A DNA stretch of 64,000 nucleotides. Origin: Aquamicrobium zhengzhouense. Its GTDB lineage: Bacteria > Pseudomonadota > Alphaproteobacteria > Rhizobiales > Rhizobiaceae. The stretch is taken from contig NZ_JADGMQ010000005.1 of assembly GCF_016124105.1 (NCBI RefSeq), forward strand, positions 1-64,000, written 5' to 3'. A program made the translations under genes and the position numbers. Shown one piece after another: positions 1 to 64,000 of this stretch (its first letter is position 1; each line of letters starts with the position of its first letter). A model generated the notes under the pieces. That model saw nothing but the letters and a program-made list of their open reading frames with translations, was not told where the DNA came from and made no database searches.

Positions 1-396
1 GCTTCGCGTCTCCACCGGTTGCTCAACCCGCGCCCTACGGCGTAACAGAAAAGGCCGAGGCTCTAAACGCCGCTGGATGAAAACTCAGTGGCACGTCACA
101 TCGACAAGTTCACCTCGGCCGACGTCTACTCTGGGCGCGGCCAGACAATCCTGCTCAAACGTGAGAGTTTTAAACGAACAACATCAAGAAGCGCAGTTTC
201 AACCACAAACCAGCGTGGCCGATCACCCTTAAAGCGGCCTAAAACTCCATTCTTCCAGAGCCAAAAGGTCCGAAATCATTCGGCGACGGAAATTCAGGGC
301 TGTTGCTGCCTCTGACATTTCCAATCTTTCTACAGAAGGTTTTATCAAGTTTCGCATATTATGTTGCTGCCTGGGGGGGGGGGCGCGAGGTGTCCC
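1..396. other. left edge, no gene recognised
   Basis: The only open frames here are short, lack a convincing ribosome binding site and resemble no family I know. A frame near position 50 reads KAEALNAAG before a stop, which could be the tail of an IS transposase cut by the window edge, but this is too short to support. The segment ends in a run of eleven G (373-383) just before the start of the c-di-GMP gene. Confidence 0.4.
373..383 (+). repeat. poly-G tract of 11 in the leader of the c-di-GMP gene
   Basis: Eleven consecutive G residues lie 13 bases before the ATG at 397. An in-frame upstream ATG at 361 would put the tract inside the coding sequence; the ATG at 397 leaves it in the leader. 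Homopolymers of this length can slip during replication or be miscounted by sequencing. Confidence 0.85.
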
Positions 397-3294
397 ATGC
401 TAAACTTGTTTGAGACTATTATTCACGAGCACGACCAGCGTTTGGTAGCGCTGGCTCTGGGCATTTGTGCAATCTCAACGCTGACTGGCACCGCCATCGC
501 ACAGATGAGCATGAAGGCGGACCTGGTTCACAGACGAGGTTGGCTCATCCTAGCGGGCGTGGTTACGGGACTGGGCGTGTGGACGACCCACTTCACCGCG
601 ATGCTTGGCTACCGCAACAACCTCGATATTCATTTCGATCTATCAGTCAGTGCCTACTCCCTAGTACTCGCGATAGGCTTTACGGTCGCCGGAGGTCTGG
701 TCGGCCTCCAAGGCAAGGAACGGGGCATACTCGCGGGCGCCTTCGTCGGTGTCGGCATTGCAGTTGCTCATTTTCTGGACATGCATGCCCTTCGCTTCGC
801 TGGCTCTGTCGTACATGACCCTTTGATCACCTTATTCGCGGGGGCGGTCGGTTTGGTGCTCGCCGCTTGGGCCGGCCACCTGCTGCTGAGGTGGAGGGAT
901 CAGATTTTCGCGTGGCCTGCTGCCATTGCCTTGTCTGCTGCGATCCTATCGTTCCATTTCATCGCCATGTCGGGCGTGAGGATTGTTCCTGCGGAAGCAG
1001 CCGTAGAGATGAGCGGCTGGACCGCATCGGTTGATGAATTGGCCACGATAATTGTCGTAGCATTTTTGCTAATGCTTGGTGCCGCGGTCACCTACACTTG
1101 GCACTCTGAGCGTTTGGCAAGAGCAACTGCACGGCAGCAACGTCGCTTGATCCACACGCTGGAAACACTTCGCGAGACCCAGGACCATCACAGGGCATAC
1201 ATCGAACTGAATCCTCAGATCGCATGGGTCGCTGATCGTTACGGGATGATCACGGAAGTCGCTCCCCTCTGGGGAGAGTTGGTCGGGTTGCCGCGCGAAG
1301 CAAGCTACGGTGAGGGGTGGGCGAAGGTAGTCCATCCCGACGATTTGCCGTTGGTGACACGGCACTGGCGTGCGGCGATCGAGGCAGGAGATGGAGACAG
1401 CGCCGATGTCCGCTACCGACTCCGGATGAGCGATGGTGCTTTTCGGTGGTATCGCGCAAGAGCACGCCCTCGTCACGATGCCGAAGGCAACGTGGTCGCA
1501 TGGTATGGCAGTCTGGAAGACATCCACGACCAAGTCCTAGGAGAAGAAGCGCTCCGGAGCAGCGAAGAACGCTATCGCTTGGCATCGCGCGCTACAAGTG
1601 ATGTCATCTGGGATTGGTCTTTCCAGGATCAACGCGCCACCTGGGCTGGCGCATACAAGAAGGTTCTGGGCTACCCGGAGCTACAGAGTGAAACCGACTT
1701 TGACTGGTGGCTGGATCGCATTCACCCCGACGATCGATCTCGAGTACTCACAAGCCAGTCAGCCGCGCTGAAAGGCGGTGCAGAGTATTGGCATGAGGAA
1801 TACCGGTTCCGCATTGCAACGGGCGAATGGATTGATGTCAAAACGCGGTGCGTCATCGTGCGCGACGGGGACGAAAGACCTATTCGACTCGTCGGATCGA
1901 TGCTCGATGTTACCCAGCAAAAGACCGTCGAAGCCGAACTAAACTGGGCAGCCCTTCATGACCCACTGACAAAACTGCCCAACCGCACCCTCTACCGGAA
2001 GCGAAAGCGGGCCGCGATAGATGACGCGCGCCAAAGCGGTGGCTCTGTCGCCCTGATCGTGCTAGACTTGAACAATTTCAAGGAACTCAATGACACCTTA
2101 GGACATGCCGCTGGAGATCGGGTGCTGGAACAGACTGCCCAGCGCCTGTTGGAGAGCTTGCCGCATACTGCGAGCGTGGCCCGATTGGGGGGTGACGAGT
2201 TTGCCATTATCCTGCCCGAACTTTCTGAGCCGGATGCTTACGCAGGCCCCATGTCTTACGTTTCAACCGCGATGGAAGAACCGTTTTTGGTCGGGGACAC
2301 GCGCGTTCCTGTCAACTTCTCAGCTGGCGTTGCGCTATGGCCTCGGGATGGCGAAGATCCCGCCGAGCTTCTGATAGCCGCAGACTTGGCGCTTTATTCG
2401 GCAAAGGAGGAGATGCCGGGAACTTTCATGGAGTTCACACCCACTCTGAGAGGCGCGTCCGAGAGGCGTTCACAGATGCTGTTCCTTGCCAGACAGGCGC
2501 TCGAACAAGACAGTATCGTACCATTTTATCAGCCCAAGATCGATCTGCGGACCGGACGTGTCATGGGATGGGAGGCTCTGCTACGCATCTGTAGCGCGGA
2601 CGGCACCATACTTCCGCCATCGGAAATCCAAGCGGCATTCTCCGACAGCGAGGTTGCTGTTCGCTTGACCGAGCGAATGTTTGCCCGCGTGTTCGCCGAC
2701 CTAGCGAATTGGCGCGCGGTCGGCATAGATCCAGGACGGATAGCGGTAAACCTTTCGGCTGCCGACTTTCGTGGCCCCGATCTAGCTAGTCGGTTGCAGG
2801 CCCATGCAGAAGCAACAGAGCAAGGTCTCTCGGCCATCGACATAGAGGTGACTGAGACCGTGCTGATAGGCCAACTCGGTCCGGAAGTCTCACGTATGTT
2901 GCAGGAACTGCGTAAGATGGGCGTTATGGTCGCGCTAGATGATTTCGGGACGGGTTATGCATCTCTGACTCACCTCCAGGAATTTCCGGTCGACGTCATC
3001 AAGATCGATAAGTCGTTCATCGAGCGTATCGATGAGAACAATCCGAAAGCGACTGCAGTGATTGATGCAGTGCTCGAGATGGCTATGCGGCTGGGCATGC
3101 AAACGGTTGCTGAAGGTATCGAGACGATGGAGCAGGCCCGCTACCTGCGCGCCCGCGGCTGTACTATGGGACAAGGCTATTTCTTTGACCGCCCGCTCCC
3201 CGCCTGCGAAGTGCCGCGCGCGCTTTCATCTGAAACTAAAGGGCAGTGGGAAGTCGTGCGCTTACGTTCTTTAAAAAGCCGAACAGCACCCTAG
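397..3294 (+). CDS. MHYT-PAS-PAS-GGDEF-EAL cyclic-di-GMP enzyme
   Basis: Inner-membrane signalling protein of 965 residues, predicted to make and break cyclic di-GMP. The first about 225 residues form a seven-helix MHYT-type sensor with degenerate motifs (THFTAM, AHFLDMH, FHFIAM), often linked to metal or gas sensing. Two PAS domains follow (about 265-390 and 390-515), then GGDEF (about 525-690, intact RLGGDEF) and EAL (about 700-950, with EALLRI, EVTET, DDFGTGYASL and IKIDKSF). Both catalytic sets look complete; I see no RxxD inhibitory site before GGDEF. The ATG at 397 is preferred over 361, which would add a G-rich, non-conserved leader. It is monocistronic. Confidence 0.93.
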   Translation: MLNLFETIIHEHDQRLVALALGICAISTLTGTAIAQMSMKADLVHRRGWLILAGVVTGLGVWTTHFTAMLGYRNNLDIHFDLSVSAYSLVLAIGFTVAGGLVGLQGKERGILAGAFVGVGIAVAHFLDMHALRFAGSVVHDPLITLFAGAVGLVLAAWAGHLLLRWRDQIFAWPAAIALSAAILSFHFIAMSGVRIVPAEAAVEMSGWTASVDELATIIVVAFLLMLGAAVTYTWHSERLARATARQQRRLIHTLETLRETQDHHRAYIELNPQIAWVADRYGMITEVAPLWGELVGLPREASYGEGWAKVVHPDDLPLVTRHWRAAIEAGDGDSADVRYRLRMSDGAFRWYRARARPRHDAEGNVVAWYGSLEDIHDQVLGEEALRSSEERYRLASRATSDVIWDWSFQDQRATWAGAYKKVLGYPELQSETDFDWWLDRIHPDDRSRVLTSQSAALKGGAEYWHEEYRFRIATGEWIDVKTRCVIVRDGDERPIRLVGSMLDVTQQKTVEAELNWAALHDPLTKLPNRTLYRKRKRAAIDDARQSGGSVALIVLDLNNFKELNDTLGHAAGDRVLEQTAQRLLESLPHTASVARLGGDEFAIILPELSEPDAYAGPMSYVSTAMEEPFLVGDTRVPVNFSAGVALWPRDGEDPAELLIAADLALYSAKEEMPGTFMEFTPTLRGASERRSQMLFLARQALEQDSIVPFYQPKIDLRTGRVMGWEALLRICSADGTILPPSEIQAAFSDSEVAVRLTERMFARVFADLANWRAVGIDPGRIAVNLSAADFRGPDLASRLQAHAEATEQGLSAIDIEVTETVLIGQLGPEVSRMLQELRKMGVMVALDDFGTGYASLTHLQEFPVDVIKIDKSFIERIDENNPKATAVIDAVLEMAMRLGMQTVAEGIETMEQARYLRARGCTMGQGYFFDRPLPACEVPRALSSETKGQWEVVRLRSLKSRTAP

Positions 3295-4566
3295 GGGACG
3301 CGTAGTGGGCGAAGTGCAGCAACCGACTGAACGTCCGCTTTGTTAGCTGCGCTGCAAGAGGCTAACGAGCACGAATTCATCCCACTATCGCCGAACCGGC
3401 GTAGCGGTCGGCCTGCTACGTTGATTGCATCCACACCAGGGGGGGTCCGGATAGACGTCTAACTCACATCTCGGTTCCTCTCGGCCAAACCCGCGCGTTC
3501 TCCACGTCGAGGCCAGGGCAGTGCAGCGCGTTCTCGATCTTGGACGGAGCAAGCAAGATGCCGGCGCAGTGTAGTGCCTTCAGCCCGACGCCACCCGGTT
3601 ATCCCCGGACTGCCTGAAATGAGTACGCGGTTACATCGACCACGAGCTGGTCAGGCGGTTATCTTATATCTGCGCAATCTCATATAGTATTCCCGCCAGA
3701 AAATAGCAGTGCCAGTGATGCCAATGAGGGCGACGGGACCATCGTATCCGGGCTGCGCAGCGCGGGCCTGTCCGTTCCCATCCCCAAAAAAAACAGCCCC
3801 GCTTCGCCTTCGCGCCGAGACCGCCGAAATCTTTCGAGCCGCGCAGCGGCAGCGTGAACTCCGTGTTGACGTGGAGCGCGGAGATCGCGCGACAGAGGAT
3901 GCTGGACGCCTCGGGGGCGGTATTCAACCAAGATGTCCGAGCGCAGAAGGATGTGGCGGTGCAGCTCCGTCTTGCCGGGGCAGGCACCGCCGATCGCATT
4001 GATGTGGTGCAGGTCGTGATGATCTGCGCACCCTGAATCGCCTCTTCCGCGGGGTCAGCCCAAAAGCTGCCCGCAGGCAGTCCTCCGCAATCCAAGGCCA
4101 TAGAAATGGCACCGGCGCAACTCGCGCGTCACGCGTCTGGGATTAGTTTGTCAGACCCTAACCCTTGGACATGGGGTGTCCTTCAAAGACTCGCGTGCAT
4201 TTTCATCTAGCGGATGTGTCTCGCACGCGTTTTTCCTGTCGGGGGCTGTAAGCAGACGATATGAGATCGATGTTCGTGTCCTTATTGAAGGTCTCTCTAG
4301 AGGAGATCGATAAACGAGAAGTTGTTCTCATGATTACGTTAGGAAGACATCATGCATAACACTGCTTCCTGTACGAGCGACGAGCTAACCGCGAAGGTGC
4401 TGACCAGCTTGGATCAGATCCATCGACCGAAGGATGCTAGCCAGAAACCGACTCACATCTTCTCCAGCCCAACCCCTGAAGTTGCCACCGGGACCCCGAT
4501 GGATCGGATCCTTGGGAGGCAGGTGGGCTCCGAGAAGTTCGAGACGCAGCGACCGCCGGACGAGCG
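3295..4566. other. about 1.3 kb with no supported gene
   Basis: Several overlapping frames of 60-160 codons occur on both strands (for example minus 3664-4101, plus 3709-4002, plus 4352-4834), but none has a family signature and they overlap one another. The plus frame from 4352 has AGGAAG before its ATG and fair third-position bias for about 75 codons, then runs antisense to a better-supported small gene and ccoS, so at most its first half could be coding. The low coding quality beside a decayed fixI-ccoS suggests degraded sequence. Confidence 0.45.
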
Positions 4567-4698
4567 TCAGAAGATCGCAACCACTACTTCAAGCAACGCG
4601 ATCCCAAGAGCCGCCAGACTGGGAACCATGACCGCGGCCCCAGACAACAGCGCCAATGCCGCGATCCAATCGAAAGGTTGGTCGGATCCTATATTCAT
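4567..4698 (-). CDS. small single-span membrane protein downstream of ccoS
   Basis: A 43-residue frame starting MNIGSDQPFDWIAALALL and ending EVVVAIF, with one hydrophobic segment (about residues 10-40). Its ribosome binding site is very good: AAGGAGG overlaps the ccoS stop, four bases before the ATG. It follows ccoS directly on the same strand, so it was probably the last gene of the fix cluster. I know no family for it; a small cbb3-oxidase accessory peptide is conceivable but is inference from position only. Confidence 0.6.
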   Translation of the reverse strand: MNIGSDQPFDWIAALALLSGAAVMVPSLAALGIALLEVVVAIF

Positions 4699-4708
4699 GT
4701 TTTCCTCC

Positions 4709-4957
4709 TTAAGTTACTCGGGGCGGACCGCGCGGCCCTCGAGGACTCTTTCCCATCCCGCTTGGAACATTTCGTGCCAAGCTGTGCGTCCATGCTTCCC
4801 ACGGAAGCGGTGCGTCCTTTGCATCGGGGATTAAGACCCGCTCTGCGGCCCCGTCGAGATCTTCGTACTGTCCGGCCCCCATCGACCAAAGGAACGCTGC
4901 GAGGCCGACCAGTCCCATCCCCAATGCTATCGGCACCAGCTATACCAAGTAGTTCAT
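4709..4957 (-). pseudogene. ccoS: ccoS/fixS, cbb3 oxidase assembly protein, with early stop
   Basis: CcoS is a small inner-membrane protein needed for cofactor insertion into cytochrome cbb3 oxidase. The frame opens at 4957 with MNYLV, overlapping the fixI stop as ATGA, then meets TAG (4942-4940) where the family usually has Tyr, and continues LVPIALGMGLVGLAAFLW and the typical GQYEDLDGAAERVL. A GTG at codon 8 could reinitiate but would lose the start of the membrane segment. The C-terminal extension is longer than usual. Together with the truncated fixI this looks like a dead remnant; a single-base error is the alternative. Confidence 0.8.
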
Positions 4958-5621
4958 GTCACCTCGGCAAGGCGCGTCGGGGCTTGATCCGGAGAAGGTG
5001 CAGCGGCTTTTCCGTGACACGGCATGCGCAGCGAGTTGGCCACTACGATGATGGACGATGTCGACATAGCAATAGCGGCCATGAGCGGTGTCACTTGGCC
5101 AAGCATGGCGAGGGGGACGACCAGAATATCATAGACAATCGCCAGACCCAGGTTCTGCCGCACGAGGCGGGCCGCTGAGCGGGCGATCTCGATCGCCTGC
5201 GGCACAGCTATCAGGCTGCTTCGGAGAAAGACTAGGTCGGCCGCGTTCCGACCCACATCTGCTGCTGACGAGGGTGCCATGGATACATGTGCGGCAGCCA
5301 GCGCCGGCGCATCGTTGAGCCCATCGCCAACCATCAAGACCCGCTGTCCAGCCAAGGTTAGTTCAGTCAGGCGTTCGACCTTGGCCTCGGGGAGGACGCC
5401 GTGACGCGCTTCCGAAATCTTCAGGGCGGCCGCCACTTCGGCAACTGCCCCCGAGTGATCTCCCGACAATATCTCCGCCGTCATTCCGATCGCGGACAGC
5501 CTCGTCACTGCCTCTATCGCGCCGGACCGCAGCCGGTCATTGATCACAAACGATCCTGCAGGTTTACCATCATTGGAAAGCCAGGTGTATGCCTCGTTCG
5601 AGCTTGTCGGCGAGGCGGACG
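4954..5621 (-). pseudogene. fixI: fixI/ccoI copper P-type ATPase, C-terminal fragment
   Basis: FixI is the P1B-type copper ATPase that supplies cytochrome cbb3 oxidase. Only about the last 222 codons remain: the hinge motif GDGLNDAPALA, then SSAADVGRNAADLVFL and the last two membrane helices ending SSIIVVANSLRM. The metal-binding domain, CPC helix and DKTGT phosphorylation site are missing. The fragment is cut at 5621 by the left end of the IS21 element; the open frame runs a few codons into the IS from an IS-derived ATG. The 5' part of fixI is not found on the other side of the IS. Confidence 0.9.
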
Positions 5622-5652
5622 TGTTGATTTGCACTGAGAGCTGACCCGGCAT
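5622..5652 (+). repeat. IS21 left terminal inverted repeat
   Basis: A 31-base terminal repeat matching the right end (8085-8115) in inverted orientation at 29 of 31 positions (differences at positions 13 and 19). It begins TGTTGATTTG and ends GACCCGGCAT. Confidence 0.9.
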
Positions 5653-5733
5653 TACGGGAAATTATCACTGAGATTTGACCCATGTTTCAATCATCCCTCG
5701 CGAGGTTTCAGCGGGGGCTCTGGAGTGATCGAC

Positions 5734-7260
5734 ATGGCGTTACTGAGCGTAATCCGGCGCTGGCATTTTCGAGAGCATCTATCAATCCGGGAGATTTGCC
5801 GCAGGACCGGCCTATCCCGGAATACCATCCGCAAATATCTGCGCCTTAACGACGTAGAGCCGAAGTTCAAGGTCCCGGAGCGGCCGAGCAGGCTTGATCC
5901 GTTCGCTGATCGGCTGTCGGCCTGGCTGAAGACGGAGTCCCAAAAGGGCCGCAAGCAAAAGCGCACCTTGAAGCAACTCCATGCCGATCTGGTAAGCCTC
6001 GGCTACGACGGTTCTTATTGCCGTGTTGCAGCCTTCGCGCGGGAATGGAAGGCAGACCGGCAGAGAGAGTTACAGACGACAGGACGCGGGACATTCGTGC
6101 CTCTGGCTTTCGAGCCCGGAGAAGCCTTCCAGTTCGACTGGTCGGAGGACTGGGCGATCATCGGCAATGAGCGCACCAAGCTGCAGGTGGCGCATACGAA
6201 GCTTAGCTACAGCCGGGCCTTTATCGTCCGTGCCTATCTCCTCCAGACCCATGAGATGCTGTTCGACGCCCACAATCATGCCTTCCGCGTGTTTGGCGGC
6301 ATTCCTGGCCGTGGCATCTACGACAACATGCGCACGGCAATCGACAAGGTGGGCCGTGGCAAGGAGCGCGACGTCAACGTCCGCTTCATGGCGATGGCCA
6401 GCCACTACCTCTTCGAGCCCGAATTTTGCAATCCCGCGTCCGGCTGGGAGAAGGGCCAAGTCGAGAAGAACGTTCAGGATGCACGTCATCGGTTCTTTCA
6501 ACCTGTTCCGCGCTTTCCATCCCTTGAGGCCCTGAACGACTGGCTTGAGCTTCGATGCAAGGCCTTCTGGGCAAAGACCCCACACGGCCAGATGCGCGGC
6601 ACCATCGCCGACATATGGGCTGAGGAAGCGCCAACTCTGATGCCAGTTTCTCGGCCATTCGACGGCTTCGTCGAATATACGAAGCGGGTCACTCCGACCT
6701 GCCTCGTCCATCTGGAGCGCAATCGCTACAGCGTGCCGGCCTCTTTCGCCAATCGACCAGTGAGCCTGCGGGTCTATCCGGATCGTATCGTGGTCGCTGC
6801 GGAGGGCCAGATCGTCTGTGAGCATCGCCGCGTCATCGACCGCTCCCACGATCGGCCGGGCCAGACGATCTACGACTGGCGGCACTATCTGGCGGTCGTG
6901 CAGCGTAAGCCCGGCGCTCTACGCAATGGTGCTCCGTTCATTGAGCTGCCGGATGCATTCAAGAGCTTGCAGCAATATCTCCTGAAGAAGCCAGGCGGAG
7001 ACCGCGAGATGGTCGATATCCTGGCCCTTGTTGTCCAGCACGATGAACAGGCCGTGCTGTCGGCCGTGGACATGGCGCTGAAGTCCGGCGTTCCGACCAA
7101 GACCCACGTGCTGAACCTGCTGCATCGCCTCGTCGACGGCAAATCCTTCACACCGCCCATCATCGACGCGCCACAGGCCCTGACGCTCACCAACGAGCCC
7201 AAGGCCAATGTCGAACGCTACGATGCCCTGAGAAAGACGGAGGTTCGCCATGCGTCATAA
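5734..7260 (+). CDS. istA: IS21 transposase IstA
   Basis: DDE transposase of 508 residues that cuts and joins the IS ends together with IstB. The N-terminal helix-turn-helix is [18 protein letters not shown] (about 18-35). The DDE core shows the first Asp in FQFDWSED, the second in YDNMRTAID and the Glu in [10 protein letters not shown], all intact. The ATG at 5734 follows GGAG by eight bases; an in-frame GTG lies at 5725. It overlaps istB by 11 bases, typical of the coupled IS21 genes. Confidence 0.95.
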
Positions 7261-8062
7261 TCCGGCAAGCGGTGCTATCGTCATCATGTTAAGGCAGTTG
7301 AAGATGCATGGCATGGCCCACGCCGTAGGTGATCTGACCGAACAGGGATCGCCGGCGTTCGAGGCTGCCATCCCGATCCTGTCGCAGCTCCTCAAGGCGG
7401 AGACCGCGGAACGTGAAGTGCGATCGACGGCCTACCAGCTCAAGACGGCACGCTTTCCAGCCTACCGCGATCTGAACGGCTTCGACTTCACCAGCAGCGA
7501 GATCAACGAGGCGCTGGTCCGTCAGCTTCATCGCTGCGACTTCCTCGACGAGGCCAACAACATCGTCCTGATCGGAGGTCCCGGCACGGGAAAGACCCAT
7601 ATCGCCACGGCCATCGGTGTCCAGGCCATCGAACATCATCACAAGCGGGTTCGGTTCTTCTCGACCGTGGAATTGGTCAATGCTCTCGAGCAGGAGAAGT
7701 CCCAAGGTCGTCCAGGCCAGATCGCTAATCGCCTCGTCCATTCCGATCTCGTGATCCTCGACGAGTTGGGATACCTGCCGTTCAGTGCATCAGGTGGCGC
7801 ATTGCTCTTCCATCTGCTGAGCAAACTCTACGAGCGCACCAGCGTCATCATTACCACCAACCTGAGCTTCAGCGAATGGGCCAGCGTCTTCGGCGACCCT
7901 AAGATGACCACCGCGCTGCTGGACCGGCTCACGCATCATTGCCACATCCTCGAAACCGGAAACGACAGCTTCCGGTTCAAAAACAGCTCAGCGCATGAGC
8001 CCAAAACAACGAAGGAGAAACGCAGGAACTTGACCACCACAACCGACACGAACGATACATAA
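7250..8062 (+). CDS. istB: IS21 helper ATPase IstB
   Basis: AAA+ ATPase of 270 residues, related to DnaC, that chooses the target and activates IstA. It shows Walker [10 protein letters not shown] (about 105-113), Walker [13 protein letters not shown] (about 163-174) and the sensor region [10 protein letters not shown]. Length is usual for the family, and the C-terminal tail is basic and threonine-rich. It starts inside the 3' end of istA in another frame, implying coupled translation. Both IS genes look intact, so the element could still be active. Confidence 0.95.
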
Positions 8063-8084
8063 GGCGGGTCACTTCTCGGCGCAA

Positions 8085-8115
8085 ATGCCGGGTCAGTTCT
8101 CAATGCAAATCAACA
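8085..8115 (-). repeat. IS21 right terminal inverted repeat
   Basis: A 31-base inverted copy of the left end, finishing in CAAATCAACA at 8115. It supplies the last few codons and stop of the truncated gene that reads into it from 8345. Confidence 0.9.
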
Positions 8116-8345
8116 GCCCATACAAAGTCGTCCTCATCGTCGTCACTTCCAAGAACGGATGTCGTCCAGCGTCTGTCGCTGTCACGCTCAATCTCTCGGC
8201 GTTTCTCATCACGATCGACGTCGACAAGCAGTTCCTGCGTAATTGCGAATTCGATCGCGTCTGCACGAGCGGCGTGATGGAGCCTCTTCAGGAAGTGGAT
8301 AGCCAGGCGTTCAGCCACAACGGCTCTTTGAAGCGTGCGGCTCAC
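8100..8345 (-). pseudogene. third gene of a hypothetical operon, truncated by IS21
   Basis: The frame starts with GTG at 8345, overlapping the stop of the preceding gene (GTGA), with AAGGAG six bases before it. It reads VSRTLQRAVVAERLAI and continues with FAITQELLVDVDRDEKRR, a charged helical profile. Native sequence ends at 8116; the last codons and stop come from the IS terminal repeat, so the original C-terminus is lost. I do not recognise the family. Start overlap and strong ribosome binding site argue that it was a real gene. Confidence 0.62.
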
Positions 8346-8827
8346 GGTTGCTTCTCCTTCCGTGAGATCAACCGCAGCGCAAAGCCTTGGCGTTTGGCAT
8401 TTGGTGGCCGCGTCGACACGATGCTGCGCCGGGCAAGCCAATCCCACACGGTCATCGAGGCAAGATCCCCCGCTTCGACGTATCTGTTGAGGTGTTTTAT
8501 GATGCTGAGTGGCATTGGCAGGCCGCGCTCGATCCGAATGCGGGCGTAGTGCATCGTCAGCTCGATGATCGCGGCTGGATCATCCGCAGGTCTGCGTGTC
8601 TGACAGTTACACCTTGTCAGGATCCCCTGACGAGCGCGCGCCCGACATGCATCATCGTGCCCAATCACCTTGAGCATGACATCGCGGCAGCCGCCCGCCT
8701 CGAAGGTCATACCCCTAGACGGCAGATCACTGTCAGGTCGGGCCACGGTCGGCGGTAGCGGCGTCATGCTCGTCTTCTCTCCAATAAAGACCTTGAGAGA
8801 AGGTACGTTTTTCTTGCGATCGCTCAT
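8342..8827 (-). CDS. hypothetical protein, middle gene of PD-(D/E)XK operon
   Basis: A protein of 161 residues with no family I recognise. Residues 1-40 are polar and proline-containing, followed by two Cys (CRDVMLK and RCNC) and a helical C-terminal half with YARIRIERGLPMPLSIIKHL and TVWDWLARRS. No signal peptide or membrane segment is seen. The ATG overlaps the stop of the upstream nuclease-like gene (ATGA), and its own stop overlaps the GTG of the next gene, so the three were translated as a unit. Function is unknown. Confidence 0.7.
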   Translation of the reverse strand: MSDRKKNVPSLKVFIGEKTSMTPLPPTVARPDSDLPSRGMTFEAGGCRDVMLKVIGHDDACRARARQGILTRCNCQTRRPADDPAAIIELTMHYARIRIERGLPMPLSIIKHLNRYVEAGDLASMTVWDWLARRSIVSTRPPNAKRQGFALRLISRKEKQP

Positions 8828-9756
8828 TGCATCACCCTCCCGCGTGCAAAGCCCACTCGGGCGGCACCAGCCTGCGCCCTGCCCAGTGCGAGCACATCGT
8901 CAACCGAGTCAATCAGGCCCCCCCCCGAGTTGCTGCTGCCCAGAAGTGCCGAGGCACCGGGTTCCATGACAGCCTCCAAGCCAGACAGGCTGGCCGAGGC
9001 AGCATCTATGAAACTTTGCTGGACCTCCTTACGGCAGCGCTCTGCCAGCAACGCGCGTACACGCTTACCAAAAAGATCACGCAATACGCCCATAGCAGCG
9101 CCCGCGCCTTCGATCTCGAGCAGGACGTCGATCTCCGAAAGACCCCATATACCCCGCTCATGGTCGATCATCTCATCGGAGCCATCGACAATGGCGACGG
9201 AGACGTCGACGATCGGTGGCGTCCGGCATTCCAGCGTCAACCAATCGCTGGCAATCATCGCCACCGCCAGCATCTTGGAGCGCAACTCATTGAGGCGTGG
9301 CATCTCGTAAGACAGGAGCGAACGCTTGACGTCGAGGATCAGCGCAGCGTGGCGCTTGCGATCCACAATCACCAAATCGGGTGCATAGGTCTCCCGTGAG
9401 TGGACCTCTGGACTCAGGCGCAGGCCTCGCAGCACCCCCTCATTGCGCCGCAGCACCTCGCGTGCCGCAGGCACAACGGGCATCGGACGCTCCAGCGGTA
9501 CGACGCTCAAGTCAGGATTACACGCAGCCAGGCGTGCGATCCCGCGCTCCAGAAGCTTGCCTTCGTGAAATGCGGTCGATCGGATCGCGGCAACGATCTC
9601 GGCCCAGACGCCAAAGGTCGCGTCCGGCTTTGCCGTGCATCCGGAAACGGCGTCGATTGCCTGTTCAACGAGGCGTTCAAGATCAGGCCGAAGCGCAGCG
9701 ATATCCGCGGTGGCGGTCAAGCTCATCGCTTTGCTGGTTGAAGTGTCTGTGGTCAT
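8824..9756 (-). CDS. PD-(D/E)XK nuclease-like hypothetical protein
   Basis: A cytoplasmic protein of 310 residues. A PD-(D/E)XK-type core is readable around residues 145-170: YAPDLVIVDRKRH followed by AALILDVKRS, giving the PD and DxK pair expected of the restriction-endonuclease-like fold. The N-terminal part is helical, and a C-terminal glycine stretch (SGGGLIDSV) is encoded by a run of nine C (8918-8926 on the plus strand). The start at 9756 has GAGGAAAC before the ATG; the frame is open further upstream without support. It is the first gene of a three-gene operon whose end is cut by IS21. Defence, repair or element maintenance are all possible; the fold call is inference from the motif. 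Confidence 0.62.
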   Translation of the reverse strand: MTTDTSTSKAMSLTATADIAALRPDLERLVEQAIDAVSGCTAKPDATFGVWAEIVAAIRSTAFHEGKLLERGIARLAACNPDLSVVPLERPMPVVPAAREVLRRNEGVLRGLRLSPEVHSRETYAPDLVIVDRKRHAALILDVKRSLLSYEMPRLNELRSKMLAVAMIASDWLTLECRTPPIVDVSVAIVDGSDEMIDHERGIWGLSEIDVLLEIEGAGAAMGVLRDLFGKRVRALLAERCRKEVQQSFIDAASASLSGLEAVMEPGASALLGSSNSGGGLIDSVDDVLALGRAQAGAARVGFARGRVMQ

Positions 9757-10092
9757 GGAAGTTTCCTCAAAATCGGGAGGCACGTCGCCGCTCCGCCGAC
9801 GGGGCGCCGGAGGCAAGGTCAGACAAACGCGTGACTAAGGGGCTGGGCACTTGCGCGATGGCGTCAGTCGAGGCTTCGCGCCAGCTGCGGACTTGCTCTC
9901 AAGTCCGACAGATCACTCGAGGCAAAGGCTCTCAGCCTCGTTCTCAACGTGAACGCGTTAGACGCGTCAGATCACACCGATGCGATCGACAGCTCTCCCT
10001 GTAGACAAACAGATGAAGAAACTTCTAGGCAGTCAAAAAAAAGGGTATCGCTGTTCATAGCCCAATGCCTTCCATTAAAAGGTTGCGGGTCA

Positions 10093-10127
10093 GGCCCTCG
10101 TTCGGTGTTTGCGCACGGACGAGGGCC
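10093..10127. repeat. 9-bp stem hairpin
   Basis: GGCCCTCGT (10093-10101) pairs perfectly with ACGAGGGCC (10119-10127) around a 17-base loop. No T run follows on either side, so it is not a standard intrinsic terminator. Confidence 0.65.
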
Positions 10128-10132
10128 GTTCT

Positions 10133-10151
10133 GCTTCAGACCATCTGAAGC
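10133..10151. repeat. 8-bp stem, 3-base loop hairpin
   Basis: GCTTCAGA and TCTGAAGC form a perfect 8-bp inverted repeat with loop CCA, five bases after the previous hairpin. The compact dyad could be a protein-binding site or an RNA stem. Confidence 0.65.
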
Positions 10152-10928
10152 GAAAGCATCATCGCAGGATCTCGAACACTCGAGAGCCCGTCATGCGATC
10201 GTATGGTTAATTTAGGCAATTGGCAGGAAAGATGTCCGAAAAACGGGGCCAGTCTGCTAGACTACGCGCGTCCAGGCCGCGCCCACTTCCCACGCACTTC
10301 AATCCAAACATGCGATAAATGTTCTTCAGCGACTAAGAAACTTGGCGCCGGCTCCAGCTTAAATGATGCAAAGCTGGTCGTTGGAGTGGCGAGTGAGAGA
10401 TATAAAGTGGAAGAACGACTTCGAGGGTCACCAAGCGGTGGGAAGCGAGACCAGCGAATCCTATCCGGAATTGAGGTTGTGTTTTTCGTCGGCGCCGTCT
10501 CAACTTGGGGAGTGTCCTTCATCGGAGACGTCATGGCAGTTTAGTACGCGATGGATGTCAGAAGGGCAACTTCAAGCCTTAGCGAGACGCTCAGCACGCG
10601 CCCCGCCTGCGCTCCGGAGCCAATAACTCATGAGAGTGATGCACCGGACCCCATTGCCTACACCTTCCTTAAAACACACTTCTTATTAGATATGACTACA
10701 CAGCCGCTGCTTCTGTCTCAGAGATAGGATAGAGCGCGTTTCGACGTAGCGATCGGATCGCCATCTCACCGATGGCCAAGTCGCCGTGACTACCTTAAAA
10801 CATCCAAAAGGTTGCAGGCAGAGATCGATAACACCTTTGAATCTGGTGCTTGACGTCGCACCGGGTAGCTCGCCGAGCAAAGGAGGACACCGAGATTTTG
10901 CTAAGGTGCCGTTCCCCTCGCATGGCAA

Positions 10929-12011
10929 TCAGCGGCTCATGCCTGTCAGTTCCCGGCCCAGTGCGCTTGAGAGGTCTTCTGCGGAATCGTAGAGAAGCTG
11001 AAGTGCGTAGTGCGGATTGTGGACATGGATACCTCCATCCGCGCCGACGAATTTCCAGTTGTATGCGGCCTTCAGCAGCCGCGGGGTCCAGCTCGTATAC
11101 GCGACCGGAGCGCCATCCTTCTCGTCGGCACGACCGTCTGAATTGTGGTCGGCGAAGAAGTACGGATAGCGTCCGCCGTCGTATATCATCGGCGTCCCGA
11201 TGACCTCGCGGGCATAGTCCTGCACGAGACCGAATAAACGCTGCCGATTGGCGACAATGTCGGCGTGAATGCCCTTGCCGAGATCACCGCTGCCGTCGAA
11301 GCTTTGCCGCGAGATACGGATCGCCTTGGGATCGCCGGTTTCGTGGCAAGTGGTGCAGACCTCTTCCGCGACGGTGAGATTATGCGGCTCATGGCATGAG
11401 ACGCAGGTTGCCACGGGCCGCGCATGAAAGAAGCGCGGCTCGTATTCCTTGCCGGCGTAATGGTAGCCGAGCGCTCCGTCACCGCCGAGCAGCGTGGCCC
11501 CAGCGATGGCATAGTGCGGATTGACGAAGCCGAGCTCCGGATTGACCTCATCCTCTTGTGAGGCGCCGACCGACTTTTCAATCGTAGCGGTCGAAGCGCG
11601 ACCCTGATGACAGGTCATGCACGCGCCTTCGAAGCCGGTCACAGGGTGGGGCAAACCTGAAGGCAGCTGGATTTCAGTCAGACTCGGCAGCGCGGGATTA
11701 TGGCAGGTATCGCAATCAACGACGCCTCCGACGGGAACAGGCGTTTGAGGCAATCCCGGCTCACTGCCGTCAAACCCATAAAGCGAGCGGAAACCGGCAC
11801 CCGAGTGGCAGGTTGCGCAGACCGGCGGAATCTGGCCCGCGTCATTCCAATGAGCGAAGGATTCGGAATGCACGTTGGCATGTCCACTGCGCGCCCATTG
11901 CGTGATTTCTGCGATGTTCGGCATCCGCTCCGGGGTCTGGCTAATCGCCGAGGCAGCAGCGACAAACACCAGCGGCAGAGCTGTTAAAAATACAACATGT
12001 CGCATCGGCAT
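10929..12011 (-). CDS. pentaheme c-type cytochrome, periplasmic
   Basis: A protein of 360 residues with an N-terminal signal peptide (FLTALPLVFVAAASAISQ) and five CxxCH heme sites: CATCH, CDTCH, CMTCH, CVSCH and CTTCH (between about 68 and 220). The remaining C-terminal domain has no heme motif and includes YDGGRYPYFFADHNSDG and SWTPRLLKAAYNWKF. It resembles multiheme cytochrome c electron carriers or reductases of the doubled-CxxCH type; the substrate cannot be told. GGGGA precedes the start by six bases. It is divergent from nqrA across 144 bp, suggesting a shared control region and a link to Nqr electron flow. Confidence 0.88.
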   Translation of the reverse strand: MPMRHVVFLTALPLVFVAAASAISQTPERMPNIAEITQWARSGHANVHSESFAHWNDAGQIPPVCATCHSGAGFRSLYGFDGSEPGLPQTPVPVGGVVDCDTCHNPALPSLTEIQLPSGLPHPVTGFEGACMTCHQGRASTATIEKSVGASQEDEVNPELGFVNPHYAIAGATLLGGDGALGYHYAGKEYEPRFFHARPVATCVSCHEPHNLTVAEEVCTTCHETGDPKAIRISRQSFDGSGDLGKGIHADIVANRQRLFGLVQDYAREVIGTPMIYDGGRYPYFFADHNSDGRADEKDGAPVAYTSWTPRLLKAAYNWKFVGADGGIHVHNPHYALQLLYDSAEDLSSALGRELTGMSR

Positions 12012-12155
12012 CGCTGGTCCCCGCTTGGCTTGCCCGGTGTGATGGTCTTTAGTAGATAGCGCATTGTCAAGCCGATCGGCCAGCCTTTCGGCCGCTCTTT
12101 CGGGTTCAGGGGGAGTTTCAGTCTGAGACTGCTAGATAGAGGTCTGGAGGTACTT
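12012..12155. promoter_or_regulatory. divergent control region, cytochrome c and nqr operon
   Basis: 144 bp separate the two divergent starts, so both promoters must lie here or in the gene ends. It contains CGGCC/GGCCG dyads around 12075-12095 and GGAGG just before the nqrA GTG. I cannot pick a convincing -35/-10 pair or a known regulator site. Confidence 0.5.
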
Positions 12156-13397
12156 GTGCCCACGCCTCGGCCTTGGCCGCAGGCGGTGGAGACGGTGATC
12201 ACCACCGAAGCGGGACTGAACCTCGACCCACTTATCGACATCCGCATGGAGGCGCTGGTCCAGCCGGGCGACACCGTTGCGCTTGGAAGGCCTGTCCTGA
12301 AAGACCGCAGACGGCCGGAATTGCTCGTCACCGCCCCAATGGGGGGGCGCGTGGTGCAACTTGAGCTTGGCGCAGGACGGCGGCAGGCCAGTCTGCTGAT
12401 CCAGCATGACGAGAAGGTACGACCGCACCAGTTCGATGTCCGCGATGCTCGCCGGGAATGCGAGCGAGGAAGTGGTGGCCCCGCCCTTCGCGACCTGCTT
12501 CAAGCCTCCGGCATGTGGATGCGATTTCGCTCTCGCCCGTTCGGGCGGGTGCCAGCGGGGTACGCGGTTCCTGCCTTGATCATGGTGATGGCGATCGATA
12601 CCAAGCCGCTTGCGCCGGACCCCTGTCTTGCGCTTAAGGGCGAGACGTTGGATCATCTCAAGCTTGGCCTGCAGGCGCTTGCGACCTTGTTCGACGGACC
12701 GATCCGGTTCTGCCAAGACGACGGTCCGGCCATTGTCGAGGAGAGTGATCGGATCAGGATCGCGCGCGCCGGCCCCCTGCATCCTGCCGGGCTCGCGGGC
12801 TCGTTCCTCCGCCGGGAGTTTCGATCCGGACAGAACCTGAATATCTGGGAGATTTCGGCAGAAGACGTAGTCGGCATTGGGCATCTGCTTTCCGAAGGTT
12901 TCTTGCCTGCGACACGCCTAGTCTCGGTTGCGGGACCGGGATTGCGTGAGACGCGGCTCGTTCGTTGCCAGCCCGGCGCCGACCTTCGCGAATTGTGTCA
13001 CGCTCATATGAAGCCCGGTCCCCATACCATCCTGTCAGGGTCCGCACTGGACGGTCGGGAAGCGCGTTGGCTCGGCTGGCGTGCCCGGCAGGTGACCGTG
13101 CTCGAACGGCGGGACACCAAGCCGCAACCGCATTGGCTGGAGAGCGCCTTGCGACGGGCTTCGCGACCGGAGCCGGTGATAGCCACATCTGCGGTGGAGC
13201 ATGCGCTCGGCGGTGCGATGCCAGGCATGGCGCTTTTGCGGGCGCTCGCAATCGGGGACGACGAAACCGCAGCAGAACTGGGCGCGCTGTCGCTGCTGGA
13301 GGAGGATCTGGCTCTTGTTGATTATGTCACCGCCGCTTCTCCGCGGTTCGCTGATCTTCTTCGTGCATGCCTCGACAGGATCGAGGCGATGACATGA
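12156..13397 (+). CDS. nqrA: Na+-translocating NADH:quinone reductase subunit A
   Basis: NqrA is the peripheral cytoplasmic subunit of the sodium-pumping NADH:quinone oxidoreductase. This copy has 413 residues, somewhat shorter than the usual about 445. Family features include the N-terminal barrel-like segment VQPGDTVALGRPVLKD and TAPMGGRVVQLELGAGRRQ, and a middle region resembling NqrA/RnfC (FLRREFRSGQNLNIWEIS). Start is GTG at 12156 with GGAGG six bases upstream. It is the first gene of nqrABCDEF and its stop overlaps nqrB (ATGA). A long antisense frame exists but is a shadow. Confidence 0.9.
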   Translation: MPTPRPWPQAVETVITTEAGLNLDPLIDIRMEALVQPGDTVALGRPVLKDRRRPELLVTAPMGGRVVQLELGAGRRQASLLIQHDEKVRPHQFDVRDARRECERGSGGPALRDLLQASGMWMRFRSRPFGRVPAGYAVPALIMVMAIDTKPLAPDPCLALKGETLDHLKLGLQALATLFDGPIRFCQDDGPAIVEESDRIRIARAGPLHPAGLAGSFLRREFRSGQNLNIWEISAEDVVGIGHLLSEGFLPATRLVSVAGPGLRETRLVRCQPGADLRELCHAHMKPGPHTILSGSALDGREARWLGWRARQVTVLERRDTKPQPHWLESALRRASRPEPVIATSAVEHALGGAMPGMALLRALAIGDDETAAELGALSLLEEDLALVDYVTAASPRFADLLRACLDRIEAMT

Positions 13398-14158
13398 TCC
13401 GTGGCATCTGGAACCGCGAAACGGTGGCAATGGTCTGGGTCGCGGCGGCCTTGCCGCTTGCCGTCACCTGGCTGCTGGCCGAGGGAAGCGCAGGGGCAAT
13501 CAGGCTCCTCTTCGTGCTCATCGTTGGCGGAGTCTGCCAGGCGATGTTCACGGTCATTCGCGCACAGCGGCCGAGCCTCGCAGGGCTGGTGTCCGCGCTC
13601 CTGATCGCGATGCTTGCCCCGCAGGTCGGGCCGCTGCAATTCGCGCTCGGTGTCGCGTTCGGTTTCGTGTTCGGAGAACTTGTCTTCGGCGGCTGGGGAC
13701 GGAGCGTTCTCAGCCCGGCAGTCGTCGCCATCATGTTCCTTGGGTTTGCCTTTCCCGCCGCTGCATGGCCGCACCTTCCCGTTCAGATCGAATGGGCCGT
13801 TTTTCCTGCTGTGGTCCTGCTGCTCGCCTTCGGCGTTCTGCCATGGCGAGCTTTGGCCGGCGCGGTGTTGGTGCTCGTCATTGCCGGAGGATTCGCGCTG
13901 CCCCCGTTTGGAAGCGCGGTCGCGGTCGTTCTCGTCTTCATCGTCTGCGACCCTGCCATCTGTGCCACTTCACCTCTGGGACGCTGGCTTGCGGGTGCTC
14001 TTTTCGGGCTGCTCTTTGCCCTGTTTGGATCTGTCTGGCAGGCATCGGCTGTGCAGATGGCGGTGTGCGCAGCTTTGCTGGTTTCGCTGTCGATCCCCCT
14101 TCTCGATGAATTGGCGATCGCTGTTTGGCGTTTAAGCGGGAGGTTCCGCCATGGGTGA
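13394..14158 (+). CDS. nqrB: Nqr subunit B, short form
   Basis: NqrB is the membrane subunit that holds a covalently bound FMN and riboflavin and forms the sodium path. This protein has only 254 residues, against about 400 in well-studied NqrB, and seems to lack the N-terminal helices. Hydrophobic segments run throughout, and the flavin-attachment region is visible as FIVCDPAICATSPLGRWL, with a Thr in the expected place. It starts at the ATG overlapping the nqrA stop, and its end overlaps nqrC by eight bases. The genes on both sides are in frame, so the shortness is unlikely to come from a frameshift. Confidence 0.85.
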   Translation: MIRGIWNRETVAMVWVAAALPLAVTWLLAEGSAGAIRLLFVLIVGGVCQAMFTVIRAQRPSLAGLVSALLIAMLAPQVGPLQFALGVAFGFVFGELVFGGWGRSVLSPAVVAIMFLGFAFPAAAWPHLPVQIEWAVFPAVVLLLAFGVLPWRALAGAVLVLVIAGGFALPPFGSAVAVVLVFIVCDPAICATSPLGRWLAGALFGLLFALFGSVWQASAVQMAVCAALLVSLSIPLLDELAIAVWRLSGRFRHG

Positions 14159-14954
14159 CTGGAACCCGATCAGGCTGTGGCGCAGTATTCTGGCGCTGCC
14201 AAACGAGAGCCGCACAAAGACGATCGCCGTCGCCTTCCTGGTCTCGATCATCTGTGCCGCGATGGTGACCGGAGCGACGGTTATCCTCAGGCCGATTCAG
14301 GCGCAGAATCGCGCGATGGAGCAACAGGCAAGGCTTGAGACGCTGCTCGCGGAAATACCCGGACTTAGCGAAATTCTCGCAAACTCCGAGGGCTCAGCAC
14401 TCTCGACCGTTGTGGTTGATCTGCGGCGCGCAGAAGCCTCGACGGAGGTGACGCCCGCGACGCTCGAAACAGCGATGGCGGATACCGCGAACTGGACAGA
14501 GCTTTCGCCGCAGGAGGACATCGCTGGCCTCGGCAGCCGGGCCGATCTCAAGCAGATCTACCTTCTGCGGGGGCCGGACGATGGCGTGAAACTCGCAATC
14601 CTGCCCATCAGCGGTACAGGTTACGGCGGCCCGATCGAAGCGATGATCGCCATAGGCGATAACATGACGACCGTGTCTGCACTGGCGATCATGTCCCATT
14701 CGGAAACGCCTGGCCTGGGCGCCCGCATCGATGAACCCGCATGGCGTCAGCAATTCGTCGGCAAACCGATTGCCGACGAAACGGGAACGCCACGCCTTTC
14801 CGTCGCGCGCGGGCGGGCCACGACAGAGTTCGAGGTGGACGCCATCACGGGTGCGACACGGACCAACAATGCGATCACCAGAATGCTCCAGTTCTGGCTG
14901 GGTCCGCGGGGCTACGGTCCTACCCTCGACGCGATAAGGCGGGGGGATTTCTGA
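14151..14954 (+). CDS. nqrC: Nqr subunit C
   Basis: NqrC carries a covalently bound FMN on the periplasmic side and passes electrons between NqrD/E and NqrB. The 267-residue protein has one N-terminal membrane anchor (TIAVAFLVSIICAAMVTGAT, about 24-43), the FMN-binding domain with SETPGLGARIDEP, and the flavinylation motif as DAITGATRT (about 235-243), whose Thr is the ApbE target. Length is normal. Starts inside the end of nqrB, and its stop overlaps nqrD (TGATG). Confidence 0.93.
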   Translation: MGDWNPIRLWRSILALPNESRTKTIAVAFLVSIICAAMVTGATVILRPIQAQNRAMEQQARLETLLAEIPGLSEILANSEGSALSTVVVDLRRAEASTEVTPATLETAMADTANWTELSPQEDIAGLGSRADLKQIYLLRGPDDGVKLAILPISGTGYGGPIEAMIAIGDNMTTVSALAIMSHSETPGLGARIDEPAWRQQFVGKPIADETGTPRLSVARGRATTEFEVDAITGATRTNNAITRMLQFWLGPRGYGPTLDAIRRGDF

Positions 14955-15607
14955 TGAAGCTCTGGACTACCCTCACCGAACCCATCCTGCGCCAGAACCC
15001 GGTGACGCTGCAGATCCTCGGCATCTGCTCGGCGCTGGCGGTTACCACCACCCTTGCGGCGGCGATCACCATGTCCCTTTGCCTCACGGCGGTGCTGGTC
15101 GCAGCCTCAGGCATCATCAGCACGATACGCAAGCATCTTCCGTCATCGATCCGGCTGATCGTGCAGATCATCATCGTGGCCTCGCTGGTGATCGTCGTGG
15201 ACCAGATCCTGCAGGCCTTCTTCTTCGAGATGAGCCAGCGGCTATCGGTCTATGTCAGCCTCATCGCCACCAACTGCGTCGTGCTCGGTCGCACCGAATC
15301 TTTCGCCCTCCACAACAAGCCCCTGTCGTCGATGACCGACGCGCTCGGCAACGGGCTGGGCTATTCCCTCATCCTGATCATTATCGGCAGCGTACGGGAA
15401 CTGTTCGGCCATGGGACCCTGCTGGGCTACAGCGTCCTTCCGACGGTTGAACAAGGCGGCTGGTTCGAGCCTCTGCCTCTCATGCTTCTGGCACCCAGCG
15501 CCTTCTTCCTGCTCGGCGGTCTCGTCTGGCTCATCCGCAGCCTGATGCCCAAGCAGGTCGAAACCCCTGAACATAAGCTTGTTCCTGCAGAGGAAGTGCC
15601 GGGATGA
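14954..15607 (+). CDS. nqrD: Nqr subunit D
   Basis: Integral membrane subunit of 217 residues with about six helices; NqrD and NqrE together bind an iron centre within the membrane. The cysteines expected for this are present: LGICSALAV near residue 22 and ATNCVVLGR near residue 104. Other family marks are LSSMTDALGNGLGYS and GSVRELFG. The C-terminal tail is longer and charged. It overlaps nqrC at its start and nqrE at its end, consistent with coupled translation. Confidence 0.94.
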   Translation: MKLWTTLTEPILRQNPVTLQILGICSALAVTTTLAAAITMSLCLTAVLVAASGIISTIRKHLPSSIRLIVQIIIVASLVIVVDQILQAFFFEMSQRLSVYVSLIATNCVVLGRTESFALHNKPLSSMTDALGNGLGYSLILIIIGSVRELFGHGTLLGYSVLPTVEQGGWFEPLPLMLLAPSAFFLLGGLVWLIRSLMPKQVETPEHKLVPAEEVPG

Positions 15608-16215
15608 GCGACCTCGGTTCCCTCTTCATTCGCTCGGCCTTTGTCGAGAACCTGCCGCTGACGCAGTTTCTCGGCCTTTGCACATTCCTTGCGCTGTCGC
15701 GCCGACCCGGCACCGCAATCGGCCTTGGATTGGCAGTCATTGCGGTGATGGGCGTGACCGTGCCGCTCAACCACCTGATCTTCCAGTATGTGCTGGCGCC
15801 CGGTGCATGGGCCTGGGCGGGCCTGCCGGAAATCGACTTGAGCTATCTGCGGCTTCTCACCTTCATCGGCGTGATCGCCGCTGCCGTCCAGTTGGTCGAA
15901 ATGATCCTCGACCGCAGCTTCCCCGCGCTGTTTGCCACCTTCGGAGTGTTCCTTTCGCTGCTGGCAGTCCACTGCGCCATTCTCGGTGGCAGCCTGTTCA
16001 TGGCTGAGCGGAACTACAATCTGGTGGAAAGTACGGTTCTCGGCCTCGGCGGCGGAACGGGCTTCGCGATCGCGGTCGTCATGTTGTCAGCGATCCGGCG
16101 CCGTCTGGCCTATGCCGACCTTCCGGATGGGCTGCAGGGTCTCGGCATCGCGTTCATCCTCACAGGCATGCTGTCGCTTGGATTTTCCTCCTTCGCGCAG
16201 ATGACGCTGCCATGA
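15604..16215 (+). CDS. nqrE: Nqr subunit E
   Basis: Integral membrane subunit of 203 residues, the partner of NqrD. It begins with the typical LFIRSAFVENLPLTQFLGLCTFLALS, with the conserved Cys near residue 26, and has the second Cys in LAVHCAILGGSLFMAER near residue 120. VESTVLGLGGGTGFAIAV and a C-terminal GIAFILTGMLSLGF complete the profile. Start overlaps nqrD by four bases and stop overlaps nqrF by four (ATGA). Confidence 0.95.
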   Translation: MSDLGSLFIRSAFVENLPLTQFLGLCTFLALSRRPGTAIGLGLAVIAVMGVTVPLNHLIFQYVLAPGAWAWAGLPEIDLSYLRLLTFIGVIAAAVQLVEMILDRSFPALFATFGVFLSLLAVHCAILGGSLFMAERNYNLVESTVLGLGGGTGFAIAVVMLSAIRRRLAYADLPDGLQGLGIAFILTGMLSLGFSSFAQMTLP

Positions 16216-17432
16216 TCGAGGTTCTGCTCGGAAGCGGCTTCATCGTCGCATTGATCCTGGGGCTTGCTCTGGCATTGCTGGCAGCACGAGCCCGCTTGAT
16301 CCCGGACACAGCGCTGCGCGTACGCGTGAACGATGTCCAGACGATCGAGGCCAGGCGTGGCGCAAAACTTCTCGAGGTTCTGCACGGCGCCAATATTCCG
16401 ATCCCCGCAGCTTGCGGAGGCAACGGCACCTGCGGGCAATGCCGCGTGGTGGCGACAGGCGAGGGAGCGGGCGAGTTGCGTTCCACCGAGCTCGGGCTTC
16501 TTTCCGCACGGGAGCGGCGAAACAATGTCAGGCTTGCCTGCCAGGTCGCGCTGCGCGGTTCCGTCGATGTCACGGTGCCCCCGGAAATCATGTCAGCAGA
16601 GACGTTCACGGCCACGGTCGTCAGCAACCGGATGCTCGCGCCGCTCATCCGTGAACTGGTCCTGAAGCTCCCCGAAGAAAAGGAACTGGCATTCAGGGCC
16701 GGCGGCTTCATGCTGCTGACGGCACCTCCCTACGACCTCGATTTCTCCAGCCTCGAGATAGACGACGCGCATGAGGAAACCTGGCGTATCTCCGGATGGT
16801 CGCAGCTTCGCTCGCAGGTGACGGAGCGCACCGCTCGCGCCTATTCGATCGCCACCCGTCCGGCTGACCGCAATTTGCTGGTGCACAATATCAGGCTGGC
16901 CGTCCCCCCGGCGGGCCGCGAAGAGGACATCCCTCCGGGCATCGTCTCATCCTATCTTTTCGGATTGAAGCCTGGCAGCGAGCTCGACGTATCCGGACCG
17001 TTCGGTGAATTTCACGTCCAGCCCACAGAAGAGGAGATGGTGTTCATCGGCGGCGGTGTCGGCATGGCACCGTTGCGCGCCATGATCCACGAGCAGCTGG
17101 CGCTCGGGACGAAGCGGCGCATCTCCTATTTCTATGGCGCACGCTCGCGCGCCGACCTCTTCTACGCCGAGGAATTTGAGGCGCTCGCATCCGAGCACGG
17201 GAATTTCAGCTGGACCGTCGCGCTCTCGGACCCTGCTCCGGGCGAGCGTTGGCAGGGTGAGACCGGGTTCATCCACGAAGTTCTCGCCAGGACGATGCGC
17301 AACCACCCGAGGCCGGAGGATTGCGAATACTATCTCTGCGGCCCTCCCGTGATGATTTCCGCGGTGCTGTCCACGCTGGACGATCTCGGCGTGGAGCCCC
17401 ACTCCATCTTCAACGACGATTTCGGGATTTGA
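16212..17432 (+). CDS. nqrF: Nqr subunit F, NADH dehydrogenase with 2Fe-2S and FAD
   Basis: NqrF takes electrons from NADH. The 406 residues match the usual length: one N-terminal helix (about 1-25), a ferredoxin domain with CGGNGTCGQC and a fourth Cys in LACQVAL, then an FAD/NADH module with RAYSIATRP for FAD and GGGVGMAPLRAMI for nucleotide binding, ending FNDDFGI. All cluster cysteines are present. The start overlaps nqrE, and apbE follows four bases after the stop. Confidence 0.96.
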   Translation: MIEVLLGSGFIVALILGLALALLAARARLIPDTALRVRVNDVQTIEARRGAKLLEVLHGANIPIPAACGGNGTCGQCRVVATGEGAGELRSTELGLLSARERRNNVRLACQVALRGSVDVTVPPEIMSAETFTATVVSNRMLAPLIRELVLKLPEEKELAFRAGGFMLLTAPPYDLDFSSLEIDDAHEETWRISGWSQLRSQVTERTARAYSIATRPADRNLLVHNIRLAVPPAGREEDIPPGIVSSYLFGLKPGSELDVSGPFGEFHVQPTEEEMVFIGGGVGMAPLRAMIHEQLALGTKRRISYFYGARSRADLFYAEEFEALASEHGNFSWTVALSDPAPGERWQGETGFIHEVLARTMRNHPRPEDCEYYLCGPPVMISAVLSTLDDLGVEPHSIFNDDFGI

Positions 17433-17436
17433 AGAC

Positions 17437-18420
17437 ATGAGCCATCACCGTCCCACTCGACGTCAGATCCTGGCCGGCGCAACAGCCGCATCGGCACTGC
17501 TTGCCGCGCCGACAATTGCAAGGTCGGCTCCGCCTGTGATCAGGATTGGCGGCCCCGCCTTCGGCACGCGCTGGAACCTCACCATCCAGCCGCACGCCGA
17601 CACCGAACGCCTCGCTGCGGTCGTCTCCGACATCGTCGGCCACGTGGATCGACTGATGTCACCATGGCGCACCGACAGCGTGATCAGCGATTTCAACCGC
17701 CGCCAGGACACAAGCTGGGTCAAGGTCGGCAACGAGATCGCGAGCGTCATGGACAGTTGCCTAACCGTGCATCATCAAAGCGGCGGCGCGTTTGATGCAG
17801 CCGTCGGCCCTCTGGTTGCGCGCTACGGTTTCGGACCGATCAGCGCTTCTCCAGCCCCCGCCGAAGCAGTCTTCGACGTTTTAGGGGACGCGCTTGCAAA
17901 GTCACACCCTGCGCTTACTGCCGATCTGTGCGGTGTCGCCAAGGGCTATGCCTTGGACCAGATCATCAGCGCCATCTCCGAAGAAGGTGAGAGGAACTTT
18001 GTCCTAGATCTCGGAGGGGAGATATCGGCGCGAGGGCTCCATCCCGAGGGTCGCCACTGGCAGGTTGCCCTCGAGGACCCGCGTCCAGGTCGCGATGGAG
18101 CGGCGGAAATTGTCGGGCTCGCAGGCCTTTCCATCGCAACGTCAGGCGACAAGCAGAACTCCTACGCCGGCGGCCAACGACGTTTCAGCCACATCATCGA
18201 TCCGCGAAAGGCTGCGCCTGTCGATGCTGCCACAGCATCGGTGTCCGTCATTGCGGAAAGCGGGATGCTGGCCGACGCCTGGGCGACCGCGCTCATGGCC
18301 GCCGGTGCCGCCGGTCCGGCGATCGCCGAACGCAACAACATCGACGCGTTGTTCCTGCTACGAGAGGGCGAAGGGTTGCGCCGGATCGCTGTCGGACGTT
18401 TCGACGATCATCTGGCTTGA
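17437..18420 (+). CDS. apbE: FAD:protein FMN transferase ApbE
   Basis: ApbE attaches FMN to threonines of NqrB and NqrC in the periplasm. The 327-residue protein starts with a twin-arginine signal (RRQILAGATAASALLAAP). Family motifs are GTRWNLTI, GGAFDAAVGPL, CGVAKGYALDQI, VLDLGGEISARG and HIIDPRKAAPVD. It lies four bases after nqrF, in the right place to mature the complex, and is followed closely by nqrM. The complete set of maturation genes argues that the Nqr complex is functional. Confidence 0.94.
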   Translation: MSHHRPTRRQILAGATAASALLAAPTIARSAPPVIRIGGPAFGTRWNLTIQPHADTERLAAVVSDIVGHVDRLMSPWRTDSVISDFNRRQDTSWVKVGNEIASVMDSCLTVHHQSGGAFDAAVGPLVARYGFGPISASPAPAEAVFDVLGDALAKSHPALTADLCGVAKGYALDQIISAISEEGERNFVLDLGGEISARGLHPEGRHWQVALEDPRPGRDGAAEIVGLAGLSIATSGDKQNSYAGGQRRFSHIIDPRKAAPVDAATASVSVIAESGMLADAWATALMAAGAAGPAIAERNNIDALFLLREGEGLRRIAVGRFDDHLA

Positions 18421-18429
18421 GGCCGTGCA

Positions 18430-18633
18430 ATGGAATTGATCCTCGCTTTGGCCCTCATGCTACTCGTCACCGTCGCCCTTGCTCTCGGCGTCATGCTACG
18501 CGGAGAGCCGCTCAGGAACTCCTGCAGTGGCTTGTCCTGCCTGCCAGATGACGCGCGCTGCGCCGGTTGCCCGAGACGCGTGTCTTCCGAAACTGCGCAC
18601 CCGGATTCGGTGCCAAGACATGCTAATGGATAA
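18430..18633 (+). CDS. nqrM: NqrM, Nqr maturation protein
   Basis: NqrM is a small membrane protein required to deliver iron to the NqrD/NqrE site. The 67 residues give one N-terminal helix (LILALALMLLVTVALALGV) and the four-cysteine pattern CSGLSC with CAGC about seven residues later. It lies nine bases after apbE. With it the cluster holds all known factors for assembling Na+-NQR. Confidence 0.9.
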   Translation: MELILALALMLLVTVALALGVMLRGEPLRNSCSGLSCLPDDARCAGCPRRVSSETAHPDSVPRHANG

Positions 18634-18703
18634 CGGCTTAAAGTTGCGAGCAAATCCGAAGGATCGAGAAATGCTTTCCATGGAGCAAGGAGGATAAGGC
18701 GCT

Positions 18704-19093
18704 ATGAGCATGGTAATCAGCAGGGTCATGCGCACCGATTTCCTTGCCCTGGACGCGGCAATGACCATCCGCCATGCGGCTGGGCTGCTGCATGCGAAAG
18801 GGCAGGAAGCCGCCCCGGTCTTGAACGAGGCGGGACTGCTGATCGGTATCCTGACGCAAAAGGACTGTTTCCGGCCTGCCGTTCAGGCAAGCTACTATCA
18901 GCAGTGGCGGGGAACGGTAGGCGAGCAGATGAGCAATCCGGTCAAGACGATCGAAGCCGACGGCGACATCGCCAGCGCCGCCAGGATGTTCCTTGCGGAG
19001 CCGCACAGGGCGTTCCCCGTGCTGCAGAACGGGCAGTTGGTAGGCATGCTACAACGCCAAGATGTCCTGGGAAGGCTCCTCGAACTCGGATAA
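18704..19093 (+). CDS. CBS-domain pair protein
   Basis: A cytoplasmic 129-residue protein made only of two CBS domains (about 5-60 and 70-127). The pair usually binds adenine nucleotides or NAD and acts as an energy sensor. AAGGAGG precedes the ATG. It lies 70 bases after nqrM on the same strand, so it may belong to the nqr transcript and tune the complex to adenylate or NAD state; that role is inferred from position only. Confidence 0.85.
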   Translation: MSMVISRVMRTDFLALDAAMTIRHAAGLLHAKGQEAAPVLNEAGLLIGILTQKDCFRPAVQASYYQQWRGTVGEQMSNPVKTIEADGDIASAARMFLAEPHRAFPVLQNGQLVGMLQRQDVLGRLLELG

Positions 19094-19338
19094 TCGAGTT
19101 GCGTCTTCTCGCAGCCCTGGAGGAGGTGAAGGCCTTGGTCGCCACCCACTAGGGCGAGATTGTTCGCGTCGCCGAGAACTTGTCATGGTCGGCACTCTCG
19201 ATCGGCACGGGTTACTCGATCCGGTCGAGGGACAGCCAAGGCTGCGGTTGATCTGAAACGGATTCTAAGAGAACTGAACCAGATTAGCGTAACATATTTT
19301 AGGTTGCCAGCAACTTACGAGGAGTTGCGGCAATTCCT
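19094..19338. other. short intergenic stretch before the integrase end
   Basis: About 245 bp between the CBS gene and the convergent integrase gene. Short frames here lack support, and no clear intrinsic terminator was seen. Confidence 0.4.
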
Positions 19339-21084
19339 TTAGGCGTCCTCATCCGCCTCTTCGACCGCCCGACGCCTCGCAGCCAGTCCTAGGGTTCCGG
19401 AAGACATCGGCTTTGGCTTGCCCGCGTGCCAATGCTCGATGGTCCTGTACCAGGGCTGCCATACCTTAAACTCCGGCTTCGCCGGATAGGTCTCTCCCGG
19501 AAGCCTTGGCAGGGGGCGCGCGATCCGACCGCCATTCTTCTTCCACTCCTCGTCGCAGGCTTTGAAAAGCAGGTCGCACCATTCCTTCATAGCAATGGCC
19601 TTGAGCGCGAGGCGCTGCGAGTGGTCGTAGACGAGGCGCGTGATCTCGGCTCGTGTCGGAGCAGCGGATACTCTAGGCGCATCAATAGAGCCGTCGGCGT
19701 GGTCGAGGACCGCCGAGATCGCGTCGCCGCGGACGGCGTTCTCTCCGCAGATCGTCGCGAATGTGCGACGGAGGTCATGCACGGAAAAATGCGGGATGCC
19801 GGCGAGAAGGTCCTTGAGGGGGCCGCGCACCTTCTTGTCCTTGTCGTCCTTCGTCTTCTCTTCCTGTCGGTCCCCGTCTTCCTCCTCCTTTACGGCGATC
19901 GACAAGTCCGCAGCTCGGCCGCGCAGACGCTCGATCAAAAGCCGCGGCGTCGAACGGGACAGCGGCGCGTCGCCCTGCCCTGCCTGGCGCTGTGCCGGGA
20001 AGAGGTATCGTGACTTAGGGTCAGCCGAGATGGCGATGCGCTCCAGCAGGAGAGAGGCCATGGGGGGGATCGGGATCGCGTGGAAGCGCCGACCCTTCAT
20101 ATCTTCCACCGGAAACGTTACTACGCTCCAGCCCGGCTCGGGCGCACCGTCCCATGGCAGGATCGAATCCTTGGTGACCCTGAGGCCTGCCGTCGCGCGC
20201 TGCGCCGTAAGGGCCAGCCACCACAGGGAGCAGACTACGACGTCGGACGTCTCTCTCTGTATCAGTCTACCCGGCGCCACGCGAAAAGAGTCCGCGACCC
20301 GAAGGACCCGCGCCAGATCGGCGAGTTCAGGGAACCGTGTCTTCGGGACGGGGATGGTTTCCTCGCGCTTCTTAGTATCAATCCACCAGCGGTCAACCTT
20401 CTCGAGGCCCGACCGTCCGGCGTGATAGCCACGCGCCCAAGACATGGCGGCTGAGCTATAGGCTACGAACTGGCGCGATGCCGTCTTGCGTCCGTAGTCG
20501 TCGTAAAGCTCATCCCGAACCGCCTCGAAATCCGACCGCTGTAGCTCCATCAGGAGGCGACCGCCAAGGTGCTTGATGACGACGGAATCACTGAGGTATC
20601 TCCTCGCCTCCTCCGCGCTCTTCAGTGACGGCGGGCGGACGCCGCGAGTAGTCGTCCGAGGCTTGGAAAGGTAGTCTTCGGGGTACTTCGTCGCGAGGTC
20701 TTCCCACTTCCATTTGCCGGACGCATGCGCGTCCTGTCTGGCAACGGCTGAGACCGCCTCGCCCGACGTCTTCCCGGCCCGCCTCTGCCTGACGAAGCGC
20801 GCAGCCTCGTCGCCGACGCCGCCCCGCATCAGGTCGCGGGTCTCGACCGCTAGCTGCCGCGCCGCCGTCGGAGACCGGATCTCACCTAGTGTTCCAAGCG
20901 AACGGGTCTTGCCACGGAATTTTAGGATCCAAGTTACCGTTGAAGCCTGCACCCTGATCGACAGACCTGGCTCCCTGTCGTCGGCAAAAATTAACGGGTC
21001 TCTGCTTGTGTACTTTCTAGAAACGGCAGCCTCCTCAGCCTCTTTGAGATGTTCCTTGGACAGGACGGCGCGGACGGTCGGCAT
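19339..21084 (-). CDS. tyrosine recombinase/integrase of a mobile island
   Basis: A site-specific recombinase of 581 residues, longer than the about 400 of common P4-type integrases. An N-terminal DUF4102-like arm-binding region contains LSIRVQASTVTWILKFRGK and LGTLGEIRSPTAARQ. The catalytic domain shows Arg in LALTAQRATAGLR, the H-x-x-R box VHDLRRTFAT, His in VLDHADG and the Tyr in LVYDHSQRLAL. A charged insertion (KEEEDGDRQEEKTKDDKDKK) sits between the boxes. It lies beside the tRNA-Arg fragment at 21259-21314, which is its likely target. Confidence 0.92.
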   Translation of the reverse strand: MPTVRAVLSKEHLKEAEEAAVSRKYTSRDPLIFADDREPGLSIRVQASTVTWILKFRGKTRSLGTLGEIRSPTAARQLAVETRDLMRGGVGDEAARFVRQRRAGKTSGEAVSAVARQDAHASGKWKWEDLATKYPEDYLSKPRTTTRGVRPPSLKSAEEARRYLSDSVVIKHLGGRLLMELQRSDFEAVRDELYDDYGRKTASRQFVAYSSAAMSWARGYHAGRSGLEKVDRWWIDTKKREETIPVPKTRFPELADLARVLRVADSFRVAPGRLIQRETSDVVVCSLWWLALTAQRATAGLRVTKDSILPWDGAPEPGWSVVTFPVEDMKGRRFHAIPIPPMASLLLERIAISADPKSRYLFPAQRQAGQGDAPLSRSTPRLLIERLRGRAADLSIAVKEEEDGDRQEEKTKDDKDKKVRGPLKDLLAGIPHFSVHDLRRTFATICGENAVRGDAISAVLDHADGSIDAPRVSAAPTRAEITRLVYDHSQRLALKAIAMKEWCDLLFKACDEEWKKNGGRIARPLPRLPGETYPAKPEFKVWQPWYRTIEHWHAGKPKPMSSGTLGLAARRRAVEEADEDA

Positions 21085-21099
21085 GCATAGCTCCCTCTT

Positions 21100-21180
21100 T
21101 TATCGGAGAACCTATACCACGTTTATACCAACCTTGAATGTGGATTTTCAGGGGAGATGGCACGTGGCCAAAAATAACAC
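21100..21180. promoter_or_regulatory. possible integrase arm sites
   Basis: The space between the integrase start and the tRNA fragment has a direct repeat, CTATACCA and TTTATACCA, at about 21111-21130, just upstream of the integrase. Short direct repeats here are typical of integrase arm-binding sites, but this is inference. Confidence 0.3.
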
Positions 21181-21258
21181 AAAGGCCGCGTTCCTTGAAA
21201 ACCTTGAGAATATGGCCCTCACCCATCTCTCAGCTTGGCGCGGCGATTCGAAATTCTT

Positions 21259-21314
21259 AGTCTCAGAGACTACGAATCTGGGGGTCAGAGGTTCGAATCC
21301 TTTCGGGCGCGCCA
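21259..21314 (+). other. att site: 3' half of tRNA-Arg(ACG)
   Basis: From 21270 the sequence reads as the 3' part of a tRNA: anticodon loop CTACGAA (anticodon ACG), TCTGG stem strand, T arm AGAGG-TTCGAAT-CCTTT, acceptor strand CGGGCGC, discriminator G and encoded CCA (21312-21314). The 5' half (GCGCCCG, D arm) is absent; the 5' anticodon stem strand is only partly matched. In its place lies the dyad AGTCTC-A-GAGACT (21259-21271), plausible as an integrase core site. This is the pattern left when an element inserts at the anticodon loop of tRNA-Arg, so the island lies to the left and the host replicon to the right. Confidence 0.8.
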
Positions 21315-21426
21315 TTCAACTTATTGAAACCTTCCTTTCCCATCAATCTACGCCCGTTAGCATCAAGGTTTGCTTCGCCATTAGTTGGCGCTGGTTTGTT
21401 TTTTGATAATCCCCGGTCCGCGACCG

Positions 21427-21825
21427 TCAATCGGCGGGAACGAGAGCGATTACTTTGATCTCGAAATCAAAGCCGGACAGCCAGTTCACGCCGATGGCCG
21501 TCCAGTTGGGAAACGGTGCGTTGACGAAGTTCCGGTTCCTTACCGCCTTGATCGTGTCGAACTGGGATACCGGGTCGGTGTGGAATGTTGTGACATCGAT
21601 TATGTCATCGAAACCGCATCCCGCAGCTTTGAGCGTTGCCGCAAGATTGTCGAAGGCGAGTTGCACCTGACGCCGGAGGTCAGGTTCCGGCGTTCCATCG
21701 TCCAGGCTGCCCACCTGCCCTGACACAAAGACCAGATCGCCGGACCTTATCGCCGCCGAATAATTGTGCATCTCATAGAGGTTGTTCCGGTTGGCCGGAA
21801 AAATCGCTTCGCGCTTGGTCATCAT
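21427..21825 (-). CDS. RidA/YjgF/Rid-family protein
   Basis: Member of the Rid family, whose best-known member hydrolyses reactive enamines and imines; others act in catabolic operons. The 132 residues include NYSAAIRSGDLVFVSGQVG, the typical QVQLAFDNLAATLKAAGCGFDDIIDVTTF and a C-terminal FEIKVIALV. The canonical Arg of RidA near the C-terminus is not evident, so it may be a diverged subfamily. Start at 21825 has AAGGAT before ATG. It lies 73 bases after the amidohydrolase gene on the same strand and is probably co-transcribed. Confidence 0.85.
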   Translation of the reverse strand: MMTKREAIFPANRNNLYEMHNYSAAIRSGDLVFVSGQVGSLDDGTPEPDLRRQVQLAFDNLAATLKAAGCGFDDIIDVTTFHTDPVSQFDTIKAVRNRNFVNAPFPNWTAIGVNWLSGFDFEIKVIALVPAD

Positions 21826-21898
21826 CTTATCCTTGTCATGTTGAAGGAGATAGAAGGACGAAAGTGGCGCGCCTCTGCGGCCGCCACCTCGGTGAAAT

Positions 21899-23686
21899 TT
21901 AGTGGGCTCCGTAGTAGCCGCCATAATGTTTGACGGGCGACCAGGCGGGGAGAATGTCGGGCAAGGGCGGCCTCAGGGCCTTATATTCTTCTGCCCCGAA
22001 CACCACCCGGCCATCCATCACTGTCAAAACTGAGGAGATGGATCTGATCTGATCTTCCGGAACCGTGAAATAGTCCCTGTCCAGCAGGGCGAAATCAGCC
22101 AGATTACCGGGTGCAACTCTCCCCATCTCAGACTCCGCATTCATGAACCACGCCGCGCCAGCCGTGAACAGGTGCAGGGCCTCGGCGCGGGAAAGACGAT
22201 TGTCCTCGGCAAGGATGTCGGAGCCGGACACCGATTTCCCTGACACGACCCAGGGGTTGAAGGTTGCGGCTCGATACGCAACGGTGGTCATGGCCAAGGG
22301 AACACCACTGTCGACGAGTTGGCGCAGCCGCGGCGTTCGCAACGCGACCTCGCGGCCGTGCGTTTCTATGAAGCCGTCGCCGTGCAGTGCCATTTTCGTG
22401 TCCAGAGCGATTCCGCCGCCAAGCTCTTTGACCCTGGAGATGTTTTTCGGGCTGATTGTTTCGGCGTGCTCGATGCTCCACCGCAGGCCATCAAGCGGGG
22501 CGGTTTGGTTCAGATCTTCCAATGCGTCGAGGAAAGGCGAGATGTTTTCGTCGTAACTGATGTGCATGCGGAACGGGATTCGCCGTTCAACCAACTTGCG
22601 CACATTTTGCTCAACGTGCTGTCGCATTAAACCGGGATCGATGGTGACGGGCGGACGATCAAAGTTCTCGTGATCGTGGACATCGATCTGCAGCACTTCT
22701 CCGGCACCACGATACACATGGCCATGCGCCAATGTCGGGTGCAGTTTATGCCCGGGGCTGATCGGTGCGATCTTCGTAATCGCTTCGATCTGGGCCTCCA
22801 CCATGTTGATTGGACTGCCATCGCCAAACTGCATGTCGACGAACGGCATGCGAACGTTGAGGCGGTTATCCCGGGCCAGCGCCGCCACGTTGGCCTGAGC
22901 CGTAGGGTAGCCTCGGTTTCCGGCGTCAATAACTGAGGTAACGCCGAACCGGTTCAGGCCGTGAATGGCATGGACCAGCGCGCTTACCTGTTCCTCGGAC
23001 GAAGGCTGCGGGACCATGGCCTCCATGGCGATGAAGGTGAATGTGTAGCCCTCGACGACGCCTGTAGGGTTTCCCTGCGCATCGCGCTCGAACTCCGTTC
23101 CCGGCAGGTCTGGAAACTGCACGGTCCCCACGCCGAGTGCTTCCATGGCCTGTTCGTTCAGGAAGGCGCGGTTGTAGGCGTACTGAACGATCAAAGGACG
23201 ATCTGGGACGGCCTCTCGCAGCTCGTCCAGGGTTGGAAAGCGGTTCTCCTCAAACTGAAATGGCGACCAGCCGCCAATCGCCTTCACCCATTGTCCCTCA
23301 GGCGTCCGCTCTGCCTGCTCCCGCAGCATGTCTAGTGCCTGGCGCAGCGTCGGGACCCCGTCCCACCTCAAATTATAGGTGTAGCTGCTCTCATTGAGCA
23401 CATGGGTGTGCGCGTCACTGATGCCGGGGATCAGCCTGCGACGGCCAGCATCGATCATCTGGGTGCCGGAATTTTTAAGACCAAGAACGTCGCCATCGGA
23501 ACCAACGAAATAGATACGGCCGTCCTTCACCGCGAGAGCGGACGCTTCGGGCTGCGCAAGATTGCCGGTGAAAATCTGGGCATTGAAAACGATGAGATCG
23601 GCCCCGGGAGTTTCCAGCAGCGACCCTGCGTGGGCGGAGGAAACGCAAAGAGCGGCAAGGGAGGCAATCAGGAGCTTGCGGGGCAT
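21899..23686 (-). CDS. secreted amidohydrolase, YtcJ-like
   Basis: A metal-dependent amidohydrolase of 595 residues with a Sec signal peptide (LLIASLAALCVSSAHAGS). The family pattern is VFNAQIFTGN, then the metal-binding HxH in GISDAHTHVLNESS, a long TIM barrel with SIEHAETISPKN, and the C-terminal strand domain with NLADFALLDRDYF. Relatives hydrolyse N-formyl or N-acyl compounds; the substrate is unknown. The ATG at 23686 sits six bases after AAGGAGG. It is divergent from the exported hydrolase at 24071 across a palindrome-bearing spacer. Confidence 0.88.
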   Translation of the reverse strand: MPRKLLIASLAALCVSSAHAGSLLETPGADLIVFNAQIFTGNLAQPEASALAVKDGRIYFVGSDGDVLGLKNSGTQMIDAGRRRLIPGISDAHTHVLNESSYTYNLRWDGVPTLRQALDMLREQAERTPEGQWVKAIGGWSPFQFEENRFPTLDELREAVPDRPLIVQYAYNRAFLNEQAMEALGVGTVQFPDLPGTEFERDAQGNPTGVVEGYTFTFIAMEAMVPQPSSEEQVSALVHAIHGLNRFGVTSVIDAGNRGYPTAQANVAALARDNRLNVRMPFVDMQFGDGSPINMVEAQIEAITKIAPISPGHKLHPTLAHGHVYRGAGEVLQIDVHDHENFDRPPVTIDPGLMRQHVEQNVRKLVERRIPFRMHISYDENISPFLDALEDLNQTAPLDGLRWSIEHAETISPKNISRVKELGGGIALDTKMALHGDGFIETHGREVALRTPRLRQLVDSGVPLAMTTVAYRAATFNPWVVSGKSVSGSDILAEDNRLSRAEALHLFTAGAAWFMNAESEMGRVAPGNLADFALLDRDYFTVPEDQIRSISSVLTVMDGRVVFGAEEYKALRPPLPDILPAWSPVKHYGGYYGAH

Positions 23687-24070
23687 TTTCATCCTCCTTC
23701 GAGAAAACACGCGGCCAGATCATCCTTGTGACAAGGAGCCGCCGGTTGGGGTCCGCTTTCGCAGGGGGCCGCTGAAAGCCGGCGCATCTGCTTCGCGGAT
23801 GAATGACAAATCTAGCGGGTGAGGAGGTGTGGCGCGGCGCGGAAGCTGCTGCTTGCGTGCCGATCTTGCTGATTCAAACTCGCATGTGAAATGGGCGTCG
23901 CAGAGGTCATTAGACCGTCTGCGGCTATTGCCTCGCAAGATCGGCACCGTGACAGCAGCATTCGCGCCGCGCCCTTTTTCTCAACAGCTAGATTAGCCGC
24001 TTAATAAGCAGGCAAGCCTGTCCAGCGAGCAATGAGTGTGAGCTCGCGATGTCTTGTTGAGGATACTCCG
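23687..24070. promoter_or_regulatory. divergent intergenic region with palindromic element
   Basis: 384 bp between the divergent amidohydrolase and epoxide-hydrolase-like genes, without a credible gene. It must hold both promoters and contains the long imperfect palindrome at 23831-23973 with a small inner dyad (GGTC-ATTA-GACC flanked by CGCAGA and TCTGCG, about 23899-23923). Confidence 0.6.
23831..23973. repeat. long imperfect palindrome, copy 1
   Basis: Arms 23831-23869 and 23935-23973 match in inverted orientation at 32 of 39 positions, including perfect blocks GGCGCGGCGCG, GCTGCTG and GTGCCGATCTTGC. A 65-base centre separates them. It ends 97 bases before the ATG at 24071. A related element is at 37711-37890. 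Confidence 0.75.
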
Positions 24071-25177
24071 ATGTCATTCAGCGAAAATATCCCTACATCC
24101 AAGCAACTGTTCCAAGACACTGGTTGTGATTGGACACGGCGCGATCTTTTTCGCGCCTCTGCTCTGATGGGACTGGGGCTTGCGCTGTCTCCCACTCTGG
24201 GCCAGGCCGCACCGAGCAGCACCGCGATCCCCGTCCGCCGACAGATGGTGCAAGCAATTGATGGCCCCTTCCATGTGCTGGAGCAGGGAGAAGGTCCGGC
24301 GGTGCTGTTCTGTCATGGTTTTCCGGACACGGCAGAAACGTGGCGGAGCCAGATGCAGGCGGTGGCCGAGGCAGGCTATCGCGCTGTGGCACTCGACATG
24401 CGAGGCTACGGCCGCAGCTTCGCTCCGGAGAACCCCGACCTTTATACGGCACTTCATATCACTGGCGACCTGATCGCTGTCCTCGACGCGCTTTCCATCG
24501 ACAACGCGGTCATCGTCGGCCACGACTGGGGCGCCTACAATGCCCAGCATGCCGCGCTGATGCGGCCAGACCGTTTTCGCGCACTTGTGAGCATTAGTAT
24601 TCCCTTCGCTCCACGCGGCGAAGTCGACCCCTGGCAGATCCTGCGCGATTACGGGTTGAACGAAGCCTACTATGCCTTCGAACTTGCTGAACCGGGCGCC
24701 GAAACCCTTTTCGCGGATGCCCAACAGTCCATTCCAAGTATCCTTTATTGGCTGTCAGCGAGCCCCGCACCTGCGCTCAGATGGAACCCGCTTGATCCAC
24801 ACCTTCACATGCTCAGGCCCGCCCCTGTCGCAGTGCCGGAATGGGCCGATCCCGACTATGTCAATCACACGATCAGTGCCTTCCAGCGCACCGGGTTTCG
24901 AGGCGGGTTGAATTACTACACTGCCTTCTCCAGGACGTTTGAATTGACGGCTGCCTTCAAAGGCGCGGTCATTCAGCAACCCGCACTTTATATTTGGGGG
25001 GCAGCTGACGGACTGAGCCAGATGCTACATCCTGAGACACCGAGCCTGGAAACGTTGCGCGAGGCACAACCCAATCTGGTGGATCAGATCAGGCTCGAGA
25101 ATGTAGGGCATTGGGTCCAGAACGAAGCCGCTGACCGCGTGAATAACGCCCTGACTTCATTCCTCCTAGAGATCTGA
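24071..25177 (+). CDS. Tat-exported alpha/beta hydrolase, epoxide-hydrolase-like
   Basis: A protein of 368 residues with a twin-arginine signal (TRRDLFRASALMGLGLA). The fold shows the oxyanion HGFPDTAETW, the nucleophile elbow VGHDWGAYNA with Asp as nucleophile, as in epoxide hydrolases and haloalkane dehalogenases, an acid in YIWGAADG and the His in NVGHWVQNE. The ATG at 24071 follows GAGG; the upstream in-frame ATG at 24032 would push the twin arginines too far in. It is probably followed by the SDR gene as one transcript. A paralogue lies at 37991. Confidence 0.87.
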   Translation: MSFSENIPTSKQLFQDTGCDWTRRDLFRASALMGLGLALSPTLGQAAPSSTAIPVRRQMVQAIDGPFHVLEQGEGPAVLFCHGFPDTAETWRSQMQAVAEAGYRAVALDMRGYGRSFAPENPDLYTALHITGDLIAVLDALSIDNAVIVGHDWGAYNAQHAALMRPDRFRALVSISIPFAPRGEVDPWQILRDYGLNEAYYAFELAEPGAETLFADAQQSIPSILYWLSASPAPALRWNPLDPHLHMLRPAPVAVPEWADPDYVNHTISAFQRTGFRGGLNYYTAFSRTFELTAAFKGAVIQQPALYIWGAADGLSQMLHPETPSLETLREAQPNLVDQIRLENVGHWVQNEAADRVNNALTSFLLEI

Positions 25178-25236
25178 AAGCAGCGGCCGCGCAAGGGCGG
25201 GCCGTATCCGAGCAACGCACAGAGAAAGCATGGACC

Positions 25237-25977
25237 ATGAACAATCTCAAAGGCAGGCGCGCACTTGTAACGGGAGGTTCTCGAGGCATCGGCGCAGCCA
25301 TCGCATTGGCGTTGGCCGAACACGGCGCGGACGTCGCTATCACCTACCAGAGTTCAGCACAGCGTGCGGCTGACGTGGTCTCTTCGATAGAGACGTTTGG
25401 CCAGCGTGGATTTGCCGTTCAGGCAGATAGTGCAGACACCGACGCCATCCGTCGTGCGGTGCAGGAGACCGTCGCAACGTTCGGTGGCCTCGATATCCTC
25501 GTCAACAGCGCTGCGGTCGGACTGAGTGGAGCGATCGCGGATATTGATCTCGCGGCATTCCAGGAAATGATGGATGTCAACGTGCGCGGACCGCTGGCCT
25601 TTGCCCAGGCAGCGATTCCGCATCTTCCCAAAGGCGGCCGCATCATCTCGATCGGATCGGCTTTGGCAGAACGTGTACCGTTCCCCGGCGTGACCCCCTA
25701 TGCGATGTCGAAATCAGCGCTTCTGTCGTTCACGCGCGGCCTCTCACGCGAACTTGGCTCTCAAGGCATCACGGTAAATCTCGTCCTGCCAGGATCGACC
25801 AATACCGAAGCGAACCCGGCGGACGGCGACAGTGCTGATTTCCAGCGAAGCCTCTCCTCGATCGGCCGATACGCTGAGCCGTCAGAGATCGCCGACGCAG
25901 TGGTGTTTCTCGCCAGTCCTGCTGCCAACATGGTAACCGGCAGCACCCTGACCGTGGACGGTGGCGCGAACGCCTGA
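25237..25977 (+). CDS. short-chain dehydrogenase/reductase
   Basis: Classical SDR oxidoreductase of 246 residues, probably NADP(H)-dependent. It has the cofactor motif TGGSRGIGAA (about 13-22), NSA in ILVNSAAVG (about 88), the catalytic Ser in SIGSALAE, YxxxK as YAMSKSA (about 155-161) and C-terminal VTGSTLTVDGG. Length is normal for the family. It lies 59 bases after the exported hydrolase and 81 bases before the GST gene, so the three may form a detoxification operon. The substrate is unknown. Confidence 0.92.
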   Translation: MNNLKGRRALVTGGSRGIGAAIALALAEHGADVAITYQSSAQRAADVVSSIETFGQRGFAVQADSADTDAIRRAVQETVATFGGLDILVNSAAVGLSGAIADIDLAAFQEMMDVNVRGPLAFAQAAIPHLPKGGRIISIGSALAERVPFPGVTPYAMSKSALLSFTRGLSRELGSQGITVNLVLPGSTNTEANPADGDSADFQRSLSSIGRYAEPSEIADAVVFLASPAANMVTGSTLTVDGGANA

Positions 25978-26058
25978 CCTCGCGAGAAGACAGGAAACGA
26001 ACTCACGCGCTGATGTCCGCGCTCGTCGTGCATGCTTGGACGTACATGGAGAGAAACG

Positions 26059-26679
26059 ATGCCCACACTTTACTATGCGGTTGGAGCGTGTTCGCTCGCT
26101 CCGCACATCGCTTTGGAGTGGATCGGCGAGCCTTACGAGGCAGTTAAAGTCCACTTTGGCTCGGAAGAGCTTCGTGCGGTGAACCCCGCAGGCGCGGTGC
26201 CAACATTTCAAGAGGATGATGGCTGGATACTCACGCAGGCCGGGGCAATCCTTGACTACCTTGCGCAAAAGCATCCGGAAGCTGGGCTTGCCGGCGGCCT
26301 TGACCTACGCTCCAGAGCAGAGGCGCATCGCTGGTCCGCTTTCTTTACCTCGGACTTTCACGCAGCCTTCTGGCCGATTTTTCTGCCCTATCGCTATACG
26401 GCTGACAAAGGCGATGCGGCAAGAGCCGCCGTGGTCGAAGCTGGGCACAGCTTGGTCGCTAAGCAACTCGCCGTTCTCGACAGCCATCTGGAAGGACGTG
26501 AATACATGCTTGACGGTGGGCGATCATTTGTAGACGCGTATTCATTCCCAATGCTCCGATGGGCGATAAAGCTTCTGCCGGGTGCCCTCGAAGAATATCC
26601 GAATGTTCAGTCGCTGCTTGACAGATTGGCTGCCGATCCGGCAGTGCAAAAGGTCCTTGCGCGGGAGAACGGCGGTTGA
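26059..26679 (+). CDS. glutathione S-transferase family protein
   Basis: A cytoplasmic GST-like protein of 206 residues. The thioredoxin-like N-terminal domain starts LYYAVGACSLAPHIAL, the bacterial beta-class form with Cys and Ser near residue 10, and has the cis-Pro loop in AVPTFQ and the E/Q-A-G binding turn in ILTQAGAIL. The helical C-terminal domain follows from about residue 85. GAGAGAAACG precedes the ATG at 26059; the frame is open further upstream. Likely conjugates or reduces electrophiles, consistent with the hydrolase and SDR before it. Confidence 0.88.
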   Translation: MPTLYYAVGACSLAPHIALEWIGEPYEAVKVHFGSEELRAVNPAGAVPTFQEDDGWILTQAGAILDYLAQKHPEAGLAGGLDLRSRAEAHRWSAFFTSDFHAAFWPIFLPYRYTADKGDAARAAVVEAGHSLVAKQLAVLDSHLEGREYMLDGGRSFVDAYSFPMLRWAIKLLPGALEEYPNVQSLLDRLAADPAVQKVLARENGG

Positions 26680-26866
26680 TCTTGCGGTCCCGGCTTCATC
26701 AGCGCCGGGCAGATCCTGCAGGTGGCGCTTGCTGGGTCGCCATCCGCTCTTGGCGTTGACATTCACGCGCCTCCGCGCTGGTCCACCCTACCCTTCTATG
26801 AGGTCTCATTCTCTTGAATGCCAAGGCGACGCTGTTTGCCACCGCGCGCGGCGGTGCCATCCGCGT

Positions 26867-27778
26867 TCACGGCGCTTTGACAGAACTTCCCGGATCACGA
26901 ACTGCCCGCCGGTAGTCAGTCGGCGTCATGCGCTGGTTTTTTGTGAAAATCCGGGCGAGTACCTGGTTTGATGAGTAACCGACCTCCAGGGCGATCTCCG
27001 TGACTGAAAGGTCCGTTTGTTCGAGGAGTTCGCACGTTTTCTCCATTCTCAGTTGCGTCAGGTAGACTCGCGGCGGAACGCCGACGCTCTGTTTGAACAT
27101 TCGCGCGAAATGAAACGGCGAGAGCCTTACCTCGGCTGCCAGTTCGTCGAGGCTGATGTCCTCCGACAGCCGAGCCTGCATCAACTCGAGAGATCGACGT
27201 TGCGCCCACGGGGCAAGGCCGCCCCTTGCAGGTGTGAAAAGCGCTCCCCCCAAGCGGTAAAGCTCGGCAAGAACCTCGCAACCAGCTGCTTGCGCCAAAA
27301 GCCGCGAGGGCGTCCCCTCTTCATCGCAAAGAGCCCAAAGTTTCCGGAGCGCGGACCGGACTGCTGGCGACGCGAAAGTACCGCCGTAAATCCCCAAGCG
27401 GTCTAACGAATATCGGCCGCCGGTGGCTTCATCGAGCACACTCTGCCACTGCGCCATCGGGAAGGACAAACTGCGAAGCTGGTGACTTTCATCGACCATG
27501 ACCGTGTTGGCGAAATTCGGAGCGGCGAGAAAGAAGCCGTCCTTTTCGCTGGTCACACCGAAACGTCCCCCTCCGAGATCGCCGCTGACATGGCTGCCCC
27601 CGACCAGATCCTGGTAGAGGATGAGATCCGGCACGGCAGGGTCGGACATGTCGCCGGCCGGCTGCGCTGCCTCAAGGAGGTTGAGCGTGCCACCCGGGGA
27701 TTTCATCACGCGCACATAGGACGCAAGGCGGCCCTCGCAGTACCACTGGGTGAAAGACGAATAGGCAGACACGTTCAT
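26867..27778 (-). CDS. AraC-family transcriptional regulator
   Basis: A regulator of 303 residues. The N-terminal part is an effector domain of no clear type; the C-terminal about 100 residues hold two helix-turn-helix units with LDELAAEVRLSPFHFARMFKQ and VTEIALEVGYSSNQVLARIFTK, and the family phrase PRVYLTQLRMEKTCELL. A serious ribosome binding site, GGAGACC, lies eight bases before the ATG. It is downstream of, and on the same strand as, the alpha/beta hydrolase at 27911 with a 132-bp gap, so it may control the neighbouring hydrolase and GST genes. Confidence 0.92.
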   Translation of the reverse strand: MNVSAYSSFTQWYCEGRLASYVRVMKSPGGTLNLLEAAQPAGDMSDPAVPDLILYQDLVGGSHVSGDLGGGRFGVTSEKDGFFLAAPNFANTVMVDESHQLRSLSFPMAQWQSVLDEATGGRYSLDRLGIYGGTFASPAVRSALRKLWALCDEEGTPSRLLAQAAGCEVLAELYRLGGALFTPARGGLAPWAQRRSLELMQARLSEDISLDELAAEVRLSPFHFARMFKQSVGVPPRVYLTQLRMEKTCELLEQTDLSVTEIALEVGYSSNQVLARIFTKNQRMTPTDYRRAVRDPGSSVKAP

Positions 27779-27910
27779 TGCTAGGTCTCCGATGAGATGG
27801 CTACTTCCCTCCCGACCCGGTCTGAGCAGGACTGTTCCCCACCCAAGGAAGCCGGGAATTCACATCCCCAGCTCCCACTCTCCCGACGGCTCCAGTCCTT
27901 GCGACGATGC

Positions 27911-28789
27911 CTATGCGGCCGTTTTACTCGAACGGCGTTTGCTTTCGAGGAACGGAGCGATCAGCGCAGCGATTTCTTTCGCATGCGTTTCCAATGCAAA
28001 ATGTCCTGTATCCAGCAGGTGAACCTCAGCGTCCGGCAGATCACGTCGATATGCGGCCGCACCTGCAGGCACAAAGGCTGGGTCATGACGTCCCCACACA
28101 GCCAGCAAGGGCGGACGATGTTTGCGGAAATACGCCTGGAAATCCGGATAGAGCGCAACATTGCTGCGATAGTCTAGGATCAGGTCGAGCTGGATCTCCT
28201 CGGCGCCTGGACGGGCCATATAGGCGATGTCCAGCTCGTAGCCGTCCGGGGACAGTAATCTCGGATCGGCTCCCGTGCCATACTGCCAGTTCCGGATTGT
28301 TTCGGGCGAAAGCGAAGCTCTGCAGGCCTCTCTATTGGCTGCGCTGGGCTCGCGCCAATAAGCTTCCCACGGTCCCCATTCATCGCTGAACCCGTCAAGA
28401 TAAGCGTTGCCGTTCTGGGATATGATCGCGGCCACCTTTTCGGGATGACGCATGGCCAAACGCAAACCGACCGGTGCTCCATAGTCGAAGATGTAAAGCG
28501 CGTACGTCTCGAGTGACATGGCAGCAACAAAGCCCGCGATCATATCGGCAAGATTGTCGAACGTGTAGTCGAAGGTTCCTCGGGGTGGCGCTTTGGTTTG
28601 CCCGAAACCTGGAAGATCAGGCGCAATCAGCCGGTATCGATCCGACAGCAACGGCATCAGGTCACGGAACATGTGACTGGCCGATGGAAAGCCGTGCAGC
28701 AGGAGGAGCACCGGCGCGTCGCGCGGCCCTGCCTCCCGGTAAAAAATCTCTACGTCCCCGACCCGCTGGAATCCAAATGATGTTGTCAT
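27911..28789 (-). CDS. alpha/beta hydrolase, dehalogenase/epoxide-hydrolase type
   Basis: A cytoplasmic hydrolase of 292 residues. Motifs are LLLHGFPSASHMFRD for the oxyanion hole, IFDYGAPVGLRLA with Asp at the nucleophile position, a cap domain with EWGPWEAYW, the acid in AVWGRHDPAF and the His in DTGHFALET. There is no signal peptide, unlike the exported paralogues. AAAGGA lies seven bases before the ATG. It is divergent from a LysR gene across about 97 bp, a classic arrangement for a LysR regulator and its target. Confidence 0.9.
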   Translation of the reverse strand: MTTSFGFQRVGDVEIFYREAGPRDAPVLLLLHGFPSASHMFRDLMPLLSDRYRLIAPDLPGFGQTKAPPRGTFDYTFDNLADMIAGFVAAMSLETYALYIFDYGAPVGLRLAMRHPEKVAAIISQNGNAYLDGFSDEWGPWEAYWREPSAANREACRASLSPETIRNWQYGTGADPRLLSPDGYELDIAYMARPGAEEIQLDLILDYRSNVALYPDFQAYFRKHRPPLLAVWGRHDPAFVPAGAAAYRRDLPDAEVHLLDTGHFALETHAKEIAALIAPFLESKRRSSKTAA

Positions 28790-28837
28790 CGCGCAGTCCT
28801 TTCAGCTTTCGGGAAAGGTAAAGCATTCCAGATCACG

Positions 28838-28848
28838 GCATAATATGC
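28838..28848. promoter_or_regulatory. dyad GCATA-A-TATGC, possible LysR operator
   Basis: A perfect 11-base inverted repeat in the spacer between the divergent hydrolase and LysR genes, 38 bases before the proposed LysR start. LysR proteins commonly bind T-N11-A dyads in such places. The assignment is based on position only. Confidence 0.4.
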
Positions 28849-28886
28849 GTAAGCTGCAAGATCAGGTTTCAGAAATGGAGATGATC

Positions 28887-29792
28887 GTGGATCGGCTCGA
28901 AGCAATGTCGATTTTCCTCGCGGTCATCGATTCAGGTTCGCTGGCCGGTGCCGCGCGCCGTCTTGGTCGCTCCCCGGCCTCCGTGACACGAGCCATTGCG
29001 CGGCTGGAAGAAATTTCGGGTGAACGTCTGCTGGAGCGTACGCCCAGAAGCTTTTCGGTCAGCGAGGCGGGTGTTCGCCATGCCTCCGTTTACAGGACGA
29101 TGCTCGCTGAACTGGCGCAGCTTGAAGCGCGCTCGCAGGACGCAGCCGTCAGCGGAAGCGTTGTCATCACGGCGCCGGAACTTTTCGGGCGTCTCAATGT
29201 GATGCCTATCGTCGAGAGTTTCCTGATTGCTTATCCGCAAACGGAGGTGCGCACCGTTTTCATGAATCGCATGGTCGATCTTGTCGGAGAGGGTGTGGAT
29301 GTTGCAGTCCGCCTTGCGACGCTGCCAGACTCATCATTGACCGCCATGAAACTAGGTGAAGTGCGCAAATTGACGTGTGCGGCACCTCGCTATCTTGAAG
29401 AGCTTGGCGAACCTGCACGACCGGCGGACTTGGCGCATCACCGGTGCATCGGGTTAAATCATGCGGGAACACAGGAGCTTTGGCCTTACCGCGAGCACCC
29501 AGACGGACGCCGCGTGAGATCGGTCAGGGTTGCCTGCCGGCTCACAACGAACAATGCTGAAGCAGCGATTGAGGCTGCTGTACGAGGTTTGGGGATCGTT
29601 CGCCCTCTATCTTACCAGGTCGAGAAGCATATTGCGCAAGGGTCTCTGGTTTCTCTTCTTGGTGACCACGAACCGGAACCGGTCCCGGTGAGCCTTGTCC
29701 ATCGCTCACAGGGTGGAGGCAACAACAGCGCAGTACGTGCCTTTATCGGACACGCTGTCCCTCGACTAAGAGGTCTGTTGAGAGCCTCCTAG
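28887..29792 (+). CDS. LysR-family transcriptional regulator
   Basis: A LysR regulator of 301 residues with the N-terminal winged helix-turn-helix (AMSIFLAVIDSGSLAGAARRLGRSPASVTRAIARLEE) and a C-terminal effector-binding domain. I prefer the GTG at 28887, reading VDRLEAMSIF, as it has GGAG six bases upstream and matches the family start; in-frame ATGs at 28845, 28875 and 28881 exist. It is divergent from the hydrolase at 27911 and probably controls that gene and itself. Confidence 0.9.
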   Translation: MDRLEAMSIFLAVIDSGSLAGAARRLGRSPASVTRAIARLEEISGERLLERTPRSFSVSEAGVRHASVYRTMLAELAQLEARSQDAAVSGSVVITAPELFGRLNVMPIVESFLIAYPQTEVRTVFMNRMVDLVGEGVDVAVRLATLPDSSLTAMKLGEVRKLTCAAPRYLEELGEPARPADLAHHRCIGLNHAGTQELWPYREHPDGRRVRSVRVACRLTTNNAEAAIEAAVRGLGIVRPLSYQVEKHIAQGSLVSLLGDHEPEPVPVSLVHRSQGGGNNSAVRAFIGHAVPRLRGLLRAS

Positions 29793-29851
29793 CAATGGCT
29801 CCCCCCCAGCAAGGCAAGCGCTATTGGGCGACGGTCGCGTACAGGCTGTGA

Positions 29852-30517
29852 TCAACCAGGGCCCCAGGATGGCTCGTCCAGAGCAATATTTTCACGCTGC
29901 ATCGCTCGGACGACGAAAGGCAGCTCGGACATCTTTCGGGCCAGTGCCCATAGGCGCGGATAGCTCTTCGTCGATCGGTCCAGCCGCAAGCCCCATCGCG
30001 CCAAGACGTAAAGATACATGTCGGCAATATCTGGCCCCGTATCGGAGAGATAGCCGCTCGTTCCTATCTCGTTCTCAAGCCTTTCGAAAAGAACCGCTAG
30101 TCTGATCTGACACATACGCCGAACAGCCGCACGGCCCTCCGGCGTGTCTGCAAACCGCTCGGACCGCCACAGCATTTGAAAGGCAGGCTGGCCTGCCGTC
30201 ACCATTACCGACAATAAAGTATGCACGCGGTCGCGTTGGCTGCTGGCGATGGGTGGCGCAAGCCGTGCCTCAGGAAATCGGGCCGCGATATGCAGCAGGA
30301 CGGCAAAACACTCGACGATCAGCCTTCCATCATCAGTAACAAGCACCGGAACCGTGCCCAACGGATTGATTGCCAGATACGCAGGCAGACGGTTCTCGCT
30401 GCGCTCTACCACAATGATCTCGAATGGCAGCTTGTCGGCCGGCAACGTTTGGGCACCGGCCTCCAGTGCCATATGGCTTGCCAACGAACACGCTCCCGGA
30501 AGCACATAAAGGCGCAT
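29852..30517 (-). CDS. glutathione S-transferase family protein, second copy
   Basis: A GST-like protein of 221 residues. The N-terminal LYVLPGACSLASHMALE and NPLGTVPVLVTDDGRL resemble the GST at 26059 and beta-class enzymes; the helical C-terminal domain has RWGLRLDRSTKSYPRLWAL. GGAG lies before the ATG. It stands alone between the LysR gene (convergent) and a small secreted protein gene (divergent). Confidence 0.88.
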   Translation of the reverse strand: MRLYVLPGACSLASHMALEAGAQTLPADKLPFEIIVVERSENRLPAYLAINPLGTVPVLVTDDGRLIVECFAVLLHIAARFPEARLAPPIASSQRDRVHTLLSVMVTAGQPAFQMLWRSERFADTPEGRAAVRRMCQIRLAVLFERLENEIGTSGYLSDTGPDIADMYLYVLARWGLRLDRSTKSYPRLWALARKMSELPFVVRAMQRENIALDEPSWGPG

Positions 30518-30784
30518 CTGAGTTTCTCCGCCTTTCGGACGTCCGGCTCATCCGCAGCCGTTTCGCTTGTGCCGGTCCGGATCGAGCAGGTGAGCTGCGA
30601 TTGCTCGCCCGGCATTAGCTTGCCGGTCGTACGCCATCAGACGCCGCACACGAGTCGAAAAGCGGTTCGAAGCGTGGTTGGACAGCAAGATCGGTACCCG
30701 CACAGCAAATACCGCGACGCAGCAGAATCTATAATTCCCTAATTATACCAAGATAACCGACCTCAAAGATAAAGGAATACGGAG

Positions 30785-31078
30785 ATGCGTACTACTATTT
30801 CTCTTGGCGTTATCTTGCTAGCTGCGATGGGAGCACCGAACGCCTCTGCGTTCACCAGCACTGGAACCCTGGAACGCGTTACCCCATCACGAAACGAGGT
30901 ACGTTTACGCGATGGCGACGCCTATCGCTTGCCTGCACATATCGATCTTTCCGGATATCGCGCCGGAGAGAAGGTTCATGTGTCATGGGATAGTCAAGAT
31001 CCCTCAATCCTCAGCGAAGGCAGTGACGAATATATCCGACTGCTTGATGCAACCAGCATTCGTCCGGCTGAACGCTAA
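30785..31078 (+). CDS. DUF1344-type small secreted protein
   Basis: A 97-residue protein with a signal peptide (ISLGVILLAAMGAPNASA) and a mature part TGTLERVTPSRNEVRLRDGDAYRLP typical of DUF1344, a small beta-rich periplasmic family common in rhizobia and without assigned function. GGAG precedes the ATG within a few bases. The upstream AT-rich stretch (30731-30750) could hold a promoter. It is monocistronic. Confidence 0.8.
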   Translation: MRTTISLGVILLAAMGAPNASAFTSTGTLERVTPSRNEVRLRDGDAYRLPAHIDLSGYRAGEKVHVSWDSQDPSILSEGSDEYIRLLDATSIRPAER

Positions 31079-31290
31079 ACAAACCGTCCACCAACGTTTC
31101 GCAGCGGCACTATCAGAGCGGCAGCCCCGCCCTCTCCGCCTGCCTCTGCGGCCCTCTTCCCTCGCCCCGGGGAAGGGGGCATTTCGCCATTCCGGCGCGA
31201 AGTCATCAGCAATCGGCGATCAGCGGACTGCACGCCACCTCGCCTCAGCGGCGCAGCGTTTCGCCGCGAAAGAGTTTTTCTCCAGTGAAG
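31079..31290. other. intergenic between convergent genes
   Basis: About 210 bp with G+C-rich partial dyads (CTTCCC and GAAGGG around 31158-31182) but no clean terminator. No gene supported. Confidence 0.35.
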
Positions 31291-32223
31291 CTACGCAGCC
31301 GGGAATTCGATAAGGATCTTTCCGCGAACCCCGCCTTTGCGGAGCCTGCTCTGCGCTCGCGCCACGTCCTTGATTGCAAAGACCTCAGAGATAACGACCC
31401 TTATCATTCCGCTGTCGATCATATCGACGATGTGACTGAGATGATCGCGATTTGGCACCGTCATGAAGCTAGCTCCGAAGGGACGGTTCGCATCTGCCTC
31501 GGCCTGATCCGGAATTTCAAGCGCTGATATCAGGCGACCGCCGGGTCTCAACACAACCCATGAGCGCTCTGATACCTCCCCACCAACGAGATCGAGGACG
31601 AGATCAAAACGTCCCCCAATATCTTCGAAGGGCTCACCACGATAGTCGAGCACGGTATCCGCTCCCAGCTCGAGAAGGAATTCCCGGTCGCGTGCCGAGG
31701 CGGTCGCCGTCACCGACGCTCCAAGAGCCTTGGCGAACTGGACCGCGAAATGGCCGGTCCCCCCGGCACCTCCATGGATCAAAACGGACTGTCCCGCGCG
31801 CAGTTCCCCGTGTTGAGTCAGGCCTTGCCAGGCCGTTAGGGCAGCCAAAGGGATGGCCCCGGCCTGCAACAACGGAATTGTTTTCGGCGCGGAGGTGAGA
31901 GAAATCTCCTCGACAAGGCAATATTGGGCGAACGTGCCTTGGTCGAAACCGGGCAGGCCGATCACTGCTTCTCCGATCCTGACGCTCGTTACACCATCGC
32001 CGAGCGCCTCCACCCAGCCGGCAGTGTCACGGCCACCCGTATACGGAAGCATCGCCTCGTTCACGAAAGGCACTGTCCCTTCCCTGATCTTGAAATCGAC
32101 GGGATTGACGCTCGTTCCCGCCAGACGGACGAGCACTTCACCGAACTGCGGAACAGGGATATCTATCTCATCTTCCCGCAGATTTTCCGCGCCGCCGAAT
32201 TGGTGGAAGCGAATGGCTTTCAT
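31291..32223 (-). CDS. NADP-dependent quinone oxidoreductase-like protein (MDR)
   Basis: Zinc-independent member of the medium-chain dehydrogenase/reductase family, 310 residues. An N-terminal GroES-like domain (VLVRLAGTSVNPVDFKIREG) is followed by a Rossmann domain with HGGAGGTGHFAVQFAKALGA as the NADP-binding motif and GADTVLDYRGEPF. It probably reduces quinones or enones. GAAAGGAAAC precedes the ATG. A 42-codon small frame with a good ribosome binding site lies 107 bp upstream on the same strand. Confidence 0.9.
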   Translation of the reverse strand: MKAIRFHQFGGAENLREDEIDIPVPQFGEVLVRLAGTSVNPVDFKIREGTVPFVNEAMLPYTGGRDTAGWVEALGDGVTSVRIGEAVIGLPGFDQGTFAQYCLVEEISLTSAPKTIPLLQAGAIPLAALTAWQGLTQHGELRAGQSVLIHGGAGGTGHFAVQFAKALGASVTATASARDREFLLELGADTVLDYRGEPFEDIGGRFDLVLDLVGGEVSERSWVVLRPGGRLISALEIPDQAEADANRPFGASFMTVPNRDHLSHIVDMIDSGMIRVVISEVFAIKDVARAQSRLRKGGVRGKILIEFPAA

Positions 32224-32329
32224 GCCAATGTTTCCTTTCGCAAATCAAAGTTTGAGGCGAGTGCGGAGGAGCCGAGCCGTGGCGATATACCGAAGGCTTC
32301 AGCAAGACCGATTGGCCCCGGGATCGGAA

Positions 32330-32458
32330 TTATTCAGCTGCCACCCGCGCCAACGGCGCTGTGTTGGACAGGAAATCCATGACGACAGCCAGCGACGCTG
32401 CGGACTGATCCTGCGTGTTTGGTTCCAGCTCTTTGGCGGGCGCTCTGTTCAAGTCCAT
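32330..32458 (-). CDS. possible 42-residue protein before the MDR gene
   Basis: A short frame starting MDLNRAPAKELEPNTQDQ and ending ARVAAE. The start has AGGAGA seven bases upstream, better than most genes here, and codon third positions are G+C-rich. No family is recognised and there is no signal peptide. It could be a real small protein, a leader peptide for the MDR gene or a remnant of a longer gene. Confidence 0.42.
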   Translation of the reverse strand: MDLNRAPAKELEPNTQDQSAASLAVVMDFLSNTAPLARVAAE

Positions 32459-32667
32459 CACATCTCTCCTACTGCTTCGGGTTGAACATCAACTGATCGC
32501 CTGTACGGCGCAGCGCACTGGGACACGAGGCGTTTCAGGAGCCAACTTACAGACGGCTTTTGCTGGATGCGGCGCAGGACCGATCGTGAACGTGCCAATC
32601 TTGCGGTCTATTGGCGACGTGTGACCTGTTGGCAGCAACAGGAAATCCCGTTTATCGCGGAGGTGAA
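32459..32667. other. intergenic, nothing recognised
   Basis: About 210 bp between the small frame and the end of the prolyl oligopeptidase gene. Open frames here are shadows; no hairpin with a T run was found. Confidence 0.35.
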
Positions 32668-34746
32668 TCAGAACTCAATCTCGTCACTTTCGTTCTGGTC
32701 GACCTCCAGACCCGTCCAGTGGGCAGCAATCGCCCACATATCTGCATAGAGCGCGATGACCTTGTCGAGCGGCATGCCTGCTCCGTGGCCCGCCCGCGTT
32801 TCAACGCGGACAAGCTTCGGCGTAGACCCGAGGTCAGCAGCCTGCAGCGCGGCGACATACTTGAAGGTATGGCCGGGGACGACGCGGTCATCGGTATCGG
32901 CTGTTGTGGCAAGGATTGCGGGATAGTCCAGCCCTGCACGAATGTTGTGGTACGGCGAATAGCTCAGCAGTGCGTGGAAATGCCGTTCCTCGTCCGGACT
33001 GCCGAAATCGGACATCCACAAGGCTCCACCGCTGAAGCGATGATATCGAACCATGTCCATGACACCGACGCTCGGAAGTGCTGCCGCAAAAAGGTCCGGG
33101 CGCTGGTTGACAACCGCACCGACCAGCAAACCGCCATTGGACTCGCCCTGTATAACGAGCCCGTTAGCGCTCGTTATGCCTTCAGCCTTGAGGAAGTCCC
33201 CCGCAGCTGCGAAGTCATCATAAGAGTTCTGCCGTTTCTCGAACTGTCCGGCCATGTGCCACGCCCGACCGTACTCTCCGCCGCCCCTGATATTGGCGAT
33301 GGCAAGAACTCCCCCCTGCTCGACCCATGCCATCTGCGAGGGATTGTAGTACGGGACCATGCTGATGCCGAAGCCGCCGTAACCGTAGAGGAGCGTCGGC
33401 GCAGGACCTGTGACATCGACGTGGCTCACAATGGAGATCGGGATGCTCGTCCCGTCCTTTGATTTGTAGAAGCGCTGACTGACCGATATCTGCCTGAGCA
33501 TTTGGGGGGCGTTCGGTTCCGCCCAGACTTCGCTGCGGTTCGCTGCCACATCATGGCGAAATACGGTCATGGGCGTATCGAAGCTGGAGAATACGAAGAA
33601 CGCCTCATTATCGTCTTCACTGCCCTCGAAGCCGCCCGCGCTACCGATACCGGCAAGCGCCACAGTTCCATCTGGCGTCCCGTCTAGGGCAAAGCGGCGG
33701 ATTTCCGTCTTCGCGTCGACCAGATAGGTCGTCAGCAACCGCTCACCCAGAAGGGCGGCGTTGGTGAGCACCGCATCGTCCTCCGCCACTAACTGCACCG
33801 GCTCCGCTTTGCCTAGCGCGAGGTCAAGCGTCACGATCTTGCGCCGCTCGGCGCCTTCATTCGTCTGCAGGTAGAGCAGGTCACCCCTGTTTCCGATGAC
33901 CGTCCACTCCGCATCAAAGTTCTCAATTAGGTTGCGGGGAGCCCAGGCGTCGCGGGCAAGGTCGATGATGGCGAGCGCATTCACACCGGCACCGGGCGTG
34001 GCATAAACAAGGAGGTATCGCCCATCACGGGTTCGATCAACGATATGCAGGACGGCAGGCTTGTCGCGACCGGAATAGACGAGCCGGTCATCCGCTTGCG
34101 AAGTCCCCAGCGCATGGAAATAGATGGCATGGTTGGAGACGCTTGCCGTGGCGCGCGTTCCCTCTGCCGGTGCGGGATAGCGGGAATAAAAGAAGCCGGA
34201 CCCATCCGCCATCCAGACGATCGCGGTGAATCTTGCCCAGTGCACCTGATCATCGAACATTTTGCCTGCATCGACATCCAGTACCCTGATCGTGCGCCAG
34301 TCCGTACCACCACTCTGGACGCTAAAAGCCAGCAGTCGCCCGTCATCGGAGGCAGCCCATTCACCAAGCGCGTCGGCGCTGTCGTCTGACCAATCGTTCG
34401 GATCAATGACGATACGATCCTTGCCATCGTCATCTCGCATCCAAAGGCTATGCTGGTTGTCACCTCCCTCGTTCTTCGTGAAAAAATAGCGCCCGCCCCG
34501 CTTGATCGGCGGAGTGAGCTGCTCGTAGTTCAGGAGGATCGCCAGCCGCTCGCGGAAGATGTCGCGACCCGACAGAGTAGCCAGGTAGCGCTGCGTCAGC
34601 GCGTTCTGTGCATCAACCCATTCGGCGACGTCTTCGTCACTGCGTACGTCGTTCTCGAGCCAGCGATAGGGATCGACGATGGTGTGGCCGAAGTGCTCCT
34701 CGCTCACGTCAACGCGTTTCGTTTCCGGATAGTTGTTGGACCGCAT
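32668..34746 (-). CDS. prolyl oligopeptidase family serine peptidase
   Basis: A cytoplasmic S9A peptidase of 692 residues, the usual length. The N-terminal part is the beta-propeller (DPYRWLENDVRSDEDVAEWV near the start); the C-terminal catalytic domain has the nucleophile motif QGESNGGLLVGA, the acid in TADTDDRVVPGH and the His in RAGHGAGMP. IRGGGEYGRAWH is also typical. There is no signal peptide. The ATG at 34746 has GGAA before it; the TTG at 34758 is a weaker alternative. It cleaves short proline-containing peptides. It follows the amidotransferase gene by about 115 bp on the same strand. Confidence 0.93.
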   Translation of the reverse strand: MRSNNYPETKRVDVSEEHFGHTIVDPYRWLENDVRSDEDVAEWVDAQNALTQRYLATLSGRDIFRERLAILLNYEQLTPPIKRGGRYFFTKNEGGDNQHSLWMRDDDGKDRIVIDPNDWSDDSADALGEWAASDDGRLLAFSVQSGGTDWRTIRVLDVDAGKMFDDQVHWARFTAIVWMADGSGFFYSRYPAPAEGTRATASVSNHAIYFHALGTSQADDRLVYSGRDKPAVLHIVDRTRDGRYLLVYATPGAGVNALAIIDLARDAWAPRNLIENFDAEWTVIGNRGDLLYLQTNEGAERRKIVTLDLALGKAEPVQLVAEDDAVLTNAALLGERLLTTYLVDAKTEIRRFALDGTPDGTVALAGIGSAGGFEGSEDDNEAFFVFSSFDTPMTVFRHDVAANRSEVWAEPNAPQMLRQISVSQRFYKSKDGTSIPISIVSHVDVTGPAPTLLYGYGGFGISMVPYYNPSQMAWVEQGGVLAIANIRGGGEYGRAWHMAGQFEKRQNSYDDFAAAGDFLKAEGITSANGLVIQGESNGGLLVGAVVNQRPDLFAAALPSVGVMDMVRYHRFSGGALWMSDFGSPDEERHFHALLSYSPYHNIRAGLDYPAILATTADTDDRVVPGHTFKYVAALQAADLGSTPKLVRVETRAGHGAGMPLDKVIALYADMWAIAAHWTGLEVDQNESDEIEF

Positions 34747-34862
34747 TTTTGTTTCCAAATACCAGGGAATGAGGGACTCGTTCGCCGTGCTCCAAGGTCT
34801 CCTTGAGCGGCGTGATTTCGAACCAGAAGAAGAAGACCAGTACGTCCGGCTGGCCTTTGGAT

Positions 34863-35567
34863 CTAAAGCCTCAACTGCGACAGCCAGCCGGCCAGAAGGT
34901 CAGTGCCGGCTTTCCGCAGCTTGCTTGAATGTCGGCTGGCATCGCTGCGCAGGACCGAAGGATTGATGCCGATCGTCGCCAGTTCGCTCGCGTGCCCCAC
35001 AAGCCAGCGCTCGAACCGCTCGCCATCGACTTCCGGATGAAACTGGAGGGCGAGGACATTCGGCCCCCGCGAGAAGGCCTGGTTCTGGCAAATCGTCGTC
35101 GACGCAAGCCGGTTCGTCCCTGCCGGCAGGTCGAAGGTGTCGCCATGCCAGTGAAGAACGGGAACGTCGCGCAATGCGTCGAGAAAATTGCGCCCACCTG
35201 TTTCACTGAGGTCTAGGGCGGACCAACCGATCTCTCTTTCTGGAGCCGGATAGACCCGTGCACCAAGGGCTGCCGCCATCATCTGCGCCCCAAGACAGAT
35301 GCCAAGCGTCGGGAGGTCTGCCCCCAGGCGCACCCTCAGCAGTTCAATTTCGGCCGCTATGAACGGGTAGTCGGCGTGATCGTAGACGCTGATCGGGCCA
35401 CCGAGGATGAAGAATAAATCGGCATCCAGCGGGTCGAGAGTCGCGGGGTCGCGTTCCGCGATATCGATGTATTCGATCGCATAGCCCGCCTCTTTCAAAG
35501 GAATCTCGAAGCTACCGAGATCCTCGAACCCAACATGGCGTAGGGCCAGCGCCAGACGTCGGGTCAT
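34863..35567 (-). CDS. class I glutamine amidotransferase-like protein
   Basis: A protein of 234 residues, related to the GMP-synthase-type glutamine amidotransferase domain. It has FILGGPISVYDHADYP, the nucleophile Cys in LGICLGAQMMAAALGA, the His-Glu pair in LALQFHPEVDGE and the family HWHGDTFDLPAG. Stand-alone members glutaminate or deglutaminate small amines, for example gamma-glutamyl hydrolases. The ATG overlaps the stop of the homoserine-dehydrogenase-like gene (ATGA), which suggests joint action. Confidence 0.87.
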   Translation of the reverse strand: MTRRLALALRHVGFEDLGSFEIPLKEAGYAIEYIDIAERDPATLDPLDADLFFILGGPISVYDHADYPFIAAEIELLRVRLGADLPTLGICLGAQMMAAALGARVYPAPEREIGWSALDLSETGGRNFLDALRDVPVLHWHGDTFDLPAGTNRLASTTICQNQAFSRGPNVLALQFHPEVDGERFERWLVGHASELATIGINPSVLRSDASRHSSKLRKAGTDLLAGWLSQLRL

Positions 35568-36589
35568 GGCGATGCTCGCGGTACCGGGACAGGCCGCACC
35601 CTGGCCGCCAGTATATGCTCCAGGTCTTTCAACGCGGCCGCCGCGGTGGAGAGCGGCTCCGTCCCGGAGCCCATTGCGATCGTTTCGCCCATGGCGTCCG
35701 TAATGATGCGGATTGCCTTGTTCTTTCCCCTCAGACGGGCGAGAGGGTCGGAGATTGGCAAGGCCCTTATTCCGACACTGGCGCGGAACTTACCCTTCAC
35801 GTTGGCAAGATGTCCGACAAGCTTGGGCACGAGACCTTCCGAGCGCCACGCAGTGATGCGCTCCTTCGTGACCGACTGAATTCCCTCGACGGACAGATCT
35901 TCCATCACTAAGCCTGCGTCGAGGCCAAAATTGGCGATGATCAAGAGCTTGGCTGCAGTGTCCCAGCCTTCGGTGTCGTTCCGCGGGTCGGCTTCGGCGA
36001 AGCCCCCTGCCTGCGCGCGTCCCAGAGCCTCGTTGAAGCTCAGCCCCTGACTCATCATCGCGTCCAGCAGGTAGTTGGTGGTCGCATTGAGGATGCCCTC
36101 TATTTCGAGCACCTGGCACCCCTTCAAACTGTGCTCGAGAAGATCAATCGTCGGGAGGGCTGCAGCAGCGGCGCCGCTGATTTTCAGCATTGCTCCCGAG
36201 GTCTCTGCGAGGGCTCGCAGTTTTACTCCGCTGTGGACCAGCGCACCCTTCGATATAACGATCGTGTCGCGTCCGGCCGCAAGGGATGGTTGGATGTAGG
36301 AAAGGCCCGGTCCTCCCGTGCGGAAATCGCTTGGGCCCGCTTCGATGAGAATGTCCGCAGCGCTCGTCTCGATGAATTTCGGGCCCGTCAAACCCTCCTC
36401 AAGCGCATCCAGATGCTCAGCTTCAAGGCCATCGGGATCAGCCAGTCCGGAGCGCGATCCGCAGACCGCGACCAGACGAACGTCTGCTCCGTAGACCTGA
36501 AGGTAGCGGTCCCGGCGGGTGAGGAGAAGGTCTGCCGCAGCTCGCCCCACGCCGCCGAAACCGGCAATAGCAACCGCTATAGTAACCAT
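35564..36589 (-). CDS. homoserine dehydrogenase-like protein, no ACT domain
   Basis: A 341-residue NAD(P)-dependent dehydrogenase. It has the Rossmann motif GFGGVGRAAADLL, the catalytic-region ISKGALVHSG, GILNATTNYLLDAMM and GFAEADPRNDTEGWDTAAKL, all typical of homoserine dehydrogenase. It lacks the C-terminal ACT regulatory domain of the biosynthetic enzyme of about 430 residues, so it would not be threonine-inhibited by that route. It is paired with an amidotransferase-like protein rather than threonine genes. It is probably a secondary, special-purpose enzyme. Confidence 0.85.
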   Translation of the reverse strand: MVTIAVAIAGFGGVGRAAADLLLTRRDRYLQVYGADVRLVAVCGSRSGLADPDGLEAEHLDALEEGLTGPKFIETSAADILIEAGPSDFRTGGPGLSYIQPSLAAGRDTIVISKGALVHSGVKLRALAETSGAMLKISGAAAAALPTIDLLEHSLKGCQVLEIEGILNATTNYLLDAMMSQGLSFNEALGRAQAGGFAEADPRNDTEGWDTAAKLLIIANFGLDAGLVMEDLSVEGIQSVTKERITAWRSEGLVPKLVGHLANVKGKFRASVGIRALPISDPLARLRGKNKAIRIITDAMGETIAMGSGTEPLSTAAAALKDLEHILAARVRPVPVPRASP

Positions 36590-36702
36590 TTCTGTGATCC
36601 CTTGGCTGCAGGCTTCCTCCGCATCCTGGTGCGGTGACTTTTACCGAGACAGTGTTTTTGTGTTCAATGCGCTCGCGTCTTCCATAAAAAAGATCAAACT
36701 CC

Positions 36703-37536
36703 TCAGCCTTCCCGAATGAACGAAAGGATGTCGGCGTTGATCAAATCCGGATGCGTTGCAAACAGCCCGTGAGAAAGACCGGGGTAAACTTTCAACCGGC
36801 CGTTTCGCACCAGTTTGATCGCCTTGTTGGCCGAGTTTTCGATCGGCACGATCTGGTCATCCTCCCCGTGAAGAAACAGCACCGGAACGTTGATCGATTC
36901 CAGATCTTTGGTGAAGTTGGTCTCGGAAAAGGCAGCGATACAGTCGTAATGGGCCTTCGCACCACCAGCCATTGCCTGACGCCACCAATTGTGGATCAAA
37001 CCCTCGCTGATCTCGGCGTCGTCGCGATTGAAGCCATAGAACGGGCCGCTTGGGACTTCCAGGTAGAACTGGGCGCGGTTCCTAGACAGGGCCACGCGAA
37101 ATCCGTCGAAGACTTCCATCGCTATGCCATCCGGGTTTTTGTCCGACCGGACCATGACAGGCGGTATAGCGCCGATCAGGACGGCCTTGGCTATTCGACC
37201 ACGCTCCGCTCGGGCAGCATAGCGGGTGACCTCGCCGCCGCCGGTGGAATGGCCAACATGAACCGCATCGCGCAGATCCAGAGCTTCGGCAATCGCTGCC
37301 ACGTCTGACGCATATGTATCCATGTCGTTGCCGGTGTCCGTCTGATCGGAGCGACCGTGCCCGCGCCGATCATGGGCGATCACGCGAAACCCCTCGGACA
37401 AAAAGAACAGCATCTGGCTGTCCCAATCGTCTGCGCTGAGCGGCCAGCCATGGTGAAACATTACCGGCTGTGCGTCTTTTGGTCCCCAATCCTTGTAGAA
37501 GAGGTTTGTGCCGTCGGGGGTGGTGATGGTTCCCAT
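36703..37536 (-). CDS. alpha/beta hydrolase, non-heme chloroperoxidase/esterase type
   Basis: A cytoplasmic hydrolase of 277 residues, close to arylesterases and cofactor-free haloperoxidases. It shows FHHGWPLSADDWDSQ, the Ser nucleophile in VGHSTGGGEVTRY, RRGHGRSDQ, the acid in HGEDDQIVP and the His in GLSHGLFATH. Length and motifs match the family closely. AGGAGA lies six bases before the ATG. It is divergent from the Tat-exported hydrolase at 37991 across a palindrome-bearing spacer. Confidence 0.93.
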   Translation of the reverse strand: MGTITTPDGTNLFYKDWGPKDAQPVMFHHGWPLSADDWDSQMLFFLSEGFRVIAHDRRGHGRSDQTDTGNDMDTYASDVAAIAEALDLRDAVHVGHSTGGGEVTRYAARAERGRIAKAVLIGAIPPVMVRSDKNPDGIAMEVFDGFRVALSRNRAQFYLEVPSGPFYGFNRDDAEISEGLIHNWWRQAMAGGAKAHYDCIAAFSETNFTKDLESINVPVLFLHGEDDQIVPIENSANKAIKLVRNGRLKVYPGLSHGLFATHPDLINADILSFIREG

Positions 37537-37990
37537 CGCGTATCTCCTTCAAACTCGGCCAGAGCAGAGTCGCAGAACAGCAATGCCAGCGCGGCGCCGA
37601 TATCGCTTCTCAGGACAGAGAGCCGATCTTCCTTCTGTTCCGCGTTGTTTCCACACATAGCGCGGGTGGCTGCGTGTTGGATGATGACCCTAGCAAGCAA
37701 GGGCGAAGTTTGCGGTGCAGAATTTGCGGCTTAGGTGCCGATTTTGCTGATCAGTCACGCCCAACCGAAAGCGAAGCGAGAGATGTTCGGGCTGTCCGGT
37801 CAATCCGGGCCGCGACGGGTTCGAAGTTCCGATCCCGGAACTCGTTAATGGCCGCAAGATCGGCTTCCCAACAGCAAATCCTGCGCCGCAGATCGTTCTC
37901 CGGCTCGCTAAGGTCACCCCCGTTAGCAGTGAGTATGCGTGAGCATCTCTCCTGCTCCCAGAGCAACCCCAATCCAAAAGGTCAGCTACG
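37537..37990. promoter_or_regulatory. divergent intergenic region with palindromic element
   Basis: 454 bp between divergent hydrolase genes. A minus frame over 37751-37972 encodes a plausible-looking stretch (EADLAAINEFRDRNF), but it overlaps the palindrome arm and lacks a good start. The long palindrome at 37711-37890 is the main structure. Both promoters should lie here. Confidence 0.55.
37711..37890. repeat. long imperfect palindrome, copy 2
   Basis: Arms 37711-37749 and 37852-37890 match in inverted orientation at 29 of 39 positions, around a centre of about 100 bases. The inner ends share GCCGATYTTGC with the element at 23831-23973, and the element ends 100 bases before the ATG at 37991, almost the same distance as copy 1 from its gene. 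Confidence 0.7.
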
Positions 37991-39115
37991 ATGTACCTTT
38001 CGCGTCGCAAACTCCTCGCAGGGCTGGGCGCAGTGGCGCTGACAACCGCCTTGTCGGCGAGCTACAGTCACGATGGCACCTCTGCCGAGCTTTCAGGCAT
38101 GCCGCCCGTGCATTATGTCGAAACCAACGGCATCCGGATGGCCGTTTACGAGGCTGGGACTGGGCCCACTATTGTTCTGCTCCACGGCTTTCCAGAACTC
38201 GCCTACTCCTGGCGGAACCAGATATCTGCGCTCGCTGACGCCGGTTACCACGTCATCGCGCCCGACCTTCGCGGCTATGGCCGGACTGATCGCCCCGCTG
38301 CGGTGGAAGATTACGATCTGGCCAACCTCACCCGCGACCTCGTCGGGCTTCTTGACGAACTGGACATCGAGAGGGCCGTGTGGATGGGCCATGACTGGGG
38401 CGGCATCCTTGCCTGGCAGATGGCGCTGTTCCATGAAGAACGCACGTTGGGCGTGATCAGCATTACCACGCCGTTCATTCCGCACTGGCACTATTGGCTG
38501 CACCCGGAGCAGTTGAATGGCTTGGCACCAGCAGGTTTCAGCCCAGACCCCACTATCGATCCAGTCGCGCAAATGCGGCAGATCTACAGCCCGGACATGT
38601 ACGTCCTCATGATTCAGGATGGAGAAGAAGCCGACCGGCTGCTGTCACATGATCCGGCCCGTAGCTTCCGCACAATGGTCCGCAAGGACGTCATTGCCCC
38701 CGCTGATTACTTTGGCTTGCCTGCTGAATATCGCCAGATGGCTTTCTTCACGCCGCTGGGCCAGCCAGAAGCGCAAATGCTGGGTGAGGAAATCCTCAAT
38801 GCAGATGATCTGTCCTACTTCGCGTCCAGCTTTGAAGAAACCGGCTTCACCCCGGCATTAAATTGGTATCGCAACCTGTCACGTAATTGGAAGGCGGGCC
38901 TGAATGTGGACCAGATCGTGCGCGTCCCCTCTCTGATGATCACTGCGGAGAACGACGTCGCCTTTACGCCGGGCATGGCCGAAGGCATGGACGAGCATGT
39001 GCCTGATCTGGAGACTGTGCTCATAGAAGGAGCGGGGCATTGGACATTGTATGAGAAGCCGGACGAAGTAAGTGCCGCGGCCATCTCCTGGCTCGACAGG
39101 CGCATCGCGCAATAG
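37991..39115 (+). CDS. Tat-exported alpha/beta hydrolase, epoxide-hydrolase-like, second copy
   Basis: A protein of 374 residues with an N-terminal twin-arginine signal (SRRKLLAGLGAVALTTALSA). Catalytic motifs: LLHGFPELAYSWRN, the elbow MGHDWGGILAW with nucleophile Asp, APDLRGYGRTDRP, the acid near ITAENDVAF and the His in GAGHWTLYEKP. Cap tyrosines are likely in YWLHPEQ and NWYRN. It resembles soluble epoxide hydrolases. Shares export signal type and upstream palindrome with the protein at 24071. Confidence 0.9.
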   Translation: MYLSRRKLLAGLGAVALTTALSASYSHDGTSAELSGMPPVHYVETNGIRMAVYEAGTGPTIVLLHGFPELAYSWRNQISALADAGYHVIAPDLRGYGRTDRPAAVEDYDLANLTRDLVGLLDELDIERAVWMGHDWGGILAWQMALFHEERTLGVISITTPFIPHWHYWLHPEQLNGLAPAGFSPDPTIDPVAQMRQIYSPDMYVLMIQDGEEADRLLSHDPARSFRTMVRKDVIAPADYFGLPAEYRQMAFFTPLGQPEAQMLGEEILNADDLSYFASSFEETGFTPALNWYRNLSRNWKAGLNVDQIVRVPSLMITAENDVAFTPGMAEGMDEHVPDLETVLIEGAGHWTLYEKPDEVSAAAISWLDRRIAQ

Positions 39116-39193
39116 CTGTCGGCCCATTTCGGCACCATTGCGACGTGCCAGACCTGTTGTGCGGGATGAGGCACGCCGATTGCCTCGGCTCAG

Positions 39194-39865
39194 TCAGCGG
39201 GCGTTGGCTGCTTCAAGGATCTCGATGACTTCGCGATAACCGCTCTCTCGCGCGTGCTGGAGAGACGTTACACCGTCGCGATCGGCAAGGTTCACGTCTG
39301 CGCCAGCCTTGACCAGCAGGTCGACGATTTCGGTATGGCGCTTGCCTCCATCGCCGAGGATGACGGCCTCGAGCAGGGCAGTCCAATGCAGATTGTTGAC
39401 GTGGTCGACGTCAACGCCCGCTTCAATCAGGGTTTTCACCGTTTCAACATGCCCGCGCTCAGCGGCTGGAATCAGAGCCGTGCCGCCGAAGCGGTTCGTG
39501 CTTTTCAGGTCGGCACCATGCTTGAGCGTCATCTTGAGGATCTCGAGATGTCCGCGCGCGCCGGCATAAAGGTAGGGGCTGTCGGTGATGTTGTCCTTCG
39601 CATTCACATCTGCGCCAGCTTCGATCAGAACCCTGGCCGCGTCGATCGCATTGGCGTGGGTAGCCACAAGCAGCGGGGTGGCACCACTCGCATTTCGTGC
39701 ATCAATCTCCGCACCCTTGCGCAAGAGCTGGGCAACGGCGGCAACGTCATTTCTTTGGGCGGCATCGTGAAGCGGCGTATTTTTCATGATTTCTCCCGCG
39801 AAAAGGTGCGATGTGCCAGCGATCAGCATAACACTGCCACCGATCAGAACTTTGCGACGATGCAT
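39194..39865 (-). CDS. exported ankyrin-repeat protein
   Basis: A 223-residue protein with an N-terminal signal (HRRKVLIGGSVMLIAGTSHLFA), possibly Tat type, followed by about five ankyrin repeats (TPLHDAAQRNDVAAVAQLL, TPLLVATHANAIDAARVL, ARGHLEILKMTLKHGADL, ERGHVETVKTLIEAGVDV, EIVDLLVKAGADVNLADRDG). It should be periplasmic and bind a protein partner. GGGGAGGG precedes the ATG at 39865; an in-frame GTG lies at 39871. It is convergent with the exported hydrolase gene. Confidence 0.9.
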   Translation of the reverse strand: MHRRKVLIGGSVMLIAGTSHLFAGEIMKNTPLHDAAQRNDVAAVAQLLRKGAEIDARNASGATPLLVATHANAIDAARVLIEAGADVNAKDNITDSPYLYAGARGHLEILKMTLKHGADLKSTNRFGGTALIPAAERGHVETVKTLIEAGVDVDHVNNLHWTALLEAVILGDGGKRHTEIVDLLVKAGADVNLADRDGVTSLQHARESGYREVIEILEAANAR

Positions 39866-40076
39866 GGGCACCCTCCCCTGTCAGTGCATGCGGGCCCGCC
39901 GCATGATCTTCTGTCCTGACGAATCCATAGGAAAAGAGAGGTAAAAAACCGAAATCACGATTGGTTCATAGACGCCCATCCCTGCGCCTTTGCGGGATCT
40001 GTTTCCTGCAACAAAGATCGTGGCACATCGCAGCATCCGGAGCGGTGGCGATGCGCTACCGCCCCCACCTCAAAGC
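39866..40076. other. intergenic, nothing recognised
   Basis: About 210 bp between the ankyrin gene start and the end of the ABC permease gene. It should contain the ankyrin gene promoter; no clear elements were picked out. Confidence 0.35.
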
Positions 40077-40916
40077 TCAGGCGTTTGCGGGTGCGTAGCG
40101 CTGGACGACCTTGCGCGCAGCCAGGTCGATGATGTAGCCGATCACGCCGATCGCGATCACTGTCGCCATCAGTTCGGGATAAGCAAGGCGGTCGCGCGTA
40201 TCGAGGATGAAGTAGCCAAGGCCGGCCTGCACGCCCAGCATCTCGCACGGCACCAGCACGATCCAGGTGATGCCGATCGCAAGCCGAAGCCCGGTCAGGA
40301 CGTTTCCGAGCACCCCCGGGATGACGACCCGAGTGAGGGTTTCGAAGCGTGTCGCCGCAAGGCTCTTCGCCAGAAGCAGCCAATGACGATCAAGCTGACG
40401 CACGCCAGCAGCCGTGTTGAGGAGGATCGGCCAGACTGCAGCGGAGGCTAGCAGGAAGTAGATCGGCGCATCGCCGACGCCGAACATCATCACCGCGATT
40501 GGCATCCAGGACAGCGGCGATATCATCCGCAGGAACTGGAATGCCGGCGTCGTAGCCGCTTCCGCAAGGCGCGAGGCGCCCACGAGAAGGCCAAGCGGCA
40601 CGCCGACCGCAAGTGCGGCCGCAAGCCCGATCAGCACCCGCTTGAGGCTGACGGCTATATGCACCCACAGATCCGGACCGCTCAGCAGCGTTACCAGCGC
40701 AGGCAAGGCTGACGTCGGCGAGAAACGGCGCGCAAAGCTACGTTCGGCTGCAAGGACATCAGTGCCGAGCCACCAGAGTGCAAGGATGAGAAGAAGGCCA
40801 GACAGTCCCAGCGCAGCATGCAGCGCGCGACGCCGCAGTGCCGCCCTGTCGGGTGAAACCACGCTCGTTGTGCTCCCCGTAGACGCCTGGCTCATCTCAT
40901 CGGCAAAGACACTCAC
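40077..40916 (-). CDS. ABC transporter permease, Ssu/Tau/Nrt type
   Basis: Inner-membrane permease of 279 residues with about six helices and the cytoplasmic coupling loop around VVIPGVLGNVLTGLRLAIG. It resembles SsuC/TauC. It starts with GTG overlapping the stop of the binding-protein gene (GTGA). It is the last gene of a five-gene operon running from 44540 to 40077. Confidence 0.9.
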   Translation of the reverse strand: MSVFADEMSQASTGSTTSVVSPDRAALRRRALHAALGLSGLLLILALWWLGTDVLAAERSFARRFSPTSALPALVTLLSGPDLWVHIAVSLKRVLIGLAAALAVGVPLGLLVGASRLAEAATTPAFQFLRMISPLSWMPIAVMMFGVGDAPIYFLLASAAVWPILLNTAAGVRQLDRHWLLLAKSLAATRFETLTRVVIPGVLGNVLTGLRLAIGITWIVLVPCEMLGVQAGLGYFILDTRDRLAYPELMATVIAIGVIGYIIDLAARKVVQRYAPANA

Positions 40917-42100
40917 GCCTCGATGACCTCCTGGCGGTCAAAGGAATCCGCAAGACCGAACGCCTGAAGGCCGCCGACTTCCGCGATCGCCTTCTTGACG
41001 AAACGATCATCGACGAGGTCGCGCGCGGCAAAGGCCGGGTCGAGCTCATCGAGAAACGCGCGGTCGCCCTCGACATGCGTTTCCTTCAGAAGCTTGACCA
41101 GCTCCTCGGTGTAGGTCGGGAACGGGTAAGGCTGGAAGTCGATGCGGCGGTCGCGCCACTCCGGATGCTTGATTGCGCCGGTCTTGACGTATTCGGCCAA
41201 ATCCTCGTCGGTCGGCGTCAGGACGCGCGACAGGATTTCCGGGCTGTGCGGCGTGTATTTGTTCTCGTTGGCCGACGACAGAAGCTGCGCGGTCTCGGCA
41301 CGGTTGTCGCGGGTCCAAAGCTGCGCCTTGACCATGGCGTTGACAACCTTCTGCGACCATTCGGGGCGCTCATTGAGGTCTTGTTCGTTCATGAAGACGA
41401 CGCAGCAGGCGTGATCCTTCCAGACGTCGCCGGTAAAGCGCAACACCTTGCCGACCTGGTTGACCTCGGCGGCCGCATTGAACGGCTCGGCAACGATGTA
41501 ACCTGCGATCTGACCAGCCGCAAGCGCAGGCACCATGTCGGACGGGGCCATGATGAGGAGATTGACCTCATCTGGCGCGATCTGGCCTGACGATCGGGTC
41601 ACCGACTTCAGACCGTTTTCGCGCAGCAGTTTCTGGAGGACGACGTTGTGTATCGAGTACCAGAACGGGATGGCGACGGTCTTGCCGCCAAGATCTGCCA
41701 CCGAGTTAATGTCGTAGGCGACGCTGAGGCCAGACCCGCTGGTGTGGTTCCAGGCAACCGCCTTCGCCGGCGTCTGACTTCCATAGCGCGCCCAGACAGT
41801 GATCGGCGACAACAGATGCACGACGTTGACCTGACCGGCGAGGAATGCCTCGACGATCTGCGACCAGCCGCGAAACAGGATCGGCTTTTCAGCCTGCAGC
41901 CCCTCAGCCTCGAAGAAGCCCTTGCCGTGCGCCACCAGAAGCGGCGTGGCGTCTGTGATCGGCAGATAGCCGATTTTCACCGGTTCGTCGGCAGCACGCG
42001 CCTTGCGCGAAGACAGGAACGGCATCGCGCCTGACGCGGTCAGCAGAGCAGACAGCTTGACGATATCGCGGCGGGAGAACAGGAAATCATCAGTCGGCAT
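40913..42100 (-). CDS. ABC transporter substrate-binding protein, NrtA/SsuA type
   Basis: A 395-residue periplasmic binding protein with a twin-arginine signal (SRRDIVKLSALLTASG). The mature part shows VKIGYLPITDATPLLVAHGKGFFEAEGL and FLAGQVNVVHLL, typical of the nitrate/sulfonate/taurine-binding superfamily. Length is longer than SsuA and nearer the NrtA/CmpA group. The ligand cannot be told, but the flavoprotein in the operon points to an organosulfur or similar compound. It is 15 bases after the ATPase gene. Confidence 0.9.
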   Translation of the reverse strand: MPTDDFLFSRRDIVKLSALLTASGAMPFLSSRKARAADEPVKIGYLPITDATPLLVAHGKGFFEAEGLQAEKPILFRGWSQIVEAFLAGQVNVVHLLSPITVWARYGSQTPAKAVAWNHTSGSGLSVAYDINSVADLGGKTVAIPFWYSIHNVVLQKLLRENGLKSVTRSSGQIAPDEVNLLIMAPSDMVPALAAGQIAGYIVAEPFNAAAEVNQVGKVLRFTGDVWKDHACCVVFMNEQDLNERPEWSQKVVNAMVKAQLWTRDNRAETAQLLSSANENKYTPHSPEILSRVLTPTDEDLAEYVKTGAIKHPEWRDRRIDFQPYPFPTYTEELVKLLKETHVEGDRAFLDELDPAFAARDLVDDRFVKKAIAEVGGLQAFGLADSFDRQEVIEA

Positions 42101-42115
42101 CGGTTTAATCCGTGA

Positions 42116-42892
42116 TTAATGGCGGCGAACCGCATTGCGCAGCGTCGAGACGATCTCGACGCGAATTTGGCCAAGTTCTTCGACGAAATCTTCGCGAGGC
42201 TTTGGCAGGTCGATCGCCCATTCGCCGATCTGGGAGGCGGGCGATCCGCCCAGCAAGATGATCCGGTCGGACACCAGGAGCGCCTCATCAATGTCGTGCG
42301 TCACCATCACGGCTGCGGTCCCGTAATCGCTGACGATCTTGATCAGCAGACGCTGCATGTCAGCACGCGTCACCTCATCGAGGGCGCCAAACGGCTCGTC
42401 GAGCAGAAGCACCTGCGGCTCGCGGGCAAGGCAGCGTGCCAATGCCGCGCGTTGCGCCATTCCACCCGACAGGGCAGCCGGGCGCAGCTTTCGCGCCTGC
42501 GAAAGGCCAACTTCGTGAATAGCCTGATCGACGCGAGCCTGAAGCTCGGAACGATTGATCTTCGGCTGCTTCTTGAAGTCCAGCCCAAAGGCGACGTTGC
42601 TTTCAAGGTCTAACCACGGAAGCAGCGCCGGGTTCTGGAAGGCCATGGCGAGGCGCGGATGAACGCCTGAAACGACGCGGCCACCTGTCTCGACCTGTCC
42701 CGCGCTCGGCTGCTGCAGGCCAGCCAGCACCCGCAGCAGGCTCGACTTGCCCACGCCGCTGGAGCCCAGCAGCGAGACAATCTCACCCTTGGAAAGATCA
42801 AGGCTGAAGCCGCTCAGGACCGGCTTGTCCGCGCCGTCATAGCGCAGGCCGACATTGCGGGCGCTCAGGGCAGGTGTCGCATCAACACTCAT
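42116..42892 (-). CDS. ABC transporter ATPase, SsuB/TauB type
   Basis: Cytoplasmic ATPase of 258 residues with Walker A GSSGVGKSSLL (about 38-48), Q-loop MAFQNPALLPW, signature LSGGMAQRAALARCLA and Walker B VLLLDEPFGALD, then the switch His in THDIDEALL. Length and sequence are those of SsuB/TauB. Start overlaps the stop of the flavoprotein gene (ATGA). Confidence 0.94.
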   Translation of the reverse strand: MSVDATPALSARNVGLRYDGADKPVLSGFSLDLSKGEIVSLLGSSGVGKSSLLRVLAGLQQPSAGQVETGGRVVSGVHPRLAMAFQNPALLPWLDLESNVAFGLDFKKQPKINRSELQARVDQAIHEVGLSQARKLRPAALSGGMAQRAALARCLAREPQVLLLDEPFGALDEVTRADMQRLLIKIVSDYGTAAVMVTHDIDEALLVSDRIILLGGSPASQIGEWAIDLPKPREDFVEELGQIRVEIVSTLRNAVRRH

Positions 42893-43968
42893 GCTGCGGC
42901 TTGCCTTTCAAGCAAGGCCGCCTTGAGCTGAACCAGGCTTGGCGTGATCAGCGGCACGAAAGCCGCCTCACGCCAGCGGCGCGCAAAGGAACGGCCGGGG
43001 CCAGCGAGATAGGCCTTGCCGCCAGATGCCTGCAATTCGAGCGAGACGGCTTCGGCGACGATCTCGGCGAGCTCGATGCGAATTTCAAACAGCGGCACGG
43101 CATTGGTTTCAAACTCGTGACTACGAAGCCCTTCGTACATGCGTGCTTCGGCGCGATCGAGACGCTGGATCAGATGCGCGGTCGGCTCGCCAAGTACGCT
43201 GCGCCCAGCGCCAGCGATCTTGCCAGCTTCGCTCAGCGCACGGCGAGCAAGGCCAATCGACATGCCGCATTGAAGACCCGCAAAGGCCGGGCGCACCTTC
43301 GGCAGCCACTGGCCGGCATTGTCGGAGAAGATGCGCTCGCGCGGGATGCGCACATTGGTCAGCGTCAGCGCTGCCGTATCCGACGAGCACATGCCCATCA
43401 GTTCGAGATCATCCGAGCGCACGAGGCCTTCATCGTTATGCGAAACGGTGACGACCAGCGCCGGGCCGCCATCGGCCTGATCGACCGCTGCAGCGACGTG
43501 GAAACCGTCGCGGCGCAGATTGGTCACCCACGGCATCTTGCCGTTGAGGATCAGGTCATCGCCATCGGCCTCGGCCACGATCTGCAGAGGCTCGAGACCC
43601 GCGAGGAACTTCATCGCATTGGAAAGCCCGGTCGCGCCCGCAACCTGGCCGTCGAGAATGTGCCCCAGTTGCTGCGTCTCCAGCACCCCGTTCGGGCTCT
43701 GGAGCAGATATTCCACATAGGTCCGCTGGCCCCAGAGGATGAAAGCGGCTGCCAGCGACTCCTCCGCAACCGCGGCAATGGCGGCAATGCCGTCGACGAT
43801 GTCTCCGCCGGTGCCGCCCTTTTCAACAGGAACGCCCGCGCGAACCAGACCTGCGCTCGCAAGACGCGGCAGGATCTCGGCCGCCGGAACTGCGCCCGTG
43901 TCGACATCGCAAGCGACGCCGGCAAGCCATTCGACGAGATCGGCAGGAAGGTTCACGCGCTGGCTCAT
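42889..43968 (-). CDS. acyl-CoA dehydrogenase-like flavoprotein
   Basis: A 359-residue member of the acyl-CoA dehydrogenase superfamily, in the branch with flavin-dependent monooxygenases such as SfnB and DszC-like proteins. It has the N-terminal helical domain (ILPRLASAGLVRAGVPVEKGGTGG), a central sheet with LILNGKMPWVTNL and a C-terminal helical bundle. The usual catalytic Glu of true acyl-CoA dehydrogenases is not evident. In an operon with an Ssu-type transporter it may oxidise an imported sulfone or sulfonate. ATGA overlap at both ends. Confidence 0.82.
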   Translation of the reverse strand: MSQRVNLPADLVEWLAGVACDVDTGAVPAAEILPRLASAGLVRAGVPVEKGGTGGDIVDGIAAIAAVAEESLAAAFILWGQRTYVEYLLQSPNGVLETQQLGHILDGQVAGATGLSNAMKFLAGLEPLQIVAEADGDDLILNGKMPWVTNLRRDGFHVAAAVDQADGGPALVVTVSHNDEGLVRSDDLELMGMCSSDTAALTLTNVRIPRERIFSDNAGQWLPKVRPAFAGLQCGMSIGLARRALSEAGKIAGAGRSVLGEPTAHLIQRLDRAEARMYEGLRSHEFETNAVPLFEIRIELAEIVAEAVSLELQASGGKAYLAGPGRSFARRWREAAFVPLITPSLVQLKAALLERQAAA

Positions 43969-44540
43969 TCTGCTGCTGCCTGAACGCTTTCCGGCTCCCA
44001 GCGATACGCTTCAAGCTGCGGATTGAGCGGCGGCTGGCCAAGATTGTTGGCGAAGTTGCAAAGGGTCGCGAGGCTCACGCCAAGCACCACTTCAAGAGCC
44101 TGCTGGTCCGTGTAGCCGGCAGCCTTGAACGTCGTGAGCGCCTCATCGGACACCGCGCCGCGGCTGGCAATGACCTCTTCGGTAAAGCGAGCGACAGCGT
44201 TCAGGCGCGCATCGGGAACAGTCGTCTTGTTGCGGAATGCATTGACGACACCCTCGTCCAGGCCCGCCTTCTTGTACGAGATGGCGGTGTGGCCAGCCAC
44301 GCAGAAGCCGCAGCCATGGGTCACGGCAGCCGTCACCTGCACAGCCTCGCGCTCGGCAAGGGTCAGCGAGGCGCGGCCATTGATACCGCCAACGGTCAGG
44401 TAGGTTTCCAACGCCACCGGCGCATTGGCGAGAACGCGCAGCAGGTTCGGCAGGAAGCCGTTGTTCTTTTCTGCGGCAATCAAGCGCTCCCTGGCTTCTT
44501 CGGGTGCATCCTCGATGGTGCGAAGTGGCAAACGGGACAT
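43965..44540 (-). CDS. carboxymuconolactone decarboxylase/AhpD-family protein
   Basis: A 191-residue protein with the AhpD-type redox motif in THGCGFCVAGHTAISY (Cys pair CGFC and nearby His), as in peroxidase-related CMD proteins. It probably uses the cysteine pair to reduce peroxides. The ATG at 44540 follows GAGGAAG by about six bases; the frame is open for 16 more codons. It is the first gene of the operon, and may protect against peroxide made by the flavoprotein next to it. Confidence 0.88.
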   Translation of the reverse strand: MSRLPLRTIEDAPEEARERLIAAEKNNGFLPNLLRVLANAPVALETYLTVGGINGRASLTLAEREAVQVTAAVTHGCGFCVAGHTAISYKKAGLDEGVVNAFRNKTTVPDARLNAVARFTEEVIASRGAVSDEALTTFKAAGYTDQQALEVVLGVSLATLCNFANNLGQPPLNPQLEAYRWEPESVQAAAE

Positions 44541-44796
44541 CTGATCTTCCTCGGTAACTGAATCCATAAATTGCGCGGAATGTAGCATTGGCCCACTGAT
44601 GTGCCTTGGCAGCGCGCTCTCATTTCTTCAGTGCGCTCGGAATATTATTCCAACAAAAGTTGCGGTCAGGGCAGGAACGTCTTCCCACCTGGCAGACGAC
44701 GACTGCCACACCTTGGCTGCGGTTGAAAAAATCGTTTGATCTTAAGGCTCCGCAATAATCCGAAGTAACGTGGGCGAGACTCGATGCAGAAATTTC

Positions 44797-44826
44797 TTGA
44801 AATCGATTTCATTATCCAATTACAAT
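44797..44826 (+). promoter_or_regulatory. sigma-70 promoter of the sugar operon
   Basis: TTGAAA (44797-44802) and TACAAT (44821-44826) are separated by 18 bases, close to the sigma-70 consensus. A start around 44833 would give a leader of about 27 bases containing AAGGGAGG before the GTG at 44860. Both boxes are overlapped by LacI-type dyads. Confidence 0.7.
44799..44810. promoter_or_regulatory. LacI-type operator O1
   Basis: GAAATCGATTTC is a perfect 12-base palindrome with the central CG typical of LacI/GalR-family operators. It overlaps the -35 box. The LacI-family gene at 49455 in the same operon is the likely binder. Confidence 0.7.
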
Positions 44827-44834
44827 CGATTTCA
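44823..44834. promoter_or_regulatory. LacI-type operator O2
   Basis: CAATCGATTTCA, containing the perfect core AATCGATT, is a second, weaker copy of the O1 dyad. Its centre lies 23 bases from that of O1, and it overlaps the -10 box and likely start point. Confidence 0.6.
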
Positions 44835-44859
44835 TCAGTTCGCACCAAGGGAGGAACCT

Positions 44860-45885
44860 GTGAAGAAACTGACCCAGCTTGGACTCGCCGGCGTTGCCGC
44901 CGCCGCGATTTCCGCCTCAGCCGCCGCAGCAGCAGACTACAAGATCGGACTCTCCAATGGGTGGGTCGGCTCGGAGTGGCGCACCCAGATGATCGAAGAA
45001 GCCCAGGCTGCCGCTGCCGCCTGGACGGAAAAGGGGCATAATGTCGAGGTGGTGGTGCAAAGCGCCAATGTCGACGTGCCGGGTCAGATTGCTCACGTGC
45101 GCAACTTCATCAATGAGGGCGTCGACGCGATCATTATAAACCCCAACAGCCCGACCGCATTCGACCCTGTCTTTGCCCAGGCAAAGGAAGCCGGGATCCT
45201 GGTGATCTCCACCGACGCTGAAGTTTCTTCTCCTGATGCTCTTTACGTTGGCATCGACCAGACGGCCTGGGGTGCCGCTGGTGCGGAATGGCTGGCCAAG
45301 GCGCTGGACGGCAAGGGCAATGTCGTTGCCATTAACGGCGTCGCCGGCCACCCGGCCAATGAGATGCGTGTTGCTGGGTACCGCTCGGTCTTCGAAAAAT
45401 ACCCGGACATCAAGATCGTCAACGAGGTGAACGCGAACTGGGATCAGGCGCAGGGCCAGCAGGCGATGCAGAACCTTCTCGCCACCAACCCGGACATTAA
45501 CGGCGTCTGGGTGCAGGACGGCATGGCTGCCGGCGCGTGGAAGTCGATCATGGATGCCGGCAAGGCCGGCGACATCGCCGCAACCGGTGAGATCCGCAAG
45601 GACTTCATCGATCTCTGGACCGCTGAAAAGCTGAACTCCGGCGCATCGGTAAACCCTCCCGGCGTGATGGCCTCAGCGCTGAACGTCGCCGTCTTCATGC
45701 TTGAGGGCCGTGAACTGAAGGAGCCGGCAACGGCGGGCCAGTACAAGAACGCTATGTATCTGCCGATCCCGTTCATTGACTCTGACAATCTTGCCGAAGC
45801 GGCAAAGCAGGTCGACGGCAAGCCGGGCTACTACTCCTACACCAGCGCCCTCTCGATCGACGAGGCCGAGGCACTGTTCAAGTAA
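44860..45885 (+). CDS. sugar ABC transporter substrate-binding protein
   Basis: A periplasmic binding protein of 341 residues in the ribose/galactose-type (RbsB-like) class. Signal peptide LGLAGVAAAAISASAAAAA; mature part begins DYKIGLSNGWVGSEWRTQM, with VDAIIINPNSPTAFDP and DLWTAEKLNSGASVNPPG later. Start is GTG at 44860 with AAGGGAGG five bases upstream; the frame remains open upstream. First gene of the operon, separated from the ATPase gene by a strong hairpin that may raise its expression relative to the rest. Confidence 0.93.
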   Translation: MKKLTQLGLAGVAAAAISASAAAAADYKIGLSNGWVGSEWRTQMIEEAQAAAAAWTEKGHNVEVVVQSANVDVPGQIAHVRNFINEGVDAIIINPNSPTAFDPVFAQAKEAGILVISTDAEVSSPDALYVGIDQTAWGAAGAEWLAKALDGKGNVVAINGVAGHPANEMRVAGYRSVFEKYPDIKIVNEVNANWDQAQGQQAMQNLLATNPDINGVWVQDGMAAGAWKSIMDAGKAGDIAATGEIRKDFIDLWTAEKLNSGASVNPPGVMASALNVAVFMLEGRELKEPATAGQYKNAMYLPIPFIDSDNLAEAAKQVDGKPGYYSYTSALSIDEAEALFK

Positions 45886-45900
45886 GTCTTCCTCCACGAC

Positions 45901-45926
45901 CGGAAGCGGGGTCAGCCCCGCTTCCG
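45901..45926 (+). terminator. strong stem-loop between binding protein and ATPase genes
   Basis: CGGAAGCGGGG (45901-45911) pairs perfectly with CCCCGCTTCCG (45916-45926) around the loop TCAG. No T run follows, so it is better read as an mRNA-stabilising or partly terminating hairpin, as seen after binding-protein genes of many ABC operons. Confidence 0.75.
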
Positions 45927-45949
45927 CCTGAAGGCAGGAGATCCACGAC

Positions 45950-47443
45950 ATGGCGAAGCTGAAGATCAGCGGCGTAAGTAAGGCTTACGGCGCAACGGTG
46001 GCGCTCAGCCGCGGCGACCTCGAGCTGCAGGCCGGCGAGGTGCACGTTCTCATCGGATCGAACGGGTCCGGCAAGAGCACGCTTTGCAAGATCGTCGCCG
46101 GCTCTGTTCGGCCGGACAAGGGCGAAGTGCTGCTCGACGGCAAACCGGTCACCATGAGCGGGCCGCGAGCTTCCAAGGCGCTTGGCATCGGCATTTTCTA
46201 CCAAGAGCTCAGCCTCGCGGCTCGCCGCACGGTAGAGGAGAATATCTGCCTTCCCGATCTGCCGATGAAGGGTCCGTTTGTCGACCGCAAGACGCTCTCT
46301 GAGCGCGCGGCCCGCTACATCGCCCTGTTCGACGGCGTGACGGGCGAAGGTTTTTCCCCCGACGCCACAGTCGACATCCTTCGTGCTGACCAGCGGCAGC
46401 TTGTCGAGATCATGAAGACGCTCGCCAGCGAAGCTTCCATCCTCATATTTGACGAGCCCACTTCGGCGCTCGACCGCGCCCAGGTGGATCGGTTCTTTCA
46501 AATTCTGACGCGCCTGAAGCAGGAAGGCCGCGCCATCGTCTTCATCTCCCACCGCATGGATGAAATCTTTTCCATTGGCGATCAGGTGACCGTTCTGCGC
46601 GATGGCGCAACGATCGGCACCTCGCGCATCGCTGACACCAACGCGCAAGAAATTGTGCGCATGATGGTTGGCGAAGAACCCGCCATCGCTGCTCAGGCGC
46701 AGACAAGTTCGGCGGCCTCTGGCCCAGTCGCGCTGCGCCTTGCCAATCTGTCGGGCGCTGGCTTCTCCGATATCGGTTTTGAGGTCAGGCAGGGCGAGAT
46801 CCTCGGCCTCGGCGGTTTGCACGGTCAGGGCCAGTCTTCGGTGCTGCGCGCACTGTTTGGTGCCGGCGCGGTTACATCCGGCGACGTATCGCTTGAGGGC
46901 GCGAGCTATCGGCCGCACGATCCGCGCGCCGCGATCAGAGCCGGTCTTGCCTACGTCTCGGGCGATCGCGGCCGCGACGGCGTCATCCAGGGCCGCCCCA
47001 TTCTTGAGAACGTGACCCCGATCCATTTCCTCCGAAATCGCCTCAGGCTTGCAAGCCCGGCCTCTTTGAAACGCAAGGCGACGCCCGCGGTTGAAGCGTT
47101 GAAGACCAAGTTCGCCAGCTTTGCTCATCCGATAGGCTCGCTGTCTGGCGGGAATCAGCAGAAGATCGTGATCGCGCGCTGGCTGATCGATAGACCCAAG
47201 GTGCTGCTGCTCGATGACCCCACCAAAGGCATTGACCTGTCGGCCAAGGCAGATCTGTTTGCGCTGGTGCGCACACTCGCGGCCGAGGGCATGGCGATCG
47301 TCCTGTACTCGTCCGAAGACGCAGAACTTCTCAGCAATTCCGACCGCATCCTCGTCTTCAATGGCGGACGCATCACCCGGGAACTCACAGGCGCAGAGCG
47401 GACCCGCTTCAACCTCTACGAAGCCGCCTACGAGGCCGCATGA
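45950..47443 (+). CDS. sugar ABC transporter ATPase, two-domain (RbsA type)
   Basis: Cytoplasmic ATPase of 497 residues with two ABC domains. The N-terminal domain has Walker A IGSNGSGKSTLC, a degenerate signature (LRADQRQLVEIMKTL) and Walker B ILIFDEPTSALD; the C-terminal domain has a diverged Walker A (GLHGQGQSS), signature LSGGNQQKIVIARWL and LLLDDPTKGID. This asymmetry is normal for RbsA/MglA proteins. GGCAGGAG precedes the ATG. A 534-codon antisense frame is a shadow. Confidence 0.95.
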   Translation: MAKLKISGVSKAYGATVALSRGDLELQAGEVHVLIGSNGSGKSTLCKIVAGSVRPDKGEVLLDGKPVTMSGPRASKALGIGIFYQELSLAARRTVEENICLPDLPMKGPFVDRKTLSERAARYIALFDGVTGEGFSPDATVDILRADQRQLVEIMKTLASEASILIFDEPTSALDRAQVDRFFQILTRLKQEGRAIVFISHRMDEIFSIGDQVTVLRDGATIGTSRIADTNAQEIVRMMVGEEPAIAAQAQTSSAASGPVALRLANLSGAGFSDIGFEVRQGEILGLGGLHGQGQSSVLRALFGAGAVTSGDVSLEGASYRPHDPRAAIRAGLAYVSGDRGRDGVIQGRPILENVTPIHFLRNRLRLASPASLKRKATPAVEALKTKFASFAHPIGSLSGGNQQKIVIARWLIDRPKVLLLDDPTKGIDLSAKADLFALVRTLAAEGMAIVLYSSEDAELLSNSDRILVFNGGRITRELTGAERTRFNLYEAAYEAA

Positions 47444-47512
47444 TGAGGACTGTTTTGGTCGTTTCGCGGGGCGCGCTGACACCCCTACCCCTCACCCGTC
47501 ACAGGAGACAGC

Positions 47513-48505
47513 ATGATGGTTGATGCTGTTGCCACACCGCCGCGCAGACCGGGCGGCATCAAACGTTTCATCGAAGCCTATCCGTTTCTGCCGGCGCTGA
47601 TCATCATGCTGGTGCTGCTTGCGCTCAATGGCATCTGGCAGCCCCGGAGCGTCAGCCTTGTCGGCATCACTGGTCTCATCAAGACCTACATGGCGCTGAT
47701 GCTGCTCGCCGTCGCGCAAACCTATGTCGTCTATGCCGGCGACATTGACCTTTCCGCCGGAGCCATTGTCTCGCTGGTCAATGTGGTCATCGTCGCGGTG
47801 ATGGCCTCGCTGGGCGACAGTGGTGTCTCCGTCCTCGCGGCCATGGCCATCGGCCTTGGCGCTGGCCTCGCCTGTGGCATCGTCAATGGCATTGTGGTCG
47901 CGGCCTTTCGCCTGCAGGCTATCGTCGCCACTTTTGCCACCTCGATCTTCTTTACCGGTCTTGCGCTTTGGGTGATGCCGGTCGCCGGAACGCCCGCTCC
48001 CGCCACCTTCTGGCGGACCTATGGTGGACGCATTCTCGACGTTCCGTTCGTGTTCTGGGCCGCGGCCCTGCTGGCGGTCATTCTCTATCTGCTCGCCCGC
48101 ACGCGTCACGCACTGCAACTGCTCGCCGTTGGCGACGACGCGCAGGGTGCCTATCAAAGCGGCCTGCCGGTCACGGCGATCCGCATACGCGGCTATGCCA
48201 TGTGCGGTGTGTTCGCAGCCCTTGCCGCCTTCTGCATCACCGGTGACACCGCCAGTGGCGATCCGCTGGTCGGCGGCAAGATGACCCTCTACTCCATCGC
48301 AGCGGTCGTTCTTGGCGGAACCGCGCTTGCCGGGGGCTATGGCACGGTGGTCGGCTCGGTCTTCGGCGCGCTGATCATCGGCCTCATCAACTCCCTCGTT
48401 TACTTCGTCGGCACACCGTCAGAGTGGCAGAACCTTGTCCAGGGCCTTGCCATCCTCGTGGCGTTGGTCGCCGGGATCCTGATTGGCCGGAGAGCACGCG
48501 CATGA
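47513..48505 (+). CDS. sugar ABC transporter permease 1 (RbsC type)
   Basis: Inner-membrane permease of 330 residues with about nine hydrophobic segments, family motif YVVYAGDIDLSAGAIVSLVN and conserved VLGGTALAGGYGTVVGSVFGALIIGLI near the C-terminus. CAGGAGACAGC precedes the ATG; a second ATG is the next codon. It pairs with the permease that starts inside its last codon. Confidence 0.94.
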   Translation: MMVDAVATPPRRPGGIKRFIEAYPFLPALIIMLVLLALNGIWQPRSVSLVGITGLIKTYMALMLLAVAQTYVVYAGDIDLSAGAIVSLVNVVIVAVMASLGDSGVSVLAAMAIGLGAGLACGIVNGIVVAAFRLQAIVATFATSIFFTGLALWVMPVAGTPAPATFWRTYGGRILDVPFVFWAAALLAVILYLLARTRHALQLLAVGDDAQGAYQSGLPVTAIRIRGYAMCGVFAALAAFCITGDTASGDPLVGGKMTLYSIAAVVLGGTALAGGYGTVVGSVFGALIIGLINSLVYFVGTPSEWQNLVQGLAILVALVAGILIGRRARA

Positions 48506-49458
48506 CCCGGCTCGTCGACACTTTGAAGACCCCCATCATCGTCGCTCTGGCGCTGATCTTCCTGCTGCTCATCGTTGGAGAAATGCTTTCGCCCGGCTTT
48601 GCCTCGCCAACGCAGATCATGCGCCTTTTGATCGTGGCGGCTCTGCTCGGCATCGTCGCGGCAGGCCAAAATCTCGTCATCCTCGGCGGGCGCGAAGGCA
48701 TTGATCTGTCCGTAGGCGGCGTTGTTTCGCTGTCGGCCATCATCGCTGGAAATCTGATGAACGGCCAGGATGCCGGCATTCCGCTCGCCATCCTCGGATG
48801 CGTCGCCACCGGAGCATTGATCGGCCTCATCAACGGCGTCGGCGTCACCTTGATGCGCATTCCGCCTTTGGTGATGACGCTCGGCATGCTCGGCGTCCTG
48901 CAAGGCCTTCTTGTTGTCATTCGCCAGGGCATCCCGTCCGGGCGCGCAGCACCCGGCCTCTCCCAATTCGTCACGCAGCCATTCCTATTGGGGCTCCCAG
49001 GCATCATCTGGCTCTGGGTGCTGATCGGTCTGTTCCTCGCTTTCCTCTTGTCGCGCACGGTCTACGGTCACCGCATCTATGCGATCGGATCTAATGAGCA
49101 GGCGGCGCGCATGGCAGGCGTTCCGGTTGCGGCAATCCGCATCTCGCTCTTCGCGCTTTCCGGTGTCTTCGCCGCCATCGCCGGCATTTGCCTGATCGGC
49201 TATTCCGGCTCGTCCTTCGCCAATGTTGGCGAGCAGTACATGCTGCCGTCGATCATCGCGGTGGTGTTTGGCGGAACCTCGCTTGCCGGTGGCAAGGGCG
49301 GCTACACCGGCACAATGGCAGGCGCGATGATGCTCACCGTGCTTCAGGGCATTCTGACCACCGTGAATATTGATGAGTCCGGACGCCAGATGATCTTCGG
49401 CGCAACGCTGCTGCTCCTGATGTTGTTCTACGGCCGCGGGAAGGCCATGCGCGCATGA
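48502..49458 (+). CDS. sugar ABC transporter permease 2 (RbsC type)
   Basis: Inner-membrane permease of 318 residues, paralogous to the one before it: NLVILGGREGIDLSVGGVVSLSA and VVFGGTSLAGGKGGYTGTMAGAMML. Two different permeases imply a heterodimeric channel. The ATG at 48502 overlaps the previous stop (ATGA); an in-frame start 78 bases earlier is not needed. Its own stop overlaps the LacI gene start. Confidence 0.94.
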   Translation: MTRLVDTLKTPIIVALALIFLLLIVGEMLSPGFASPTQIMRLLIVAALLGIVAAGQNLVILGGREGIDLSVGGVVSLSAIIAGNLMNGQDAGIPLAILGCVATGALIGLINGVGVTLMRIPPLVMTLGMLGVLQGLLVVIRQGIPSGRAAPGLSQFVTQPFLLGLPGIIWLWVLIGLFLAFLLSRTVYGHRIYAIGSNEQAARMAGVPVAAIRISLFALSGVFAAIAGICLIGYSGSSFANVGEQYMLPSIIAVVFGGTSLAGGKGGYTGTMAGAMMLTVLQGILTTVNIDESGRQMIFGATLLLLMLFYGRGKAMRA

Positions 49459-50474
49459 ACAGCAGGCCCAAGATCAAGGACATTGCCGAGCGGGCGGGCG
49501 TTTCACCCGCCACCGTATCGCGCGCGCTTTCAGGCAGTGGCCTTGTCGCCGAACCAACGCTCTCGCGCATTCGCGAGACCGCGAGGGCGATGAACTACCG
49601 CCCGAATGTCAGCGCGAGAAATCTTCGCACCCAACGCTCCATGTCGGTGCTTATGGTCGTCCGGGACATCAGCAATCCCTTCTACCTCGAAGTCATGAAA
49701 GGGGTCGAGGAAGCAGCCAGCGATGCCGGCTACTCCGTCCTCATGGGAAACACCCAGAACAACCCGCGCCGCGAGACGGAATATTTCGACATGCTGCGGG
49801 ACGGCCATGCCGACGGAATGATCCTGATGACCGGCAAGCTGCCTCCGAGGCTCGAGTCCGAAGGCAGTGCTTTGTCCCAGCTCCCGCTGGTCGTCGCATT
49901 GGAAACAATTGAAGGTTATGGCCTGCCGCATGTGCAGATCGACAATCGCGGCGCTTCTCGTGAAGCGGTCGAGCACCTCATCGGCTTGGGCCATCGCCGC
50001 ATCGCTCACCTCACCGGTCCCCTCCCGGAACTGATGGCGACGTTGCGCCGAGACGGTTGGCGCGAGGCGATGCAAGCAGCGGGCCTCGACATTCCCGCCG
50101 CCTATGAGCAGCGTGGCGACTACCTCCTTCGTACGGGGCAGGAACTGACTGCGAAACTTTGGGAGCTGCCTGAGCCGCCGACGGCCATCTTTTGCGCCAA
50201 TGACGAAATGGCGTTCGGCGCGATCCATGAATTGCGCAGGCGTGGCCTTGATGTTCCCGCCGACGTCTCGGTCGTGGGTTTCGACGACATTTATCTGAGC
50301 CAGGCGCTGTTTCCGCCACTGACGACGGTGAGCCAGCCGCGCGCCGAGATTGGCCGCAAGGCCATGTCCCTGCTTTTGGACGTCATCGGCGAAGCTGATC
50401 TGCCACCTGATCCGGTGGTGATGCCAACGATCTTGAAAATACGCGGGACGACCGGTCCCGTCCGCGAGAATTGA
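49455..50474 (+). CDS. LacI-family transcriptional regulator
   Basis: A 339-residue regulator with the N-terminal helix-turn-helix [21 protein letters not shown] and hinge [12 protein letters not shown], then a periplasmic-binding-like sensor domain ([19 protein letters not shown] near the C-terminus). It starts inside the stop of permease 2 and so is part of the operon it probably controls. The dyads at 44799-44810 and 44823-44834 have the palindromic, CG-centred form that this family binds. Confidence 0.94.
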
Positions 50475-50489
50475 GGGAGGACATCAAAC

Positions 50490-51728
50490 ATGGCTGAAAC
50501 CAGAGAGAGATTGCGTGTCGGTTTCGTCGGCTCGGGCTTCATCGCTCACTTCCATCTGAAGTCGATGATTGGCGTTCGCAATGTCGATGTGACCGGCGTC
50601 TACAGCCGCAGCGCCGAGAAGCGGCAGACATTCGCCAATGCAGTCACCGAACACGGGCTGGGGAATTGCCGCACGCACGAGACGCTCGAAGCCCTGCTGA
50701 CCGCCGATGATGTCGACGCCATCTGGATTCTGTCACCAAACGACACGCGTCTTGATGTGATGCGCGAGCTGCACCGTCTCAAGACGGAAGGCCGTAGCAA
50801 GATCTTCGCCGTCGCCTGCGAGAAGCCGCTCGCGCGCACCGTCGCCGAAGCGCGCGAAATGGTGCGCCTGGTGGAAGATGCCGGACTGAACCACGGCTAC
50901 CTCGAAAATCAGGTCTTCTGCACCCCGGTCCTGCGCGGCAAGGAGATCATCTGGCGTCGCGCTGCATCGACAACGGGCCGGCCTTACCTTGCACGCGCTG
51001 CGGAAGAGCATGCGGGCCCGCATGAGCCGTGGTTCTGGCAAGGAGACAAGCAGGGCGGCGGCGTTCTGTCTGACATGATGTGCCACTCGGTTGAAGTTGC
51101 CCGTCATCTTCTGACCGCCCCTGACGCACCCCGCAACTCGCTGAAGGTCAAGGCCGTCAATGGCACTGTCGCGAATTTGAAATGGACCCGGCCCCATTAT
51201 GCCGACCAGCTTCGCAGCCGTTTTGGCTCGGAGGTCGATTACCGAAACCGTCCTTCCGAAGATTTTGCGCGCGGGACAATCGAGCTTGAGGACGAGGACG
51301 GCAACGAACTGATGATCGAGGCAACGACCTCGTGGGCCTATGTCGGCGCGGGGCTACGCATCCAGCTGGAGCTGCTTGGCCCGGAATACGCCATGGAGTT
51401 CAACTCGCTCTCGACAGGCCTCAAGGTGTTCATGTCTCGCGCGGTCAGCGGTGCCGAGGGCGAGGACCTTGTCGAAAAGCAGAATGCCGAGCAGGGTCTG
51501 ATGCCGGTACTTGAGGATGAAGCCGGCGTCTACGGCTACACGGACGAGAACCGTCATATGGTCGAGTGCTTCCGCAAGGGCGAAACGCCGCTCGAGACTT
51601 TCCACGATGGCCTTGCCGTGGTTGAAATCCTGATGGGCCTTTACATGTCAGCTGAGTTGGGCCGCACGGTGCGGTTCCCCGAACCGGAGCTTGAGAATTA
51701 TGTCCCGGTTGTCGCCCGCCCCCGCTGA
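50490..51728 (+). CDS. Gfo/Idh/MocA-family oxidoreductase
   Basis: A 412-residue NAD(P)-dependent sugar dehydrogenase. The Rossmann motif is VGFVGSGFIAHFHLKSM (about 10-26), the active-site EKPLARTVAEA (about 111-121) has the conserved Lys, and MCHSVEVARHLL supplies the likely catalytic His. It probably oxidises a sugar, inositol or glycoside carbon. GGGAGGACATC precedes the ATG; the 3' end overlaps the SIS gene by 29 bases. Confidence 0.93.
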   Translation: MAETRERLRVGFVGSGFIAHFHLKSMIGVRNVDVTGVYSRSAEKRQTFANAVTEHGLGNCRTHETLEALLTADDVDAIWILSPNDTRLDVMRELHRLKTEGRSKIFAVACEKPLARTVAEAREMVRLVEDAGLNHGYLENQVFCTPVLRGKEIIWRRAASTTGRPYLARAAEEHAGPHEPWFWQGDKQGGGVLSDMMCHSVEVARHLLTAPDAPRNSLKVKAVNGTVANLKWTRPHYADQLRSRFGSEVDYRNRPSEDFARGTIELEDEDGNELMIEATTSWAYVGAGLRIQLELLGPEYAMEFNSLSTGLKVFMSRAVSGAEGEDLVEKQNAEQGLMPVLEDEAGVYGYTDENRHMVECFRKGETPLETFHDGLAVVEILMGLYMSAELGRTVRFPEPELENYVPVVARPR

Positions 51729-52743
51729 CGGTCCATCGCAGCGCGAACTCCTGATTGACGAGATGCGTCGGCAAAATGGCGACGCACTCGCAACCCTTGA
51801 TGAAAATCGCGAGCTGGCCCGCGAGATCGCCTCTCGACTGAGAGCGCGCGACCGTCTGCTGCTGCTGGGCATGGGCGCGTCGCATTGGTCAAACCGAATG
51901 GCGGCCGGGTTTTACCGTGCCGCTGGCATCGACGTACGCACCGAACCGATCTCGGAGAACTTGCGTCAACCGCAAGCTTCTGGCGGCCAGGTTGTATTCC
52001 TGACGTCTCAATCGGGAAATTCCGGAGAGGTGCGTGTGTGGCTCGGCCATCACACGGACACTCGAGATGTCTATGGCCTGACGCTTCAGGAGGGGAGCCT
52101 GCTTGAGCGATCGGTGCCCTGCCTCATCGGGCAAGGCGCGACCGAGCTTCCCTTTGCTGCAACGCGCAGCATCAGCGTTACCCTTGCGCTGCACGGCGCG
52201 GTCCTTGAGGCTTTGGGAGTAGACCTAACATCGCTGCGGCAGTTGTGGTCGCAGCCTTATCAGCACCCAGAGCTGCCAGAGGCGGCGATTTCGGCGCTGA
52301 CCCATTGTCGATCTCTCTTTCTCGCCTCGCGCGCGGAGGCGGTTCCGGCATTGGAATGCTGCGCCCTGACCTTTATGGAGCTTGCACGAACTCCGGCCAT
52401 CGCGCTTGAACTTGGCCAGCTTATTCACGGTCCACAGGAAGCACTGAGCAACCAGACAGCGTTGCTTCTGGTCCGCAGATCAGGTCCGGACGAAGCCAAC
52501 ATCACCCGCTTTGCGTGGCAGGCAATGGCCTGGGGCGTTCCGCTGGTAATGATCGACATCGGCGAAGGGCTGGTTCAAATCGAAGGTGCCTCAACCATTT
52601 CGCTTCCCGCAGCGAACGGTCTCGCGGCACCCGCACAGCTTCTCCCCGTACTCCAGGCTCTGATCATCGATGCCGCCGCCCATCGATTGCTGGACATGGG
52701 TGTGCCGCAGCGCTCGTCGAAGGTGACGGACGGCGAAGCATGA
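51700..52743 (+). CDS. SIS-domain sugar isomerase/deglycase-like protein
   Basis: A 347-residue protein with two SIS domains, as in GlmS isomerase halves, AgaS and fructoselysine-type deglycases. SIS1 has LLGMGASHWSNRMAAGFYRAAG and the phosphosugar loop LTSQSGNSGEV; SIS2 follows from about residue 190 with ELGQLIHGPQEAL, whose His-Gly-Pro recalls the deglycase/isomerase active site. The ATG at 51700 overlaps the previous gene by 29 bases; its stop overlaps the kinase start. It probably acts on the phosphorylated product of the next gene. Confidence 0.88.
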   Translation: MSRLSPAPADGPSQRELLIDEMRRQNGDALATLDENRELAREIASRLRARDRLLLLGMGASHWSNRMAAGFYRAAGIDVRTEPISENLRQPQASGGQVVFLTSQSGNSGEVRVWLGHHTDTRDVYGLTLQEGSLLERSVPCLIGQGATELPFAATRSISVTLALHGAVLEALGVDLTSLRQLWSQPYQHPELPEAAISALTHCRSLFLASRAEAVPALECCALTFMELARTPAIALELGQLIHGPQEALSNQTALLLVRRSGPDEANITRFAWQAMAWGVPLVMIDIGEGLVQIEGASTISLPAANGLAAPAQLLPVLQALIIDAAAHRLLDMGVPQRSSKVTDGEA

Positions 52744-53618
52744 CCGCTCCACTGCTCGTCCTTGGCAACGTCAATGTCGATCTTGTGCTTGGCCCGGTGG
52801 ATGGCTGGCCTGAAATCGGCACCGAGATCGAGGTTGATCGGGCCGAAATGCGGGCCGGAGGGTCGGCTGGCAACACGGCACTTGCGCTAACGGGACTGGG
52901 CGAACCACATCTCCTCATCGCCTCCACCGGCGACGACCCGAACGGCGTCTGGCTTCGAGGTGAATTTGACGCAAACAATTGTCGCTGGATCGACGATCCG
53001 GGGATGACCACGACCACCGTCGGCATCGTGCACCGGGGCGGCGACCGCGCATTCTTTACCACGCCCGGGCACCTACAACGCGCCACTCCTGAAGCGCTGC
53101 TTGCGCGTGTCGATCCAGCTCCCTTCAAGGGGGCGGTCGCAATTTTGTCAGGCAATCTCCTGATGCCGAAACTGCGCGATGCGACTGGCGATTTGCTGAC
53201 CAAGCTTCGCGCACGAGGCTGGCAGACCGCGATCGATCCCGGCTGGCCGCCGCAGGGCTGGACTGATCATTTCCGCCAGACCATGGTCGAGTGGCTCCAG
53301 CTTTGCGACCACGTGCTTCTGAATGAAGAGGAAACCAGCGGTTTCGGTGGCGCAGACGCCCTCCTCGGCGCAATCCCCGCCACATCCACGCTGATCATCA
53401 AGCGCGGTGCCGAAGGTGCCAATGCGTTTCGAAACGGGCAGAACATTTCTGTCGCCGCGCCACAGGTCGAGGTGGTCGACACGGTCGGTGCAGGCGACAC
53501 GTTCAACGCGGCGTATCTGGCAAGACATATCGCGGGGGCATCTCTTGAGAATGCCTTGCGGCACGGCGTCGAGATCGCCTCATGCGCGGTCTCAACCTTT
53601 CCGCGCCGCTACAAATAA
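52740..53618 (+). CDS. PfkB-family carbohydrate kinase
   Basis: A 292-residue ribokinase-family sugar kinase. It has the first signature AEMRAGGSAGNTALALTGLG (about 37-56) and the second, catalytic signature DTVGAGDTFNAAYL with the base Asp (about 247-260); LLNEEETSGF is also typical. The ATG overlaps the SIS gene stop (ATGA). Kinase and SIS protein together suggest phosphorylation followed by isomerisation or deglycation. Its last 10 bases overlap the convergent TauE gene. Confidence 0.92.
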   Translation: MTAPLLVLGNVNVDLVLGPVDGWPEIGTEIEVDRAEMRAGGSAGNTALALTGLGEPHLLIASTGDDPNGVWLRGEFDANNCRWIDDPGMTTTTVGIVHRGGDRAFFTTPGHLQRATPEALLARVDPAPFKGAVAILSGNLLMPKLRDATGDLLTKLRARGWQTAIDPGWPPQGWTDHFRQTMVEWLQLCDHVLLNEEETSGFGGADALLGAIPATSTLIIKRGAEGANAFRNGQNISVAAPQVEVVDTVGAGDTFNAAYLARHIAGASLENALRHGVEIASCAVSTFPRRYK

Positions 53619-54469
53619 GTGCTGATCTGGTCGAAGAGAAAACGTCCCGACACGAATAGCAGGAAGCAGCCGAACGCGATCTCGAGCTTCCGCTTTGGCA
53701 AAGCATGCGCAAGCCTCACGCCGAGCGGTGCCGTCAGAACGCTGGTCGGTGAGATCAGAAGTACGCCGATCAGCGAGACGAAGCCGAGGGCAAGCGGTGG
53801 CTGGATGACAGCGACTTCCGGAAAGTCCGCAGCGCGCGGCCAGCCGGCATAGATGTAGCCGAGGGCCCCTGGGATCGAGATGAGCACGCCGAGGCCAGAT
53901 GAGGTCGAGACCGCCTGATGAATCGGACGGCCATAAAACGTCATAAACAGGCTTGAAAGCTGCCCACCGCCAATCCCCATGAGCGATGACAGCACTCCGA
54001 TAAGCGCACCGTAAGCCCGCATGACCCACTTGCCGGGCAGCGTATCCGAGATTTTCCAGCTGTCCTTTCCGAACAGAAGCCTGAATGCGGACACACCGGC
54101 AACGAGGATGAACACCATCTTGAACAGATCAGCTGGCGCGTAGCGTGCGATAAAGCTGCCCCCCATGACCCCCAGCACAACCGGGATCGCCCAGACCCGG
54201 ATGATCGAAAGATCGACCGTCCCATGCTTACGGTGCGCATTGAACGAGCGGATGGAGGTCGGAATGATGACCGCGAGCGAGGTGCCGACGGCGAGCGGCA
54301 TCCGAACTTCATCCGGCACATTCAGCACGCCAAAGAGCTCATAAAGAACAGGGACGATAACCGCGCCGCCACCGACGCCGAAGACGCCAGCAAGAACACC
54401 GGTCAGCGCGCCGGCAGCGAGCAGTCCAAAAGCGATGATGACAATGTCGGTGAAGTTTGCGTCCAGCAT
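53609..54469 (-). CDS. TauE/SafE-family sulfite exporter-like permease
   Basis: Inner-membrane protein of 286 residues with about eight helices. Two repeated family motifs are visible, GVFGVGGGAVIVPVL (N-terminal half) and SLMGIGGGQLSSLFM (C-terminal half). The family exports sulfite, sulfoacetate or similar organic anions. The ATG at 54469 follows AGAGCAGGC; longer in-frame options lack support. It is convergent with, and overlaps by 10 bases, the kinase gene. Confidence 0.9.
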   Translation of the reverse strand: MLDANFTDIVIIAFGLLAAGALTGVLAGVFGVGGGAVIVPVLYELFGVLNVPDEVRMPLAVGTSLAVIIPTSIRSFNAHRKHGTVDLSIIRVWAIPVVLGVMGGSFIARYAPADLFKMVFILVAGVSAFRLLFGKDSWKISDTLPGKWVMRAYGALIGVLSSLMGIGGGQLSSLFMTFYGRPIHQAVSTSSGLGVLISIPGALGYIYAGWPRAADFPEVAVIQPPLALGFVSLIGVLLISPTSVLTAPLGVRLAHALPKRKLEIAFGCFLLFVSGRFLFDQISTYL

Positions 54470-54647
54470 GCCTGCTCTTTCGTTCCGGGGCCGATGGCGT
54501 GGCCGCTCAGAAGGGAAGTGGGCAATCGAGAGCCCATAGGATCGCAACTATCACGCACAGCCGACTTCGCAAACGCGAAACGCAGAAGGCTTCAAGAAAA
54601 GGCTGCCTTCGGATCAGCTTAGTCGGGGCGGGTTCTTTATCGCCTGA

Positions 54648-54866
54648 TCATAAACGGGGCAGGTATCTGCTTGCGAGCAAGCCCCCTGCCAGACCCAAAT
54701 TATATGCGACCACCCTAAAGGCAGCGGCCCAAGCCATTTCGCCGATGTTGGACAGACCGAAGACTGCAGAGCCTGTGACGGCAAGCGCGCCAGCAAACCA
54801 GACCCCTAACGAGAATCTCATACCGAGGATAAAGCCCAGCGCCACCGAAATCAGAATGCCCGACAT
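54648..54866 (-). CDS. small two-span membrane protein, unknown
   Basis: A 72-residue protein with two hydrophobic segments (about 5-30 and 38-66) beginning MSGILISVALGFILGMRF. GGGAGAGAG precedes the ATG directly. I do not recognise the family. It is divergent from the ExoP-like gene across 230 bp, a position where small exopolysaccharide control proteins sometimes occur, but nothing in the sequence proves that. Confidence 0.68.
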   Translation of the reverse strand: MSGILISVALGFILGMRFSLGVWFAGALAVTGSAVFGLSNIGEMAWAAAFRVVAYNLGLAGGLLASRYLPRL

Positions 54867-55100
54867 TCTCTCTCTCCCTGGCGGGAAGCGGTTGGCATGT
54901 CATGCCTTAGGTGATGGACAGGAAGGTATTTAGAACCCGCGCTGCCACCTCTATTACTCACGCCAACTATCGACGACCGCAGACCCAATACCTTCAGAGA
55001 TATTACTGGTAGATCTACACTTCGGAACAGGCAACCGCATAAATTATTGTTATAATTATTATTGAATGCTAAAGTACTTCCTTGCGCCATGGGGCTTGGC
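54867..55100. promoter_or_regulatory. divergent region with AT-rich promoter of the ExoP-like gene
   Basis: A strongly AT-rich stretch (55041-55065) contains a perfect TATAAT at 55051-55056 on the plus strand, about 45 bases before the likely start codon of the ExoP-like gene. No good -35 box lies 17 bases upstream, so an activator may be needed. Confidence 0.5.
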
Positions 55101-55850
55101 ATGAGGCACAACTTCAGCAACAACTTTTACGAACTGTTGCCTGCGACGGATCAGGCGCCCAGAACGCACACATCTGACCAATCGACGAGAAGCGGTATGG
55201 AGCTGCGTCAGCTTGCCGAGCTCCTGCACCGGCATACAAGGCTCATACTGGCGACAGCGGTGCTGGTCACGCTCGCAACCGCGGCTACAACCCTTCTTCT
55301 GCCACCGATCTACAACTCGTCGGCTCTCGTTCTATTTGACCCGAACCGCACCAATCTGATGCAACCGGGCAACTCGTCGACCAGCAGTTCCGGCGACAGT
55401 GCGCATGTCGACAGTGAAGTCGAAATCCTCCGCTCGGACCAAATTCTCGGCCTGGTCAGCGGGAACGAAAATCTTGCTGAGGACGGAGAATTTGCCGCCG
55501 ACCGAAGTCTGCGTGCGATTTTCGCCCGGTATCTTCCGTTCATCCCTACGCCGCCAAGCAGCGAGACTGATGTCGAAATGCGGGCGCTGGATATGCTGAA
55601 GAAGAGGGTCTCCATCAATCGCCGAGGCACGACATTTGTCATTGCGATAAGCGTGCGCTCGAAAGATCCGGCACGGGCTGCGCAACTCGCCAACGCAATC
55701 GCGCAAACCTATGTGGAACGCCAGCTCGAGCAAAAAATTTCAGCTTCGATGGCCGGACGTGACAAGATTGAAAGCCAGCTGAGCGAGGCCCGCGCTTCGG
55801 TCATTCGCGCCGAAACGTCTATCTCTTCGACAATGTGGACGCCATTGTAG
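55101..55850 (+). CDS. ExoP/Wzc-like polysaccharide co-polymerase, N-terminal fragment
   Basis: The N-terminal part of a polysaccharide co-polymerase with a Wzz domain: MELRQLAELLHRHTRLILATAVLVTLATAATTLLL gives the first membrane helix, followed by the periplasmic DSEVEILRSDQILGLV and VSIRSKDPARAAQLANAIAQTYV-like segment that leads into a coiled coil. The frame ends at 55850 in the coiled coil, while the rest of the protein continues in another frame. Start options are 55089, 55101 (GGGG before it) and 55197. Treat as half of one broken gene with the next entry. Confidence 0.8.
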   Translation: MRHNFSNNFYELLPATDQAPRTHTSDQSTRSGMELRQLAELLHRHTRLILATAVLVTLATAATTLLLPPIYNSSALVLFDPNRTNLMQPGNSSTSSSGDSAHVDSEVEILRSDQILGLVSGNENLAEDGEFAADRSLRAIFARYLPFIPTPPSSETDVEMRALDMLKKRVSINRRGTTFVIAISVRSKDPARAAQLANAIAQTYVERQLEQKISASMAGRDKIESQLSEARASVIRAETSISSTMWTPL

Positions 55851-57259
55851 CCGCAACCGGCGACAGCGAGATCGCAGCTCTGCGCGCACAACTGGAAAGC
55901 GTCACGAAACGCTCCGAGGTCACCCTTTCGCGCATCGAAAGAATCGGAGCTCATCTGGCACGCTCAGACTGGTCAGGATTAGCAAAAAGCCTCGAAAGCG
56001 CGGAGATACCGGAGCTTGAACGGATGCGCAGCGAGCTTCTGCAGGCGCTGGGCGGCACAGACATTGGGCGCCCGGCCAGCCCTGTTTTGCATGAACGTCT
56101 GTCGAATTTGGAAACCAGCCTCGCCCAGATCGCAAATGATGAAATTTTCGGGCTTCGCTCCGAACTCGCTGCAACCAACAAAGAAGTAGCGGCTCTGCGC
56201 GGAGCCATGGGATCCGCGATGCTCCACAGCAACCTTCCACCGCACATACTGACCCCGTTCTACGGCCTGCAACAGGCGGCCCAGATCGCAACCTCATCTT
56301 ATGAGGCAATGCTTTCGCGCCTTCAGGCGCTGGAGACCGAGGCATCCACCCAGCTTGCAGACAGTAGAATCGTGTCAGCGGCAATCCCGCCAATCTCACC
56401 GATTTTTCCGAACAAACCGCTGATGCTGGCGCTTGGTGCCGTCGGCGGGCTTGGGCTGGGGATTGCGCTTGCCTTCCTGTTCGAAAACTACATTGGCGGC
56501 TTTACCAGCGAACAGCAGATGCAGGCGGTGCTTCGACGCAAGGTGGCGGCAACCGTTCCTCGCAGCGCGGTCACTTACGGGTCGATCTCCGACGCGATCA
56601 TAGACGCCCCCCTGTCTCGCTATGCCGAAGCAGTGCGCCGCATTCGGGCCATCCTCGATACGGCCTTGCGCAAGGGCGGTCATGCGAACGAAACAGGACG
56701 CGGCAGGGTCATCGTCATATCTTCAGCACTTGCCGAGGAAGGAAAGACAACCCTCGCCCTCTCGCTCACCAGAACCTACGCGGTGACCGGAAGAAGGGTG
56801 CTGATCGTGGATTGCAACATGCGCGGCCCTCGCCTCAGCCACCACCTAAACGTCGATGCCTCAACCGGCCTGATCGACATCCTGATCCGAAACGATCCTC
56901 ATCGCGACATTACCAGCCTTCTCGTGCGAGATCCGATGTCACCTGCATTATCCATCGTCGGCGCGCGCAGCGCCGACTTGCCCACCGACCAGCTGGTCGC
57001 GAGCGACGCATTCGGCCACATTATCTCGTCGGCACGCCGCAATTTCGACTATGTCATCCTTGACGCGCCATCGCTCAACTCTGCGGTCGATGGCCTTTAT
57101 CTTGCACAACATGCCGACGCGGTGATCTTCGTCATAAGATGGGCCAAGACGGCTCAGCACGTGGCGGCGAGCGCGCTGGAGCGAATGTCGGAGCTCTTGC
57201 CGCACGGCGTCGCGGTGCTTCTCGCACTCAACAACCCTCAGAGTACCAAATCCGGGTGA
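55835..57259 (+). CDS. ExoP/Wzc-like co-polymerase and BY-kinase, C-terminal fragment
   Basis: The remaining 474 residues: coiled coil, the proline-rich segment and second membrane helix (PPISPIFPNKPLMLALGAVG, then GLGLGIALAFLFENYIGG), and the cytoplasmic BY-kinase-like ATPase domain with Walker A SSALAEEGKTTLALSL, Walker A' VLIVDCNMRGPRL and Walker B FDYVILDAPS. No tyrosine cluster is present at the C-terminus (ends NNPQSTKSG), so autophosphorylation there is unlikely. The GTG at 55835 has no ribosome binding site, and the frame runs back to about 55817, consistent with a frameshift. Confidence 0.82.
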   Translation: MDAIVAATGDSEIAALRAQLESVTKRSEVTLSRIERIGAHLARSDWSGLAKSLESAEIPELERMRSELLQALGGTDIGRPASPVLHERLSNLETSLAQIANDEIFGLRSELAATNKEVAALRGAMGSAMLHSNLPPHILTPFYGLQQAAQIATSSYEAMLSRLQALETEASTQLADSRIVSAAIPPISPIFPNKPLMLALGAVGGLGLGIALAFLFENYIGGFTSEQQMQAVLRRKVAATVPRSAVTYGSISDAIIDAPLSRYAEAVRRIRAILDTALRKGGHANETGRGRVIVISSALAEEGKTTLALSLTRTYAVTGRRVLIVDCNMRGPRLSHHLNVDASTGLIDILIRNDPHRDITSLLVRDPMSPALSIVGARSADLPTDQLVASDAFGHIISSARRNFDYVILDAPSLNSAVDGLYLAQHADAVIFVIRWAKTAQHVAASALERMSELLPHGVAVLLALNNPQSTKSG

Positions 57260-57455
57260 GCAGGCATCAGCCCGGAGCGCATCCGTCAGCTCATTCTTGC
57301 CACCCAGTTCCCAAGGTTACTCTGCGTTTTCCATTTTATGCTTTACTTGCCCCGGATTTGCCGCATCCCACGTCCATGTGCGGGCCCGGTGACAAATTGG
57401 CAATAGATGGGCATCTTGATGGTGCCAAACAGGCAACCGAGGAGAAAGAGCTACG
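57260..57455. other. intergenic before the transglycosylase gene
   Basis: About 195 bp that should hold the promoter of the lytic transglycosylase gene. No gene or clean terminator seen. Confidence 0.35.
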
Positions 57456-58271
57456 ATGATGCGGACGAAAGTGAAGGTGCTCGCGGCAGCGCTTCTTTCT
57501 GTCGGGCTTTCCACTGGCATTGCGCAAGCCGCCAGCTGCGGAAATGACGGCAACGGCTTCAACGCCTGGAAGAAAGACTATCTGGTCCAGGCACAGGCCC
57601 AGGGCTACGGCCAGCGAGCGCTGAACGCCTTGCAGGGCACGAAGTACAACACGGCGACGATCAAGGCCGATCGCGGCCAGAAAAGCTTCAAGCTCTCCCT
57701 CGATCAGTTCATGGAACGGCGCGGCGCGGCGACCATTGTCCGCAAGGGCAAGCAGATGAAGCAGGCGAACGCCCAGCTTCTGAACCAGATCGAACGCCAG
57801 TATGGCGTGCCTTCAGGCGTCCTGCTTGCGATCTGGGGCATGGAAACAGCCTTTGGCGGCTTCCTCGGCAACCAGAACATCGTCTCGGCCGTGGCAACCC
57901 TTGCCTATGATTGCCGCCGTAGCGAATTCTTCACCCGCCAGCTGAACGCAGCGCTCACCCTCGTTGATCGCGGCCATCTCAGCCCCGATGCAATCGGCGC
58001 AGCGCACGGCGAAATCGGCCAGACGCAATTCCTGCCCGAAAACGTCATCAAGTACGGCGTCGATGGCGACGGCGATGGCCGTATCGACCTGATCCGCTCG
58101 CGTGCCGATGCGCTTGCGTCCACCGCCAACTTCCTTCGCGGCCACGGCTGGCGTCCGGGCGCTGGCTATCAGGAAGGCGAACCAAACTTCGCTGCGATCC
58201 AGGGCTGGAACGCTGCCGGCGTCTACCAAAAAGCCATCGCGATCATGGCCCGCCAGATCGACGGCAAATAA
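57456..58271 (+). CDS. lytic murein transglycosylase, MltB type
   Basis: A periplasmic peptidoglycan-cleaving enzyme of 271 residues with a Sec signal peptide (LAAALLSVGLSTGIAQAAS). The catalytic Glu lies in LLAIWGMETAFGGFLG (about 123-138), and the SLT family motif GEIGQTQFLPENVIKYGVDGDGDGRIDL follows; a Ca-binding-like DGDGDGR loop is seen. GAGGAG lies before the ATG. It is monocistronic. Confidence 0.94.
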   Translation: MMRTKVKVLAAALLSVGLSTGIAQAASCGNDGNGFNAWKKDYLVQAQAQGYGQRALNALQGTKYNTATIKADRGQKSFKLSLDQFMERRGAATIVRKGKQMKQANAQLLNQIERQYGVPSGVLLAIWGMETAFGGFLGNQNIVSAVATLAYDCRRSEFFTRQLNAALTLVDRGHLSPDAIGAAHGEIGQTQFLPENVIKYGVDGDGDGRIDLIRSRADALASTANFLRGHGWRPGAGYQEGEPNFAAIQGWNAAGVYQKAIAIMARQIDGK

Positions 58272-58339
58272 TTTTTGTAAGATTGGAAAAAGGCCCAGGA
58301 GCGAGCGCTTCCGGACTTTTGTTTCTGCACTGAGGAAAT

Positions 58340-58690
58340 TGCGCCGCCCCCTCCACCACCTCCGGTGGTCCCCCTCCCCCATGAATGGGGGAGGATCCTG
58401 GGATCGTAGAGCTCGACGTTCAGATCTTCCCCCGCCTGCGGGGGAAGTGTCGCGTAGCCACGGAGGGGGGGGGCCAAAGCCGGTCAAAGAACCCGACAAC
58501 CGCTTCACATTGCTTCTCCCGAAGCGCCAACCGCCCCTCCTCACTTCCGGCCGCCCCTCCCCATGAAAGGGGGATCAAGGGAGCAATCCTGATAAGCCCC
58601 AGACGCCTCAACAAATCCGAACATCCAGCGCGGCATCTCCGGATCCTCCCCCTCGTGAGGGGGAGGTGTCGCAAGGCGGCGGAGGGGGCT
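58340..58690. repeat. cluster of G+C-rich palindromic repeats
   Basis: Three strong hairpins occur: CCTCCCCC/GGGGGAGG (58373-58394), CTTCCCCCGC/GCGGGGGAAG (58426-58447) and CCTCCCCCTC/GAGGGGGAGG (58645-58666). The last two are each followed by TGTCGC, seven bases, and GGAGGGGG, so the unit is repeated. The arrangement resembles the intergenic mosaic palindromes of rhizobia. No gene is present in 58272-58766. Confidence 0.75.
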
Positions 58691-58712
58691 TCCAGCGCCC
58701 ACGCCTCGAAAC

Positions 58713-58748
58713 AAAACGGCCCGGCAGCGCTAGCTACCGGGCCGTTTT
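58713..58748 (-). terminator. terminator after argG
   Basis: AAAACGGCCCGG (58713-58724) pairs perfectly with CCGGGCCGTTTT (58737-58748). On the minus strand the stem ends in TTTTG, giving a good intrinsic terminator 20 bases after the argG stop. The A/T ends could make it act in both directions. Confidence 0.85.
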
Positions 58749-58766
58749 CATTAAGTAAGCTATCGC

Positions 58767-59993
58767 CTAGCGGCTGTTGCGCTTGCGTGCAGCGAGGGTG
58801 CGCAGGCGCAGCGCATTCAGGCGGATGAAGCCTTCGGCGTCCTTCTGGTCGTAGGCGCCGCGGTCGTCCTCGAAGGTGACCAGTTCGTCCGAATAGAGCG
58901 ACTTTGGCGAGCGGCGGCCGGTGACGATGACGTTGCCCTTGTAGAGCGTCAGGCGAACTTCGCCTTCGACGTCTTCCTGGCTCTTGTCGATCAGGGCCTG
59001 CAGCATCTCGCGCTCCGGCGAGAACCAGAAGCCGTTATAGATCAGCTCGGCATAACGCGGCATCAGCTCGTCCTTGAGGTGCGCTGCGCCACGGTCGAGC
59101 GTGATCGATTCGATCGCACGGTGTGCCTGCAACAGGATCGTGCCGCCCGGGGTCTCGTAGACGCCGCGCGACTTCATGCCGACATAGCGGTTCTCGACGA
59201 GGTCGAGGCGGCCGATGCCGTTGTCGCGGCCGAGATCGTTCAGCTTCTTGAACAGGGTTGCCGCCGACAGGGCTTCGCCGTCGATCGCAACCGGATCACC
59301 GTTCTTGAAGGTGATGGTGATCTCGGTCGGCTGGTCGGGCGCGTCCATCGGCGAAACGGTGCGCATGTGCACGTATTCCGGCGGAGCCATCCACGGATCT
59401 TCGAGCACCTTACCCTCGGATGAGGAGTGCAACAGGTTGGCGTCGACCGAGAACGGTGCTTCACCCTGCTTGTCTTTGGCGACCGGGATCTGGTGCTGTT
59501 CGGCAAAATTGATCAGGTCGGTACGGGACTTGAAGGTCCAGTCGCGCCAGGGAGCGATCACCTTGATGTCCGGGTTCAGCGCATAGGCTGAAAGCTCAAA
59601 GCGGACCTGGTCATTGCCCTTGCCCGTTGCGCCGTGTGCGATCGCGTCTGCGCCGGTCTCCTCAGCGATCTCAACGAGACGCTTGGAGATCAGCGGACGT
59701 GCAATCGAGGTGCCCAGAAGATAGAGGCCCTCATATTGCGCGTTGGCGCGGAACATCGGGAAGACGAAGTCGGAGATGAACTCCTCGCGCACGTCCTCGA
59801 TGTAGATTTGCTTGATGCCGAGCATCTCGGCCTTCTTGCGAGCCGGCTCCAGCTCTTCGCCCTGACCGAGGTCGGCGGTGAAGGTCACGACCTCCGCACC
59901 GACTTCCGTCTGCAGCCATTTCAGAATGATCGAGGTGTCGAGCCCGCCTGAATAGGCCAGCACCACCTTCTTGACGTCTTTCCAACTGGACAT
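58767..59993 (-). CDS. argG: argininosuccinate synthase
   Basis: Joins citrulline and aspartate with ATP in arginine biosynthesis. The 408 residues match the family length. The N-terminal ATP pyrophosphatase loop is [17 protein letters not shown] (about 11-27), followed by [35 protein letters not shown] and EGRVLEDPW-like [15 protein letters not shown]. It is monocistronic, ends in a clear terminator and is divergent from the secreted protein gene at 60174. Confidence 0.97.
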
Positions 59994-60173
59994 GTCGCAC
60001 CCGGTTCGTTCGCGGGACGATCGGCCCGCCTATAGGTTCGCGGCACTTTTAGCAGGAATGAGCGACCGGGCAAGGCGGCGAAGTCATCAGATCGTGAGGT
60101 ACGGCGATCTTGTTGCCTCACTTCGCCCCGATAAAGTCGCCTCACACTGATTCCCACACCGACGGAGACATTC
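59994..60173. promoter_or_regulatory. divergent region between argG and secreted protein
   Basis: 180 bp with a repeated GCCTCAC (about 60113 and 60140) and an inverted GTGAGG/CCTCAC pair (about 60094-60121). It must hold both promoters; no known regulator site was recognised. Confidence 0.4.
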
Positions 60174-61544
60174 TTGCCGGTTCTTTTAAATGCTGGGCCA
60201 CGCCTGCGCGTTGTCTATTCCCTCCTTGCCTACAGCATGATGAGTGCCGCTGCGCCGGCGCACGCTGCTGATCGATGGATTGCCCACAATCCCGAATCAC
60301 GCGCGACCTTCTCCATCGGGGATCATGGAGCCGTCGCCTCGGGCGAGTTGTCCTGCAAGGAACAGGCATGGACGATGTCGCTTGCGCTGACGGAGACGCT
60401 TGAGGCAGGTGAGGCCGAGGCCGAGTTGCGTATTGATGGCACGCCCTATTCCGCACGTGCCAGGATTGACGAAAAGGGCGTTTCGCTGCGCGTGCAACGC
60501 CAGCTTCTTGAGCCGCTGATGGGCGGGCTCAACCTTGCCATCAGCTTCAAGGGCGATCTGCGCGACAAGATCGATGATTTTGACGTCTCGTTGATCGGAT
60601 CTCGCCGCGCCATTCGTGCGGCGCAGGCTGCGTGCTCGTCGCTCGACATGTCTGACTATGAGGGGATCAAATTCAGATCCGACGCGAAAAGCCTGGCACT
60701 TGGACGTGAATTGCGCGGTGCCGACATCGAAGCATTCACCTATGCGACGACCGCGCGACCGAAGGTTGAAACCGCCCGCGTCGATCTTGAAAAGGATCGG
60801 GAAATCGTCTTCACGCGCCTGTGCGGATCGCGTTGGTATTATGGCGCTTCGGGCTGCAACATCACCGCCTTCGCGCAGTTTCCTGCCGAAGCTGTCGGAG
60901 AAAGCGATCAACAGGAGGCGGTCTGGCGTGCCGTCTATGACAGCGAGAATGCCCAACTCTTCATAGACCCTGAGGCAGGCATCGATGGCTTGCCGGACAT
61001 CGTCTCCTTCCCCACCAGGATGGACGATGATCCGAAGATCTGGCGTTGGGATGGTGCGCATTACCGGTTCAAAGCGGTCTTTGGCGAACCGGAAGCTGTC
61101 GAGCCGGAGCCGCAGGAAACTGACACTCCCGTTTCGGTCGAGACACAGCCTCAATCCGAGCCTGCAGAGGCCAAACCCGCTCCGGCAGCGACGGCAGATC
61201 AGCCGGCACCGAAAAGCGACCCTTCCGGTAGCGCGGCTGTCGATAAAGATGACAAAAAATCCGAGCCTGCCGCTGCCGCCGCGAAATCGGACGGAGATGC
61301 CTTCCTCGAAAACCCGGCGGAAGAGCTGAAGGAACAGCCAGTACCGGGCGAGACGGCCGCCCCGACAACAGAGCCGGCAGACAAGGCCCGGGGCGATGCC
61401 GTGTCTGATCCCGATGCAACCGGCAATCCGGAGCCAAAAGAGGAAGCTGAGCCCTCAGCTTCTGATCCTGTGACACCGCTCCCAGACGCCGAGGTCGAGG
61501 TGCCTGAAGAGGCCGAACCTTCTCCTCAATCAACGCAAGGCTGA
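60174..61544 (+). CDS. secreted protein of unknown function with acidic Pro-rich tail
   Basis: A 456-residue protein. TTG at 60174 is preferred because GGAG lies six bases upstream and it completes a signal peptide (LRVVYSLLAYSMMSAAAPAHAAD); the next ATG would cut into that signal. Residues about 32-310 form a domain of unknown family with four Cys (SCKEQ, ACSSL, LCGSRWYYGASGC). The last about 145 residues are low complexity, rich in E, P, A and S, probably disordered in the periplasm. Alone on its transcript. Confidence 0.75.
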   Translation: MPVLLNAGPRLRVVYSLLAYSMMSAAAPAHAADRWIAHNPESRATFSIGDHGAVASGELSCKEQAWTMSLALTETLEAGEAEAELRIDGTPYSARARIDEKGVSLRVQRQLLEPLMGGLNLAISFKGDLRDKIDDFDVSLIGSRRAIRAAQAACSSLDMSDYEGIKFRSDAKSLALGRELRGADIEAFTYATTARPKVETARVDLEKDREIVFTRLCGSRWYYGASGCNITAFAQFPAEAVGESDQQEAVWRAVYDSENAQLFIDPEAGIDGLPDIVSFPTRMDDDPKIWRWDGAHYRFKAVFGEPEAVEPEPQETDTPVSVETQPQSEPAEAKPAPAATADQPAPKSDPSGSAAVDKDDKKSEPAAAAAKSDGDAFLENPAEELKEQPVPGETAAPTTEPADKARGDAVSDPDATGNPEPKEEAEPSASDPVTPLPDAEVEVPEEAEPSPQSTQG

Positions 61545-61610
61545 ATCTGGTTCTATCGCGCGGCTTCTGCAATTGCGTTATAGGCAAGCAGCAGCTGCGC
61601 GAGACCGAAC

Positions 61611-62264
61611 ATGACCTTCTCAAATTTCATTCCAGATCTTTCCGTCATCGCTCCTTTCACGATGGCGGTCCTCATCATCACCATCACCCCGGGACCGGAC
61701 ATGACGTTGTTCGTCGGGAGGGCACTCTCACATGGGCGCACTGCTGGCTTGGCATGCATGGCGGGCGCGATGACCGGGATCGTCTTTCATACGGCCCTTG
61801 TCGCACTCGGGCTGTCGGCGCTGATCGTCGCCTCTCCCGAGGCGTTTCTTGGCCTGAAGATATTCGGTGCGGTCTATCTCGTCTGGCTGGCATGGCAGGC
61901 CATACGCCACGGATCCGCGTTTTCGCCCCAGGCTGCCAATGACACGGCGCAGCATTCCTTCTTCCGCAATTGGGCGACAGGACTGCTCATCAATCTGATG
62001 AACCCGAAGATCCTGCTGTTTTTCATGACCTTCCTTCCGCAATTCGTGTCGGCAACCGACCCGCATGCGCCTGGAAAGCTGTTTTTCCTCGGCCTGATGT
62101 TCATCGTCCTGGCGCTGCCACTGACGGTGCCAATGGTTTTGGCAGCAGACGGATTTTCCAAGTTTCTGCGTCGCTCGCCGCGCGTCATGCGGGTCATCGA
62201 CTATCTGTTCGCCGGGGTCTTTTCAGCGTTCGCGATCAAGATCCTGACCGCTCAGGCGCGCTAG
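61611..62264 (+). CDS. LysE/RhtB-family amino-acid exporter
   Basis: Inner-membrane exporter of 217 residues with about six helices. It has the family signature ITPGPDMTLFVGRALSHGRTAGL (about 25-47) with the conserved TPGP, and NLMNPKILLFFMTFLPQFV in the second half. Family members export amino acids such as lysine, homoserine or threonine. Its last four bases overlap the convergent small membrane protein gene. Confidence 0.93.
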   Translation: MTFSNFIPDLSVIAPFTMAVLIITITPGPDMTLFVGRALSHGRTAGLACMAGAMTGIVFHTALVALGLSALIVASPEAFLGLKIFGAVYLVWLAWQAIRHGSAFSPQAANDTAQHSFFRNWATGLLINLMNPKILLFFMTFLPQFVSATDPHAPGKLFFLGLMFIVLALPLTVPMVLAADGFSKFLRRSPRVMRVIDYLFAGVFSAFAIKILTAQAR

Positions 62265-62704
62265 GCGGATTTGGCGATGCGCGCCGAGCGACCGGCGAAC
62301 AGCCAATAGCACAGACCGCCGGCCATGCCGGCGGCACAGCAACCAAGGATCACTGCCGGCTCGGAGAGGCCTAAATCTCTGTCGATCCCGACATCGCGCA
62401 ACAATGCCGTTGCGACTCCGACTAGGCCTCCGCCAAGAGCGTAAAACAGCCAGTCGCGGCGCCCCAGGAACTCAGCAGCCGCAATGCAGGCAAGTGCCGG
62501 GAAAAAAGATAAATAGCCGATGAAGATCGCGGCGAGCGGGATCGAGACGTAGAACCCGCCGGAGATGAAAGCAACTTCATCGTGGGTCATCTCGAACAGC
62601 CCGACCAGCAACAAATGGATGAACGCGCTCGCGCCCAGTGTTGCAGCAAAATAGCCAAGCAGGATCACTGCCAGGCGCAGGATAAAACTGAAAACTTCGT
62701 TCAA
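62261..62704 (-). CDS. four-span membrane protein, unknown
   Basis: A 147-residue protein with four predicted helices (about 8-35, 45-72, 80-103 and 117-137). The start is TTG at 62704, overlapping the rlmN stop (TTGA); no ATG lies near the N-terminus, so translation is probably coupled to rlmN. I do not recognise a function, though the rlmN neighbour is seen with similar small membrane proteins in rhizobia, to my recollection. Confidence 0.8.
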
Positions 62705-63933
62705 TCTTCGCCGTGGCCCGCGATCATCATCGCTTCGAGCGCCAGGCGCTCTGTCTTGCGCATACGTTCCGAATCCGACTTCAGCTGACCGCAGGCCGCA
62801 AGAATGTCACGTCCGCGCGGCGTGCGGATCGGCGACGCGTAGCCTGCCTGGTTCACGTAATCGGCAAACTTCTCGATCGTTTCCCAGTCCGAGCACTGGT
62901 AGTTCGTGCCCGGCCACGGGTTGAACGGGATCAGATTGATCTTCGCCGGAATGCCCTTGAGCAGGCGCACGAGTTCCTTGGCGTCCTCGAGCGAGTCGTT
63001 AACGTCCTTCAGCATCACATATTCGAAGGTGATGCGGCGGGCATTGGACAGGCCGGGATATTTCCGGCACGCATCCATCAGCTCTTTCAGCGGGTACTTC
63101 TTGTTGATCGGCACCAGCATGTCACGCAGATCATCGCGCACGGCGTGCAGCGAGATCGCCAGCATGACGCCGATCTCTTCACCGGTGCGGGCGATTTCAG
63201 GCGTCACGCCCGAGGTCGACAGGGTGATGCGGCGCTTCGACAGCGACAGCCCATCGCCGTCCGAGGCGATCAGCAGCGCCTTTTTGACGTTCTCGAAATT
63301 GTAGAGCGGCTCACCCATACCCATCATGACGATGTTGGTAATCTTGCGCCCTTCGGCCGGCACAATCGCGCCATCCGGCGTGCCGCGCTCCGGGAAATCC
63401 CCCAACCGGTCGCGCGCGGTCATAAGCTGCGTGAGGATCTCTTCGGCGGTGAGGTTACGAACGAGCTTTTGCGTGCCGGTATGGCAGAACGAGCAGGTGA
63501 GCGTGCAGCCGACCTGGCTCGAGATGCAGAGCGTGCCGCGCCCCTCTTCGGGAATATAAACGGTTTCGATCTCGACCGGGCGCCCAGCGCCCCGCGGCGG
63601 AAAGCGGAACAGCCACTTACGGGTGCCGTCGTTCGAAATCTGCTCTTCGACCACTTCAGGACGTGCGATCGTGAAATGGCGATCGAGCTCGGCGCGCAGA
63701 TCCTTGGAGATGTTCAACATCTCGGAGAAGTCGGACACACCGCGCACATAGAGCCAGTGCCAAAGCTGCTGGACACGCATCTTGCGCTGGCGCTCGGGAA
63801 TTCCGATTTCGCCGAGGGCGTCTGCCATCTCCTGGCGCGACAGGCCGATAAGCGACGGTTTTTCAGGCGTGCGTGCGTTTGCAGCCAGCATTGCGCGCGT
63901 CTGAGGCGAGGTGAGGTCGAATGATAGGGTCAT
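62701..63933 (-). CDS. rlmN: 23S rRNA/tRNA adenine-C2 methyltransferase RlmN
   Basis: Radical SAM enzyme of 410 residues that methylates A2503 of 23S rRNA and A37 of some tRNAs. The radical SAM cluster motif is [12 protein letters not shown] (CxxxCxxC, about 129-140), with the SAM-binding [17 protein letters not shown] and the methyl-accepting Cys in ILAACGQL near the C-terminus. The ATG at 63933 is the first clear start; the frame extends to a TTG at 63957. A 403-codon antisense frame is a shadow. Confidence 0.96.
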
Positions 63934-64000
63934 GGGCCGGAGATATAGGAGCGGCAAATGCCGCGTGCCAGTTTTGCCTGCACATAACAGATCGGGGCCG
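63934..64000. other. right edge upstream of rlmN
   Basis: Only 67 bases remain, presumably part of the rlmN promoter region. Nothing else can be said. Confidence 0.3.

Follow-up and report, generated by a model that had tools for sequence, protein, structure and literature searches.

A pentaheme cytochrome encoded opposite an nqr module with a shortened NqrB, a probable electron-exporting branch of the Nqr family

The window analysed here, a stretch of 64,000 nucleotides from Aquamicrobium zhengzhouense, carries on its minus strand a gene for a pentaheme c-type cytochrome of 360 aa (10929..12011). Divergent from it, across a control region of about 145 bp (12012..12155), lies a series of plus-strand genes ending at 19093: nqrA (12156..13397, 413 aa, with a frame open further upstream and an uncertain start), a shortened nqrB (13394..14158, 254 aa from the conserved start), nqrC (14151..14954), nqrD (14951..15607), nqrE (15604..16215), nqrF (16212..17432), apbE, encoding an FAD:protein FMN transferase (17437..18420), an nqrM-like ORF for a small, Cys-rich membrane protein of 67 aa (18430..18633), with similar ORFs in relatives of the module, one of them annotated nqrM, and finally a gene for a two-CBS-domain protein of 129 aa (18704..19093). 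The preliminary description of this DNA had placed nqrABCDEF-apbE-nqrM and a CBS gene opposite the cytochrome across a common control region, and the ORFs, their domains and their order all agree with it. This divergent layout suggests that the cytochrome and nqr genes are regulated together.

The cytochrome had also been described as secreted and five-heme, which is borne out by its five CXXCH motifs, a signal-peptide-like N-terminus (judged by eye) and matches to the Pfam domains Cytochrome_C7 and Cytochrom_C552. Its nearest relatives, among the best 80 of 315 candidate loci passing a genome scan, are found in Pelagibacterium, Devosia and Microvirga, and five CXXCH are present in the cytochrome of all these 80 loci. 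In an alignment of 74 rows (A5; the window and 73 of the 80 cytochrome loci, the others being left out by hand), the five CXXCH and five further histidines are invariant, which suggests bis-His hemes lacking an open catalytic site. An AlphaFold model of the protein (m90afa0e0d239) has a pLDDT of 85.7. A sequence search of the PDB gave no match better than E = 0.019, and Foldseek returned weak fold matches only (OcwA, E 0.03; NrfA, E 0.12); with sequence and fold matches this weak, identity as an NrfA-type nitrite reductase was dropped.

The nqr genes had been taken for a full Na+-NQR, which does not stand: NqrB has about 254 residues instead of about 400 and reaches 67 bits where the curated cut-off is 349.9, and NqrA is also below its cut-offs. 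The first ATG of the nqrB frame is at 13367 and the whole open frame is of 267 aa. Alignments with canonical NqrB show that a 10-helix core is kept but that the N-terminal extension, the stretch of residues 82-121 and the 44-residue flavinylation loop are all absent. The column of Thr236, the site of covalent FMN, is a gap in the window and in 93/93 short NqrB and a T in 14/14 canonical ones; A263, among the backbone positions named for bound Na+, is removed along with the FMN loop (by residue offset). Also absent are the N-terminal helices, for which the window's open frame is too short and which are described as helping to form the quinone site (PMC12174285). As NqrB lacks both the FMN loop and the N-terminal quinone-site part, a full Na+-NQR was dropped, and the locus is not an ordinary Na+-NQR to which a cytochrome has been added.

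The same shortening, without stops, is found in 77 type I, 13 type II and 3 other NqrB, the type II rows being matched stretches of their frames only, so that the alignment tests their inner loop and not their N-terminus. The open frame is of at most 320 aa in 45/77 type I NqrB (drawn from the best 80 of 315 candidates) and in 11/16 others. By Foldseek, the short NqrB matches Acetobacterium woodii RnfD with a TM of 0.81, and four plasmid records label it 'RnfABCDGE type electron transport complex subunit D', an RnfD-type label under which current annotation hides the module.

The cofactor motifs of the other subunits are kept. All six are encoded in the order nqrABCDEF, as in Na+-NQR, and NqrD, NqrE and NqrF pass their curated profile cut-offs. 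NqrC of the window carries the covalent-FMN motif (ITGATRT, containing the flavinylation motif TGATRT), NqrF has its 2Fe-2S, FAD and NADH domains, and NqrD and NqrE have, by eye, one Cys pair each, each providing half of the membrane 2Fe-2S site. Among relatives (type I from the best 80 of 315 candidates), the flavinylation motif is found in 75/76 type I NqrC, the one miss being cut by its contig, and in 16/17 others; the NqrF 2Fe-2S motif in 75/75 and 16/16; and Cys pairs of the right spacing, judged on motif spacing only, in 75/75 and 16/16 NqrD and in 75/75 and 15/15 NqrE.

Some traits of regulation can be read from the control regions. A TTGACA is read towards the cytochrome in the window and also in four other loci (L038, L039, L040 and L105), and a scan of the window with Rfam at the gathering threshold returned nothing. 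A box resembling TTGATN4ATCAA, which we take to be the FNR-like consensus, occurs with at most one mismatch in 8 of 79 control regions, where 0.8 are expected, and with at most two in 20, against 6.6 (best 80 of 315 candidates, window not counted); none was noticed in the window's own control region. This weak signal is consistent with some copies of the module being oxygen-regulated.

That the cytochrome should accompany nqr in other genomes, as the preliminary description implied, is confirmed. Among the best 80 of 315 candidates, it is divergent from nqrA in all 79 readable loci, far more often than chance would give, the contig of the remaining one ending 354 bases before the cytochrome, and its usual companions are nqrBCDEF, apbE, nqrM and the CBS gene. 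The latter is found in 72 of these 80 loci, 75 of which reach nqrF, and the CBS protein thus belongs to the module; its proposed role as a sensor of energy state is only a guess. As these 80 loci lean towards close relatives, a sample of 295 genomes of one alphaproteobacterial family serves as a less biased check. In this sample, the cytochrome is found in 31/35 genomes with a short NqrB and in 14/260 without (p = 8e-27 by Fisher's test, each genome being counted as independent), a short NqrB being defined by more than 90 bits to a profile of 68 of the 77 NqrB loci and the window (A4, others left out by hand), a definition that includes a fragment (G446), a broken copy (G301) and a contig-cut copy (G531). 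In the stretches fetched for the 31, the cytochrome is divergent in 30 and co-directional in one, a broken copy; cytochrome and nqrA are also co-directional in L237.

Ordinary nqr loci provide the control. No ORF with three or more CXXCH is found in any of 16 ordinary nqr stretches, the divergent slot of which is occupied by apbE in 13; of the other three, two showed no apbE and one is cut off by the end of its contig before nqrA. In a tree of 47 chosen rows (another tree was built on 50), the ordinary Nqr group together in a separate clade with a support of 100/100. In two genomes, G386 and G412, the cytochrome adjoins a short NqrB while an ordinary NqrB lies elsewhere. With such controls, the co-occurrence is too tight for the cytochrome to be a likely bystander.

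The association is nevertheless open to exchange on both sides. The cytochrome changes its membrane partner: in 11 of 46 cytochrome loci, the neighbour is an NAD(P)H membrane protein of the ferric-reductase type. Reciprocally, two modules without the pentaheme protein have other heme proteins in its slot: L201 has a tetraheme cytochrome c3 and L202 a heme protein of the EB_dh type. Beside the tetraheme cytochrome of L201 lies an apparently broken FAD_binding_2 gene, fumarate-reductase-like by eye.

Taking all these results together, the reading that we favour, with a probability of roughly 0.7, is that the locus encodes an electron-exporting Nqr branch, in which electrons would run from NADH through NqrF, NqrDE and the FMN of NqrC to the pentaheme cytochrome, and not to quinone; the best reading of the Nqr module would thus be one linked to a periplasmic electron carrier. 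NADH would be oxidised by NqrF through its FAD and 2Fe-2S, and the NqrD/E 2Fe-2S cluster would take electrons across the membrane to the periplasmic FMN of NqrC, presumably attached by ApbE. In ordinary Na+-NQR, NqrB then takes the electron back to quinone by way of its FMN and riboflavin. With the FMN loop and the N-terminal quinone-site part lost from NqrB, this return branch would be cut, and the electron would be received from NqrC by the soluble pentaheme cytochrome, which would hand it to a periplasmic acceptor differing between hosts. NqrA and the 10-helix core of NqrB would be retained as a scaffold and a dock for NqrC, and perhaps as an ion path. The two exchanges of partners described above fit this reading. 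Against it count the 14 of 45 cytochrome-bearing genomes that have no short NqrB, the 4 of 46 cytochrome loci with neither an Nqr nor a ferric-reductase-type partner, and a short-NqrB module (L200) with no multiheme ORF within its 19.9-kb stretch, together with the finding that no acceptor was shared across hosts in the comparisons given below.

A more specific form of electron export, which we put forward only tentatively, is that the complex is a single-branch NADH:cytochrome c oxidoreductase, a 'half Nqr', that would still pump Na+ with an NqrB free of covalent FMN and quinone, coupling taking place at the NqrD/E 2Fe-2S cluster and exchangeable periplasmic cytochromes serving as exits.

The periplasmic acceptor does not appear to be common to all hosts. 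When flank ORFs of at least 130 aa were compared all against all in the 80 loci (best of 315), six clusters were present in at least 6 loci, with no recognisable reductase among them. The largest is found in 19 loci, at a median distance of 3.3 kb, with a representative that looks out of frame; a Na_H_Exchanger gene (Pfam, on one representative) makes up another, found in 10 loci, in nine of which it directly follows the cytochrome. In the 295 genomes, neither NosZ-like full-length matches (10/35 genomes with short NqrB and 65/260 others, p = 0.68; matches of at least 400 bits were counted, as only four genomes passed the model cut-off) nor NapA above its cut-off (4/35 and 31/260, p = 1) are associated with the short NqrB. 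A common terminal acceptor was therefore dropped.

The pathway could alternatively run in reverse, which we consider rather unlikely: a donor in the periplasm would feed the cytochrome, and NqrC-NqrDE-NqrF would use these electrons to reduce NAD+ at the expense of the ion gradient. The lack of a fixed reductase neighbour in the flanks of the 80 loci (best of 315) would suit it, as would the hosts, which presumably include lineages of sulfur or C1 oxidation. However, the cytochrome's alternative partner is of the ferric-reductase type, in which electrons normally go outward, and the FAD_binding_2 gene of L201 is of an acceptor type; the reversibility described for the Rnf relatives (PMC12174285) is a further point in favour of reversal.

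It is quite unlikely, in our opinion, that the complex is still an NADH:quinone reductase, in which the short NqrB would use another route, with riboflavin fed directly by NqrC, and the cytochrome would be a neighbour sharing the promoter. The NqrB core is kept, and the residues contacting riboflavin, described as including T162, N200 and N203 (PMC9325719, PMC10643135), are retained in most type I NqrB (N200 in 73/77 and N203 in 62/77, from the best 80 of 315 candidates), so that NqrB may still hold a flavin from which electrons are passed on, which counts against electron export. The window itself has S, S, S and D at T162, N200, N203 and D346, and in type II NqrB N200 is a G in 11/13, N200 or N203 being altered in most. 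In two-subunit Nqr/Rnf-like systems, the NqrB-like subunit is also without the Thr, and the FMN of an NqrC-type subunit may reach a non-covalent flavin, as PMC11334425 describes. Such a route would nevertheless have to do without the helices that help to form the quinone site, and the tight co-occurrence, with the cytochrome of G386 and G412 lying beside the short and not the ordinary NqrB, argues against a bystander. Finally, that NqrB is the eroded remnant of a decaying module without function is very improbable: L177 of G301 is clearly a broken copy, but 93 short NqrB are without stops and, even where identity to the window falls to about 44%, keep invariant residues, which probably reflects selection.

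The preliminary description had placed the locus on an island and called the module transferable. The first claim stands in part: a tyrosine-integrase-like protein of 581 aa (19339..21084, minus strand), outside the electron pathway, is encoded beside a 50-bp copy of the 3' end of tRNA-Arg(ACG) (21267..21316, plus strand), a probable attachment site, the intact tRNA gene lying on another contig (C13), 387 bases before its end; a second end of the element was not found. The second is in keeping with the presence of the module on plasmids of Shinella, Paracoccus, Nitratireductor and Pseudooceanicola and, among the best 80 of 315 candidates, in an assembly of Granulosicoccus. If electron export is true, Alphaproteobacteria would have a new way to move electrons of NADH to the periplasm, past the quinone pool, in a module found on plasmids and beside an integrase. 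Moreover, the site of sodium pumping is described as disputed between NqrB, triggered by its FMN (Vibrio cholerae), and the RnfA/E cluster (A. woodii Rnf) (PMC12174285), and whether or not an enzyme with an NqrB devoid of the FMN loop pumps Na+ would help to separate these two models.

When compared with known systems, the module shares with ordinary Na+-NQR the gene order nqrA-F, NqrF, NqrD/E, the NqrC motifs, ApbE and NqrM, but it lacks the FMN-Thr loop and N-terminal quinone-site part of NqrB, adds the CBS gene and the divergent pentaheme cytochrome, and falls outside the ordinary clade. Like RnfD of RnfABCDGE, its NqrB is without the N-terminal extension; RnfD, however, keeps the flavinylation loop, and a plain Rnf was dropped because NqrF and NqrA stand where the 4Fe-4S proteins RnfB and RnfC would be. 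The likeness of the cytochrome to the multiheme proteins NrfA and OcwA is limited to the weak Foldseek matches. Two-subunit Nqr/Rnf-like systems, for which one-way export from NAD(P)H is proposed (PMC8238504, PMC11334425), also have an NqrB-like subunit without the flavinylated Thr and an NqrC-like FMN subunit, but they fuse the NAD domain to the NqrB-like subunit, whereas the window has all six subunits, with separate NqrF, NqrD and NqrE, plus a multiheme cytochrome. A functional parallel may be that of Methanosarcina acetivorans, whose Rnf is described as passing electrons to the extracytosolic multiheme cytochrome MmcA encoded beside it (PMC11024163). There, the complex is an Rnf with ferredoxin as donor and the cytochrome a heptaheme relative of octaheme tetrathionate reductase, while the window has an NADH-fed Nqr, a cut NqrB and a pentaheme cytochrome without such a PDB sequence match; in both, a multiheme cytochrome is encoded with a complex of the Rnf/Nqr family and, by analogy, the two would work alike.

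The preliminary description had proposed to look for repeated co-occurrence of the pentaheme cytochrome and nqr in other genomes, and our results show such co-occurrence. We scanned genome contigs using an alignment of seven cytochrome rows and, out of 315 relatives detected, analysed the best 80. Among these, all 80 cytochromes have five CXXCH motifs, and the cytochrome and nqrA are divergent neighbours in 79 of the 79 loci with sufficient contig, 96-475 bases apart (median 243). The set is complete through apbE, nqrM and the CBS gene in 62 of the best 80, and the hosts of these 80 are mainly Rhodobacterales and Hyphomicrobiales, with one Granulosicoccus assembly. The layout is identical in four of five plasmid records carrying a cytochrome homologue; nqr is absent from the 29 kb examined around the Defluviimonas plasmid homologue (42.5% identity). 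In the Nitratireductor sp. OM-1 plasmid record, apbE is annotated as two genes (L007:7330-8306) and the module is otherwise intact.

A second sample of 295 genomes (294 genera, one alphaproteobacterial family), less biased than the best 80 of 315, ties the cytochrome to one kind of Nqr, that with a short NqrB. Cytochrome-profile matches are found in 48 of these genomes (45 strong) and short NqrB in 35, 31 of which have the cytochrome as well (odds ratio 136, p = 8e-27, uncorrected for ancestry). Forty genomes, one by a weak match, have other NqrB only; the cytochrome is present in two of them, on a different contig (p = 3e-14 against the short-NqrB genomes). Where ordinary and short NqrB coexist in one genome (G386, G412), the cytochrome adjoins the short one. 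In the stretches examined from the 31 genomes with both, 30 show it divergent from nqrA; the exception, with the two genes on the same strand, is the broken locus L177 (G301), a degraded module in which nqrA, nqrC, nqrF and the cytochrome are split. An even draw over the whole class gives matches to the window's cytochrome in 3 of 289 genomes, and the host's own family has it in 8 of 121, host counted, four with nqr (co-directional with nqrA in L237) and four with a ferric-reductase-type partner.

In the window, the 360-aa cytochrome ORF (10929-12011, minus strand; signal-peptide-like start, five CXXCH, Pfam matches to Cytochrome_C7 and Cytochrom_C552) is separated by about 145 bp from plus-strand nqrA, a shortened nqrB, nqrC, nqrD, nqrE, nqrF and apbE, followed on the same strand by a 67-aa nqrM-like ORF and a two-CBS protein. 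This locus had been taken for a full Na+-NQR, a reading that fails at NqrB, which lacks the FMN-threonine loop and the N-terminal part of the quinone site and scores 67 bits against a curated cut-off of 349.9, the worst of the subunits. NqrD, NqrE and NqrF exceed the NCBI curated cut-offs, NqrC lies slightly under one of its own (142.4 vs 144) and NqrA under its own. The host genome has a single NqrA match and carries a Complex1_49kDa (NuoD-type) gene, so that the module is probably not its sole NADH dehydrogenase.

Compared with canonical NqrB (numbering of the L019 frame), short NqrB misses residues 1-43, 82-121, 216-259 and 310-317. The stretch 216-259 contains DGFSGAT, aligned with flavinylated Thr236 of V. 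cholerae; neither the window nor any of the 93 short NqrB has a residue in this column, which is T in 14/14 canonical ones. Start-codon choice alone does not account for the missing N-terminus, since even the entire open frame reaches only 267 aa in the window and does not exceed 320 aa in 45 of 77 type I or in 11 of 16 other NqrB. According to the review PMC12174285, two N-terminal NqrB helices make the quinone site, and backbone oxygens of A263, V275 and V332 hold the bound Na+; by residue offset, A263 is inside the missing loop and V275 just past it. An AlphaFold model of short NqrB (pLDDT 90.8, ten helices) matches NqrB and RnfD structures with E down to 1.5e-8. The riboflavin contacts T162, N200, N203 and D346 (named in PMC9325719 and PMC10643135) read S, S, S and D in the window; they are mostly retained in other type I proteins, and N200 is altered in 11 of 13 type II. 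The NqrB scaffold is retained and its output side gone.

By its motifs, the outward half of the Nqr electron path is intact. The NqrC flavinylation motif is found in 75 of 76 type I modules (the sole miss is cut by a contig end); among the others, 16 of 17 have it and L201 reads AGAT at that place. The NqrF 2Fe-2S motif is present in 75/75 and 16/16, and correctly spaced cysteine pairs in NqrD (75/75 and 16/16) and NqrE (75/75 and 15/15). By its other subunits the complex belongs to the Nqr lineage and, by the NqrB features tested, is not a Na+-NQR. Ten of the best 80 loci (of 315), L107:11047-12210 among them, form a cluster with a Na_H_Exchanger-type gene, which in nine lies directly 3' of the cytochrome at a median of 13 bases; this hints at a continuing role for Na+. 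A more reduced relative (L197, contig G116:C102, 8864-14909) has short NqrB, nqrCDEF, apbE and CBS; nqrA was not detected, and some 2 kb away there is a protein of 198 aa with four CXXCH.

Sixteen ordinary nqr stretches of the same class contain no ORF with at least three CXXCH. In 13 of them apbE is divergent from nqrA; no apbE is seen in two, and the contig stops before nqrA in one. In an NqrD+E+F tree, ordinary Nqr forms a single clade (100/100) outside which every included short-NqrB module falls, so the short modules look like a lineage rather than the outcome of repeated decay. Transfer is suggested by two placements in this tree: Granulosicoccus adjoins Nitratireductor, while Paracoccus has Mesorhizobium and a Rhizobiaceae assembly as neighbours.

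In the cytochrome, all five CXXCH and H44, H166, H196, H210 and H331 are invariant over 74 aligned rows, from which five bis-histidine hemes, and a carrier rather than a catalyst, are likely. Its AlphaFold model (pLDDT 85.7) has weak fold matches only, to OcwA and NrfA, and a PDB sequence search gave nothing better than E = 0.019. A six-CXXCH protein weakly similar to it (G300, L204:4365-5795) lies away from that genome's short-NqrB module. Electrons would most likely pass from NADH through NqrF, NqrDE and NqrC-FMN to the pentaheme cytochrome and a periplasmic acceptor; we infer the hand-off from NqrC and the outward direction. Neither NosZ (10/35 short-NqrB genomes vs 65/260 others) nor NapA (4/35 vs 31/260) tracks the module.

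Both sides of the pair exchange partners. Among 46 cytochrome loci of the 295-genome sample, 31 are beside nqr, 11 beside a ferric-reductase-type membrane protein (Ferric_reduct, FAD_binding_8 and NAD_binding_1; by Pfam in five, by similarity in six) and four beside neither. Ten of these 11 partners score as divergent and close; L166 is missed because its stop-to-stop frame overruns. Ferric-reductase-linked cytochromes and one unlinked member form a well supported group (100/99) nested among nqr-linked ones. The cytochrome and the ferric-reductase-type NAD(P)H protein (L152, L164, L166-L172, L174, L176, L235, L236, L238, L239) are perhaps a second two-gene electron-export pair. Beside one unlinked pentaheme (L173:6866-10549) are a co-directional nine-CXXCH cytochrome (Cytochrome_cB and MtrC-like domain matches) and cytochrome b561. 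Conversely, four short-NqrB modules lack the pentaheme: the divergent slot holds a tetraheme cytochrome c3 in L201, past which lies a FAD_binding_2 gene that looks broken, and an EB_dh protein with one CXXCH in L202; L200 has a SelO gene and no such heme protein nearby, and a contig end cuts L203. Both exchanges are understandable if the cytochrome lets out electrons that a membrane device has drawn from cytosolic NAD(P)H.

A single-copy integrase-like gene (Phage_integrase, Arm-DNA-bind_3) adjoins the module, and past it 50 bp (21267-21316) duplicate the 3' end of tRNA-Arg(ACG). The intact tRNA-Arg(ACG) is on host contig C13, 387 bases before the contig end, and the tail behind it (L230) has an exact 22-mer match to a segment of the window that separates the integrase from the attachment site (21113-21134). 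The two copies may be arm sites for the integrase, one at each end of the element. Together these are the expected trace of a putative element inserted in tRNA-Arg. Left of the module, a C-terminal fragment of a metal P-type-ATPase-like protein (4954-5652, by eye) and a transposase ORF (Mu-transpos_C_2) with an IstB-like ATPase ORF (by eye) after it (5725-8062) are mobile-DNA remnants. Right of the attachment site, a RidA-like protein (Ribonuc_L-PSP, 21427-21924) and ORFs that by eye are amidohydrolase, alpha/beta hydrolase, glutathione-transferase-like and short-chain dehydrogenase genes (21899-23710, 24032-39115) make up a catabolic cluster.

The open full texts searched describe neither an Nqr with a multiheme cytochrome nor a six-subunit Nqr whose NqrB lacks the FMN loop; most subscription papers were outside this search, so an earlier report is possible. 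The part seen of PMC4014512, on nqr evolution, does not mention the pairing. The published concepts that come closest are the pairing of Rnf with MmcA (PMC11024163) and, in PMC8238504 and PMC11334425, Rnf subunits that carry multiheme or multi-flavin domains as well as two-subunit Nqr/Rnf-like systems.
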